64,000 nucleotides of DNA from Pseudisothecium myosuroides (taxonomy: Eukaryota; Streptophyta; Bryopsida; Hypnales; Lembophyllaceae): assembly GCA_951799445.1 (NCBI GenBank), contig OX637293.1, positions 6,510,001 through 6,574,000 on the forward strand. The letters run 5' to 3'. Each line of letters starts with the position of its first letter. Within the stretch, counting starts at the first letter, position 1. The position numbers and the translations under genes were made by a program. This document shows, piece by piece, positions 1 to 64,000 of the stretch. The notes below the pieces were generated by a model. The model did not search any database. It saw only the letters and a program-made list of their open reading frames with translations, and was not told the DNA's origin.

Positions 1-732
1 GGGCAGGCTGGGCAGATAAAAAAATATCACTTTTTTCAAAAACAAAAATTTGAAATTGGTTCTCAAGAGTTATATATACATGAAAAACTTCAAATCAATC
101 CATTGCAATCAATGAGTCAAAAGTCATGAGGAGTTTTAGTTTGCGGGTAGTTATGGATTCTCTATTCTAAAATAAACTTTGAAGTCCTTTCTTTTATTCA
201 ATTTCAATATTTTTTGAAAAAAATAAAATCATAGGATGTAGATTGTTTATTACAACTTTGCAACTCTTGGTATTGGCATCTTTCAATTCAATAATTAAAT
301 TTTTTAACAATTTAGTATTTTGAATCATTCTCTATTTCTTTCTCCTTTCTATTTTTTTCCTATATGTTGTACAATTCCAAATGATGTGAAATTTTTTAAG
401 TATGTAGCCAACTTCTCTAGGAAAAAGAATCCAAAGAAGCACCACCATTTTGGACATTTTTTCATAGAAAAGTGAGCTTGTGAAGTGCAGCTGCCCTATT
501 TTTCGCAGGGCCCAAAAATGATTTTAGTGAATTTGAATGCTTATATCTTGCAATCCACGCGGTGGAAATTTCTGAAATTTTTACCACGTGTTTTCAAGTC
601 AGCATAATACAAGATCCTACGGTTATGTGTGTCAAATAAAGCTTTTTTTTCAAAAATTTGATACTTGTACTAAAAATGGCAATTTTTTGAATGTTTTTGG
701 TTTAAAAATAGTCATAGAACTTTAGGGATTAA
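1..732 (-). repeat. TTAA-flanked repeat, family A, copy A1 (cut by window edge)
   Basis: Read on the minus strand, this begins at 732 with TTAATCCCTAAAG and runs off the window at base 1. Its reverse complement aligns over several hundred bases with 42631-42953 plus 44250-44422 (copy A5), including a shared stretch about mid-way ending in GAAGTTGGCTACAT. That uninterrupted stretch serves as the empty-site reference for the insertion inside A5. No coding potential was seen. Confidence 0.7.
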
Positions 733-1610
733 TCTTAACCTCAACTACTAACAAATTGGTTAGCAATTAGCAATTAATATAAACACCAAACAAGAACTTT
801 CAACACTATACACATCCTAAATTAACATACAAAAGTACGTACTTCAGTGAGTAGACCACCCACATTACAACAATGTATGCGAAACTTAGAATTTGAAAGC
901 AAATATTTCTTGATAAATTGAACACAATAATTAGAAAATACTCCATTTACAAACTTAAGAACATTAAGTCAATAGAAAATGCACAAACTCAAAAAAAATT
1001 GAAGTGGATTTTATAGACGGATAGATTCAAGGTCAAAATTCTTCAATGGAATTATGCCAATAGGACAAACTACAATATAAGTAAAAATAGGGAATCCAAG
1101 CACACCTTTTACTTGGAAAAAATTCAATAATCATAGAAATCCAAATTCTCCAAAAGAATCCAACTTGATAACAATATTGATCAGAAAGACTCATTGTAGA
1201 TACTAGCCTACAATAGAGCCTAAAATAAATCATACTCTCATACGACAACATACATTAGACTAATTATAAATATAGAAGTCATATTTTTTTCAAAAATAAA
1301 AAATAAAAAATAAAAAACTTCAAATAGAAAATATATCAATAATAACTTCAATAAAATTTTCTTAACAATTGTAAATAGGATACAACTTGAAATCTACACC
1401 TCTCCAAGATTTAAGAAACTCCAAAACACCTTTATCCATAATGTGGTAGACTTTTACTTTTATTCTTTTTCTTTTCGTAAAATCTTTATTAGGTAACATA
1501 TTTAATAGGTGATTTAGTCCTTTTACTTTAATACATTGATATTATATAAATAAATATCATATATTATATATATCACATTGCCTTGTTTAGAAAAGAAAGA
1601 TACCAAAAAT
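733..1610. other. AT-rich intergenic DNA upstream of the F-box gene
   Basis: No gene or repeat was recognised. The last 70 bases contain several TATATA runs (about 1544-1575) that could serve as a TATA region for the gene downstream, but such runs are common in this base composition. Confidence 0.4.
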
Positions 1611-1640
1611 ATGTTCATGCAAAAGAATTCAATTGTATAG
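1611..1640 (+). promoter_or_regulatory. Possible upstream ORF in the F-box leader
   Basis: An ATG at 1611 opens a nine-codon frame that ends in TAG at 1638-1640, 88 bases before the chosen F-box start. If the transcript starts upstream of 1611 this uORF could lower translation. The transcript start is not known. Confidence 0.25.
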
Positions 1641-1728
1641 TATCATTCAAGGATTAAAAAAAACATCTTCCTTGGAAATACGGTTTTCGAACAATATTTA
1701 TTGTCTCACTCTCTTTAAAGGGTGTAGA

Positions 1729-3030
1729 ATGCATCTTATTGAAGACCTAAACCACTTAAACAATCGTTTGAATCAATACTATCAAGTCCTTATAAATCAA
1801 TTTGAGCTTATGTATAAAGCAAAATCGTTTCCAGGACAAGAAAGAATTCATTTTGATATGATGGAGAATATTGGTTCAAAAAGATTGGAAAGAAATGGGT
1901 TCACTCCATGCCAATCAAGAGAATTATCCATTAATATGGTGATGAGTGTTGTGGCTCAACTTCCGTTGCCACAACTCTTTCAAGCTCGCTTAATTTGTAA
2001 GGAGTGGAACTCAATTATTTCATCTCATAATTTTTTCAAGTACTATTATCCAATCATCATGGCTAGACCCTCAAATGCCATGCTGAAATTTAACTTTCAT
2101 GGAAGTTTTAATTATGAGGAAGTGTTTGAATATTTTCAAAGGCAAGGCCAATGGAAAAAGTTTCCACCTCTCAAAGATTTGCTAGACCAAGCTCATGAAC
2201 TCGTAGATGCTGCAGAAGGAATTTTGTGTTTAAGAGGGGTTTCAAACTTGTTTGTCTACGATCTTTTAATGCAAACATGTACGCAATTGCCACCAATCAC
2301 AAACCCTCAAAATATGAGAAAAAATTCTATAACCATTTTAGTAGATTGCAGCACCAACTCTTACAAGGTTACTATGGTTGGATGGATATACAAAAGATGT
2401 ACCAATGATATAAATTTATGTAGAGGTGTTGCTGTTTTTGAATCAACAACAAGGATATGGAGGACGTCGAGTGTATCACATCCATCTCAAGTCGATAGGT
2501 TAGGTTTGAGGATGAGATTTGAGGAGGCAGTTGTTTTGAAGGAAACTTTGTATTGCCAAATAGTAAATCATAAAATTCCAATGGGCAACCCGAACAGAAT
2601 TGGACTAATGATCTATAATTTGCAAGCTAAAGCGTGGCATAATTGCGTATATACAATTCCTTCTAATAATCAATACTATCAATTTTCGAATGTGGTACAA
2701 TGCAGTGGTGATATATACATGATCTCTGTACAAGATAAAAGATATGGTTGTAGATTTTATTTCAAAAATATAAAAGTCCTCAAGCTTGATACAATTACTG
2801 ATTATGCTCCACTTACTAATGAATATTCAGAAATTCACCAAATCTGTAATGCATGGAGGCACATTGCTAGTGAAGACATAGTTCAAGATTTGAATAGAGA
2901 ATATGTAAGTGTACAAGCAACTTGCAACGTTGTTTGCATTGGAAGTAGAAACCAAATCTACATTTCGATGGGCATAGATTTCATTGTAGTATACAATATA
3001 GACACTCATTGTTGGAATAAATTACTATAA
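1729..3030 (+). CDS. F-box/kelch-type protein
   Basis: A 433-residue protein, probably the substrate-recognition subunit of an SCF (Skp1-Cullin-F-box) E3 ubiquitin ligase. The ATG at 1729 is the first in the frame; the frame is open upstream to about 1633 but only without an ATG. The F-box lies at about residues 65-106, with the core LPLPQLFQARLICKEWNSII, the spacing seen in plant FBX6/UFO-like F-boxes that bind SKP1/ASK. Residues about 159-190 (VDAAEGILCLRG, then a LPP motif) match the start of the kelch/F-box-associated beta-propeller of that group, which continues to the C terminus. The usual NPLT of the propeller is replaced by a divergent YDLLMQT. No intron is needed. It stands alone in AT-rich DNA; the target is unknown. 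It could be a recent lineage-specific duplicate or an aging copy, but the frame is intact. Confidence 0.8.
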   Translation: MHLIEDLNHLNNRLNQYYQVLINQFELMYKAKSFPGQERIHFDMMENIGSKRLERNGFTPCQSRELSINMVMSVVAQLPLPQLFQARLICKEWNSIISSHNFFKYYYPIIMARPSNAMLKFNFHGSFNYEEVFEYFQRQGQWKKFPPLKDLLDQAHELVDAAEGILCLRGVSNLFVYDLLMQTCTQLPPITNPQNMRKNSITILVDCSTNSYKVTMVGWIYKRCTNDINLCRGVAVFESTTRIWRTSSVSHPSQVDRLGLRMRFEEAVVLKETLYCQIVNHKIPMGNPNRIGLMIYNLQAKAWHNCVYTIPSNNQYYQFSNVVQCSGDIYMISVQDKRYGCRFYFKNIKVLKLDTITDYAPLTNEYSEIHQICNAWRHIASEDIVQDLNREYVSVQATCNVVCIGSRNQIYISMGIDFIVVYNIDTHCWNKLL

Positions 3031-3437
3031 TATCTTCTAGTTAATTTATTTGTTTAGGAAATAGATAGTTGCATAGTTCAGTTTAAAATTATTGTTACTA
3101 AATATTCAACTAAGAAATTTTTTGTTATAGAGAATTAGAATATTTACTTTTATAATTTTTTTAATTCTAAAATTTAAGAATAAGATTGTCGCGGGCATAC
3201 TTCCTACATCATGTTGATGAATTTCTTAAGCTTTTATATATCACCTACTTTTCTTTGGAGAGTTTTTAACTTAATATATGAATTTAGGTTCACTTTGAGT
3301 AGTTGAATTGTTGAAACCTATCTTTATCATATGAGTTGGAATGGATATATATAGTGTTTTGTAGAAGTCTAACCATCTAAGAAACTTGGATGTCATTCAT
3401 CTAGTATCTCAAAGGATTTTTAGAGCACTTTAAATGG
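3031..3437. other. 3' flank of the F-box gene
   Basis: AT-rich sequence, presumably holding the 3' UTR. Nothing else was recognised. Confidence 0.35.
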
Positions 3438-3708
3438 CATTAGAGGAGATCTGAGCCTTTAAAAGATTGTTTTAGGGCTGCTCCCAATGCTGGGAACCAG
3501 CCCCCTGTTGTCAATTTTTTTATATTAAAAAATAAAAAATAAAAAAATAATTAAAATGTTAAAATAATACTAAAAAAAAATCTAAAAATCTGACGTGGCA
3601 GTAGCTTGGCCACATCAGGCTGATGATTTGGCAGCGTCCCAGCATTCCTGCACAGTTCCCACAGTCCGGGAACTCGCAGTCTCTTAGAAGCCCGAATCTC
3701 CTCTAATG
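3438..3708. mobile_element. MITE-like element (CATTAGAGGAGAT ends)
   Basis: The inverted ends are CATTAGAGGAGAT at 3438 and ATCTCCTCTAATG ending at 3708, about 271 bp apart. The middle is A/T-rich, flanked by CTGACGTGGC and GGCCACATCAG. The element closely resembles the cluster at 46960-47490 in ends, core motif and length, so I treat them as one family. No coding capacity. Confidence 0.7.
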
Positions 3709-6552
3709 GCTATTTGCTTTCAAGTTGGTTCATTGATTTCAATTTTGCAATGAATGTTGTATTTTATTAAATTTTTGTCTTCCAATGACAAAGTGATTAA
3801 GAAAGCCGTTTATACCTTAGACCGACCTTACAACTGAATGAGTGTTTATTTGAATATTGGTAGATTGCAACTAATTGCATGGAATTTAATACTCAATGAA
3901 ATATGACCCAATTTAGTATTTCATAATTCATTCCAAAAATATATAAATAATACAATTTTTTTTACAAAAATTATGATTTTTTTTTTTTAATAAATTTTTT
4001 TATGCGCTTCTATTTCTGTAAGAGTAATTTTCATATTTCAAATGAAAAAAACTTTTAATCATAAGAGTGCTTTAATTCAATGTATAACTTATATCCTACT
4101 TGAAGATGAGGTTCAACATTTCTTATTGAATGATCAATAAAAGTTGGCAAATGTGTATCAATAAATGCTATAAAATATAAAGACTTGGATTTCTTCAACA
4201 AATGTTATATACTGCAATGGTATTGCTACAAGTTTTATTTTTAGATATGGCAAATGTGATGTTTTAGGTCATTTGGATTATAAAGTTGATGGTTACATAG
4301 TCATTCCTTCTAGAAATAAGTGTCCACAATTTTGTTAAAAATGTTTGATACCAATTTCATTGCCATATTATGAAAAGCATAATCAAGAAGGATTCCAAAT
4401 TTTATATCACCAAAATCAATGAATAACATTGCATGATTGTGCGCATTGCAACCTAAATAAAATTGGCCACAAGAAAACTTCCATATGACCTACTCAAAAC
4501 TTGAAAAACATGAGCTCCAATGTGGACAACTAATTTTGGACAAAACGGAGGATTAGGATTGCTTCTAATAAGTATATGAGAAAGTGCTACATACATGAAT
4601 AAGCCTACATCCTAAATTGTATTTGGATTGCGTTTTTAAACTCTGAAATTTTAAGTATAAAACTTAAATTTTTTTTGTATATATGCTTGTAGTGTATTCT
4701 TGAAAAAGATTATATAATCTTTAGTTTCACTTCTACATTTGCCTCATTAAAAATTGCTTTGATCTTTGTATGGTTGTGAATATAAAAAATTCACTGAGTA
4801 TTGCACAAAAAATTCCAATAGTATTCCTTACAAAACAAAAAACATGTTGCAATGTACACTATCAAATTCATGCCAAATATAATATACTATAAGAGCATCT
4901 TCAATGGGACTACCATTCAAATACCCTAATGAAATTGGTTTGGTAGGGCTATTGCAGGGAACTTATTCTGTGCCCCAAATTAAGTTACTATTACAATATC
5001 TTGCATGTTTGTGGGCTTACAATTTTTGAATTTGCAACCTTCACTTTGAGCTTCTTTTGAGAGCCCGCAAGAAAGCTTTTTATATGAAAAAACTAGTTTT
5101 TCCAACACTTTTTGCATTTATTTGAGCCTCATGTAACTACTCTACCGCAACAACTTGCCTAGTTTTTTAATGTAGCATGTACCACCAAATTCTTCTCATA
5201 GACCCCAAAACATTATGATTCTCTTTTGTTAAAAATTCCCTTGGGGCTTCTTTGCACTAATGAGCAAGAGTTGGTCCAAATAATTATCTTGGTTATGGCT
5301 CTTAGATAATAGCTGTGACCAAAAGCCAATGTTGTTGTCTATTGGTTACCTCTAATAGGCTAGAGTGAACTTAGCATAATCCCTTGTGGATTGATTTTTT
5401 AAATGAAATCCTAAAAAAAATAGATTTAATTATTTTTTTATTTTTTAAAATTTGTCCTTACTCCCCTTTTATTTTTTCTTCTCACCTCTTAGTAAAATTT
5501 CAACAATTAGGAAACTTGTAAATACTAGGAATACAAAATGTATTTTTACAGATTTAGTCAATAGTATATAGTAGAAAATAGTACCATATAAATGGCCACA
5601 CCATTATTTTAATGTGTATTTACAATGGAATTAGCATTGAAAAAATTTAATATAAGAATTAAAATCCATTTATTGAAGTAAATATTGCAATAAAACTTTA
5701 CTTATAGCAATGAAATTGCTATTACTAAGACAAAAATGCGTTTTCCGTAGTATTACAACATTTTGGTTATAAAAATAATATTCTAGCAATAAATCAACAT
5801 TCCAACAATAAAATTGCATTCACAATAATAAAACAACATTAAGGATTGACAAAAATAAACCAATTAGCTTTGATGGAATGTCTCAAGATTGTCTTGCCAT
5901 AAAATCCTTTTATCCATTTTAGGACATGTAGGATTCCATGTCATTTTAGCACCCATTTTGAATCTTGGTCACTCTTCGTTTATAAAGGCTAGTGTAAAGT
6001 GAGCTTAAACTCTCACGTAAATATTTGGACTCTTCTTATCCTCCTCTTTCAATCACAATACTCCAAGTGTTTTGGCCATGGCCCTTTGTCACTATTATAA
6101 AAAGGTCTTAGTTTCTGGCCTCATTGGTTCAAGAGATCGAACACTTGGGCCAAACTTGTATTGAAGCCGGGACCTTGCCATCTTGAATAGTATTCTAGGC
6201 TTGGGTCTCAAGTTCTCAATGAAGATGATCTAATACCACCAAGTACAATACATTGAATATTCTCATTAGGTTGCCTTAGAAGGATGCTATTGTTGATGTA
6301 AAAACATAGGTTGTTACATTGAATGTCACCTAAAATCCGTCTCTTAAAATACAAGTTTCTTATAGTGTTCCAATTAGACTGTCAAATCTAACATATAGGT
6401 ACATGATGAAAAATAGACTACTCATTGTACACCATGTATATATAGTAGAAATTCAAAGTTTTATTATTCTAATTCATCATTTTATTGATTACATAAATGA
6501 ATGTAAAATGTTGAGGAAATATAGTGGAACAATCTAATGACAAAGTTTGGTA
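3709..6552. other. AT-rich intergenic DNA
   Basis: No gene, exon or well-bounded element was recognised on either strand. A phrase TAAGAGCATCTTCA at about 4889 recurs in similar form at 40871 and may mark an old repeat. Confidence 0.4.
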
Positions 6553-6914
6553 TAAGGTAGCAACACCCATAACCGTCAATTTAAGCAATTCAGCATAGTT
6601 GGAGGTACCTTTTTCTAGAAAAAATATTATTTCAGTATTAGCAATTGAAAATCATGAATATTAAAATTAAAATTAAAATTAATAATTGGATAAGGCACCT
6701 AATTTTTGTGAAATTTCAAAATAGAACTCCCTAGGGCACCCTAAACCACACTCTACTAAAGTTGCATTGATTATAGCACCAAAATCTTAAAAAATCCGAG
6801 CCCACCAACCACAATTAAGGATGGACACGGTTTCAAGGTACTTTTGGAGACACTTGTAGAGAACTCTACAATTGAAGTATGGGTACACTAATGGTTATGG
6901 GTGTTGCTACCTTA
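6553..6914 (+). mobile_element. MITE-like element M1 (GGTAGCAACACCCATAACC ends)
   Basis: The ends at 6553-6574 and 6893-6914 are perfect inverted copies of about 22 bp containing GGTAGCAACACCCATAACC. The sequence next to the left end (about 6571-6614) recurs inverted with few changes at 9903-9947, so M1 and M2 are two copies in opposite orientation. No ORF of note. Confidence 0.7.
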
Positions 6915-7413
6915 GCAGACTTCCACTATCAAAGTTTAATATCTATATTTACACTTCCATGCTTCTAAAAAAAATACTGATTTGTGAAGAGGTTCTGAAA
7001 ATTATATATTTCAAAATTATTGTCATAATTAACCATGAAACGTATGACCAATAGAATAAATTGTTTTGACAACTCGAGGAGATCACTCCTTGTAATTTAA
7101 GGTATACACTTGAGTTAAGAGGGTATTTGATGTGGGGCTATTTACCTTAATTGTTGCATTTAAGATGACCGTATTTTTACATAAAAAGCTAAAAGGGGCA
7201 TATTTTCAAAACCCTATGTTTTTTATAAATTCATTCATGAGTTTTGCTAAGTGGGACTATTTTACATATAAAATTTAAGTGTCCAATTTTTTCTCACCTC
7301 CAAACTTCTTCACAAATTTTTCCTTCCTTCTACTATATATGTGTATAGGATATACACCATGAAACCAACAGCAATCAATAAAATTCAAGTGCCATTGACT
7401 AAGTGACAATTTT
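6915..7413. other. AT-rich intergenic DNA
   Basis: Nothing recognised on either strand. Confidence 0.35.
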
Positions 7414-8296
7414 TACCCCCCAAAGGTCAATTGTCCATTGAACCAATAATTAAAAATCTGGGTAGCTTCCTATGAATTCAAGTCAATTTTGGTCAAATGT
7501 TCATGAAATTTTGATACAAGATGTGAACATGTACCCCTTTAGTGAGAATATAATTTTTTTTCCACCCTAAATTTTTTTGGCAACCCAGGCAATTTGGACA
7601 TCTTTTGGTCATCTTTTGCAAAAACTCTCATCAAATATTGAAATTTGGCATTTATGTAATTAATAAAATATGGCATACAATTATATAAAACAATTGTTTT
7701 CAAATTACATTCTAAGAGGAGTCAAATTTTGTTAACTATGTCGGGGTGGTTTTGAGGAAAAATATCTTTTTCTAACCTCAGTGTTTCCCATATATTACAA
7801 ATGCTTGTCTCAAAAATTTTATCATTTGGAATTTAAATTAAAAAATTTCCTCATTGCACAAGAAATCATCAAAAACTGATTTGTATATTGCCAATGTATT
7901 TAATTTCCTTGCATTACAGGTTGATTTAGAGTAAGGTAGACTCTATATATTTTGCTTTTGAAATTTTTCATGAGTGAACTTTACATCATATATTTATGAA
8001 TATTCAAAATCCTCATTTTTGTGCAGACCAAAAATTTTACTCCAAGAGGGATCAAAGTTTGCTGGACCTTATTTGCATGAATTAAAAAAAGCTTTTTTTC
8101 TTACTTCAAACAAAATAATCTTTCAATCCACATGGTCAAATGGGCTGAAATTTTTTCCACACATTGTCTTAACTAATTAATATACTTTTTATGCTTGGAA
8201 TAAAAAATAAAATAAAAATTCTTTTAGACAATGCATCAAAAATTGCCAATTTTGGATTTTTCTCTTCCCAAACACTGTTTGGCCTATAGGGGTTAA
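7414..8296. repeat. Possible old family A copy
   Basis: The right edge reads CCTATAGGGGTTAA (to 8296), preceded by AAATTGCCAATTTTGG, much like the ends of other family A copies. The left edge near TTTTACCCCCCAAAGG (7414) is degraded. The interior similarity is too weak to be sure. Confidence 0.35.
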
Positions 8297-9589
8297 TAAC
8301 ATTGAACACTTTAGAATACCTACTGAAACTATCCTATGAACATCTCATTCATTATAAGTGTGATTAACACATATGGCTTCAAAGATTGGAATTCAATGGA
8401 CTATAAATTCTATTCTTGTGTTATACAATTTTCAGTTTGTTGAATCTACTAAAGTAAACCTCCCTATTCATGCAATGTGATAATTTTTGCCACTTTTGGT
8501 TGATGTCTTACATTCATACTTAATTATTTTTATCTATACACTTCTAATACCGTGGTACAATTTTAGTCAACCACCCTTCAATGTTGATTTTCTTGACTAT
8601 GTCCATTTTATCATCCATATGAAATTATTTGTCCACACCTATACTCATTATAATATGAAAAATTTGCACGGCCTCTATCTGTCAAGGCTAACTTATTAAT
8701 AAAAATTCCTACTACATGATCTTTTTACATATCCTAATTTATACATAATAGAGTATATAGCATTTCATGAACCCTATAGTAGCCCTCCATATAATATAAA
8801 ATTTCTCCGCTTCAAATTAAATGGACCCTATCTTTTAACTCACGTACTTTTCTAAAAACCTATAGTAATCTCCCCGGGTTTGACAATTTGTCATCCGGAA
8901 TTGCCCCAGTCTAAAGGCGAGTGTCAAGCCAATAAGAAAATTGAGTTTTTTTAAAGCATCTTTTTGCCAATTTCTTTCAATTCCAAGCTTGGGCCTAGAA
9001 TTTCCAAATCTTTATTATTATAATACATTATGTAATTCAATTGAATTAGTACAAATTAATAGAGTTCAAAATTAAAAAAATAGGCTTTCTCATCCTATAG
9101 TTGATTGCCACATAGGCAATACAAAAAAATACAAAAATTTTACATTGATCATTATGGTATTTTGCCATAAAAGATCAAATTTTTGGACCAATAGGTGCAT
9201 TCTTCATTTCTATAATAATCTTGAAAGTCATCCACTGGCCACTAGTTTTTGCGGGGCACCATGGGGCCAAATTGCACCATTTCAAAATAAATCTCTACTT
9301 TTCACCAAATAAAAGTAGTCTTGTTTTTGCAATAAAATTTTCATTTCTATTTAGATGGATGAAGTTGCCAAATATGGAATGAGAAAGTGCATGATTATAA
9401 TTGAATAGGATTGTTCTTGTCCAAAAAAAGGATGGAATGTAGAAATATACTGCTTCACCAAATTTTAAGTGATTGATCGCCATTCCGTTTTTTTTTTGCA
9501 AAAAGTAAAAGCAAAGCCATGTACGTTCCTTTAGGGGTTAGGATTTGATTCAAATTTGGAATGAATATCATTACAAAATCACATTCCTT
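8297..9589. other. AT-rich intergenic DNA
   Basis: No gene recognised. A CCTTTAGGGGTTA motif at about 9529 resembles a family A end, but no partner was found. Confidence 0.35.
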
Positions 9590-9964
9590 TAAGGTAGAAA
9601 CACCCATTAGCATCCTTATTCCCATTCCTGTACCTTAGACTGTCACTAAATTTGTCCCTAGACTTCCCATTAATGTGTCCTTGAAATGCTTAGCTCTGAT
9701 GAAGGACACATACCTAACTCTCATTTGTTGACTACTGATTTTTGTAGATTTCGGTTTTGTAGATTTTGATTTAGATAGTTTTGGTGGTTTAGGGAGCCGT
9801 TACTTTGAAAAATTATAGAAATTACATACCACATTCAAAAATCTATTTTTTTTTAATATTCATCATTTTCACTCGCTAATACTACAAAAATATTATATTT
9901 ACAAAAAGGTGCCTCCAACTATGCTGAATTGTTAATATTGACGGTTCTTGGTGCTTCCACCGTA
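9590..9964 (-). mobile_element. MITE-like element M2 (reverse copy of M1)
   Basis: The left end TAAGGTAGAAACACCCATTAG corresponds to the right end of M1. The right part (9903-9947) is the reverse complement of 6571-6614 with a few differences. Length about 375 bp against 362 bp for M1. Non-coding. Confidence 0.65.
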
Positions 9965-9971
9965 CTAACTC

Positions 9972-10961
9972 GTCAACAATTCTTCAAGACCCCAAAGAAG
10001 AGGACCTCTTAGAAAATTAAATGTTAGTACATAACATTGTTAACCTTCGCTTGGAGTTCCCTTTTGCTCTCCCCAAATTGGGAGTCTCCTTGGCAAAGGA
10101 ACAATAGCTGGAGTACTATCACTACTTTGTTGACTATGCTCAATCAATCGCAGCTCTACTATTATAACTAAACTCTCCTCCTAGGTATCTTGGGGGGAAC
10201 TGTACCTCTAGCTAGGAGAAGGCATTCATGTGGTTTAACAATGTTATGTATATTTTATTTAGTCAACAATTCTTCAAGACCCTAAAGAAGTAGACCCCTT
10301 AAAAAATGAAATGTTTGTATATTTTAACTAGTCAACAATTTATTTATTTATAAACATATGGTGAACCATTGCATTAAAAAAAGTCACTGAAATAGCCAAG
10401 CCATATGGCTGGACAAATGAAGAGAATCAGAGCCAAAGAAAAAAGAGGGAGGAGGGAGGAGAGAGAAACTAAAAGAAAGAACAAGGAGGGGGGCCCTCCT
10501 TATTTGAACAAATCGCATCCCCGTCTCTTCTAGCAAGGATAGGGGAGGGAAGCCAAATCTTGTCGAAGTTAGACCAGATTCGAGTCGATTGGTAGGGTTG
10601 ATGAAGAGCAGTCCTTTGAGGCTTTAGAAACGCAACACGGCCAGAGTCAAGAAGAACAGTCCAAAGATCAGAGCGGATGAACAAGGTCAGCCAATGTTCT
10701 TGGGCAAAAACTAAGTGATTGCACGCAGTCCAACAAAGCCATAGAGTAGCACCTCGGAGAAGTGACCAAATGGTGCGATGCTCGTAAAAACTTCTAGGGA
10801 GGGGAGAGCCAAAGATGCAATGAATGGCATCAAGCTGAGCATGGGGTCAACAATTCTTTAAGACCCCAAAGAAGTGGACCCCGTCATAAATTAAATGTTA
10901 GTATATTTTAACTGGTCAACAATTCTCTCTCTCTTTTTTTTTTTTTGAAACTGGTCAACAA
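9972..10961 (+). repeat. Direct repeats of a GTCAACAATTCTTCAAGACC unit
   Basis: Three imperfect copies of a roughly 65-bp unit start at about 9972, 10261 and 10846. Each runs from GTCAACAATTCTT through CCCAAAGAAG to AAATGTTAGTA-like sequence. A fourth continues after the LINE at 22397. The LINE and the small reverse LINE fragment both landed on the GTCAACAA word of this unit. Confidence 0.65.
10341..10845 (-). mobile_element. 5'-truncated LINE fragment, reverse orientation
   Basis: On the minus strand, one frame from about 10830 down to 10469 reads through a LINE zinc-finger/RT tail. It includes WSLLRGATLWLCWTACN, the usual W-x(n)-LRG-x2-LW-x2-W pattern, and ends with a TGA before a 3' tail. 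GTCAACAATT occurs on both sides (10331-10340 and 10846-10855), which fits a 10-bp target-site duplication. Its protein differs clearly from the large LINE, so it is a separate family member. Confidence 0.6.
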
Positions 10962-11262
10962 CAGGGCTGCCAGGAGTAAGTTAAATTTGGAGGAGGCAAA
11001 GGATAGACGGGATGGAAGGCGATGCGCTGCCCCGGAGGGGTCCCCCGAAAGGGAGATGCGAACTCCGTTAGCGATTTGATGATCCGCAACGCCTGAGTAC
11101 ACCAATTAGCCCAATCTTGAATTGTATGATTGCATTCTGCTGTCATTAGCTTCCCCTTCCGCCAACTCTAGCTAAGGGATCAAGTCTAGGTGGGGTCGTG
11201 TTCGTGAAATTAGGGTTATATTAGGATTCGCTAATTTTGAAAGTTAGAAGCGATCGTTTGAT

Positions 11263-13367
11263 ATGGTGAGCCCGTCGTACGCCGACACTCTCAGGGAGAA
11301 GATGGAGCATGCTCCAGTGGCGTCTTCCTCGGAAGTAGAGGTGAGGGGAAGAAATGCAAACTCGAAGCATAACACCATAGAACCGGAACTAATTGCGGCG
11401 GTAACAAGCTTGGGCAGACACGCCAAGATTCACCCCACGATGGCCACACTTGGGAAAAAACTCCCAGAAGGGTATGGCCGAAGCTCATCTGGGTTTCTCA
11501 TTCGCACCAGAACGTTGATGGTGGAAGTGGACCAGGAGCTCGTGAGGAAGGAAACCATCAGGCTGCAGAAACACACTATCGTCGCATATTTTGTGGGAGG
11601 GAGACAAGCTCCGGCGGTCCTCGCGAGCTGGCTCGCGGCTGTACAAGCTCTAACGGGTGAGTGGGTCGGAATCGGGCGTGACCTAGGGAAAGGATTCTTT
11701 CAAGTTCTTACAAGGCAGAGCGCTGCGACCCAAAAGCTGTTGATGCTTTCTCTCCACCGATCGAGGTGGGGAACGTGTGTCATGCAAACTTGGGCCACTG
11801 GTTTTGTTGCAGGGCAGCCTCACAAGCTGAAAGTGCCAACTTGGGTCACGTTGAGGGGTATTCCTGCGGAGTTTTTAGTAGTGGCGAAAGAGATTGCGGG
11901 CAAGGTAGGCGAGGTCTTAGGCATTGATAGGCAGAACCCTGGTTTAACTGATCAGATTTTTGCGTAGCATTGCAAGTAGGGGAAGGCTGGGAAACCGAAA
12001 TAGGAGTGATCAATCATACCACGAAAGAGGAAGTTTTCATTGAAGTTGATTATTGCAACCTACCCAATAGATGCAGGCTTTGCCACTCAATGGATCACCT
12101 CATCATAGAGTGCCCTGGAGCAAGGAAGAAACCAACACCAAACGACTCTCCAGAAAGGGAGAAGGAAGCGCAAGAACCTCTTGGAGCAAAGAAGAACATC
12201 GAGGCAAATGAAGACACTCCCAGCACGGAGAATTTGCCCCGTCCGCCCCCACTCGAGCTCAATGGCCCAACCCCCACGATGCTGGTGCCAAGCGAGGGAT
12301 CGTCGGAGAAGGGAGGAGACTCGACAAGCAACTCCAGTCGAATTGGGACTTCCCTCTCGAAGGACGGAGAGGGGTTGACAGCTGAGGAAGAAAGGGATGG
12401 CTGGGAGCTGGTTAAGAGAAGGAAATTGGACCGAGTCAAAGCAATCCCAACGCCAAATTCGAAGGTTCAGAAATCGCCCCCAAAAGGAGCAAGACAACCG
12501 CAAGCCGAGCAAGTCAGGATGACGCAGTCCCGCTCCCAACCTCTCAGAGGAGATGGACACAGAGAAGAAAGGAGAAGCCCAACGACGGGAGGAGAATCCA
12601 GGGAAACAAGGAGCAGTGAAATGACAGCGGAGGATCCGAATCTGACCCAACCCAGAATAGCCAGCCCCCGCAGGTGCAGCTGGCAAGAACTCAAGCATCC
12701 ACGTCGATACTGACACCAACACGAGTTTCGCCCCCTGCCCAAGGAGAAGACACGGAGATGGAACAGGTGGTTGCGGTAGAAGATTGGTTGAGACAAGTCC
12801 CAGAGAGAGAGGAGAACGGCTCCCAGCATCCAATTCTTTTTGGATCCCAGGGTCGCATTCGCAGAGCTAGGCCAAGACCGGAGGACCCAGGCTCAACGCC
12901 CCTTCCAACTCCGACTGGACTAACACAGGAGGTGATGGAGGTAGCTCTGGCAGAACCTGGAGTGATGGTGACGCAAAATGAATCCCACTCCCTTGACTTA
13001 AACGCGCTAGCAGTGGCCTCCGCCTCTGTGGCCCACACGGTGAGCAGAGGGGACGCCTCACAAGCCTACCCCCCCCACCTCAAAAACATTTTGACCCCAA
13101 GAAGCCAAACACAAGTGGACTCCCCAGCCCCACAAACTCCGATGCTGACGGGCATCCCGGAGCACTTGAAGACCCTATTTTTGCAATGGGTGGAGGCACA
13201 AGACGAGGAGATCGTAGACACCCCCCGGTGCAACGCAGAATTGACCCTCAACCAAAGGAGCAGGCGGCACGAAGCAGCCTTCCAAGCAAGAAGGCAAAGA
13301 TTTGGAGTCATTTTTCAAAGGAGAGACACGCCAAGAGGTGGACCAATTGACAGCAGAATGAGAAGCA
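11263..13367 (+). pseudogene. LINE ORF1 (RNA-binding gag-like protein), frameshifted
   Basis: The ATG at 11263 opens a frame to a stop at 11965-11967. The first 235 residues are of DUF4283 type (about 90-235, including KVPTWVTLRGIPAEF), the usual N-terminal RNA-binding domain of plant LINE ORF1. Coding sense continues in another frame from about 11960; the change fits an extra T in the run at 11957-11961. It then reads a CCHC zinc knuckle, CRLCHSMDHLIIEC, at about 12076-12117, followed by a long polar, low-complexity tail. A second frame change near 12680-12710 leads into a Pro/Ser/Arg-rich tail that runs into the inserted element at 13368. The TGA at 13370-13372 belongs to the insert, not to the LINE. 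Confidence 0.85.
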
Positions 13368-14634
13368 TGTGAGCTCCCAATTCGTCACTTGGGACTCATA
13401 GTCTTCTTTTTTCTTAGATTGTGCAATTTATGTCGTAATTATACACAAAAAGCCCTAAAAAGAGTGTAAAACCAGAATGGACATGTTACATATCAATATG
13501 CCCTTTGGTCCTAAATAGCCTTTTCCCCTTAGAATAGTCCTAGAACCCACTTGTAAATAGGTTGGAGCCATAGAAGTAGTGGGAACTAGAAGGTTTGAGG
13601 GTTCTTACCCAAAATAGCCTAAAATCACTATGCAAGTGACCAATCTGGGCTAAATTGGTCTGAGGGAAGTCTAGGGAGATTCTTAGGTAGATTCCCCAAG
13701 AGAGGTTTCAGTTTCCCCATCCCATCAACGAATAGTAGAAACCCCAATTGTTAGCTTGCAGGGGTCACTTTCGCAAGACAGGCCAGTGGAAGAATCTACG
13801 GTCACCGGATTGTGATCTTGGTTCTAAACCATACCGGGAAGTCAAAAGCAAAATCCATTTGCCAAGATTCCCCCGTATGCGGAAGATTCCCTGACTGCCG
13901 GGAAACCAACGGAGGTATCTTTTTGCCCTCCGTATCAAGACATGCAAGATCAAGATGTGAACTTGCAAATCTCTTGGAAAACCCCATGAGAGGTTCCCCA
14001 AGAAGTTTCGGAATTTTCTGGATTGAAGAAATACTCCTTCCGGACGGTCAACCGCCTAAAACCACGATGGGAAATTCACGATAATTACCCAGGTAGCGGT
14101 AAAATCTCACTAAAAATTAGGGTAGTTTCTTTTATGCTAATAACGCGCCCCGACGAGTTTCGTGGTGTTTCGATAGCGGGAGACGGCCGAATCACCGACA
14201 TTCCTTCGAATTATCCACGTGGCGAGATTTACGTGGAGTTGACCGGCGTCCCGGGAGTACACGAAGTCGGAAAAAAGTCAACGAAGGGTCTTTTCTTACT
14301 CCCTAAGACCTCACAGACCACCCTGGCTAGTCAACTTTGTCAGAAAAGGTAACCTCCAAAAAGTAGATTTTTACCTCTTTTACTGACTCCAGTTGGCGAT
14401 AGTTTACGGTGGGATTTTGGCATTGGAATAGGGGGTAGGAGGACCTCAGGACTAAAAATGGCCTTCTGAAGCCAATGGCTCAATCGGTTTTTGATTTGGA
14501 GTTAATCTCCAATAGTTAGAGTGTTGGACCAGCGTAAAACCCAAACTACGTGAAAATCCTAAAAGATAAGGATGAAAATCCAAGTTGATAGGGTTACCTA
14601 GGTTAAAAGAGGGGAGGTGAGGGCCTTGGGAAAC

Positions 14635-14645
14635 CTATAAAAGGG
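14635..14645 (+). promoter_or_regulatory. TATA box of the inserted element
   Basis: CTATAAAAGGG sits about 1.27 kb from the left end and is followed within 60 bases by pyrimidine-rich sequence. This arrangement is typical of the U3/R boundary of plant LTR elements. The role is inferred from the motif only. Confidence 0.45.
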
Positions 14646-15559
14646 CCCTCATTTCTCTTCAAAACCACCCCCATTCATGTTTTGGGTCCGTGGGTCCAAC
14701 TTATGTTGGATTTTTTGGCGATTTTAGCCAAAGGCACTTCCACGGTGTTTTGAGCACGTGGTGCTCCGTTGTTGTTCTATTTTCAGCTTTTGAAGGTCTT
14801 GGGGGTCCTTCTTCTTTTGTGTCTATGAGTTTTGAGTAGTCTTGGGTGTTATTTGGTTTATTTTTGAGTCACTTTGGTCACTCACTTGTTAGTCGAGGTA
14901 CTTTTGCTTAAAGCACTAACTTGCTTGGGAGCTCTTTGAGTTTAGTCCTGATCCTAAAGTTCCCCCCGAAGCGCCTTGGCTTTGCCGCCCACTGAAGGGT
15001 CTTTAGTGTTTAAGGATCGTGTTTTCTAACCCGCGTGTCTAGATTAACCTCCGAGTGTTTCTCTCCCAGTCAGGGAACTCTTTTGCTCTCTCTAAGAGCC
15101 CTTGGCATGTGGTCCTCCCCCCGTACGGTGGAGTTGTGGGCCCCCTAGGGTGGTTATGTCCTAACGGTTTTCTTCCTCTTTTGAAATTGCTTGTGGTCAC
15201 GTGAGCCCCCCTTGTGGACGACGAAGCTTTGACTATTAACCCCCCTAGTCCTAGAGTGCGTGTTAAAAACCCGCCATACGGCGAAGCTTTGAACCTACGG
15301 GCAGGGAGAAATCCTAGAGTTGGTGTTAAATCCAACTCGACGGCAAAGCCTTGATCTCCCCAGAGAACTCGGTTCAAAGTTTAGTTTCCAAGAGGTTCTT
15401 GGAAACCTTCAAAGTTTAGCATCCAAGAACTTAGGAAAACGTTATAGGCAAAAGTCCATGTAGAACTAGGATTAGTTTTGGTTTTCCCTTGGTTTAAGTG
15501 GCCTCGGTCATTATTTTGGCATTTACCAAAAGTTCAAAAAAAACATCCGGAAGTAGGGA

Positions 15560-15950
15560 AGAAACCCCGGGTCGAGCCAGCCCAGCAAAAGCCAGCCCCA
15601 GCAAGAGCCAGCCCAAGCGGGAGTCAGCCCAAGCGGAGCCAGTCCCAGCAGGAGCAGCCCAAGCGGAGCAGCCCGGTACCCGTAGCCCGGTATCCGCAGC
15701 CGATACCCGCTCCGGTACCCGCAGCTGTACCCGCAGCTCGATATCCGCTCCGGTACCCGCAGCCATACCCGCAGCCCGATACGCGCTCCGATACCTGCAG
15801 CCCGTTCCCCGCAACCGTTCCCTGCAGCCCGTTCCCCGCAGCCCGTTCCCCGCAGCCGTTCCCCGCAGCCGATACCCGCGCCCGGTCCCGTGCGGCAGCT
15901 GCGCCTCCGGCAGTTCGTGTTGGTTTTTTTTTTGTTCCTTTTGATTCTCC
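15560..15950 (+). repeat. GC-rich degenerate short repeats (CCCGCAGCC type)
   Basis: Repeating words around CCCGCAGCC, GGTACCCGCAGC and GTTCCCCGCAGCC run in imperfect tandem. In two frames they read as proline/alanine/serine/arginine-rich strings, but no folded domain is visible. I regard it as low-complexity filler of the element, not a gene. A 50-bp unit (GGGAAATTAGGGTGGTAGAA) is duplicated just after it, at 15967-16064. Confidence 0.6.
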
Positions 15951-16810
15951 TTTTTAGGAAGACTAAATGGGGGAAGGAGGGGTAGAGTGAATGGGAAATT
16001 AGGGTGGTAGAAGTAGGGAAGAAAAGGGGTAGAATGAATGGGAAATTAGGGTGGTAGAAGTAGAGATATCTTCAAAATAGAAGGAGGGAAATTAGGAAAA
16101 AAGGATTCGAGGGTACGCTTTGTAGTAGGAATTATCATTAAAAGCACACAAAAACCTGCAAAAGCTCACACAATCACTCCACGCACAACTCACCCAAGCT
16201 CTCCACACACCATAACCAAAACCTTGAGTATCACAAGCAAGGAGGAAGATGAAATAGGAGACGGGGTGTGCTAGTAGATGGATTGGGGGAAATCTCAACT
16301 AATTAATCTGGACCACTAAAAGGGCAAGCGTAAGAGTAAAAAAGAGCGTGCCTTGGGCGTAAGAGAAAGGTCAATCGCGTAAGCACTTGGGAAGGGTAAA
16401 GATGTAAGAGGTGTAAGAACAAAGTCAACACGTAAGAACTTTGGAAGACAAGTTGGTTGGTGGAAAGAAGGAGAAGAAAGGAATTCCACCGCCTCTACCA
16501 CTTCGTTCTCAAATCTTCCCCGAGTCAAGAATCACTTAAGGAGCCGCAAATCCAAGAGGAAGAGACATGGCCGAGGGGGGGAACCTCGACCGGTTAATCC
16601 AAGACCTCCAAAATGAGGTGGGCCCCTAAACACCCCACTCTTCCATGTTTAATTTTGTTTTATCAAGATAATTAGAAGGAGGCCGAGAGCTAGGGTAGGA
16701 GAGAAGCAAAGTCAGGTTAGAATTAACTTTAAAATCTTATAGTAGAGGGCTAGGGGTTTCCGAAAACCTAAAACACGTCCGGATCCGAGCTAAAACGAAG
16801 GAGTTATGAG

Positions 16811-17458
16811 CGGATGAAGTTAGGGAGTCATGTTGGATGAAACCTAACAAATTTCATCCAAGAGGAACAAAAAAACTAACATAAAAAGAGGAATTAATTT
16901 AGGAACCAAAAGTCAAATTAGAATTTAGTTTTGAAATTAGGGTTAGCCCTAATTAGCGGATGAAGTTTGAAGAACCGATTAGCGGTCAAACTTCATCCAT
17001 GGATAACTTTTGATAGGAACATCCAAACCTAATGTGATTAGTCGAAGTAGAAAGCTAAAATCAGGATCTCCTCGGAACAAGTCTTAAGTTTCTAAGATTA
17101 GTACATTAGTAACCACACTTAGGATCCTTAAGTAAGATTAGAAGGCGGATTAGGAACGTTTAAGATTAAGGTTAGGATAAGTATAGATTTAGAACATTTT
17201 AGGACAAGTTTAGGGTAACCCAAAACTAAACCTAGCTTAAGGAAATACCTAAACCCCAAGCAGTTAAGAAGGGATGAAGTTTGGGACAAGTAATGGATGA
17301 ACCCTAGAAGATTTCATCCATTTGAGTCAAGACTTGGTAATTAGGTTAACATTAGGGGGTCAGGCCCATAGCCCAAATCCCAAGTCAATTCGAAATCCGG
17401 AGTCCATAGAAAAGCATGGATGAAGTTTGAGGGACCGAGTAGCGGTCAAACTTCATCC
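16811..17458 (+). repeat. Recurrent hairpins GGATGAAGTTTGA / TCAAACTTCATCC
   Basis: Four inverted pairs share the same stem word: 16811-16859 (imperfect), 16958-16998 (13-bp perfect arms), 17272-17318 (imperfect) and 17418-17458 (13-bp perfect arms, 15-base loop). The reversed relative at 48.2-49.7 kb keeps at least two (48556-48597 and 49008-49049). The conservation suggests they mattered to the element, for example as RNA structure. Confidence 0.7.
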
Positions 17459-17857
17459 GTCCATAACTCTCTCTAGGAAAGTCCAAATCAACCAAGCTTT
17501 ATACTTTTAGAAATGGCATGAGGTACTCTTCCATTTAGGATAGATAAGCTTAGACTAAGATCAACGCTTCTCCTAAACCACCAAGCCCTCTTAGGCTTTG
17601 ATTCAACCTTAGCAGTTATAGCAATTCCAATTAGGGTTTTGTTTTGTTTCTTCATTACCCAAAATTAGCGAGTCTTAGGAGTTTAGAAAAGATCCATTGC
17701 TTGGAAGGCACAATGGATTGGCGCTAGACACCCATAGATCGAGTCAGAACGGTTAAATACCGAGAGCCTGGTTGTGCTCGCTTCTTTACCAAGGGTGGGT
17801 AAACAAGCGCTCACAAAGCACCGAGCTATTTCCGGAATCCCCCCCCCCACCCCCAAT

Positions 17858-18603
17858 ATGAAGATCACAATTGGAACGCAAAACATTCAGGGGATTAACG
17901 ACCCTCTAAAGATGGAAATCGTTAGGAGTTACTACCGTCCTCTGTTAAGGGGAATAGAAGTATTGTGCATGCAGGAGCATCATCTGAGGGGTGCGAAATT
18001 GGACAAATTGGGGAGCCTCTTCTGGCCACAAGCCCGATTCTTGGGGAGAGAAGCGGCGGTCGGCTTTGGTCATGTTACAGGAGAGGATGGCGCTGGGAAA
18101 GGAGGGATATGTATGTGGATTGCCCCCCACATGGCCCACCGAATTATTAGCATGGGCCACTCACAATGTGAGAGGGCGCAGTGGGTCCGATTCAGGGGCC
18201 TTCAAGGGGGAGATATTTGGGTTCTCAATGTTTATACAGCTAATAGTGCCAGGCAAAGATGCGCTTTGTGGGAAGAGCTTCTCATTTCACTGCCAAGGGA
18301 CTGTCAATGGATCTTAAATCGGGATTGGAACTTTGTTGAACGACAAGAAGACAAATCCAACCTCAACGGGCGCATTATCTCGATTGGGGAGAGCAGAGTT
18401 TTTTCTCTTCTCATAAATGCGCTTGAAGTAGCCGACCAATTCCCTGACACTAGGAGATTGAAGTTTTCCTGGGACAATCGACGCCAAAGTGGTTTACGTT
18501 CCTTGCCCGCCTTGATCGTTGTTATGCCTTCCAACTCAGAGGAGCTGGCCCATCACCGATCACTGACTATTCCATCAGAGGGGACTGCAGCTTTTCCGAC
18601 CAC
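17858..18603 (+). pseudogene. LINE ORF2, AP-endonuclease domain, frameshifted
   Basis: The frame from the ATG at 17858 starts MKITIGTQNIQG, the usual LINE endonuclease opening, followed by QEHHL (metal-binding Glu region), LNRDWNFVE in place of the expected GDWN-type motif, and SWDNRR. Near 18490 a one-base shift moves the sense to the next frame, where ARLDRCYAF and FSDHLPI (the catalytic SDH motif) are read up to 18603. The nick-making endonuclease is therefore split, and the Gly before DWN is changed to Arg. Confidence 0.88.
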
Positions 18604-21600
18604 TTGCCAATCTTCCACACGATTCAGCTGACCCCTCAGCTGCTGGCAAAATCGTCCTACAAAATGAGCAATTTTTACCTCAGTGACCCGTTAGTAAAGG
18701 CAGAAGTTGCAAGGATATGGGATCAGAACCTGAGGCTGGAGTTCACTGGTAGATTGAGAAGAGTTACAAAATTCTACAGGATGTACTGCATCAAGAAGGC
18801 GAAAGAGAGGGAAGAAGAAGAATCTTCACTTAGGAAGAAGCTGGAAACTAAGCAAGAAGCTCTCCAAAGGGACCCACACAGCCACAATACTTAGTCAAGC
18901 ATGGGAGATACGATCGAGAAGCTGGCAAAATTCGAAAAACATGCAGTTGAAGGACAACGAATCAGAAGCAGAGTCAAATGGCTAAAGGTAGGGGATGCGG
19001 GCACAAAGGAGTTTTTTCAGGCTTCTAAAACCCACTCGGGAGCTTCCTACATCACAGAGCTACTGGACGAGAAAGGGAATCTTCATTCGGACCAAGCCAG
19101 CCTAGAAACAGCTTGCTCCAACTTTTACGGCAAGCTTTACGCAGAACAATCCCGGCCAAACGGTTACGAGGCAGCGGCCACCCTATCGCTGACTTGTGTA
19201 GGTGATCGATTATTGGACGCAATGAAATGAGCCCTTAGCCGACTGATCGAGATGAAAGAGTTGGATGAAGCAGTAAAGGGATTGGGCTGTGGTAAATCCC
19301 CTGGTCCAGATGGGATCACCTCGGAGTTTTACAAGAAGAACTAGGAAGTACTCAAGGAGGAGTATCATGTGATGGTTACCAAGGCTGTGGAGGCTAAGCA
19401 ACTCCCTCCAAGGGTAAATAAAGGACTCATTACCTTAATCCACAAAGGTGAAGCGCGGAATTGTTTGTCCAATTGGAGGCCAATCACGCTGCTAAACGTT
19501 GCATACAAGATTTTCGCCAAAGCCTTGCAGATTAGACTTCAGCCGGTCCTCATAAAAATAATCGATTCCGATCAATCGGCTTTCCTCCCTCTCAGGTTTA
19601 TCCTGGACAACATTCTCTTGACGCATGAAACAATAGTATGGGCTGATCACACCAAACAGCCACTGATTTTCTTAAAACTGGATTTTTCGAAAGCCTTTGA
19701 CACGGTGGACTGGAGATTCCTAGCCCGAGCAATGAAGGCCTTTGGCATCCCAAATGAGTTCATAGACATGTCCGCCATGCTGTTTAAGGATGCGGAAGCT
19801 TCCGTTAAGGTGAACGGCTGCCAGTCGCCACTCTTTCAGATCAGGAGGGGGGTAAGGCAGGGTTGCCCCCTTGCCCCATACTTATTTTTGATAGTTGCGG
19901 AGGTTCTCAATGCGATGGTCAAGACCGGAGTTGTGGCTGGGATAGTGAAGGGCATAAAACTCCCTGGAGGTGATAAACAGCAAACGCTGGCCTAATTTGC
20001 AGACGACTCATCACTTACGCTTCTTGGGGAAGAGGGACCAGCCAAAGACACAATTGCCTTGTTGGACCGGTTTTGTTTAGCCACTGGACTTATCCTCAAT
20101 TGGTTCAAATCAAGGGGCGACTAGAGTGCCAAGGGTATGGGAGGGCGCCCAGCTTGGGCTGAGTAGCTTAATATCATCTGGGTAAATGAAGATAGTGTGA
20201 GCAAACTGTTGGGCACCCCCTTCGGAATGGACATCTCTGCCCTCTCTGTCGACTCTTTCTTGCAGGAGCGAATACTCAAGAGCTTGCAGCATTGGTCCAT
20301 GGCCAAAGTCAACGCCACTGGAAGAGGGGTGGTGGTGAACAAGGTTCTATTATCATCCATCTTATATTTCGCATCAATTTGGGGAGGCACCCAAGCAGGG
20401 ATTAAACGAACCACGTCCTCAATACAGAACTATATGTGGTCAGGATCGCAGCATAGAGCTCGCACTAAGGTAGCTTGGCTGCAATGCTGCCAGACGAAGG
20501 AGAAGGGAGGAATAGACGTAATCAACCCCTAGGATGCTCTCACAGCTTTGATGACCAAATGGATACTTAAGGCCTATGAACCAGGCTATTCCAATTTACA
20601 TATCTTGTTGAGACATCGGCTGAGTAACTTCCAACCTTATCAAGGAGGAAGATGGGCCACCAGTCTGGAATTTTTCACTCTCCCGCACTTCCAAGCGATG
20701 AAGGGATCCACGGTCTGGAATAGAGTTGGCTCGGCCTGGAGGAAACTACGACATGAAGTCCTCCCAATCCGTCCCAAGCTCCCCAAAGAAGTTGCGATAG
20801 AATCTTTCTGGTGGTCCCCCTTCATGCCCATAATTGGGCCTGGCTTCTCAAAAGCAAGGGCCACGCAGCTGCACCGACGCGGATTAAAACAAATTCAAGA
20901 TGCGCAAGTGGAGGGCTGCTTTTTGACAGTCCCTGAAGCAGGAGCAAAATTCGGACTGAATGAAAATGAAGCAGGGGCGTGGCAAGCGGCAACTCAGGCA
21001 ATTCAAGCCCAATGGGGGCAACTGCTCACGCAGTCTCCTCCCTTTGCGGCACTCAAAGAATGGGTAGGGTGGTTCAAGGAAGGGAATGATGAAGCTCCCA
21101 GAATAGTGCTGCAAGCCTTGTCCAGGAACACGGCCCGAATTGGTAATCCGACAACACCTTGGCCCCCGGCTTGGAGTCAGAAAGGCTACTCTGTCCTCCT
21201 GACGGCCTGCATCCTCCAAGATAATGCAGACAACGGCGGAGCACCATGGAGCCTGGCCGTAACAGGCACCTTCTATAGAGTCAGAGTACAGGAGATTTGT
21301 TGTGGGCCGAAGAAAATCCCAGTGAGGCTTTATTACGGGAGGATCGACCAGCTGAAATGGGACCCAAGGAAATTTGAATGGAACGCGGACGATTTTAACA
21401 TCCCTCTAATGGGATTCACTGCGAGTTTAGGTCGAAATCTACTCAGACGAGGCCATAAGATCTCCAATCCGGTGGAGAGAAAATGGGGCGGTCTCCTTCC
21501 AGGCGACTTCAACTTAAGGTGGAAAACTGTATGGACTAAGGAGCGCATCCGGAAAGAAGCTGGCCTTCTCTGGCTCACTTGGCACAAGGCAGTGGCGGTT

Positions 21601-22125
21601 AATCACTGGAGGGGGAGGATCGACGACTCAATCGACATGAGGTGCCCAATCTGCCCAAGGCACTCAGAGGAAACAATCCTCCATCGGTTTTGGGAATGTC
21701 TCCCAGCCCGCATTGCCTGGCAATGGGGCATTCACATCCTTAACGCGAGACTGGAAGGGAGAGAAGCATGCGGGCCGTGGCGCCCGCTCACCTGGAGGCA
21801 AGGTATCTTCGCGGTGAGCATCCCCCGGAAATTCAACAGGATTAAGAGAATTTGACAGGAAATTCGCACGGTGGTCATGTGGACTTTGTGGATCTAAAGG
21901 AACGATATGGTTTTCAATAGCCAAGGATGGACGCCTGAGCGCTTGCTTCAACGAATCTGGGAAGGCCTCCTGGACTATGGGCGCTTGGAATGGACCAATG
22001 TCTGTGGGAAGAAAGCAAAAACTCCGGAAGATTGGCTCAGCCTGAGAGATATGTTTATCAGAAGACGCTGTCAGTGTGATTTCTTTGCGACCATGGAAGA
22101 AGGCCAACCCAAGTGGGCACCCTGA
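18604..22125 (+). pseudogene. LINE ORF2, reverse transcriptase and zf-RVT, with nine internal stops
   Basis: A single frame runs 3.5 kb without any frameshift and carries the whole RT: KSPGPDGITSEFY, LITLIHKG, NWRPITLLN, LDFSKAFDTVDW (first catalytic Asp), RRGVRQGCPLAPYLF, and FADD (catalytic Asp pair, directly after a stop). It then reads a GTPFG motif, the C-terminal zinc finger CPICPRHSEETILHRFWEC, and a WTLWI-RND tail. Internal stops are TAG 18892, TGA 19228, TAG 19342, TAA 19993, TAG 20122, TAG 20164, TAG 20530, TGA 21853 and TAA 21895. Context suggests Gln, Arg or Trp at each, all one transition away. The TGA at 22123 looks like the natural end. Confidence 0.93.
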
Positions 22126-22390
22126 GGACCAAGTCTCGGCTTCGTCTACGAACCGCCGTAAATTGCTCCGACGTGGCGAGCGGGTGGGCGTTCTGCTGCC
22201 GGCCGTGAGAGGCCACGGCCTCTCACTGAGCTGGGTCTCGAGGTCGTTCTTTGCTTGTTGTTGTCGTGTCACGTTTGTAGGTCCTGTTGTTTTGTCTTGT
22301 GTTCCCCAGGCCACTTGTGGCTGGGGCGTTGTTTTGTTTTTCTTTTGCAATGAAATTCCGTTTCATTTGTTTCAAAAAAAAAGAAAAAAA
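22126..22390 (+). other. LINE 3' UTR and A-rich tail
   Basis: About 250 bases of GT-rich sequence follow the ORF2 stop. They include GCAATGAAATTCCG shortly before the end and close with A-rich 22374-22390, directly against the target duplication. Confidence 0.85.
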
Positions 22391-22405
22391 GAAACTGGTC
22401 AACAA

Positions 22406-22980
22406 TTCTTCAAGACCCCAAAGAAGTGGAGTAGTGGACCCGTTAGTAAATTACATGGTAGTAAATTAAAGCCAGTCCAAAGTCCCCACCTCCTCCCCCA
22501 TAAAGTAAAGTCACCCCAAAGCTTCCCATTATGAACCGGCCCCGTTTCACACGAAGCCAACTCATAAAGAAGTCACAGACCCAAAAAGTACTCCTTGACC
22601 TTTATTATTACCTTTATTATTGTATCTCTCCCGCGGAGCTTCCTTCCTGGAAGCTGCGTCTCTCCGCAACGGACCGCTGCTCGGCGCGTATCTGTCTGGC
22701 CCACCCCTTTGAAAATCCCCAGTGGACCGCGAACTCGCCAGTCTGGCAACGTAACATGTCAGCACCGCCCAGTGAGGCAGGGAGAGTCCAACTGAAGACT
22801 CCAAGCCCAAGCCCCCAACAGTCCTGCAAAAATCTCGCCCCACTTCGGCACCACACGTCGGTGTTTCACAACGGCAACCTTCAAACGGCACCAGCCCCGC
22901 AAGTTCCCTCCTTGCAGCGGTGCCTGGCGGCCTGCCCGAGCTTCTCTCCCATAAAATCTTCAACTAGACAACCGGAATTT
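22406..22980 (+). promoter_or_regulatory. Upstream region of the EF-hand gene
   Basis: Relatively GC-rich DNA between the LINE and the EF-hand gene. It begins with the continuation of the GTCAACAATTCTT unit. A possible TATA-like word ATAAAATC lies at 22951. If it is used, transcription would start close to the tandem repeats at 22981 and put them in the leader. Open frames here look like chance reading of GC-rich DNA. Confidence 0.35.
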
Positions 22981-23306
22981 CACATTTTCACGCTCATCTC
23001 GGGCTTCGTTTGGGGCATTTCCGTGGAGTAGAGCGTTTGTTTGAGCCCCTCATCCGAAGCTTCACAATCTCGCGCTCATTTCGGGCTTCGTTTGGGGCAT
23101 TTCCGTTGAGTAGAGCGTTTGTTTGAGCCACTGCTAGACACCTGAAGCTTCACATTCTCACGCTCATTTCGGGCTTCATCTGGGGCACTTCCGTTGAGTA
23201 GAGCGTTTGTTCAAGCCCCTGCTAGACACCCGAAGCTTCACATTCTCATGCTCATTTGGGGCTTCATTTGTGGCATTTCCGTTGAGTAGAGCGTTTGTTC
23301 GAGCTC
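22981..23306 (+). repeat. Four tandem 82-88-bp repeats before the EF-hand gene
   Basis: Units start at about 22981, 23063, 23151 and 23239. Each contains CACATTCTCACGCTCATTTC, GGGCTTCGTTTGGGGCATTT and CCGTTGAGTAGAGCGTTTGT with few differences. The array ends 130 bases before the ATG at 23437, so it lies in the proximal promoter or 5' leader. Confidence 0.9.
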
Positions 23307-23436
23307 CCTGGTTGGGTCAGTTGATCGCACGCAAGCATTCGCTTGGTGGGTTTAGCTATCACTTGCAGGATTGTTGCTGCTTTTTAGGTTTTAGAATTTT
23401 GTAATAGTTTTCTTAATTTTTTGTTAACGAGTAGCC

Positions 23437-24123
23437 ATGATGCGAATGGCGAGCTTCGGCAAGTCCAAGAGAATCGAGACATCTAAGTCGATGGATGCCA
23501 CTTCCGGCATCTCCGCTCGGAAGTTAGAAAAGACGCGTTCTGAATCCCTAAAAAAGAGCCCGAACTTCATTACTCGTCTCACGAGCATGGGAAGCTTGAA
23601 GTCCTCTAAGAAAACCTCTGGAAGCTTGAAATCTTCCAAGTCTGATGTTCGCGTGCAAGCTCAGCGAGCACCTGCTCCCTCGGCTCAAACCGTGATCCAC
23701 AACTGCGAAGTCTCCGAGCTCGAGATGGCGTTCAAGGTGTTCGACGCCAACGGCGACGGCCAGATCTGCATCTCGGAGCTCGGCGCCGTGCTGCGGTCTC
23801 TTGGTGGGGATGTGACCGAACAGGAGCTTCATGAGATTATGAACGATGTGGACAAGAATCAGGACGGGTTCATCTGTTTGGAGGAGTTCAAGGATGTGCA
23901 CAATGTGGTGGGAGAGGATCCTATTCGGGAGGCGTTTGCTACGTTTGATAAGGATGGGAATAATTTGATTTGCGCTGACGAGCTTCGAACGGTGTTGATG
24001 AGCTTGGGCGAGAAGGGACATTCGCTGGAGGATTGCAGGAGGATGATCAAGTCGGTGGATCAAGATGGCGATGGCTTTGTGGATTTCAAGGAGTTTCAGA
24101 ACTTGCTGAGCGTTAAGAGTTAA
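23437..24123 (+). CDS. Calmodulin-like EF-hand calcium-binding protein (CML type)
   Basis: A 228-residue calcium sensor of the plant CML group. The start at 23437 (ATGATG) is the first ATG after the tandem repeats. Residues 1-90 form a basic, Ser/Lys-rich extension with an internal repeat (GSLKSSK at 52-58 and 62-68) and no predicted fold. Four EF-hand loops follow: 103-114 (DANGDGQICISE), 139-150 (DKNQDGFICLEE), 171-182 (DKDGNNLICADE) and 208-219 (DQDGDGFVDFKE). Loops 1, 2 and 4 have canonical D/N at positions 1, 3 and 5, Gly at 6 and Glu at 12. Loop 3 has Asn in place of the position-6 Gly, so its affinity may be lower. The position-9 Cys in loops 1-3 is unusual. Family members act as Ca2+ relays binding target proteins in cytosol or nucleus; partners are unknown here. 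Intronless and intact. Coding GC is much higher than the surrounding DNA. Confidence 0.93.
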   Translation: MMRMASFGKSKRIETSKSMDATSGISARKLEKTRSESLKKSPNFITRLTSMGSLKSSKKTSGSLKSSKSDVRVQAQRAPAPSAQTVIHNCEVSELEMAFKVFDANGDGQICISELGAVLRSLGGDVTEQELHEIMNDVDKNQDGFICLEEFKDVHNVVGEDPIREAFATFDKDGNNLICADELRTVLMSLGEKGHSLEDCRRMIKSVDQDGDGFVDFKEFQNLLSVKS

Positions 24124-24180
24124 ACCACCAACAATGTCATTGATTCATGGATTTTAACTGAATCTGCAAGTGTACTCCGA

Positions 24181-24485
24181 TTGCAATGGCGATTCCATTT
24201 CGAGGACGTGGAGAGCGAGCTTGTTATGGAAGCACTCTTCAATATCTTGACTGTTTCCACTCAGGGCTCAGACTTTTTCATTACGACGCAGTTTGAATGT
24301 GTGGAAAGTCTGCAGGCAACTTCCACCGTCATCGCAATGGTGTAAACTTCATTCTGAGGACATGGAGAGCAACCTTGATATGGAACTACTGTCAAAGATC
24401 TTGACGCTTTCCACGTAGTGTTCAGACTTCTTCGGTATGAAGTAGTTTGAATGTCTGGAAAGTACGCAGGAAATTTTGGAAGTTC
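24181..24485 (+). repeat. Tandem duplication (about 150 bp) in the 3' flank of the EF-hand gene
   Basis: Two units start at about 24181 and 24331. Shared words include GCAATGG, GAGGAC(G/A)TGGAGAGC, TTTCCAC, CAGACTT and AGTTTGAATGT(G/C)TGGAAAGT. They differ by many substitutions, so the duplication is old. The first unit starts 57 bases after the stop codon and may be in the 3' UTR. Confidence 0.75.
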
Positions 24486-25464
24486 GATGGTTCTCAGAGG
24501 AACCTTGTACAAAAGAGACTCAATAGTTTAGAATATTTTTTGTTTGGGGTGTGTGGAGTTTGGCTCGCATTGAGCTTTGTACCTTAGTTCTGTACTCCAC
24601 CGTCCCCGACGTGGAAAGCATGGAAGGTTATAAAATGGGGCTCTGCATTCCGTCATTCTTTGTGCGAATGCCCATCCTCGGATCAATAGAACGAATTTGG
24701 AAACTTACATAAGTTGTTCTGTGAGTGTACCCCTCGTTCTATGAATGTATCCCCCTCTGGCTGTCGACGTTTCGAAAAGCAGAATATGCTTTGGTTTGAA
24801 TCGGTGTTTGTGAGAATGGTGCCACTTCGGAGGTATTTTCGGGGAATTGGGTTATGTATGGCTCCTGTATGCAATTCTTAGCATTTGCAGATCTAATTCT
24901 GTCGGTGACTGAAACCGTTACGAGTGAATCTGAAGTACCGACGCCGTACATGATCAGCAGACTCTTCGAAAACAAATGTTGCCATGCTATCCGAAGGGAA
25001 TGTGGTGCAGCTCCGAACATCATCGTACCTACACGAGAGTGACAATGTGGGAGTCTTTTTCAGTTGTATGGATTGTTTAGTTGGAGAGGAGACAATGAAC
25101 TCAAAGCAAGTATCGATCATGGGGAAGTAGTGCAGGGTATCAATTGTGGCATGGAAGTGCCAAGATTCAATTTTCACGCCAGTTTGAGAGAGGTTCATAT
25201 CACTCTTAGATCAATCTCCAGTTGACACGTGGCACTATTTAACTAAAAAAAGACTTACTTGATGCCGAAAGTGACCCTCCCTTGCGCATAATTGAAATCT
25301 GATCCCAGTGGCTAGTGATTGATGGAGTCTCAGGTTTGCAAAGATGCCCAAACACCACAAAGTTTGTAAAAAACTCATGACAATTACCGCAGGCATAGGG
25401 CAGTTTCGGCACTTTCCTGTCGGAAGTGTTTACTTTTTCGAATTCGGCAATTCGGCACCTTCAT
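24486..25464. other. Intergenic DNA downstream of the EF-hand gene
   Basis: Mixed composition, less AT-rich than the rest. No gene or repeat recognised. Confidence 0.35.
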
Positions 25465-25694
25465 TTAACCCTTAAACGTCAAGGCGGACACTTTGAGTCC
25501 GATGGATGACAGGGAATCAAATTGTATAGGACAGAAGTGCAACTATTCATACTCGAAATTTGTTGTGAAAAGGGAAGATCTTCTACAGTAGTTTGACTTG
25601 CAATGAGTATTTTTGCAATTTTGGAGACTAATGATTCACACGGTTATAGAAAAGGATGATTTCGAGGGCCACCCCTTCGTCCTCTAAGGGTTAA
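25465..25694 (+). mobile_element. Small TTAA-flanked MITE, family B, copy B1
   Basis: 230 bp bounded by TTAACCCTTAAACG on the left and CCTCTAAGGGTTAA on the right. The interior has GTGCAACTATTCAT, a GAAGATCTTCTAC-like block and AGTTTGACTTGCAATGA, all shared with B2 (27532) and with B3 (32739) in reverse. Non-coding. The ends resemble the longer family A. Confidence 0.8.
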
Positions 25695-25934
25695 ATTTCT
25701 TGACTTTTGGCACTCTTCTTTTTAAAAAATTTCAACACTCCTGATTTTGGATTGATTCTTTCTATTCATGCGTAATTGTGTTCTTGTTTCTAAATATTCT
25801 TTAGAACAATTTTTGGATATTTAGAATTAGGAACAATGAAATTTTTCAGATTTTCAGAAATAGTTGTTACAATTTTCGACATTTTCCCGAATTATTTACA
25901 AAACTGACCTATGCATATGGTAGATGTTGTATAT

Positions 25935-26309
25935 ATAGTAGAACCTCTCTAAATTGATACTATGTAAGCCAATAATAATGCTTTGGGGTTCAAGTTTGGG
26001 GAATATAATAAGTGGTAGCAATAATTGAAAGTCGGCCAAGGAAATTGAGCTAGACCTAAGCCTTGCCAAAAAAAAGCTAAAATAGGCTTTTGAGCAAATT
26101 TCTTGGTCATGATTTTCCTCAAGTTGTGCCACTTGTACAGCTTCAACAACTTTTTGTGTGTCCTACTCTTCACCAGCTACGTTGTTGTGTTTGAACAACC
26201 TACAAATTCTTGAATGCGCATACCCTTTCTAAATCAATAAACCGGCTCTCTATTGTAATATTGGCAGGCAATCCAAGTCCTATTACTTTGGAGAGGTTCT
26301 ATTGTAGTA
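25935..26309 (+). mobile_element. MITE with TAGTAGAACCTCTCTAAATT ends (pogo/Lemi-like)
   Basis: The left end TAGTAGAACCTCTCTAAATT and the right end ACTTTGGAGAGGTTCTATTG are inverted, with TA at the outer edges. The TIR word resembles the Arabidopsis Emigrant/Lemi1 (pogo-like Tc1/mariner) end, CAGTAAAACCTCTATAAATT, as I remember it. Non-coding, about 375 bp. Confidence 0.6.
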
Positions 26310-26318
26310 CCTTATTTT

Positions 26319-26668
26319 TACCTTGAATTAAGATAATTGCGCCTAAATCAACAATTGTGTATGGTTTTTATTACAGTAGAACCTCTTTAAAGTAATAACC
26401 TCTCTAAGGTAATATTGATTGCCCATTTATACCTTGAATTGAGATAATTGTGCATAAATCAATAATTGTGTATGGTTCTCATTGCAATAGAACCTTTCTA
26501 AAGTAATAACCTCTCTAAGGTAATATTGATTGTCCAATCCTAGCTTGGGCTACATACAGACATCATTAATGCAACAACCCTTCCAAATGTAATAATCACT
26601 ATAATGTAATGTAATATAGTCAATTCAATCCAGGCCCTATTACTTTAGTAGAGAATTTTTGCTATATA
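26319..26668 (+). repeat. Duplicated 111-bp unit plus related element end
   Basis: Two near-identical units start at 26319 and 26430 (ACCTTGAATTRAGATAATTG ... GTAATATTGATTG). Each carries a copy of the AGAACCTCTTTAAAGTAATA end motif of the element on the left. A further inverted end, CCCTATTACTTTAGTAGAG, lies at about 26636-26654. The block looks like tandem decay products of the same family. Confidence 0.65.
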
Positions 26669-26672
26669 AAAC

Positions 26673-27003
26673 TAAGGTAGGAGGTCCTTAAATGGAGCGG
26701 GCATTAAAATGGAGCCCTAACTGAAATGTAAACTGTTTGTACATGTTATTTTTTCATAGCCTCCATCAATGTACAGACTGTGTACATTTTAGCTAGGGCA
26801 CCATTTTAGAACCCTATGCCATTTCAACTTCAAATTTTTTTAACTAATTCAAAAAAGCATGAAAAAATATGAAACGACTTGGGTTAGATGTCAGTTCAAT
26901 CTATTTTTCAAGGAAAATTGACTGAAAAAAATTTCAAGATATTTCACCTCCTCAAAATTCAGTTCCAGCCCTTAAATGCTCCATTATAGGACCTCCTACC
27001 TTA
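26673..27003 (+). mobile_element. MITE with TAAGGTAGGAGGTCCT ends
   Basis: The left end TAAGGTAGGAGGTCCTTAAA (26673) and right end AGGACCTCCTACCTTA (to 27003) are inverted, and ATGGAGC continues the match inside. 331 bp, non-coding. The interior also has an inverted pair around TGTACA (about 26740 and 26773). Confidence 0.75.
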
Positions 27004-27531
27004 CCTAAGTTTCTTGTTGGAAGTCAAAAGCTGAAATTGTAGATTTTGCAGCGTGCATTTTTTGAACACTAAATGAATAAACTATACACTTTTAAAAGTG
27101 TTGAAAGTAGATGTATTCAAAATTGACCCCTAGGCTCTCGCGACTCTAGATGTTGCAGTATCATTGTAGACAAGTATCTAGAGTGGTGGGATCACAATTG
27201 GGTACGATTTCCTTCAGAAGATGGGCCCAATGTGTTGGGGCTTCTTCCAAGTGTAAAGCTGCCCTTGCGAGGAGCACCTTTCCAGAAAGTGAAGTACTGT
27301 ATGGAATGTGTCCACTGTCAAATGTTCAAAATAATTGCTTCCTTTATAAAAAAAAGAAAGAATAGGTTGTTGTTACTTTCCCTGGTACTTGTTCAACTTG
27401 CTACTTGTATAAATGAAGTATAGTGCTGCTTTCCTCTCAAAAATCGTATCTTCCAAATTTCATTCACGGAAACCCCATGGAAATGGCCGGACAAGTTTTC
27501 AAAATTGTGCATACTATTTTCATTTTCATTT
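27004..27531. other. Intergenic DNA
   Basis: A short stretch (about 27160-27360) is less AT-rich and reads through in two frames, but I recognised no domain. It ends in A-rich sequence and could be a decayed transcript end. Confidence 0.3.
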
Positions 27532-27758
27532 TTAATCCATAAACGATGCGGCGAACGTTTTTTGTCCAATGGATGATAAAGAATCCTTCTCTATAGGACA
27601 AAAGTGCAACTATTCATCTTCGGGATTTTGTGTGAAGAGGGGAGTCTTCTACAAAAGTTTGACTTCCGATGAATATTTCTGAATTTTTTAAGTACATAAT
27701 TTGCACTATAGCAAAAGGGATGATAACTACGGTTACCAATCCATTTTTTAAGGATTAA
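27532..27758 (+). mobile_element. Small TTAA-flanked MITE, family B, copy B2
   Basis: The ends TTAATCCATAAACG and TTTAAGGATTAA are degraded versions of those of B1. The interior shares AAAGTGCAACTATTCATC, GAAGAGGGGAGTCTTCTAC and AAAGTTTGACTTCC. 227 bp, same orientation as B1. Confidence 0.75.
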
Positions 27759-29874
27759 GCATGGTTTGCAATGTCACATTACAATTTTTGTCTTTGAGCT
27801 TGCTTTTAAAGGGCTCAACTTTTGCCTTCCAAAGTCTTTCAAATCCATATTTTCTTGTCTTTAACGTGTGAGATTTTCAATGTTGTTCCAATGACAATAA
27901 TCTCAAGTTCTAATTTCACACCAATTAAATGATAATAATAATACATTTGGTGAGTCATTTTCAAAGTTGGATTGATGGTCTCAATAGCATACTTGCTATG
28001 AAAAACAACTTTGGGAGGTTGTAACATGCCTTCACAATGTCATACTCTACTATTTGTAGTGGGATTGCATTGCACAAATCCAGGCAATTAATGTATGTCT
28101 CAATAATAATTCTAACGCTTATGGACCCCGTGAGTTTAGATCTTATACAAACATTACTTTGGATAAATGAGAAGCTAACACAACAAAACATCACCTAGAA
28201 TGTGAACTTTGAGACGACTAATACATTGTACAAATGTAAGATAAAATGTGCAAAAATTCAGAAAAGGATTTGGGCGTTGATAAAAGTGTTAAATCTCCCC
28301 TTCAGATCACGTCACTTAATGAGCAAACATTATAATCGAGGTTCGTATCAATCCATGAGCGATTTCCCTCATTTCTATTCAGAGAAAAGAAAACAATACA
28401 TTGATGAATTCTCTACTAATCTCACCAACTGCATTACACATTTGATGAACCAATGGGACCATTCAATTTCAGGGGTTAAATGTTCTGTGCAGAGTGCAGA
28501 AGCGATGCAAGCTAGAGAAACGGCAACAGAGCGGTTACCTCATTGATGCTACTTCTTGGCGAGTGCATGAACCGTTCAACTGCAACAACAAAAGTAACTT
28601 CTATTATGTAACGTGCAAGCAATTTCATAATTAACAGGAGTGGGGGGAAATCGTTGAAAATCGCTTCTTCTTTTGATGAGAATTGTTCAATTTGATGAGC
28701 GTCAGACGTTGTCTGTAGATCATGGTAACTCAGTGGACATGGAATTGAAGCCTCCTCTCACTGTCGCTGCATTGATTTTCACTGCAAGTCATTTGATCTA
28801 AAACCAACGAAATTAAACGTGAGCTTTAGTTTGACAGTGTTGCAATTCAGGAAATTAATGGAAAGTCAACACTGTGCAGTTGCAACCATATCGCAGGTTG
28901 TTTAAGAAATTAACTTACGTACTGACACGAAGAACCGGAGTCTTCAAGGGAATCAGAAATTATATACCAATTAGGACTTTCCAGCTACAGAAGTTATGAA
29001 CATGTTCGGAAGTATACAGTACCGCATTCAGCATCAGTATCTCCAAAATTAGCATTGGTTTTCGTTGCACACCGAGTCTTCATGCTGTTGCAGAAACAAG
29101 TCGGGATTACTGTGAAGCTTGAAAATCTCACTGATGGTGGATTCTCTCTCACTTGTGAAAACAAGATATACTGTTGTGCGAACTTGGGGTGGGCAGTACC
29201 TGAACGGAATACAGCGCCTGAACGGTATTTGATTCTCTGCTTTAGTTTTCCCTGAAACATAGAACAAAAACGTCAGTACTTGTTCTATGTAAAGTTGGAC
29301 ATACTCTTTGGTGCTACAATTTGTTGCAAGGAACATATGATACCTAAAGCGATAATTACATAGAAAAAGGTCTGTTGTTCCACACATAGAATAAAATCCA
29401 TTGCATACAAGAACCCCGACCAGCAAGATCACGAAGAAGACAGAATTCTAATCAGGCAGACCCGAAAAAAGACACGAGCCCTCACCTTGCAGGGTAGATA
29501 TATGCACATTCTACTAGCTTGTATTTCTGTGTATCGAGATGAGGGCGTGCTTGCAAGTCCTTTACCTCTGAGTGTTTCAATCCTCTATCAATTCTGCTCT
29601 GTAACGATGCCACTATGCTCCGCAGAGTCGTGTTTTGTAGCTGAAGATAATCTAACACGGCTTTGTAGTATGCGGTTCATCACAAGACCTTGCATTCCTG
29701 CAGCATGACAGAAGAAGAATTGAAGATCTATATTGCACCTCTCATTCCGCGTTCAAAGTCATGTAATCCGAGCAATTGAGAATTGCCAAAGAAGGAGAAG
29801 GGGCTTCAAGCTGTAGGTCTTCAACCAGAAGCTTGAAATTCCAGCAGCAGCATCTCCACCTTGAAAATTGCGTC
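27759..29874. promoter_or_regulatory. Intergenic and upstream region of the NXPE-like gene
   Basis: Mostly AT-rich. No exon or element was recognised with confidence. A frame at about 28202-28546 has no similarity I know and no good ATG context. The last 150 bases before the ATG of the NXPE-like gene are less AT-rich and may be leader. Confidence 0.35.
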
Positions 29875-31497
29875 ATGAAACCTGCAGGAGGATGGCAGTG
29901 GGCACGCGTGACAGGATCATTTGTGATTGCAGCTTCCGTAATCCTGGCGATGACAATAGTTCTCTTCTCGACTCATCAGATGACAACAGTGGGAGTACCC
30001 AATGCATGGTTGCCTCAACTGCTTGGCAGCCCCATTGAATATCCATCGCTACCGTTTTACAACATCACAGGCCAAATCCTGGAGGAGATGGAACGAAACG
30101 GTACAGGGCTCTGTTGGAAGCAAAACACGAACACCACGAAGGTGCTCGGTTTCCCAGAAAATGTCGAGATTCTCACGCTCTCCACAGACGTAGTGCACAA
30201 GTTTTGGCTGCAATCTTACACGAAAACAGGAGAGCGTCGATGTGCAGGCGGGGATTACTACGAACTCGACCTGTCGAGCACATTGTGGAAGTCACGTCCA
30301 CCAAGTCAAGATCTGCAGAACGGCACTTACGCAGTGGAACTCATGGTTCCAGAAGTTTATGCCGGCGATTACAACTTCTCCGTCTTCCTCCTCTTCGACG
30401 CGTATCACGGCTTGGATTACAATGGCGAGGCGTGGAGTATCAAGGAGCTCACTGCTTCTCTCCGCATCAAATTTGTCACAAATTCTGTCAATGACACTTC
30501 CATGACTAACCCTAATCTCCAAACCCTAAAGCCATGCGAATTGGGCGATTTCCAACACCACGAATGGTCAGGACGCTGGTCTCGTTCTTTAGAAAACGAC
30601 TCATGTAATCCAAACACTGAAGGACGATACCCACATTGCTTCTCCGAGAACATCCCTTGCAGAAACCCTAGTTGGTGTTCAGGCAAAATTGAAACCCTAG
30701 AAAGCCTCGGCTGGTCCTACTCCGCACACTGCACGTTCAAAATCTTTCAGCCAAATGAAGCTTGGGACTGTCTTGCTGGACGCTGGCTCTTCTTCTGGGG
30801 AGACTCGAACCACCAAGACACCATCCGCAACCTCTTAACGTTCATTCTCCAAATCAGTCCTCCTCCAGGCCGGGACTTGCTGCACTTCGCAATTGATCGC
30901 AGCTATCAAAACTGGTTCCGCAATCCTGAGAATCTCGATCAAGAAGTTCGAATCTCAAGTCATTACAATGGACATCCCATGGTGGACGCCAATGGCATTG
31001 GGCTCGCGAGTTTAGAAGATTTCAACTACAGAAACTACATCACCGAATTCTTTGCTGGAAAAAGCTATCCAGACACTGTGATAATGAATTCGGGGTTGCA
31101 CGATGGCTGGTACCAGCAAAATGTAGCGAGTTATGTGAAAACGGTGGAAATGGCGATGAAATATTGGAGGAATCTGTTTGGAAATTTAACCGAGGCCCCG
31201 CCGGAGATTGTGTACAGAACGACAGTTGTGCCGGCGGGAGAGTCACGAGGGATGCAGTCGAATGCGCAGAAGATGGAAATTTTCAATAGGATCGTGACGG
31301 AGCAAGTGCAGACGGTGTTTCCGAAGGTGAAAGTGGTGGACGCGTTTGATATGAGTTTTCCGTTTCATTATGATAATAAGTATAGCGATGGAGGACACTA
31401 TGGGAGAGCGCCGGACGGGGAACGCCCGCATTTCTACTTTGTGGATGTCATGCTTGCGCATGTTCTGCTCAATGCTATCTGTCCAACCAAGAACTGA
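29875..31497 (+). CDS. NXPE/PC-esterase-like membrane-anchored protein
   Basis: 540 residues from the ATG at 29875, the first ATG in a frame that is open upstream to 29776. Residues 12-31 are a hydrophobic segment after a short Trp/Arg-containing N terminus, so the protein is probably a type II membrane protein of the secretory pathway or Golgi. Residues about 60-205 resemble the NXPE N-terminal immunoglobulin/filamin-like region (GGDYYELDLS, then QNGTYAVELMVPEVYAGDYN). Residues about 220-540 are the PC-esterase/GDSL-like C-terminal domain. The nucleophile motif is WGDS (Ser 311) and the partner is SDGGHYG (Asp 505, His 508), the GDS...DxxH arrangement of TBL-type and NXPE C-terminal domains. 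Plant TBL relatives O-acetylate cell-wall polymers; the substrate here is unknown. Many Cys and NxS/T sites fit a lumenal location. Intact and intronless. Confidence 0.85.
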   Translation: MKPAGGWQWARVTGSFVIAASVILAMTIVLFSTHQMTTVGVPNAWLPQLLGSPIEYPSLPFYNITGQILEEMERNGTGLCWKQNTNTTKVLGFPENVEILTLSTDVVHKFWLQSYTKTGERRCAGGDYYELDLSSTLWKSRPPSQDLQNGTYAVELMVPEVYAGDYNFSVFLLFDAYHGLDYNGEAWSIKELTASLRIKFVTNSVNDTSMTNPNLQTLKPCELGDFQHHEWSGRWSRSLENDSCNPNTEGRYPHCFSENIPCRNPSWCSGKIETLESLGWSYSAHCTFKIFQPNEAWDCLAGRWLFFWGDSNHQDTIRNLLTFILQISPPPGRDLLHFAIDRSYQNWFRNPENLDQEVRISSHYNGHPMVDANGIGLASLEDFNYRNYITEFFAGKSYPDTVIMNSGLHDGWYQQNVASYVKTVEMAMKYWRNLFGNLTEAPPEIVYRTTVVPAGESRGMQSNAQKMEIFNRIVTEQVQTVFPKVKVVDAFDMSFPFHYDNKYSDGGHYGRAPDGERPHFYFVDVMLAHVLLNAICPTKN

Positions 31498-31521
31498 TTA
31501 GGGTTTAGGGTTTAGGGTTTA
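31498..31521 (+). repeat. Interstitial plant telomere repeat (TTTAGGG)3
   Basis: Directly after the TGA of the NXPE-like gene come three full units plus part units of TTTAGGG, 24 bases without a mismatch. They lie exactly at the join between the gene and the pseudogene fragment that follows. Confidence 0.95.
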
Positions 31522-31745
31522 CATCACCAATTTCTTCCCAGGAAAGCGCTACCCCGACACCACGATCATGACCTCGGGATTGCACGGTGGCTTGCACCCA
31601 CAAACGTCGCAACCTACACAAAAAAGCGTGGACATGGCGCTGCCATATTTGAGCAGTGCCTTTCGGAATTTCACGGGGAAGGCTCCAGGACGACGATTGT
31701 CCCCGAGGGATGCAATCGATGCTCTAAAGGAGTTGAAACCGTAAA
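31522..31745 (+). pseudogene. Partial duplicate of the NXPE-like gene
   Basis: Read in one frame, this aligns with residues about 389-465 of the preceding protein: ITNFFPGKRYPDTTIMTSGL here against ITEFFAGKSYPDTVIMNSGL in the gene (31037 onwards). After the HGG/HDG motif it keeps SVDMALPYL and NFTGKAP. Similarity fades after about 31690 and it stops at about 31743. It has no start codon of its own and lacks both catalytic motifs, so it is a dead fragment. Confidence 0.85.
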
Positions 31746-32227
31746 TCCTCATGAATTGCCAGACTTGATAGAAAATCAAAGATAAAGTCTTGGATCACAT
31801 TGTACCTGCCATCTACTATCTTCGCAAACACTTCAATTCGCAAGTCGTTACCCTGTCAATCCAGGCTTATCCAAGCTAATATCAATTGCTGCTATACATT
31901 GTGAGCCTTGTGGCTTCACTCTGAGCTCCAGGCTTCAATCACGTGCATACAAATCTGTCTTGATTCATTGCATAGTACGTAAAATTCAGTCTTATTCCTC
32001 CACTCCTTCAGATTGCTCGAAACCCAAATATTCTACTTAGATGAATGTCTATAATTCCGATCCTACTCCGTAAATATTATTGCATCATGCGGCAAACATA
32101 TCAAGCTTTGAACTGGCTTTCTGAAAGCGTGTCCATTGTGCAGCTCGCTGCAGAGACTCGCGGGCGTCGCCTCTTGCTATTGCAAATAATCCTTGGCTGA
32201 CGCAGCCTTAGTTAACCCCCTCTCCGG
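31746..32227. other. Intergenic DNA downstream of the NXPE-like gene
   Basis: No gene or repeat recognised. Confidence 0.3.
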
Positions 32228-32715
32228 AGGACCCAACTTAGAACTCAAACAGCAGATTTATACGGAAACAGATTTGCCGTAGTTGCCATGGCCATGGAAA
32301 TTTTGCAATTTTGCAATTCTCAATTGACTTCCGTTGCAAAATCCAACTTGAAACTACTCAAATTGCTGATTACAACCAACCGTAGGCGTACTTGCCTGGA
32401 CCCAACTTGAAACTCAAACAGCAGATTTCTTAGTACTGTAGAGACATTGCTGTTGTTGGATTTAGATTAGAAAAGCCATGGCCATGCAGATTGTTCAATT
32501 TTGTGATTCTCTATTGACTTCCGACGGAGGACCGCCACCTGCAGGCGATGCAAATTGATGGATTTCTCAATTGACTCAATTGACTTCAAGTGCAAGACCC
32601 AACCTAAAATTTTGAAGGCAGATTTATGAATACTAGATACTGCCGCAGTTTGCATTCAGATTGGAAACGCCATGGCCATGCAAATTGTTAATTCTCAATT
32701 GATCGACTTCCAGTT
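32228..32715 (+). repeat. Degenerate tandem repeats, period about 190 bp
   Basis: Anchored on GCCATGGCCATG at 32285, 32475 and 32669. Each is followed by TTGCAATTTT- or TTGTTAATT-like sequence, TCTCAATTGA and a GACTTCC word, and preceded by ACCCAAC and CAGATTTAT words. Copies are quite diverged. No coding frame. Confidence 0.7.
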
Positions 32716-32738
32716 CAAGAGTGAAACACAACATCGCA

Positions 32739-32966
32739 TTAACCCTTAAACGACAGGCTCATAACCGTGGAATCATCTATTTTTTCACCGTGTGAATTGT
32801 TGGATTAAAATAATGCAAAAGCACTCATTGGAAGTCAAACTATTTGTATATGATCTTCCTTTTCCCACACAATTTGGAAGATGAATAGTTGCACTTCTAT
32901 CTTGAATGGAGAGATTCTTTGTCATTCATCGGCCGGAAAACATCCTCCATGCCATTTATGGGTTAA
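32739..32966 (-). mobile_element. Small TTAA-flanked MITE, family B, copy B3
   Basis: Bounded by TTAACCCTTAAACG and ATTTATGGGTTAA. The interior reads as the reverse complement of B1/B2 (GGAAGTCAAACTATTTG, GAAGATGAATAGTTGCACTT). 228 bp. Its right TTAA is shared with the left edge of the next element. Confidence 0.8.
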
Positions 32967-33622
32967 ATGTAACTGGACCTAAATGCGCGAGGGGTCCTAC
33001 CTCCACTCCAAACTGTTGTTTCTGAAATCAAAGTAATTTTCTTAGAATCATTTTTTGAAAAATCTAATTGTAGGATCATGTTTATCACTATCAAATTAGG
33101 CTACCTTTCACTTTCAAAGACTTGAACTATATGGATTTTGAGATATTTTCAATGAAAGTTCAATTTTTCAAAAAAAATTGCAATTTTTTTCTTGGGTAGA
33201 ATGATTTTGGAGGTTCACATTTCAAATCTTGCAAGAGAAGAGTTTGACTTTTTTGACCAAATGCAATTATGAATAGTTGAAAACATGCATGCCAGTTTCT
33301 ACAAGATTTGGAGCAATAGAAGACTGTTTTTAGAGCCTGCACACCTATGAAATTTTTCTTGGGATGGTTTTTGATTTTCTAGGTTTTTCTTCCAAGACAA
33401 TCCACAGTTAACATTTCTTGAAGTGATTGTTTGACTTTTAAAAATCATTTGCTGGTGCGTTTTTGTACAAATCAAAAGTTATTTTTGACCATAGAAAAAG
33501 AATTAACAAACTAGATGAAAAAATTATGAAAATTCAAAAAAAAATTGAAGAAACCTAGATAGAAAAAATTCAAGAAATTAGATAGGAATTATAAAATGGT
33601 TGATTGGACATTTAGGGGTTAA
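32963..33622 (+). mobile_element. TTAA-flanked element, family A, copy A6
   Basis: The right end GGACATTTAGGGGTTAA is clear. The left end is decayed (CCTAAATGCGCGAGG at about 32979). The interior shares AAATCTAATTGTAGGATCAT with A5. About 660 bp, no ORF. Confidence 0.5.
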
Positions 33623-34684
33623 TATGGAGCCATCCATTCCCAACACTGCATCTTAAACCAATCTTAAAAATATGTACATCTAGAATTTCAAAATGTATGA
33701 GTCATATACATAAATAAAGAAAATGATTTGAAGTGCTTGTTGGAATCTCACTTTGATGATTTATGTATTTTTCTTGGTGCCTTGAAAATTCACTTTTTCT
33801 TTTGAAACTATGTGTAATTGTATTTGCATGTTTGCAAAAGAATTCAATCTTAGATTGCAGGATTAAGAGCTATACTCTTTTGATTATATTATTGGAAATA
33901 GGTGCCTCTACATTAGTTGGATCCAAATTAGAAATGTTGTGGCAATGAAATGCATTATAGAATGGTGTCAACTCACATTGCACAAAGTTGTAAAATAACT
34001 ACAAAAAGTAGTGGGCTTCATCACATAATTCCCCTTACTTGTCTTTGGTGGAAATAATGCATTTGCTTTTAATGTTCAACTTTCAATTTGATAGGTGAGA
34101 CAATGATGTTGAACATGCTATCAAAATAGGTGGGCATTAGAAGGCCTTGACATAGTGATAATTTTAGAAAAATACTCTAGTCATATTATTAGGTGCATAG
34201 ATAATATTTTTTTGAATAATTTGGGTGAACCAAGCGGTATTCACAAGCATTAGGGTGAGTGTAAGAAATACCACCACTATTTATTGTGTTTTTATTTTCA
34301 ACATTTTAGTACTTTTTGTACTACAAGTCACCTTCAATACTATGGGGGTATAGAACATGAAATCTGGACAATCAATTGGATTTCAAGTCTACTATTCTGA
34401 CAACATGTGGGTCGTTGCAAGAAAAAGTGCCCTATGGCACAAAACAACTTCCGCATCGAATGTGCGACAAAATATAGGACATGTGTTTTTTGCAATCACC
34501 AATTAGGATAGATCAATTCAAAAATCCTAACCAACTTATACTTTGTTTAAAAATTACAATTATTCTTCCTGTTACTTTGAACACTATTCAACCTTCTACT
34601 TGTGAACAATAGGCTTTGGATCCCATTGTCAAAACTCCACTCCTTAGAAAGAGTTATAGATCTCTTAGATCAAATGGTCTTGAT
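33623..34684. other. AT-rich intergenic DNA
   Basis: No gene or bounded element recognised. Confidence 0.35.
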
Positions 34685-34938
34685 CTACACAAAATAGTAA
34701 AATTAGGTTGCCTTAACAATTAGGTTGCCTTGTTTTAAGAAAGTAACTTCACAAGCCATCAAAGTCAACAAATATTTCCACAAATATCTTCATTTGTACA
34801 CATAGAGGTTCATGAGTCCCAATTATAACAACACCTAATTCAAAAGTAGCACATTCTTGTATTGCAACAAAAAATATCCATATAGTATCAAATGTCAAGA
34901 AATTAGTGTGGGCAACCTAATTTCACTATTTTGTATAG
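34685..34938 (+). mobile_element. MITE-like element with 28-bp inverted ends
   Basis: CTACACAAAATAGTAAAATT (34685 onwards, continuing into AGGTTGCC) and its inverse ending at 34938 match at 26 of 28 positions. 254 bp in all; the AATTAGGTTGCCTT word is also repeated next to the left arm. Non-coding. Confidence 0.6.
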
Positions 34939-36066
34939 TTTCAACTAAAGTAGAGAGTTGACGAGCTCAGTGACACTTTATGATTGCCAAATTCTACAAT
35001 ATGACCTCTTGGAGGGTTGAAGAATTATCAATTGGGGGCAAGTTATGTCTCATTTGGCAACCAAATTGGTAATACTTCCATTCCAATTGAATAATTAATG
35101 TTGTAAGGTAAATCTAAAGATATTGGTTACTTTTATCTAATTATGATATTTTGGAGTTTTTTAAAATTAATACCAATATGACCTATGATATGACAAATGT
35201 CATAGTTGTTGTAGCGAATGTCATCCACTTTATACGTAGCTCAACATAGTTGTAACTCATAAATTAAAGTAGAGCGTGTAATAGATGGTTATTGGTCTTT
35301 TTGAAGACTATTCAAAGATGCCCATAAGTGAGAATGCATGCATTAATATTAGACTTTAGCCCCCAAGGACTAAGAGGACATAATGTATTTTCTTCAAATT
35401 TTCAATGACAAATTCTCAGTAGGGTGAAACAAATCTCAATATTTTGTAAATTAGGATCTTGGAGCGTAAGAAGTTGACATACTTGTTGCATTTTCCAATT
35501 TTCAAAATTTCAATGTAATAAATATTTAAAATTTTATTTAGGAAATGTAGTTTTGTAGTAGGGAACAAACATAATTTTTTAATAATGAAAGTGATAATGG
35601 GGATGGAAAAATACATTTTTTGTACATTTCTAGTCTTTGGTTTGCACTAAAAACTAGGTCTAGACGAAATTATTTCAAAGTTGTATTTTTAGCAATTTTT
35701 AAGAATACAAGGTTCAATCTCATGTAATTAAGAACACAAAATAATTAGAATCAATCTTTTGGGTGGATGCATGGATTGGTGTCTCAATAACCGTATCACA
35801 AGGCTAATTTCAAAGAAGGGGATGTATTCCAAAGTGAATATCATACAAAGTATTATAGTTTTTTTAGCTATTTTTGGATTTAAAATTTAAATTTTTTATT
35901 AAAAAGACATATATATATATATATATATATATAAACAACCAATGTCTATCAACATTGATTTATAGACTCTTAAAGATACGTGCATGAACTGTCCCAACAA
36001 TTAATTTTTATACATATGGATTTTTTTTTAAACATAAACATATAGAAATGGTTTATAGTGACTAAT
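34939..36066. other. AT-rich intergenic DNA with a (TA)12 microsatellite
   Basis: The only structure seen is a perfect (AT)n run at 35909-35933. No gene recognised. Confidence 0.5.
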
Positions 36067-36876
36067 TTAACCCCTAAATGCCCAAGCCTTTTCAAGTGTG
36101 TTTTGACTATGAAAAAAGAGCATGGGCTTATAGTTAACCCCAATGAAGCAAATTGTATTTTTTTTCAAAATCTAACCGTATAGATTTTTAAAGAGCTTGA
36201 TTATTAGTATGCATACCAATTTTGAGTGCGAAATTGCATAGGAGTTGTGAGATTATAACAAGAGAAATGTATGCTTTCTATTTTTAGTATGTTGCCCTCC
36301 CCACAATGTTTTAGAAATTTGCATATAAAAGTTTTTTGGGATGGGAAGTGACATGAATGACTACAAATAATGTTAGCACACTAAAATGCACTTTCAAAAA
36401 ACTTAATTTCACATGAAAAGCTATCAAACTTATTACACAATCCACCTTGCAATTGGTGAAATGCAATTTTTTTTATAAGTATAAATTGCAAATAACTCCA
36501 AATCAACACTTGCATGTTTAAATTTTCAATGGTGAAAATCATGAAAACACTTTACTCTTTCCATTGGGACCATTTTCAAAGCAAATGGATAATTACAAGT
36601 TTTTAGATCTCAAATCAAGTAAAATTGGCAAAAGTTGGGAAATTATGTAAAATTAGGAAATTTTACTCTTCCACTAATAGACATATATGGCTTTGAAGAC
36701 CTCTCAAAAATCAAATGTTTACCTTTTGCAGTGAAAAATGAAAGTTTTCAATAGTTAATCCTAGAAACTGCTCGAAACTTTTTTTTAAACGGTCAAACGA
36801 ATTTAACTGCCCATACCAAAATGAGCCTGAAATTTCAGATTGACCATATATGGTCGCTGAGGTAGTTCAGGGTTAA
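36067..36876 (+). mobile_element. TTAA-flanked element, family A, copy A2
   Basis: TTAACCCCTAAATGCCCAAG at the left and TAGTTCAGGGTTAA at the right, 810 bp. The interior is similar in plan to A3/A4 (TGTGAGATTATAACA-like and ATTTTCACATG-like stretches) but strongly diverged. Non-coding. Confidence 0.6.
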
Positions 36877-37980
36877 GAATAAATGAATTTTTTTAAAAAT
36901 CTAAATATGAATTCATTGGTGCCAACATCATTGTATTTCATATAATTATGGTAATGGACTCTTATACAGTAAAAATTAGGTCCAGTCTTTAGAATTCATT
37001 TTCTTATAGATTTAATTTTTTCTTAATTTTTTTTCCTTTGCATAGTATATTTGAAGTTCTAAGTGGGCATATTTTCTAAGAAAGATCTCCTTATGAAGGC
37101 TCTCCTTAGATGGTTGATTAGTAAATCAATGTGTGCTAATATTGAGACGTCAAACCATGCATCTACCCTTTTATGGTGTATCTATGTTGACACTAAAGAA
37201 GACAAAAATGGGAAGAATTATTTCTTAAACTTGTGAAAATAATAGAAATTTAAGATATAACCTATATGAGGACAAATATTCTGCTAAAGATTGAGAGTTA
37301 GTTCACACCAAGGGTGGAAATTTTACCTTCAAGGAGTGAGCAAGGTGAACAAAACAATCCCACCCAATTTATAAATAGAACCTATAGAAAAGTTGATAAT
37401 AAATAGAAAACTTTATATCATAAGAATAGTTAAGTCAATTTTATTTCTTGTGGATTCCAAATGAATTTATATTTGTGTTCAATTACATGTTCATCGTAGA
37501 TTACAATATCGATATTGCTTTATTTTTTTTATAAAAGTTCACTATCCCTTCATAAACATTAGCAACTAGTTGCTCAAAAGTTAGCAGCCGGTTGGGAGAA
37601 ATAAAATGAAAATGAGGAATTTGATTAAACAAGTTTGTGGTGATGATTTTACATATAAGTACAAATGTAGATACAAATGCGTAGATAGGTATAGATATTG
37701 ATACTTAAGAATGCATATATAGACATGCATTCATATGGATATAGATATGATTGTTGAAACAAGTACAAATTACCTTACATCTTTTGGTAACAATTTGAGT
37801 TGATATATTTGAATTTCTAAACTTTGGAAAATAAAAGAAAATAATTTGACAAAATTACTTGGTTTGAAGTTTGTTAATTGATGCTTTAGCACACTGTCTA
37901 ACTATTGCCTAAAAAACACCTATCAACTCATCATTTCATAGCTCCCAACTACCCGTTAGAAGTTTTAGGTTGTTTCAAAA
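36877..37980. other. AT-rich intergenic DNA
   Basis: No gene recognised. A tract at 37650-37760 is rich in GATA words. Confidence 0.35.
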
Positions 37981-38400
37981 AATCCTAGGTGATTGCAAGA
38001 AATACTAGTCCTTTTTTTTGTCCCTTAGCCTTGGACAAGTGTTTTTTTGCTTAAACTTTGGATCATATTTTAGTTTTATATGAAAATTTGAAATAAAAGT
38101 ACATGTGGTGATTGTAGACATTGAATAATTATTTCTTCTTTTAAAAATTGATTTATTATTTTTAAACAACCCCAAATTGGATGTCTGCTTTTGTAAGTTT
38201 GAAGGAAAAATAGTATTTTCGACCCAAAAGCTTGAAGGTCAAAATCAAGATACAAGTCAAAATTTCTACTAAAATTACACAAGCCCAAGAAGAGATTTAG
38301 AAATAATAATAAAGTGTCCACCTTCCACATGTGCCCAAAGTGCTCTCCCTTTGCACAATTGCGGAGAATACAACCTTTTTTTTCCAATGATGCAAATGGT
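37981..38400 (+). repeat. Dispersed repeat, family C, copy C1
   Basis: Shares order and wording with 61979-62400: GGTGATTGCAAGAAA, GCC(C)TTGGACA(A/G)GTG, CCCCAAATTGGATGTCT and TTTTCGACCCAAAA-type blocks. It ends next to element A3. Non-coding. Confidence 0.65.
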
Positions 38401-38415
38401 TGAGAAGGAAAACCT

Positions 38416-39355
38416 TTAACCCCTAAAGGCCCAAGGTCTTTTTTCTGCCAAAAAACACTGAAAACTGCCATTTCTATAGCAAAAAGTAAAAAAAATTAAA
38501 ATTGTTTTTTGTTCACATCTAACCATAGGATCTTACACCTAATTGGTATGAGAATGTGTGGAAAGAATTTCAGAATTTTTGACCACACAGATTGCAAGAT
38601 ATCTGCGTTTAAAGTGGAAAAAACAAGTTTTTCAGCACATTGCGGGACCAGATTTTTTGTCTTTAAACATTTTTAACTTAAAATTTTTGCACTACAGCGT
38701 TTTGAGCTTTAAATCTTTGTAGTGGAGAATTGAGTTGAGAGTCTAGGAAAAAAAAAAAATTCAAAAAAACTTAATTTTCATCCTTAAAAAAATTGTTAAG
38801 TAGAAGTAGGTATGAGATAGAAGGAAAATCTAAAATATTAATATCTCTTAGATGGAATTAAAATGCACTAATCCCAATGGTGAGATTGTTCTAGCAAGTA
38901 AACTAAACCATGCCAAAAAATAAAATTTGAAAAATTTGAAAAATTGCATTCCGAAATGCATCCTACAAGTTATTTTTTTCAAGAAGATGCTCAAACTGCC
39001 CGAAAAACAAGAATGTCCATAACTTTCTCATAACATATCCAAATGAAATGAATCAAAGCTTTCTAGATAGGCAAAAATATAATCTATCAGAAAAAAAATA
39101 TTAAAAAAAAAATTAAAATTTTTGTCCATTTTTTTTCTGCTGCCCGAGCTGCCCGCCGTCCCCTGTTTTGAGCTTATTTGGTCATAACTTTTTTTCCCAG
39201 GCACCGATTGAGAAAAAAATTATATTCCCACAAAGCTTATCAGTTTTTCTATCTCCAAAAAAAATTTCAAAAAATCAGAACACAATTTCAGCCTGTAGGT
39301 ACCTGCCCAAAAACGCATTTGTCCCCCAAAGGGACAACGGGCTTTTAGGGGTTAA
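38416..39355 (+). mobile_element. TTAA-flanked element, family A, copy A3 (best preserved)
   Basis: The ends TTAACCCCTAAAGGCCCAAG and GGGCTTTTAGGGGTTAA are inverted over about 17 bases. 940 bp. Over most of its length it matches A4 (43153-44095) at high identity, for example CTGCCATTTCTATAGCAA, CATCTAACCATAGGATCTTA and GCAAGATATCTG. TTAA at both edges plus ends starting CCC is the pattern of piggyBac-type insertions; no transposase is present. Confidence 0.8.
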
Positions 39356-42270
39356 GTTAGAAAAAATAATCAATTTTTATTGAATTTTTCTACTATTTCC
39401 TAAAAATCAAACATTATAGTATCCATCTTCATGGCATTTTTCATCACTTTTATTATGTACATAATTTTAGAGATAAATTTTTCTAGGCCTGAAATTTTAC
39501 AAACATATTATTTTGAATGCTTTACAAAGTATCCATGTTTTATTTCATTTAAATTTTTTTATTTTAAAAGTCATAGTACTCACTAAAATAGGCCCGCCCA
39601 ATTTTGCAACCATCACAATGGTGGCAATGGTGTTTGATGATTGCTAGAATTAAGTTATAAGCTTACCTAAAAAGAGTGAGAGAGATTTTCCAGTGGAAGG
39701 CCATTTTTTTACAGTCAAAGTTACAGGTGACGTGTGCACTTCCAAAAAGATGACATGGTCTCTAACAACATGAATGTAATGGTAGGATTTGGTATTTATT
39801 TTCTTTTATGATTGTAATTTTCCAAATTTTTGGACTAGATGTTCAGCATAAAGGTTCTTAATTTTTTGTGATGTCAAATTTTCTTGCAATTTTTTGAAAC
39901 GATTTTCTAAGGTCCAAAAATGTACTACGTTCATTTATCCTATTGATGAAGGGGGTGGCAACACGTAGAAAATTATTGCCTCTATGGAAAATTATTTTTG
40001 TGAAAATTGGTACAATACTGTAATATTCTAACCTGCACTAATTCAAATTAGAATGTGACTTTTGTAAATTAGTGTCACACTTAGTATTAAGAAAAATTAG
40101 TGTAGCTTTATAGGAATATAATTATATTCAATCAATGCCAAAGACCAAAAGTTATGCCCATTTAAGCAAAAAATGCTTTAGTCCGGGGGCAAAAAATAAA
40201 CCCAAAAAATTGAACTTAAAACCTTTAAAGTTTAGTTTATCACAAATTTCTTTAAGTGGAAATTTTTTATTCATTCTATATAGATAAGTCATGTGAAAGT
40301 TATGAAGAGTGTTTGTTTGTAGGCAATTAGGACGTCCACACAAGAAATATCATATAGGATTTGTTTTTGAAGTCAATTTTTACAATTTTTCTTAAAACAA
40401 AAGGTCTACAGGGTGTAGATTACATTGTACAGAAATCTCACCATTAGGATTAACATGTTTCAATTTCATTCTAGAATTATTAATAACACAATTCTTCCTT
40501 CCTTCCATTTTATTTATTTATTTAACAATTTTTTTAAGAAAAAATTTAAAAATTTATTTTCCTAAATTTTCAATTGAGTTCCCTACCATTGGAAGATTCA
40601 AACCTCAAAACCTTATAGCCAAAAAAACTTAAGTTAAGGGGATTCAAAGTTTAAAAACCTAAGTACCAAAAAAACTTTCATTTTCAATTTGAATATTGAT
40701 ATCATACAATCTATAGGGTCAAAGTTTTTGAAAAAAATTTACACACATTTTATACAAGTTTAATGCAAGATCTTGTGGTTGGATATTCTTTTGCAACATG
40801 CTTTTTTGCACTAGAAATGACAATTTGGAAGCATTTTGGATAAAGTGAAGTCAAGAAACTTTAAGTATTAAGAGCATCTCCATCGTTAACATGCCCAAAA
40901 GTCTAATACATCGTAAGGTAAGGCAAGGGGTCATCTACATTCATTGTCTAGGCAAGTAAAGTCACAAGGTCAACAAGTGAAGTCACTTGATTTTGTATTC
41001 CTCCCACCTACACATCTGCCTTTTTTTTTTTGCTTTGAAAGGCAATGTGGAAAATCACTAAGATAACTACACCTAATAGTGACATGTTTGTAAAAATTCC
41101 GCATCTAGATTCTTGTCCAAAATATAATTCCTACAAATATAAGAATTTAGGGTCAATTTTAGATACACTTCTTTTTGACACTTTAAAAATGCATAATTTA
41201 TTCATACATAATCCAAAAAACATATATAAAGAGAATCAAAATTTCTTCTGTCTCCCAACAAAATTCAACAAAATTCAAACAACTTAATATACGAATCAAG
41301 CTAAAATACTTATTTGGTCCATATTAAATTGAATTACCTTAGATAAAACATGTGGCAAGCATTTTGAGGACACAAGATTATAACTTTGATTCACTTGTGT
41401 AGGGTAGTAATGGAAAAAGTCATGACGAAATTACTATTGAAGGAAAGCTCTCGGGTTGATGTCAATGTCTCTTTGTTGTCAAGACTTGCATCCGATAAGA
41501 AGCCCCTTCTTCTCATCATATGAAGTTTGTAAAACATTTAGTATATGAAACTCTATACCAAGTTTCATTAGAACTTCATATTAATTTCATGAGGCGGTGG
41601 TTCTAGAATACATTAAAAGCTTAAAGTTCAAAGAACTTTCTAAGATTGCAAGTACTTAATATAATTTCAAGATATATTTGATACTGCAAGAGATACAAAA
41701 ATCTCTAAAATTTCAATTAATACGAAATTCATATGAACTAGATGCATTAAATTATCATCTAGTTTTGTATTATTGGGAATCAAAAAAGCAGTATTTTGGG
41801 GGCTCACCTTAATCCCTAAGAATCCATGGGAAGAAGGTTGATGTAGATTTCTAGCTTTTTTGGCAAATAAAATAATGGCATGAAAAGAATTTAGAATTAA
41901 GATCTTCATTTTTGCAAGTGTTCCTTATCTTTTCATTTCTATATGAACTTGCTTAGAAACTTGCACAACGAAGAAACCACCCAACGATTGGAACACCAAA
42001 GAATAGGAAAAAAATTACTTTTTCAATATACTTGAATGTATTTCATCCATTTTCTGTAGCTCTAGAAAGCTCTAGAAAACATTCATAATCCATCAAGTGG
42101 ATGCCAACTCTCTCTTAGCAGTTAAACTTAGAACTTCCTTGATGCAATTGTGCAAAATACAAAATAGTAATCTGTAATCAAGAGTTGAATCTTTTGCACT
42201 CGCAATTCAAGGCAAAAGCTGGAAATTTTCCTGCTGTAGAAAAGCACACACTCATCATCAGCTTCATATA
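39356..42270. other. AT-rich intergenic DNA
   Basis: No gene or bounded element recognised. TTAAGAGCATCTCCAT at about 40870 resembles the phrase at 4889. Confidence 0.35.
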
Positions 42271-42475
42271 TACCCTACGTGAAGGTCAGATTCGGACATA
42301 AATTAAGTATTTTTTGGGATGTCTGAATTTCTGAAAATATTACAAGTAAAATTTTTGGAAGATTACAAGTGAATTTTTGGAATATCCTAGAATATACCAC
42401 TTGCCGAACCCATTTGCACACCAAAAGTAAAGTTTTCCGGCACTCAGGTACCGGATCAAACCTTCACGTACGGTA
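42271..42475 (+). mobile_element. 205-bp MITE with TACCSTACGTGAAGGT ends
   Basis: The left end TACCCTACGTGAAGGTCAGA and right end ACCTTCACGTACGGTA are inverted. TA at both outer edges fits a Tc1/mariner-type TA target. Non-coding. Confidence 0.7.
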
Positions 42476-42953
42476 TAGTTGAGAACAAAGTCTTGGAACT
42501 TCAACGTCTAAGATTAGATTTTGGTGAAATCAGCTAGAAAAGTGGGGTTCAAGATGTAAATTTTCTTTCAAAGTTTTAATTAGGAAGGACCAAAAGATTG
42601 AAGAGGCCCAAAGATAGAACAAGAGCCAACTTAATCCCTAAAAGTCCTTGACTATATTTTCACCAAAAAAACGCTCCAAAACTGCCATTTCTAGTGTAAA
42701 TACCAAATTTTAGAAAAAAACATTTTTGGACACATCTAATTGTAGGATCTTGTAGTATGCTAGTTTGAAAAGATGAAGAAAAAATTTCAAAAATTTCCAT
42801 CATGTGAATTGCAAAATATTAGCATTTGAATTTACAAAAATCATTTTTTTGGCCCTGTGAAATACAAGGCAGCTGCACTTCACAAGCTCACATTTGTATA
42901 AAAAAATGTCCATGTTGATGGTGCTTCTTTGGATTCATTTTTCAAAAGAAGTT

Positions 42954-44249
42954 CATCACAAAGTTTAGACCTTACGATTTGGCAACAATTATCGTGCGGT
43001 TATTGTTGTTTCATGGGTTCGTACCATAATCGCACTGACTCAGTGTATTTTTACGCACTGAATCAGTGCGAAAACAATGAATATCAATAGCGTATGGTTT
43101 ATGTACTTTAACTATATGATTGCTGTGCAGTTTTGACACAACAATTGTATAGTTAACCCCTAAAGGCCCAAGGCTTTTTTTCTGCCAAAAAACCATCAAA
43201 ACTGCCATTTCTATAGCAAGGAGTAAAAAAATTTGAAAAATGTTTTTTTTTCACATCTAACCATAGGATCTTACAACTAACTAGTATGAAAATGTGTGGA
43301 AAAAATTTCAGAATTTTTGACCGCTCAAATTGCAAGATATCTGTGTTTAAAGTGGGAAAAACAAGTATTTCAGCACATTGCGGGACTAGATTTTTTGACT
43401 TTAAACATTTTTCACTTAAAATTTTTGCACTACAGAGTTTTGTGCTTCAAATATTTATAGTGGAGAATTGAGTTGAGAGTCTAGGGAAAAAAAAAATATT
43501 CAAAAAAACTTAATTATCATTCCTAAAAAATTTATTAAGTAGAAGTAGGTACGAGATAGAAGGAAAATCTAAAACATTAATATATTTTAAACGGAATTAA
43601 AATACACTAATCCCAATGGTGAGATTGTTCTAGCAAGTAAACTAAACCATGAGAATTTTTTTATTTATTTAAATTGCAAAAATAGCATTTAGAAATGCAT
43701 CCTACAAGTTTTTTTTTTCAAGAAGATGCTCTAATTGCCCGAAAAACAAGAATGTCCATAACTTTTTCATAACAAATCCAAATGAAATGAATCAAAGCTT
43801 TCCAGATAGACAAAAATATAATCTACAAGAAAAAAAATATTAAAAAAAAAAAATCAAAATTTTGCCAAATTTTTCTTGCTGCCCGGACTGCCCAGTTACG
43901 AAAAAAAGTAACATATTTGGCCATAACTTTTGACTCCTATTTCCAAATGTGCTGAAATTTAGTGCATACGAAAGATATTCCTCGCGCCCACCTTCTATTA
44001 AAATTTCAGCTTAAAATATGGAATTCTCTAGTCACACGGACCTGCCCAAAATTTCTATACGGCCAAAAAACGCATGCTGGTCCTTTAGGGGTTAAAGTAC
44101 ATAAACTGTACGCTATTGATATTCATTGTTTTTGCACTGATTCAGTGCGTAAAAATACACTGAGTCAGTGCGATTATGGTACAAACCCATGAAACAACGA
44201 TAACCGCACGATAATTGTTGCCAAATCATAGGGTCTAAACTTTGTGATG
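42954..44249. mobile_element. Foldback MITE with about 150-bp arms, itself interrupted by A4
   Basis: Arms 42954-43111 and 44092-44249 are inverted copies with few mismatches, starting CATCACAAAGTTTAGACC. Each carries two odd palindromes, CACTGACTCAGTG and CACTGAATCAGTG (or a close form). A short spacer follows the left arm (43112-43152), then the whole of A4. Before A4 entered, the element would have been about 355 bp. It sits between GAAGTT and GGCTAC of A5, with TT or GTT repeated at the join. Confidence 0.85.
43153..44095 (+). mobile_element. TTAA-flanked element, family A, copy A4
   Basis: TTAACCCCTAAAGGCCCAAG at the left and GTCCTTTAGGGGTTAA at the right, 943 bp, closely matching A3. 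It lies at a TTAA in the middle of the foldback element, so it is the youngest of the three nested insertions. No ORF. Confidence 0.85.
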
Positions 44250-44422
44250 TTGGCTACATGCTTGAAAAATGTCAAATCATTTGAAATTGGACAACATATA
44301 GGATAGAAATAGTAAGTAGAAAGAAGTAGAAAATGATTCATAAAACTAGATTGTTAAGAAATTAATTATAGAATTGAAAATGCCAATCCCAACAGTTGTG
44401 ATGTTGTAACAAACTATGTAAC

Positions 44423-45150
44423 ATAACCAGAAGATACAACTTGCAACCTAGTCCTGCAATTTTCACCTCCAATCTCCCCTTCCTTGGTGAAAAAACCACA
44501 ATGCTTGATTTTTTCCCCAAAAAAAGCCCCCCCCTTCCATTGTTGCTAATCAGATGGTTGTTACAAAATAAGATAGCAGTTGATTATAGACAATCTAGGC
44601 CATTCAACAATGGGATAAAAAATACGGATAAAAAAACATGAAATGGATATAGAGAACAAATTTGGATACAAAATACATACAAAAACAAAATGCATATAAC
44701 AAATCAATATTACATATCTATTGTGATCCAAGTAGGTTGCAAGAAATTACAAATATGGTATTGGGATGCCTATTTCCAAGCACATTTTATACAAGATTTA
44801 CATGTGTACCAATAGAAAATTATATGTGTATCCCTTTGTAAAAGCCTAACAACCAATGCCCAAATGACACGTGTATTCCATCAATTTTTCTCGTTTGCTT
44901 TTGAAAGAAAACAACGCTTTTGTCACTCAAAAGATGTAATAACTGCTTATTATACAATAATGCTACAAGATGGAGATTGCGATGCATCCCATCAATAAAG
45001 TGTAAACACACAGCCAATCCTGGCAAAAGATAATTGAAGAAAAAGAAAAGAAAAGGGGTCAAATTAAAGAGTATTTGGTGTCTAAATTAGATGTAAAATT
45101 ATTCACTAATGGTATAATATTCCTTAGACCGGAAGATGCAAGTATTGATA
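44423..45150. other. AT-rich intergenic DNA
   Basis: No gene recognised between the nested elements and the gamma-COP pseudogene. Confidence 0.35.
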
Positions 45151-45546
45151 TTGAGCACTCATTCCTGCGTGAATGAAATATTGGATTGTATAATTCTTTG
45201 AACGGACACTGAGTTTTATGTCAACCTTCTTTTGTTAGTCTATGCCCATTGACAAACGTATCAACACTTAGATACCACCAAAAAATCTACCAGCTAACAA
45301 ACAAGTGTGGAATCTTCCATTGCTAGGCATGACATCTGTTGCTTGTATACTAAGATATATATTTCCAATCTTCAGTGTCAAATTAACCTAGATGTACCAA
45401 AATGTAACCATCAATTCAAAAGCATATTAGATAATAGTCACATCTAAACAAAGGATGACCCATGGTACACCTACCTTGCAAGATTGCATCCCAAGTATGA
45501 TAATCACGGCCTGAACAACCTCTTGTAGAATCTCCCTTGCTCCAAG

Positions 45547-45966
45547 GTAGTAATCATCAACACACTCTAACTTTGAGCCTAAGGTATCTCAAGCATTTCT
45601 GAAGTTCGATACTAGAGTCTTTAGAATGTAATCTAAGGTTGTCACCTCCACTTCTTCCAATTGATACTCACATAATTGTCACATTGGTAGTAATCATCAA
45701 CACACTCTAACTTTGAGTCTAAAGTATCCCAAGCATTTCTGAAGTTTGATACTAGAGTCTTCAAAATGTAATCTAAGGTTGTCACCTCCACTTTTTCCAA
45801 TTGATAATCACATAATTGTCACATTGGTAGTAATCATCAACACACTCTAACTTTGAGTCTAAAGTATCCCAAGCATTTATGAAGTTTGATACTAGAGTCT
45901 TCAAAATGTATTTTATTGTTGTCACCTCCACTTCCTCCAATTGATATTCACATTATTGTCACATTG
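45547..45966 (-). repeat. Three tandem 140-bp copies of a gamma-COP exon segment
   Basis: Units start at 45547, 45687 and 45827 with very few differences. Each contains one version of the exon part read as YQLEEVEVTTLDYILKTLVS and NFRNA. 140 is not a multiple of three, so the array would break the frame even without stops. The copies are much more alike to each other than the pseudogene is to a working gene, so the amplification came after inactivation. Confidence 0.9.
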
Positions 45967-46959
45967 GACAGAATGTCCGTCCAAACCATCCGATTTACTT
46001 GTCCGCCCGAGATGTCCAGTGACTCCAATCTGCCTCATGTGACTATTTTAAGGTAGTCACATTGTTTGTCCGATCTGTCCAAATCGTTCGATATGTCCCC
46101 CTATTTGGGACATCTGGTGATCTTAAGTCGCCTGATGCGATAACGATGGATGTTCATCTTTGTACCCATCTTCATCAGCCTCACCGGTACTTGTATCCAC
46201 CTAATTCACAAACACAAATTACTAAGTACAAGCTAATGTACATAAGCTCAGTAATCCATTTTTATGTTGGCACTAATCCATTTTGAAATTTGTATAAGGC
46301 TCGATAGGGATAGACAAAAATGCATTTGGGAAATGCCAAGGATGCATGTTATATCTCTCTCACAAAGAATCTCAATTTGCTGAAAAACTGTCCAACTAAC
46401 CACAAAAAATCTAATTCAATTGCCACGAAAGCTTGACTAAGTACCCCATATGGCATGGAAGCTAGCGGCTTAGTGGTAATTTGCTTAAAACCATCACCTT
46501 CTATACTTTTCATAATACTTTTCATAATCACATTCATTTGAAGGTATAAGGGCTCTAGCTTTAACTTCCCATTTTGAAACATAAAACTCAGTTATACAAA
46601 GTTTGAAAATAGAACATGTAAAGTAGCAATGACATACAATTCTTGGAACACAAAGAACTTCCTATGATACAACATCCAAATGTGTTCAATTCAAATCATC
46701 CAAGTAAACTAGTACAAAGAGAACATTAGGTTCTTACGTTCTCAAGGAACTGCTCTGTGAATGTGTTTGTGCAATTGAATTGAAAGACAATGTGGGAAGG
46801 ATATATTACTTCACCACCTTCACAATATATTTGTTTTTTTCTTTTGTATGCTCAACAACAGCCGATGACTGCACACATCTATGAAACACTTAGGAGAGTC
46901 ACATTCTATTGCACTGAACGATGTAATGAAGCCAAAAGTCAAGAGGAACACACAACCAA

Positions 46960-47490
46960 CATTAGAAGAGTTTTGAGGGCTCCACGAGCCTGCGAGCATT
47001 AGAAGAGATTTGAGGGCTCTAAGAACCCGCGAGTTATCTGGCCTTGGGAACAGCTTGGGAGCAGTAATCTGACGTGGCTAAGACTATGCCACGTCAGGAA
47101 ATAATTAAAAATTAATTTTTTAATATTTTTTTAATAAATATATAAATATATAATATTTTGATTTTTTTTTTTTTAAATTTAAATTTTTTTTTTTTAATAT
47201 TCTGATTGTTCCCAACTGCGGGAACAACGTGAAACGACCCTTCCCAGCCCTCAAATCTCTTCTAATGTTATCAGGCCCTAAGAACCCTAGGAACGCCCTG
47301 GGAGCAGTAATCTGACGTGGCCAAGACTCTGCCACGTCAGAAAATAATATTTTTATAATAATAATAATATTTTTATAATAATAATAATATTTTTAAATGT
47401 ATATTTTTTAATTATTTTTATATTCTGACTGTTCCCAGTTGCGGAAACAACCTGAAACGGCCCTTCGCAGCCCTCAAATCTCTTATAATG
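46960..47490. mobile_element. Cluster of CATTAGAAGAGATTTGAGGG MITEs in a gamma-COP intron
   Basis: One element has ends CATTAGAAGAGATTTGAGGG (from 46997) and its inverse up to 47267, 271 bp. A second copy of the left end precedes it (46960-46996), and a second right half follows (47268-47490) with the same order: CCTGGGAGCAGTAATCTG, TGACGTGGC, an AT-rich middle, a TTCCCARYTGCGG-type word, and CCCTCAAATCTCTT. GAGTTATCT occurs at 47031 and 47490. Each copy carries TGACGTGGC and GCCACGTCA facing each other. It lies in the intron between the first two recognised pieces of the gamma-COP pseudogene. Confidence 0.8.
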
Positions 47491-48207
47491 AGTTATCTTC
47501 TTGGTTTCAAGTAATCCAAATAGAATGCATGAACTTTCTCATATAACCAACAAATTGCAGAATAATCCTCTATGACCACAACAACGGAACAACCTAAGTA
47601 TATTGATATAGAAGATACTAAGCTCAATTGAATGATGACATACTCAAGTCTTCACCAAACAACAAAGTTATATTCAACAAAAGCGAACACACAGTATGTA
47701 CTCATTCTGAGTTCAACAATTTAGCATCAACAACATACCTTGAACAGTTTTCCAAAGCCCGCAAATTGAGGAATGGTATTTAGCAGTCTCTCATATGCCT
47801 CAAATGTGTTTGCAATTCCACCATCAGTTGCACCTTTTTGGTTAGCATCCTTGGTAGCCTTCTTCTTATTATTATTGGTAGGGACCTTCTTCTTCACTTA
47901 AAATTGTAGTTTTAATTCTCTTGGAACTACTACAAGGTCGAAAGGTTGATCACTTGACTTTTGTAAACTGTTTTCAAGTCAACCAGAAAGCTCCAAACAA
48001 TATCTTTGCTTAAATTACTCCCTTTGTTTTTGAAAAAGATCCGTATTTCTTTTGTATTTTACAAAGGAAACCCGAGTCTTTTTCAAAAACAAAGATAGTA
48101 AGAAGCTACCATTGACTTTCGATACACAAAAGTGCAAAAGTTATAAAACACATGATGTCGAAATTTTAGAATTGTAATTAATTGAAAAAACCATTCACGT
48201 AGAATTG

Positions 48208-49756
48208 TGTGAGTGCTTATTTATCCACCCCTTGATAATAATCGAGCACAACCAGGCTCTTGATAATTTAGGTCTGATTTTATCTATGGATGTCTAGCGT
48301 CAATCCATTGTGACTTCCAAGCTATGAATTTTTTCTACATTCCTAAACATTCACAACTTTTGCAAAGAAAACAAAAAACCTTTATTCAAATTACAATGAT
48401 TTTTTTAACTAATTCAAAGCTAAGAAGTCACGGTGGTTCCTAAAGTGAGATGGTTACATTCTAAATTTAGCTACTCCAAGCATTAGAGCATCTCATGTCA
48501 TTTCCAAAAAAATAAGACACCACTCTATCCGACCTTCCTAGCAAAAGATATTGATGGATGAAGTTTAGCCTTTAAAAGGCCATCTAAACTTCATCCACCT
48601 TTTTAGACTTGTTGCCTATTTGAATTGACTGTGGATTTTTTACTTTGTTCTAGATTATTGGACTCTACTTAAGTTCTAAGTTTGGGCGGAAGTGGATTAA
48701 TTTAAGTTGACTTCATCCATTCCCTAACCTAAACTTCATCCTTGATTTCCTTCTAGGGTTTCTATCTTGTTACTAAGTTTGTACCAACTTTGGGTTGCCC
48801 TAAGTGTCTACTTCATGTTTCTAGTCCTAATTTTTCCCTTATCTAAAGTTTAGGTCAGTCTAAACCACTCCTTCTTTGTTCCTTAGAGGGCTGAATGGTT
48901 TCTATTTAGCTACTATGTTTAGAATTTTTATGCTTGTTCCTTAACAATGTTGATCTAAAATGGTCTCTAACTTGACATTTGATTTTTTTTAATCACAAGT
49001 TATTGATGGATGAAGTTTGACCGCTAATCCTTGTTTAAAACTTCATCCACTAATTACGGCTAACCCTAATTCCAAAACTAACTTCTAATTCCACTTTTGG
49101 ATTTTAGATTATTTCTACTTACTAATTTTATAAATTTTCCCTCTTGGTTATTCCTAAGTTTTTTTCATCCAATCTAATTATCAAACTTCATCTGCCTATA
49201 TCTTCTTCATACTAACTCCAAATCCTATATATTTTATGTTTTTAGAAACCTTCAGACCTCTACTCTAAGATTTCATACTCAAACTTGATCTAACTTTGCT
49301 TTTGAGAGTTTTAACTTGTCCCTAGGCCTTGGCCCTAACTATCACTTGCTAATTATAAAAGTGTAAACGCAAGGGAAGAGTTTAGCAACCTATCTTGTAT
49401 TAGAGATTGTGTATTAGATTACTGAGGTTTCCCTCTAGCGCCGCATTGGTTTCCATCTTGTTCCTTAGAAAATTTGCCAACTTGATTTGTAGATCATCGA
49501 TTCCAATCGTGATTGCAAGTCTAACTATGTCCATTTTTTTTCTTTCTTCCTTTTTTTCCCTTCTCTACAATTCCTTGCTATACTATTTCCTCATGCCTTA
49601 TTAATGGCCTACCAACCACTCCTACACCTATTAATTGGCACATTCTTTTTTTCTTTTACGTCTTGACCTTCCAACAGCCCATAATGCTTCTAAGAATTCT
49701 CCTAATCTTCTCTCCACTTCTTCTTCCTCCTCCTAAAGCTCCCCTCTTTGCCAATC
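48208..49756 (-). mobile_element. Reversed partial copy of the element that splits the LINE
   Basis: On the minus strand this is collinear with about 16.2-17.8 kb. Matches include CACAATGGATTG(A/G)CGCTAGACA, GAGCCTGGTTGTGCTCG, the GGATGAAGTTTGA hairpins, GGGTTAGCC, and a stretch around AAATCTTAGAGTAGAGG. It begins at the same TGTGAG terminus (48208). The other end is lost at about 49756, where the next element and the gypsy remnant begin. More AT-rich and more decayed than the copy in the LINE. Confidence 0.75.
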
Positions 49757-49759
49757 TTT

Positions 49760-49948
49760 CACTACAAGAGAAAGGGGTGTTTTAAGTAGTGTCCTAGACA
49801 TCACGTCTTTTAAGTAAGTTTTAAAGTAAAATTTTACTAAAAAGACAATCTTTTTAGTAAAATTTTACTTAAAAACTTACTTAAAAGACGTTACTTAAAA
49901 GACGTGATGTCTAGGACACTACTTAGAACACCCTTTTCTCTTGTAGTG
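49760..49948 (+). mobile_element. CACTA-type MITE with long inverted repeats
   Basis: 189 bp, almost wholly two inverted arms starting CACTACAAGAGAAA. TTT is duplicated at 49757-49759 and 49949-49951, the 3-bp duplication typical of CACTA elements. It sits exactly where the readable part of the gypsy element begins. Confidence 0.9.
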
Positions 49949-49949
49949 T

Positions 49950-50765
49950 TTACAAGCAGAGTTTGACAGCAATTTGACTTCAAGTGGAGAAACTGTTGGC
50001 AATGGTATTGAAGTTGCTACAAGCTATTTGGCAACATTACTTGCTCGAGCAACTCGTGAGCGCTTGCAAGTCAAACCTAGAGTAGTACGATTGGCCAATT
50101 CTGGTTATGTTTTTTCTGTAGCTTGAGGTGATGCATCTCAAGTGTTTCCACAGAAAGTATTACTTGATATTGGTGCTCAACTAGTTATGCTAGGAAAACT
50201 TCTAGCTCAGAGCTTGGAGCTTCTTTCTAGTGACTTGGATCCATGTCCTTTTACTATAGCAACATCGCTTGGGGGCACGGAGCAGCCTATGGGGATGACA
50301 AAGGAGCCACTACGACTTCGGTTCAAGGTGGGCACTAATGCGTACACTCACATCTCCTTGAGGTGTGTTGTAACAGGTGCTACGAGCTATGATATTTTGT
50401 TGGGGCAACAAGCTTTATACCCCATTGGTTTTGGTCATGATTCTTGGACTGAGGAAGCGTGGTTTAGACCGGGGTGGTCACAAGGAGACGGGCGGAAAGA
50501 AGTGATTCCTGTCAGTTTTGGTGCTTCTGTTGGTGTGGTTGAAGGCTTGGCGGCAGTGTATGGATGTGTTGCAGAATGATTTACGACTGGAGATTTGCTG
50601 CTTGAGGGAAATATGTCTGCTGTAGATGCACCTCCAGAGTTTGATTTGCAAACACAAGGCGAAATCAAGTCGTTTGTAAATCATCCCAAAGATCCCATAC
50701 CACCATGGATTTCACCAAAGGATTTGGCTGAGAAATGCCATACATTGGTAGAGGGAATAGACTAG
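49950..50765 (+). pseudogene. Gypsy aspartic protease region, broken by stops
   Basis: The retropepsin that would cut the polyprotein. The active-site strand reads VLLDIGAQLVMLG (from about 50160), where the common D-T/S-G is D-I-G. The late motif YDILLGQQALYP (about 50388) corresponds to the usual hydrophobic-x-ILG strand near the C terminus of the protease. Coding sense continues upstream to the MITE at 49948 and downstream as a linker (SPKDLAEKC and so on). In-frame stops are TGA 50124, TGA 50577 and TAG 50763. Confidence 0.8.
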
Positions 50766-52229
50766 CATCTATGGCGGCCGCAATCTACTCTGCCAGCTTT
50801 ACAACAACTTGTGGATCTTCATGATGATCCAGCAGGTATAGTTCTTGTGGAACTTTTTGCTAGACTTGGTACTGGTTTAGCTGCAGTTTTGGAGGCGGGG
50901 TTGTCCATACAGAGTTATACGTATGTGGACAACAATATTGTGGTGAGCAGAGCTGCAAAACACCATTTGGACCAGCTAAGGATGCGATACCCAAAGCAAC
51001 TACTTGTCAATGCTATTCAAGGGTGTATGTCTCGAATTCCTTCAGACATTGCTTTGATTGGAGAAGAAGATCTTCTGAGGTTGGGCAAAGTGGACCTTGT
51101 GATGGCTGGATGGCCTTGCTAAGGGCATTCCCGGGCAGGTCCTCGCCAAGGACTCCAAGACCCACGCTCAAGTTTATTTGGGGAGCTCTTGCGGTTGTTG
51201 CATTGGTGGCAACTTAGACAAGCCACAAGTGTGGCTTATATTCTTGAAAATGTGCCTCCATTAGGAGATGTTGGAGCTCGAATTCACGAGGATGCCAAGG
51301 TGGTATGTCAACACCTTGGAGAGCCAATTGTAGTAGATGCTGCAGCTCTTGGTTCTTATGCCCATCGTTTACGGTGGAAGTGGACCAATTTGGCTCATAT
51401 GCCAGGGGTTTCAGCAGCATTACATTGCATCCATCGTCCAAAGGGCAGACACCTTGATGACATCTTAGAAGACGGACGATCTGCCCAAGCAGTGGTGCAA
51501 GAAGATCAGACACCATTGGCTATAGTCAATCGTGTAGGGATGCCTCGATTAGCATTTCCTACTTTGATGAGTTATCCTCGGTCTTTTGCTTTTCGCAGTG
51601 GCGGACCGGGCTTGGTGTTTGACAACACCTCTATGAGATTGGAGGAACCATGTGCTACTAAGCGGGAGCGAGCTATGGATTTTCCTACCAATACTACTAA
51701 TGGGCCTGGATTGACAGAGTCTCAGAGGCGCAACTGCCTTGGACAAGCCATGGACCTCACATCTATGGTTTGGTTTGTTGGAGTATGTTTAGCAGCTCAA
51801 CAGCACAAGAGGCATGGCCTTGAAGGCCATCTGGGGGCAGATGCTTTAGGCCAGGGGGCAAAGAGTGTTGTGCCTCTAGTGGTTGAAAAGATGGCTACTC
51901 CAGATGACAAGGCATGGAGTGATAGTCAGCAAGCTTGGGGCCAAGTACTTGAGAAGAGAAGAGCCCAATATGCTGAGGAGTGGCTTATAGCAGATGACTT
52001 ACGAAGACAACGTGTTCTGGCAGCATTGGCTCAAGACTTGGGTATAGAAGATGCTAAAGAGAAGTTTAAAACCGTATTTCTCACTAAAAAAAATCCATAC
52101 ATCATCACATCACCTCACTCTACAAGTGGTATGATTTATGATACAAGTGGAGATGGTTTAGTTGGAATGAAAGAGGGTGAAAATGCATCTATTGTCTTAA
52201 ACAAGGACAATGGTGCAAACTCTTCCAAC
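50766..52229 (+). pseudogene. Cytosine-5 DNA methyltransferase domain within the gypsy polyprotein
   Basis: About 488 codons between protease and RT. Visible C5-methyltransferase motifs in conventional order are: motif I VELFARLGTGLAAVLEAG (about 50847, S-adenosylmethionine binding); motif IV DLVMAGWPC-stop-GHSRAG, with the catalytic Cys at 51117-51119 and TAA (51120) where the usual Gln of PCQGxS would be; motif VI AYILENVPP (ENV at 51246-51254); motif VIII-like YAHRLRWKW (51357-51383); then a variable target-recognition-like region and PGLTESQRRNCLGQAMDL (about 51700-51760), matching motifs IX/X. The order is not permuted as in plant DRM enzymes. The single stop at 51120 is one C-to-T change from CAA. 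About 140 residues after motif X look like a linker and have no domain I know. Expected activity when intact: 5-methylation of cytosine in DNA. Confidence 0.88.
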
Positions 52230-52232
52230 TAG

Positions 52233-53278
52233 CAACCAAAGGTAATGCCAACACCACTAAAAGGGTCTCAAAAGAAAGAAGTAATCTTGCCAATTGATAA
52301 TGATTGGGAGATGGATATTGGTATGGGACTCACTGGTGCAGAGGCAAGAAAGGTGCGAGCATTCATTCGCTCGTATAGGGCTTGCTTTGCTTTTAAACTC
52401 ACTGATTTGGAGGGTTATAAAGACAAGCCTGTGAGAATTCAACTGGAAGATGATCATCTAGTGTTTAGACGCCCGTATAGGCTCAGCCTTTCAGAAAGAG
52501 ACGGGGTCATGTTGAGGTGTAAAGAACTTTTGGACGCCGGATTGGTAGAACTCTTAGATGGAGAGTATGCATGTACCACGGTGATGCCAGCAAAGAAAGA
52601 TATTCTTGGAAACTGGACGGAAAAGCGGATGTGTGGAGATTACCGTCCTGTTAATAAGAAAACAAAATCAGATCGATATCCCATGCCAACATCTGAGGAA
52701 TTATTTGATGCGGTTGGAAAAGCAAAAGTCTTTAGTACTTTAGACTTAAGGTCAGGGTACCATCAACTGCCATTGAGACTGGAAGATAGGGTGAAGACGA
52801 CATTTTGGGGAGTAGATGAAGATGGAAGAGATATGCTTTTCCATTGGAAGTTCTTACCTTTTGGCTTGAAGAATGCTCCGGCAGAGTTCCAACGTGTTAT
52901 GGATCAAGTTTTGAAGGGGTTACCATTTGCTCGGTGTTATATAGATGATGTAATTATCTTTAGTAATACACCAGAAGAGCATGTACAACACTTGCAGCAA
53001 GTCTTTGAGAGGCTGCAAACTTGGGGTCTTTGCCTACATTATGGGAAGTGTAAATTCTTTCATGATCAACTGCCTTACTTGAGACATATGATTACACCAG
53101 GAGGCTTAGGAGTACAACAGACGAAGGTGGAAGCTTTGAAGAGGATTCCAATTCCAAAAGATGTATCAAGGTTGAGAGACTTTTTGGGACTAGCAAACTA
53201 TTATCGACGGTTTGTTTGTGGTTTTAGTCTCTTGGCCAAACCTTTGACCCGATTAACAAGGATTGATCAAGAATGGAT
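52233..53278 (+). pseudogene. Gypsy reverse transcriptase, cut by the CACTA insertion
   Basis: Intact Ty3-type RT motifs: PYRLSLSERDGV, KRMCGDYRPVNKKT, FSTLDLRSGYHQLPL (first catalytic Asp), FLPFGLKNAPAEFQRVMDQ, CYIDDVIIFS (catalytic YIDD at 52938-52949), and LRDFLGLANYYRRF in the connection. The stop at 52230-52232 (TAG) separates it from the methyltransferase, and the CACTA element enters at 53278. No other defect was seen in this piece. Confidence 0.92.
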
Positions 53279-55942
53279 CACTACAAAAAAACAAGGATAT
53301 AAATGACTGCGATAAATGACAGTTTTGCAGTCATTCCGGACATAATTGACTCCGCTGCGACTTCAGGCCCTGCAGTCATAATGGACAAGTCATTCTTTAA
53401 ATGACTGCAACTCTAATATCACCAACGAATGGGGCCTTGGATGAAGAACGGATGGGAGGGTCTACGTGGCATTCAGGTTTGGAGACAAAATTTTCTAAAA
53501 AAGCCGGGCAGTTGCCCATTTTTTGAAAAATTTGGCCGATTGTTGCTGACGTGGACCTTTGCGTGAGTCATTCTACAGTCATTCTGCAGTCGTGAGGGAG
53601 TTGTATCGACCAATGCGGGGCTGACACATGTCCAATCATTTATTGCAGTTTTATCTTCAACGGACGAATGACGCTTTGACACGTGTCCAGTCATTCTGCA
53701 GTCATTTGTAGGATGTACTTTTAAGATTGTCTAGTCATTTTTAAGTGACGCATGTAGTTGTTCTGAAGTGACATAGATTTAGGGTTTAGGGTACTTTCCA
53801 AGGACAGGGAAAATCATTTTTTGGAAACATTTTTAATTTGCGGCGATGCATTGTGTACAAAAAGGAATATAATGACAAATAGAAGGGAACTAGTCATTCT
53901 ACAATCACATATGGATACATTCAAAGTTCCATAGAAATACACCATACACAATATACCAAATACAATACACCATATATAATATACCAAATACAATACATCA
54001 TATATACAATATGCCATATACATTATACAATACACCGTACAACATACACCATACTTTATATTTTGCATGACTCGCATGGCTTAGTGTGTAAGTATGAACA
54101 GATGAAATAACAAGCCTTTTATAGAAGTGGGGTAGTAGTAGGCAAGACAAACCATGTGGGATATTGAAAATGCAGGAATTGTGTTACAAATAATATTTTA
54201 GACCTTATCGAGGTATAGTAGATTAATTTTTTCCAAAAAAATTTGAACTAATAAAAGTTAGAAAATCAATCCTACTTTCATCTCCAAAAATCCATTTTAC
54301 ATTTTGAGCCTCAAATCAAAAGTTATAGACAAATTTGCTAAATGGATTGAAAATGATTGGCACATGAAGAATATTAGGGATTTAGGGTCACCTATTTGAC
54401 TTCCCCAAAACATAGACATATATAGTTGTTCTAGGACTCCTCACTTCATGCAAGGAAAGTATGATGATGACTACCCATGATGTCAATAGTCCTCCAGAAT
54501 TGTTGAATGTAGAGTATGTGGGAATGCCAGGTTGAGTGTCCAGTTGCTAATAGTGTAGAAGTCATTTGTTAGTCATTTTTGAGTCGTTTACGCAATACAA
54601 TCCTTCACCGCGACTTTTAAATGACTATGACGAAGTCATATTGAAGTCACATGAGTGTAGGGTACAAAGTAGCATTCAAAGAGTCCCCTAAAAGTACTGT
54701 AATGTTTGTGAGCCTTGTCCTCCTTGTCCCTGGAGTTGCTTACAATCAACGGAGTAGATGCATCTAGGAAGTAAACCATGGAGGAGTGGTAGACGCCATT
54801 GAATTATCGGCAAAGGAGAACCTATTAGTATAGGAGGAATATTAGGGTTCATTGTGGGAATTGTTTTCAATAGGTGCTGCTGTAGATGCTCGGGGTGCCC
54901 TTAATAAGTGTAAGAACATAGCAATGGTCAAAAAATGCATGATAAACGTGATTCTAATAGGGAGATCCAATAGTTCTACATTTGGAAATGAGGATAACAA
55001 GAAATCAGTAGCCCATCACTTCTAGATTATTATAAGTAGTTAACTAGCAGTCATTTGCTAAGACACAAAGGACATCTTTATTAATACTACTGTAGAGATT
55101 GCAAGGGTGACCGCTCCTCAATGGATGCTTATTACAGCGGAGGTAGTTAATTTAGTTGGGACTATCAAATTGTCAGTGGAAGAGAACTTATCAACTCAAG
55201 AAGGATATGAAGTTGTCATTGCTGTAGTATTAGAGGCTAAGAATTAGAGTAGTGACCACATTGTAATTTATTAATTTGCAAGAAGTCCTTGCAGAGTTGC
55301 TTGCAATCATTTTCCAGTGACAACGTAGAGGTGGCGCAGTTGCGATATACGCGACCCCACACGTCAGAATTGTCTCAGCAGTTCAATGTCCAAAATTGTA
55401 TCAGTTGGTGTAGTCATTTTGTAGTATGGAACGACTCCTATTGATTTTGCAATTGTAGTGCGGTGTGGTGTATTGGGTTAGAATGGCTTTGTATAAATTG
55501 AAAGTTTTCCATTTCTTTTCCCAGCTTGTAAAATTTGAAGGACTACCTACCCGTGTTAGTACGGGTAGAGGTCCAAACCGTGAAACTAACTAGGGTCTCT
55601 AAAGGAGTTGTGCCAGTCATTCAATAGTCATTCTTGAGTCGTTCAAAAGTGAAGCTTAGTTAAATTTATGACAGAAAAATGACTCAAAAATGACTTTGCC
55701 GGCCACGTTGGATTTATCCCTTTTCCCGCCAATAAATTGACGACGCAGTGAACGAGAACATCGCTCCTGCGACCTTTTTCTGTCAACTGTTCATCCCATA
55801 GTCGCCGTGCCGACTCCAAAATGATTGGGGACGGATTTTGGTTCCAGAGATGGTGCAATTAGAGAATTGCAGTCATTTTCTAGTGAAACCGGACATGCAG
55901 TCATTCCTCTGCAGTCACGAAAGTACCCATTTTCTTGTAGTG
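53279..55942 (+). mobile_element. Non-autonomous CACTA (En/Spm-type) transposon inside the gypsy pol gene
   Basis: It begins CACTACAAAAAAA and ends TTTTCTTGTAGTG, with GAT duplicated on both sides (53276-53278 and 55943-55945). 2,664 bp. Both subterminal regions are packed with TGCAGTCATT-like words in both orientations (53300-53770 and 55270-55920), as in CACTA elements that bind their transposase there. The middle has a tract of ATACACCATA-type short repeats (53935-54060) and no transposase gene. The segment 53990-54180 recurs in related form at about 59880-60070. Confidence 0.93.
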
Positions 55943-55945
55943 GAT

Positions 55946-56627
55946 GTGGGGTCCTGATCAAGAGAAAACATTTGAGGCTTTGAAAGGAGCACTTGGTTCT
56001 GCTTTAGTGTTGAGGAGGCCTGATGCTTGACGGCCTTTCCAACTCCATACAGATTGGAGTATGTTGGGGATTGGAGCCGTATTGACTCAGAAAGATGATG
56101 ATGGCAAGGAATATGTCATTGTATATGCTTCACGAAGCAATAATGATGCTGAGGCCAAATATTCATCTTATAAAGGAGAGTGCTTAGCAGTGGTGTGGGC
56201 AGTTGCACATTTCCGCCCATACCTTTATGGCCAGATCTTTACACTTGTGACTGATCATCAACCTCTAAAATGGTTGATGGAGTCTGATAAACTCACGGGA
56301 AAGCTTGCTAGATGGGCCTTACTACTACAAGAGTATGATTTTGACATAGTTCACAAGGCGGGGGTCCAAAACTTGGATGCTGATGGCTTGAGTCGTAATC
56401 CAAGCCCGTTAGAGGAGGTTTTGACTAGTGCTCGATGGCATGGCACATGTGATCAAGAAGCAGTGCCAGGGTGGCATGTTTCATCTTATTTGGCATGGAT
56501 GGAGGGGAGATCCAACCAAGACTTAGGAGAGACTGGATTGGATGTTGTTGATGAAGACTTGGATGAAAGTGGACCTCAAGTTACCACTGATGTATGGAAA
56601 GACCAAGGTGTTCTATATTGTCTTTAA
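55946..56627 (+). pseudogene. Gypsy RNase H domain
   Basis: Resumes in the same frame after the CACTA insertion: EKTFEALKGAL (RT/RH connection), then LHTDWSMLGIGAVLTQ with the first catalytic Asp (56052-56054), KYSSYKGECLAVVWAV (Glu), and TDHQPLKWLM (Asp), ending near the VQNLDADGLSRNP motif that closes Ty3-type RNase H. Stops: TGA 56028 (ex-Arg by context) and TAA 56625 (ex-Gln). Confidence 0.9.
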
Positions 56628-57857
56628 CATGGGGAGTTTCTACCATATACCACATCTCAAGAAAGAGACCGAGTAGCCCATCGCTTGGCTAGATTTCATT
56701 GGGAAGGTGGCCTTATATTTTGTAGATGGCCGGATGGAACAAGGAGGGTTGTTCCGAGGCCTGACCAACGTCTTCAATTGATATGTCAAATTCATGAAGA
56801 GTTGGGTCATTTTGGAGTGCGTCGTACATATTCCATGTTACGTGGTTTATATTGGTGGATGGGCATGCGACAAGAGGTAGCAACCTATGTGGGGAGGTGT
56901 GAAGTCTGTGATCAGGTTAGATCAAGCTTCAACACTCTAACTCCCCAATTACGACCTTTACCAATCATGGGTTTGGGTTATAGGTGGAGTCTTGATTTTG
57001 CTGGACCATTGACGACCACATCACGAAGTGCTAAATATGTACTTGTGATGGTAGAACATTTTAGCAAGTGGATTGAGTTGGTAGCACTGCCACAAAATTC
57101 CTCGGAGTTAGCAGCAGCGGCATTCCTCGATCATGTGTTGGCTAGATTTGGAGCTCCAGCTGAAGTATTGACAGACCAAGGAAGAGAGTTTCTTGGGGCA
57201 TTTGAAGAGCTTTGCACTAAAGCTCTAATTGACCACCGTACAACTTCAAAAAATCATCCAGAGGCTGATGGATTAGCATAGAGGGTGGTTCAGACAGTCA
57301 AGCGTGGTTTGCGCAAGTATGGATTGTTGGCAGGCAATCACAAAGATTGGGATTTGAAGTTGCCATGGATAGCGATGGGTTATCGCTTCAGTCGACAGGC
57401 ATCTCTTACATCTTATAGACCTTATCAGCTGTTGTATGGCAGAGAGCCAATGTTACCGTCGGCGGTGAGGGAGAAATTGGATCCAGTAGTAGACTTGGAT
57501 GATCCAAAAATTTGAGCGGAGGTACTATAAGATCGAGCTGAGTATTTTCAGAGGGCCATGCCAATGGCTATGGAGAATTTGGCAATAGCGCAACACAGAG
57601 ATACTCTTAGATATGCGCACATTAGAAGTGGGGCTTATAGGCCTCAACTTCGACAATTCAAGATTGGAGATTACGTGTATTTACAACGTGAGGCACCCAC
57701 AACCTTGGATGTTCGGGCAGGACGGACCATTTTAAGGGTCAAGGGACTTTTGCCTAGTGGAGTTCTTCTTTTGGAAAGGAAAGATGGACAAGAGTGCAGG
57801 GACAACACAAAGAATTGCGCTCTTTGTCATTTACCAATTGAAGGGACTGTGGATCCA
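56628..57857 (+). pseudogene. Gypsy integrase, catalytic Glu codon replaced by a stop
   Basis: The N-terminal zinc-binding HHCC is HEELGHFGV ... CEVC (about 56790-56912). In the core, the first Asp is in SLDFAGP (about 56990) and the second in LTDQGREFLG (about 57170). The third residue of the DDE triad should be the Glu of a GLAER-type motif; codon 57279-57281 is TAG there (GLA-stop-RVVQ). A Glu (GAG) to TAG change is a transversion, unlike the other stops. The C-terminal region has GDYVYLQREAP and LRVKGLLPSGVLLLERKDG, the usual GPY/F-like DNA-binding tail. Further stops: TGA 57513, TAA 57528. Confidence 0.9.
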
Positions 57858-58031
57858 TAGTTGGCAGTAGTTCCACCTGGATACAAATGTTTTGTATGTG
57901 GAGAAAGCAAGGGTGTTGCAATGATGTTGGTATGTGATTCGTGTCAACGAGGTTGGCATATGGCATGTCTTCGACCGCCATTGACTTCTCTTCCTGTTGG
58001 ACATTGGACATGTCCTCGTTGTAGAAGATGA
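57858..58031 (+). pseudogene. C-terminal PHD finger of the gypsy polyprotein
   Basis: After a single in-frame TAG (57858) the frame reads a full C4HC3 PHD finger and ends at a TGA (58029-58031). Zinc ligands are Cys 57888, 57897, 57933 and 57942, His 57957, and Cys 57966, 58011 and 58020. Spacing is C-x2-C-x11-C-x2-C-x4-H-x2-C-x14-C-x2-C, with the typical Trp two residues before the last Cys pair. The short motifs are YKCFVCGE, CDSCQRGWHMAC and WTCPRC. PHD fingers often bind the histone H3 N-terminal tail. At this place, chromoviruses carry a chromodomain; by analogy it may have guided integration to marked chromatin. Confidence 0.9.
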
Positions 58032-58370
58032 TCAATTGGTACTACTTCTTCAAGTGGTTGCTGATGATTTTTCTTATCAACAGAGGATGCAGTCACTTGG
58101 TGATATTTTATGTTGGAGTATGAATGGTGGTTCTTGATATTGAAGCTTGGATGAAGATTTTGTGGAGTCCAACTATGACGTTGGAAGCGATTAAGGATGG
58201 GACTCAATTGCACCCAGCTTACCCCTTCATTTATAATTGATTCAAGACTCCAAATAGATGGAGGCCTATCAACTATCTTCTTCAACATGTTGATTGTATA
58301 GTGAGTGTAGTTGAAGTTATTTCCTTTAACTTCTGTTGCTAGCTGAGTTGCGAGGGCGCTTTACTCAGCT

Positions 58371-58537
58371 AGGGGGACAATTGGATGGTTGTTCATTCAT
58401 GCCTTGTTGTTGTGTGGATTTGCTTTTAAGCATGTGTGCATGTTCTAGTGCTTGTAGTTTACGACATCTCTTGTAAATGATGTAGAGTGACACGACACAA
58501 TCTTCCTGCATTAATACAAAGGAACTTCAGCATTACA
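58371..58537 (+). repeat. Polypurine tract and possible short 3' LTR
   Basis: AGGGGGACAA at 58371-58380 is a good polypurine tract. From 58382 the sequence begins TGGATGG and could end with ATTACA at 58537, giving a 156-bp LTR. No 5' copy exists in this window to confirm it. Confidence 0.4.
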
Positions 58538-59179
58538 CTTGAGGGAAAGCTGTTACTAAAAATGTCAGTGTTGTTTGATCACGACGCAGTAGGGCACTAG
58601 TATGCCACGAGTGTGGCCACGTCATGGAAGAAAGTCAGGAAATCGAAAGCATTGCTAAAGAAAACTGGCGCCGACGTTGAAATAATGGGTGCAAGTTTGC
58701 AATAACTGGCGCAAACTACGCCAACTGCCTACGTCTAAAAATGTCTACTAGATTTGAAAACGTGGTAATCATAGAGAGAGCCTTGCTTGGAAATGAGGCT
58801 CGGACAACCCTCTTTAGGCTTCAATTTTTTTCTAATGTTGTACGTTTGCTGGTGATTAAGTACTAAAGGAAGCATTGGTGTGAAAAGTTTTGGGTTATAT
58901 ATTGATAAGGTGTTTGATCAAGGCAAAAATTTGGATTTGAATTTTTTTAAAGTTGATCTACCATGATATTAATTTCCATATCTAATTCTGGTAAAGACAT
59001 GAGGCTTCAAAGTAGAGGTGTTTAGAAGTTTCCCAAAGGATATATTTGGGAACTTCAATCTTATTGAGTTTTTTAATATGTGTATGAAACTTAGAGGGTA
59101 CTTTTTTAGACTTATCTACTAGCTTTTATCAAAAACTTGGCTAAAATGGATATGGGACCTATGAATTATGGACAAAATA
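58538..59179. other. Intergenic DNA after the gypsy element
   Basis: A tract at 58600-58730 is GC-richer, with GGCGCCGACG and ACTGGCGC words. No gene recognised. Confidence 0.3.
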
Positions 59180-61978
59180 CACATTATAAGAAAATAATGT
59201 TTTTTTTATCGTTAAATTCTATGTCCCGGTGTCTTGTCTCATGTCTTGAAATGTCTACGTAGACGTCCAAAATTTTGTGTTGCCTAAGACATGCCAAAAA
59301 CATTAAAAATCTCATTGGACATCCAAGTGTTTTCAACTAACTAGGTATCCAAAAAACACACAAGTCAACGGTGTACCAAAAGTTCGCCATATGGTTGCCA
59401 CCTAAGCGCCATGCGAACGCGGAAAGCCACGTAGGAATTTTTTCATCTGTCCTCGTCCATGACATGGCATCTAAGGTGGCACTTGACATGGCGGTGGGAA
59501 AAGTGACATGGCGGTGGGAAAAGTGACATGGCATTTGGCAAGAATGATGTGGCATGCCTAGTCAACATAGTTCTCTATTGTCTAGGAATTTAAATATTGT
59601 CTTTAAAGACGTCAATTTAGACGTCTAGATGTTTTTTAAGACATCACCTTAGACATCCAAACGTGTTTTGAGACGTCAACTTAAATGTATACATGTCTTG
59701 TGACGTCAATGTAGATGTCCACATTTTACCATGAACACCTTTTGCAACATTTAGTACGGGGTATGATTTAGAAGAACAAAATGATGTCATGTTTGACATT
59801 TCATGTGATTGAATGCACTATTTGACATGATATTAATATGGACAGTCACATGTCTCCTACATAATACACAGGTGTATTTTATAATGTCCAATACAACATA
59901 TCATATACAATATACCATATAAAATACACCATATTTGGCAACTATGTCACATGGCTTCAAAAGCCACTTGATGTGAGTATGTAGAGAGGAGAAGACGAGC
60001 TCTTTATACAAGTGGGGTGGTAGAAAGGAAGACAAACCATGTGGAATTGTAAAATGCAAGAATTACGTTTAGACTGTGGGAGTAGCATGCAAACGTCCGG
60101 TAGGACGTCAAAAGAACAAAGTGTGTTGTCTACCTCTATATCTTCCGAAGGAGTACCTTTGTCTTCCAGACATTCATTGAGAGTCAAAGGTAGTGGTGCC
60201 TGATGTTGAGTGTGACAAGCGTTTGACATCACTGTTGTGTGTAGGGTTGCTTACGTGAAATGTATGTATCATTTTTCCAATTGCCCAGGAAATTATTGTG
60301 TCTAAAATTTTCTTATTAGTAGTGCAAATATAGTTCATTGCATTGTTTCTCCCTAGAGAATGCATTGACTATCTTGTTTGAACCTTTCTTTCCTTGCTAT
60401 ATTCACATGTTATTCTGCATCCACGTCCATTGTCTGAAATCTACAGTAAAACGTTGTTTGCTAATCGAGACTGAAAAAGATAAATGACAATGACTATGTA
60501 CATTCTAGTATTTATCACCATGTATGGTGTACACAAAAATTGTATGTGATGGACATTCATGTCGTCGAGAACATGTCATTATGTCATGTCATAGGCTGCT
60601 AGGATGTAAAAAGACGTCTTGCTTGTTGAACATCTTAACTTCTAATGAAAGTAATGAAACGCAAGTCGGATAGCATAAGGTAGAAGTTCACATTCACATA
60701 GAGATGAAGACAATCTTACTCAATTGATGAGTTATGTCTCTCAAAACCACTGTGTGATAGTGTTGTGGTCCGATTGGGTGAGGGGGACACACGACACTCA
60801 ATTTTCTAGCATTAAACGGGATAGATATAACTTTAGCTTGACAAACTTCAATCGCATTGATGAGAAGGTCCACGCCAATTCTTTTGCCTTTCCATTGCAT
60901 TGCCAATAGGTTTTCTACTTGAACAAAACAACATCGGCTTGGGTGGAAGGTTGTTTGCCGAATGGACTTCGAAGGTAGACATAGAGCGCATCACGCTACT
61001 AAAGCCATATTAGATATAGTTCAATTGCGGAATGAAAAAGACTTTGCCAACCTATAGCCACTGGCGTAGGAAGTAGACCTTATGTGACATCCTAGGGATG
61101 ATGTTGAAGACTTTAGAGACAATTTAGGCCACAATGTTGTGTTGGAGGATGAAGCTTAGCACTTGTTGGTCCTATACATTTCATTGGGGCTGCACATAGA
61201 CGTCACTATGACAAATAGATAGTACATAGGAAACATCAATCTTCTTATGTTTAAGATTCTTTTCATGTTCATATATCCTAGCTTTAGGTGAAAAAAAGTC
61301 TTTAAAATCTTAGAAATAACTAGGTCTCAAAAATCTTTTACCCCAAAAGGATAGATTGGGTTGTCCACTTGTATGTCTCTAGAGGCGTATTAGTGTCCTT
61401 TTAACATTTATGGAAGGAGTTTGAACGCAATGGTGCCCAATGTTGAGTGAGACGTGCATTTTACATTTTTGTCGTCTTTAGGATCGCTTACATGAAATGC
61501 ATGCATGATTTTCAGAATTGCCCTATCTAAAATGTCGACATTAGTATTTGGAAGACAATTTATTGCATTCTTTATCTTTGAAGGATGCAATCACTAACTT
61601 GTTTGAACCTTTTGTCTCCTACCATATGCATGTGCCATTCCATGTTTATATCTATTGGTCAAAAGCAACCGGGAAATGTATTTTGTTCAAACTGGAAAAA
61701 AAATGTCAGTGACTATGTATATTTATAGATATTTGTTGTTGTATTTGAGATATATAGAAGCTACACATGATGGAGGTTGATGTTGTCAAAAGTATACCTT
61801 ATGGTCATGTAAAAAGATGCCCTCAGTTGCTCGTTGAATGTTTGAATTTTCAAAGAATGTACACGCATAAGGTACAAGATCACATTAGAATGCAGATGTA
61901 TCCAATCTTGGTCAAAGTTGCGTCTCTCGAAATGTCCTCGAATCTTTGTCTCCATAAATGTTCTACTATCTCTGACTG

Positions 61979-62400
61979 GGTGATTGCAAGAAACACTTGT
62001 TTTATTTCTTGTCCCCTTGCCCTTGGACAGGTGATTTTTTGCTCACAACTTTTGCATTGTTTGTCCATTTGTCATGAAATTTGGAATGAAGGTAGATGCT
62101 ATAGTGAAAAACATTCAGTAATTTTTTCAATTTTTTCAAAATTAGTTTAATATTTTTAACCTGCCCCCAATTGGATGTCTTTTGGGGCCTTTGGGGGAGG
62201 GGTTCAGTCCTATTTTTGACCCAAAAATGCGAATTTGAAGCCACAAATTGGACATATTGGAGGTCTACTAACATTTCAAGGGCTGACGATGAGTTTTTAT
62301 GAAAATAGCAACATGTCGGTTGCACACACGGGGTCAAAGTGACCTTCCTTTGTACGAAAGCTACAAAGAGGGAAAAAATTTCCTTCATGAATTTTTTGGT
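61979..62400 (+). repeat. Dispersed repeat, family C, copy C2
   Basis: Collinear with 37981-38400: GGTGATTGCAAGAAAC, GCCCTTGGACAGGTGATTTT, CCCCCAATTGGATGTCTTTT, TTTTTGACCCAAAAATG, and a TCAAAGTGACCTTCCTTTG block. It lies inside the element at 59.2-63.3 kb. Non-coding. Confidence 0.65.
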
Positions 62401-62526
62401 GTAATGCAAGCGTAGTCTTCTCTAGCAAAATGTCTTGTTTTTCTTGAATTTTTTTGAAAAACTTAAAATGAAAATCTCCACAAAACCTTTTTTTGCTATT
62501 TTCTGCTCCTAGTGGCTTCTGCAGTA

Positions 62527-62663
62527 CTCCCTAGTAGTCCGTAGTACTGCATAGTACAATATAGTACTAAATCAACGGTTTAGATCTACAAGCGCCTTGA
62601 ATCGACTGTTCAGATTTGCCAAGGCGCTACTAAAACGTAGTATTGGTAGTATTGCATAGTATT
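62527..62663. repeat. Compound inverted repeat of TAGTACT words
   Basis: Runs of TAGTACTGCATAGTAC-like words on the left and GTAGTATTGCATAGTATT on the right flank an inner inverted pair, AGCGCCTTG and CAAGGCGCT. The whole could fold as a cruciform or hairpin. It may be an old small MITE. Confidence 0.45.
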
Positions 62664-63342
62664 GCCAATCTTGTGGCCAGAAAACCCCAGTTTTGACGGA
62701 AAAACGTGAAGTGTTTCTTGCAACTACCCGACTACATCTCCAAATATGTCGTTACTTCTCATGCAATGTCTTGGTAGACATCTCAACGTTTTACACGACA
62801 TCTCCAACAATGTCTCCACATTTTTGTAGACATCTCCAAAATAAGCACTAAATACGTGCAGTGCAACCCTCCTATGTTGACGTGGATTGCTACATCAACA
62901 TTATTCAATGCCATGTCAGTCAATTTCCCCAAGTATGCCACGTCATCTTTTCCTCCCCAAAGCTTGTCATATGGTTGTACGTTCTTTTTTTTTTAATCTT
63001 AGTCAAACGCTTTAGCCAAGACCAAAGTAATTTTTGTAGACTTATCCTTTGTGAAAATGGGTCAACAAAGTTGACATGGCAATCAATGTTTTTGCAGACG
63101 ATCCTTAGGACATCAACAAGTCCTCAACCATGTCAAAGAAAACCTCAACGTAAATGGTAACACCAACTTGTTTTCAGTATAATTTGCCACCGTCATCTAC
63201 AATAGCTACTAAAATCTACCCTAAATTGCAATTTGTCTCTGACATCTTGATGTCCCCATGGACACTATATGTTTTGCCTTGGACATTGTGTGTTTTGGGT
63301 CGGACATTAAAAAAAAATTGTTTTTTTATTGTACAATTGGTG

Positions 63343-64000
63343 TGTAGAGGCTGTGACTTTGCAAAAAATTAGTAGTAGAAAAATGTCCACCAAAATTGGA
63401 TAATTTCTTCAATTTTGGTAAAAACTAAAATATGAATACTTGACATTCAAGCTAATATACATTGTGCTTGAGGAGTGCACTAAGCGTTAGGAGTAGCCAT
63501 ATAGGTACAAACAAATGTAGGATACCAAAAAAACTTTGTGGTAAAAAATTATAAATTGATTTTATATAATATAGTGTACATAAAATGTCATTGGGTGTCT
63601 TCTAAGTACTTTAGGGTGTGGAATAACAGGGCGCATTAGGAAGAAGAGTGGACTTAGAATACCCCCCTTTATATTCATTTTTTGGATCAGAAGTATTTAA
63701 TTAGTGTTGCCTTGTGAGTTGGCGGGTTGGTCAAATGATTAATTTGAGAACGCTGGATAGGTTCTTCTGGGTGGCTTCTCACTGTGGCCGTTGGATGGAA
63801 GCTTCCAATTTCACATTAAGCTTGTATGTTGTTGGATTCTATCTTTGCATTGAACGTATGTTTGGTAAAGGAATGTGCTTTAGCTGAGGTATTTGTGAAC
63901 TCTAAACTATACACCAGCTTCACTAGTAGTGAGTAGAGGAAAAAAAATAGGAAGTGTAAAAAATAATGTTGTATAAAAAAAATGCAATAGAAAGCAGTGA
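63343..64000. other. AT-rich intergenic DNA to the window end
   Basis: No gene or repeat recognised. Confidence 0.35.

What the first reader, a model, noticed from the sequence alone, without database searches (positions are those of the whole stretch)
49949..58537. A Ty3/gypsy element that encodes both a DNA cytosine methyltransferase and a PHD finger
Seen: one reading frame carries protease, C5-methyltransferase motifs I, IV, VI, VIII and IX/X, RT with YIDD, RNase H, integrase and a complete C4HC3 PHD finger. Known: retrotransposons with captured cytosine methyltransferases were reported from charophytes and dinoflagellates (de Mendoza and colleagues, 2018, as I recall). Inferred: in this genome a land-plant lineage carried one too, joined with a chromatin reader. 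Such an element could methylate its own copies or its target sites while choosing integration sites by histone marks. The pairing of writer and reader in one mobile polyprotein would be new to me.
Basis: partly seen in the sequence, partly recalled or inferred. Interest (0 to 1): 0.93.

Follow-up and report, generated by a model that had tools for sequence, protein, structure and literature searches.

The report
Moss retrotransposon with methyltransferase and PHD
A moss genome carries many copies of a retrotransposon family that encodes a DNA-methylating enzyme and a predicted histone-reading finger, which suggests that mobile DNA of this kind, so far described from algae, also lives in land plants and may steer its own chromatin state.

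Summary
At 49953-58497 lies a decayed Ty3/gypsy-type element: protease, DNMT3-type C5-methyltransferase, RT, RNase H, DDE integrase, C-terminal C4HC3 PHD finger, split by a 2,664-bp CACTA-type insert. The host is most likely a moss. It is a family: this 388-Mb genome gives 62 protease-DNMT and 45 pol matches (lower bounds); 20 of 20 copies read carry both domains. Relatives occur in environmental DNA and volvocine algae, with the DNMT before RT or between RNase H and integrase. New points: DNMT and PHD lie on opposite sides of an in-frame stop kept in 34 of 34 copies and followed by the tobamovirus-type readthrough motif CARYYA in 32, so the DNMT is predicted at Gag level and the PHD in the rarer readthrough product. 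Repeats are split, A-coding-B-A-B, as reported for Klebsormidium KnitGypsy-Dnmt3, yet 8 of 8 scorable copies (7 insertions) show 4-bp target duplications. Enzyme activity, histone binding and targeting are inferred; CpG depletion gave no clear support for self-methylation.

The parts
49760..49948 (.). 189-bp palindromic CACTA-like MITE, TSD TTT, at the truncated left edge (not part of the element)
49953..50123 (+). remnant of the gag-protease spacer; no gag found upstream
   Evidence: ORF1 of L001 matches from 49962
50127..50576 (+). aspartic protease (active-site triad altered in this copy)
   Evidence: PF13650 0.0068, below cut-off; 62-74% identical to the protease of relatives
50766..52229 (+). 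end of ORF1: DNMT3-type cytosine-5 methyltransferase (core about 50835-51800) plus C-terminal tail
   Evidence: (PF00145 2.4e-8), (DNMT3A/B best)
52230..52238 (+). conserved stop TAG followed by CAACCA (CARYYA readthrough-type context) between ORF1 and ORF2
52491..53278 (+). reverse transcriptase (YIDD)
   Evidence: RVT_1 1.2e-30
53279..55942 (.). nested 2,664-bp CACTA-type insert, TSD GAT (53276-53278 and 55943-55945); not part of the element
56031..56450 (+). RNase H
   Evidence: RT_RNaseH 2.2e-38
56628..57857 (+). integrase: H2C2 zinc domain, DDE core, C-terminal beta barrel
   Evidence: AlphaFold model of the L001 counterpart of the C-terminal part
57861..58028 (+). C4HC3 PHD finger, C-terminus of ORF2; stop at 58029
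   Evidence: (PF00628 9.7e-12)
58371..58379 (+). polypurine tract AGGGGGACA
   Evidence: similar tract before repeat B in copies
58380..58497 (+). terminal repeat B, ending in CACGACA; repeat A2 and second B do not follow it in this copy

Best explanation
It is a dead, 5'-truncated copy of a multi-copy gypsy-type retrotransposon family of a moss. Shown: an intact relative has ORF1 = Gag (zinc knuckles)-protease-DNMT3-type methyltransferase and ORF2 = RT-RNase H-integrase-PHD in the same phase, separated by TAG CARYYA; genome copies keep that stop and are framed by split repeats A-coding-B-A-B with TG...CA ends and 4-bp target duplications, so the DDE integrase very probably inserts them. Inferred: most ribosomes stop and make Gag-Pro-DNMT, so the methyltransferase is made in Gag amounts and is packaged in the particle, where it can methylate cDNA or new copies; a minority read through and make the Pol part, whose integrase carries a PHD finger, predicted to bind the H3 tail unmodified at K4, that steers integration away from H3K4me3-marked promoters. 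Methylated, quietly placed copies would do little harm to the host and persist.
For: Domains. Homologues with protease plus DNMT. Intact relative L001. Copies in this genome; both domains in 20 of 20. Stop at the ORF1/ORF2 boundary in 34 of 34 copies (L064 out of phase by an indel); TAG in 31, TAA in 3; CARYYA in 32 of 34 (L038, L065 have CAACGA). CARYYA stands at 5 of 1,802 codon positions of the window's coding part, this one included. In 13 of 25 relatives the protein ends at that boundary. CAR YYA after UAG is essential for TMV readthrough (PMC2754532, passages). Split repeats 95-100% alike in 13 of 20 copies (in one of these, L030, the B pair is 79%). 4-bp TSDs in 8 of 8 scorable copies of 20. 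DNMT3 type: profile E 4.8e-18, the 50 listed fold matches are all DNMT3 entries. Selection: between subfamilies I and III pS 0.77 (saturated), pN 0.40; dN/dS about 0.14 in the 4 of 20 pairs that could be computed. PHD fold matches include readers of unmodified H3 (BAZ2A, UHRF1, ORC1b, ATXR5, BHC80).
Against: Nothing functional was measured. CpG observed/expected is 0.40-0.51 in the window element against 0.33-0.63 in five other stretches of the window, and 0.73-0.84 in L001 ORFs against 0.91 in its noncoding part: no clear depletion. De Mendoza and colleagues saw no activity of KnitGypsy-Dnmt3 in yeast (they call it inconclusive; PMC5890265). 23 of 63 aligned DNMTs have ECQ instead of PCQ in motif IV: 15 of 33 with the DNMT after RNase H, 0 of 5 before RT, 8 of 25 of unseen order. 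Three of 34 copies have TAA at the leaky position, and some copies have further stops beside it. The motif is shown, readthrough is not. Four relatives have DNMT and RT in one ORF without a stop. The best E-values of the PHD model are multi-domain PHF1 chains at low TM-score, and some single-PHD matches read other marks. The window copy itself is inactive.
Confidence: 0.72

Rival explanations
1. The DNMT works against others rather than on the element itself: it methylates competing elements or the host genome, or shields incoming cDNA from a host nuclease.
For: The DNMT is predicted at Gag level, more than cDNA alone may need; there is no clear CpG depletion of the elements.
Against: No methylome of this species was available; the 2018 study found methylation patterns of Klebsormidium similar to those of land plants despite such elements (PMC5890265).
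Confidence: 0.2
2. The conserved in-frame stop is a true end and ORF2 is made by another route (reinitiation, internal start or splicing), not by readthrough.
For: Readthrough was not measured; some relatives (P0035, P0045, P0129, P0144) have DNMT and RT in one ORF without a stop.
Against: Same phase on both sides (except L064), stop kept in 34 of 34 copies and CARYYA in 32 across three subfamilies, with variation only C/T at the Y positions in those 32, and the same motif in L001.
Confidence: 0.12
3. The PHD is only a structural or DNA-contacting end of the integrase and reads no histone.
For: The reading rests on homology; the retroelement PHD could have drifted.
Against: Zinc pattern C4HC3 matched in 118 of 124 family PHDs; D26 in 114, G31 in 120 and W or Y before the ligand His in 116 of 125 rows; fold matches to H3-tail readers.
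Confidence: 0.2
4. Assembly chimera or chance insertion of unrelated sequence.
Against: 62 protease-DNMT and 45 pol matches on many contigs; DNMT and PHD in 20 of 20 copies read.
Confidence: 0.01

Closest known systems
KnitGypsy-Dnmt3 of Klebsormidium nitens (de Mendoza et al. 2018, PMC5890265; parts 1-3 of 7 and passages read)
   Same: Gypsy-type domains plus an unrearranged DNMT3-type methyltransferase under purifying selection, with A-coding-B-A-B repeats
   Different: Host is a moss; DNMT sits upstream of a conserved leaky-type stop in the Gag-Pro ORF rather than in the Pol ORF as described there; C-terminal PHD (the terms PHD and zinc finger do not occur in that paper's main text; its figures and supplements were not seen); 4-bp TSDs shown here. 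Sequence homology with it could not be tested.
SymbioDIRS-Dnmt3 of dinoflagellates (same paper)
   Same: DNMT3 domain beside RT, A-coding-B-A-B repeats
   Different: That element uses a tyrosine recombinase; this one has a DDE integrase and 4-bp TSDs
Chromoviruses (gypsy with a chromodomain, at the integrase C-terminus as I recall; listing of PMC2864245 seen)
   Same: Chromatin-reader type domain at the integrase C-terminus
   Different: A PHD finger instead of a chromodomain; no chromodomain hit
Tobamovirus type I stop readthrough (PMC2754532, passages)
   Same: UAG followed by CAR YYA between two in-phase ORFs
   Different: Here inferred from sequence, in a retrotransposon

Membership tests
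Ty3/gypsy (Metaviridae) | Pol order protease-RT-RNase H-DDE integrase with gypsy-type domains | tested here: met
   (no outside gypsy or copia rows were put in the RT tree)
Ty3/gypsy (Metaviridae) | two identical LTRs, one at each end | tested here: not met
   copies have A at the 5' end and B-A-B at the 3' end; in subfamily III B-A-B was seen but A1 was not found within the stretch read
Ty3/gypsy (Metaviridae) | short target-site duplication made by integrase, TG...CA ends | tested here: met
   4-bp TSD in 8 of 8 scorable copies of 20 (two of the 8 share flanks, so 7 insertions)
KnitGypsy-Dnmt3 kind | DNMT3-type domain within a gypsy element | tested here: met
KnitGypsy-Dnmt3 kind | A-coding-B-A-B repeat arrangement | tested here: met
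   legend of Fig. 4c
KnitGypsy-Dnmt3 kind | common descent with the Klebsormidium element | not testable with these tools
   no K. nitens sequence was recognised among the listed hits
DIRS / tyrosine-recombinase elements | tyrosine recombinase, no TSD | tested here: not met
   rve DDE integrase and TSDs
Chromoviruses | chromodomain at the integrase C-terminus | tested here: not met
   no chromodomain; PHD instead
DNMT3 methyltransferases | closest to DNMT3 with motifs I to X in unrearranged order (unlike DRM) | tested here: met
   DNMT3A 4.8e-18 with its three matched stretches in order; DRM2 about 1e-7 and HhaI about 4e-7 match a part only; fold matches
DNMT3 methyltransferases | placement inside a DNMT3 clade of a rooted tree with host enzymes | not tested
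   no host DNMT3 sequences of algae or mosses were gathered
PHD fingers | C4HC3 zinc ligands | tested here: met
   (118 of 124 by pattern)
Type I stop-codon readthrough | UAG CARYYA between in-phase ORFs, conserved | tested here: met
Type I stop-codon readthrough | measured readthrough product | not testable with these tools
   needs a reporter assay

The most novel reading that the evidence does not exclude
A green-lineage family of retrotransposons, found in volvocine algae and a moss and so perhaps as old as their split, moves by a route that mixes two known kinds: split A-coding-B-A-B repeats as in tyrosine-recombinase elements, but integrated by a DDE integrase that cuts a B-GC-A circle junction (the 9,158-bp circular contig L001 could be such a circle). 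It packs a Gag-level DNMT3-type enzyme that methylates its cDNA before integration, while a PHD on the integrase selects H3K4-unmodified chromatin: writer and reader dosed separately by a leaky stop codon, a mobile counterpart of the DNMT3-ADD logic of hosts.
Probability: 0.25. Interest if true: 0.93.

Novelty: new variant of a known kind. Interest (0 to 1): 0.8.

Why it matters
[quoted passage not shown] This moss genome gives dozens of matches, and 13 of the 20 copies read have near-identical repeats, so are young. The family pairs a methylation writer with a predicted histone reader, in two architectures, and in the moss separates them by a programmed-looking stop. The question why a parasite would carry the enzyme that silences parasites becomes testable with ordinary data: methylation calls, insertion-site maps and three small biochemical assays.

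Tried and rejected
CpG depletion as a sign of self-methylation: not clear. First thought that all stops in the window were C-to-T decay: wrong for some, and wrong for 52230, which is conserved. First thought that the polypurine tract marked an ordinary LTR start: replaced by the split-repeat reading. A tRNA-iMet-type primer site (recalled 12-mer) in L001: none with fewer than 4 mismatches; other primers not tested. Viral contigs: 4 scans, no relatives. One capture or two of the DNMT: the RT tree splits the two architectures at SH-aLRT 98 and the DNMTs of the first form one group at 95, mean identity between groups 36%, but both are quick trees and without host enzymes as outgroup the question stays open; three elements with PHD and no DNMT (L003-L005) nest in the second group with support of only 80-84, as by loss. 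dN/dS with subfamily II is unreliable: two of its three rows (L029, L033) were out of phase in the script. In one search my integrase-core query was out of phase and found nothing, so the orders there rest on the integrase C-terminal part. Papers: searches; no paper was seen in those listings that describes a PHD on a DNMT-bearing gypsy element or such an element in a moss, in a library that lacks most subscription journals (Iyer et al. 2011, cited, was not looked up).
Full report
Check of the observation. The window segment 49953-58497 holds, in one reading phase, a weak aspartic protease match, an RT with YIDD, RNase H, an H2C2-DDE integrase, a C5-methyltransferase over Pfam's cut-off when the piece is read with X at one stop, and a PHD finger. 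The phase is broken by 12 stops up to 58029 and by a 2,664-bp CACTA-type insert at 53279-55942 with a 3-bp duplication GAT; the flanks joined in a script read on in frame. The left end is truncated: homology to ORF1 of an intact relative begins at 49962. This copy is dead.

Host. A 576-aa gene in the same window (29767-31494) has Ceratodon purpureus as its best named relative (64% identity), then Marchantia (47%) and a lycophyte (43%); three unnamed hits reach 75-77%. So the host is most likely a moss, on one gene. The genome held has 387,930,709 bases in 222 contigs. The nested insert shares an 83-bp stretch (77%) with flanking DNA at 59972, which argues against a chimera.

A family, not an accident. 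One search found 25 relatives of the DNMT piece, some with the protease in the same protein. One search, with the integrase-PHD part, gave 280 hits, 120 listed; a domain scan of those 120 found the PHD in 119 and a DNMT in 58, with the DNMT before RT in 4, after RNase H and before the integrase end in 34, and RT and RNase H not in view in 20. The query contained the PHD, so that count is biased upwards; many rows are fragments. Named hosts in the list are volvocine algae (Pleodorina, two Volvox species; DNMT in 2 of these 3 proteins); two entries come from EukProt, one with the name of an assembled transcript. The RT tree of 69 rows separates the two arrangements (SH-aLRT 98); the DNMT tree of 63 rows groups all enzymes of the first arrangement (95). 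Three PHD elements without a DNMT (L003-L005) nest in the second group (support 80-84).

Copies in this genome. 62 protease-DNMT matches (62 of 189 candidates scored), 45 pol matches (44 of 1,371 candidates scored) and 114 DNA_methylase matches, which will include host or contaminant genes. Pol identity to P0029 falls into three groups (81-89, 75-77 and 61-65%). Of the 45, 35 begin within 36 residues of the query start; 34 of these were fetched (one apparent duplicate dropped), 20 at length without the middle of ORF2: DNMT in 20 of 20, PHD in 20 of 20. The other 14 were read only around the stop. Between subfamilies I and III the DNMT shows pS 0.77 against pN 0.40, with dN/dS about 0.14 in the 4 of 20 pairs not saturated: purifying selection while the families diverged.

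The stop between writer and reader. An intact relative, L001, is a 9,285-base contig that seems misfiled in a cyanobacterial MAG; its two ends overlap by 127 identical bases, so it reads as a circle of 9,158 bp. It has ORF1 = Gag with zinc knuckles (by eye)-protease-DNMT and ORF2 = RT-RNase H-integrase-PHD in the same phase, with TAG CAA TCA between. The window has TAG CAA CCA at the same place. Thirteen of the 25 relatives end there. In the genome a stop stands there in 34 of 34 copies (one out of phase by an indel), TAG in 31 and TAA in 3, followed by CARYYA in 32 (CAACCA, CAATCA, CAACTA; two have CAACGA). CARYYA stands at 5 of 1,802 codon positions in the window's coding part, this one included. 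CAR YYA is essential for readthrough of the TMV amber codon, and the TMV context gave 32% in one plant assay (PMC2754532). I infer that DNMT is made at Gag level and the PHD only in the readthrough product. In 4 relatives with the DNMT before RT there is no stop, so this control is not universal.

Repeats and integration. Copies have repeat A (starting TGTCA) before ORF1 and, after a polypurine tract, B-A-B, usually with GC between B and A; 13 of 20 copies have a repeat pair 95-100% alike, and in one of them the B pair is 78.7%. In L024 and L025 the second B is nearly absent, and in 7 of 20 no pair was found in the stretches read. This is the A-coding-B-A-B arrangement that the 2018 paper gives for SymbioDIRS-Dnmt3 and, by legend, for KnitGypsy-Dnmt3. 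Here the outer ends are TG...CA and are flanked by identical 4-mers in 8 of 8 scorable copies of 20 (two share flanks: 7 insertions). That fits the encoded DDE integrase and not a tyrosine recombinase. How such a molecule arises by reverse transcription is unexplained; a circle cut at the B-GC-A junction is my guess.

Nature of the two domains. The DNMT profile matches DNMT3A best (4.8e-18), with motifs in order, DRM2 and HhaI far behind and partly. The model of the L001 enzyme (pLDDT 74, pTM 0.73) gives DNMT3 entries as all 50 listed matches. The integrase end plus PHD of L001 (pLDDT 85, pTM 0.49) matches, besides low-TM multi-domain PHF1 and UHRF1 chains, single PHDs whose entries name unmodified H3 (BAZ2A, UHRF1) or H3 (ATXR5), and BHC80 (an H3K4me0 reader by recall); the aromatic residue used by K4me3 readers (recalled) is a Gly here in 120 of 125. 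Binding is a prediction.

Against the reading. No activity, expression or methylation data exist here. CpG depletion, which supported self-methylation for SymbioLINE-Dnmt in 2018, is not evident. The closest known enzyme gave an inconclusive yeast test.

Comparison. It works like, and in structure resembles, KnitGypsy-Dnmt3; common descent with it could not be tested. It differs by host, by the PHD (not mentioned in that paper's main text; figures not seen), by the stop and by the shown target duplications. I file it as a new variant of a known kind.

Noticed in passing
G000 contigs C49, C217: DNMT element copies recur at a spacing of exactly 73,138 bp (C49: 527243 and 600381; C217: 223711 and 296849), as in a long tandem or duplicated unit.
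   Followed up: no
G000 C180:15582-16742, C110:28666 and 69430, C81:16268: The four strongest DNA_methylase matches lie on contigs C180, C110 and C81, one covering the whole domain without stops (1.6e-41); C110 has two sets 40,764 bp apart. They may be contamination or other genes.
   Followed up: no
family DNMTs with the domain after RNase H: Motif IV reads ECQ in 23 of 63 aligned domains instead of the usual PCQ, the cysteine kept: 15 of 33 after RNase H, 0 of 5 before RT, 8 of 25 of unseen order.
   Followed up: partly
L003, L004, L005: PHD-bearing gypsy elements without a DNMT, from MAG contigs, have a further similar stretch after the PHD.
   Followed up: no
window 11248-21855: Remains of a LINE: endonuclease and zf-RVT pieces by Pfam, RT by eye.
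   Followed up: partly
window 45546-45965: Three tandem copies of a 140-bp unit, 90-100% alike.
   Followed up: no
window 1591-3030, 23428-24123, 29767-31497: Host-like genes: F-box protein, EF-hand (calmodulin-like) protein, and a protein with a weak NXPE match.
   Followed up: partly
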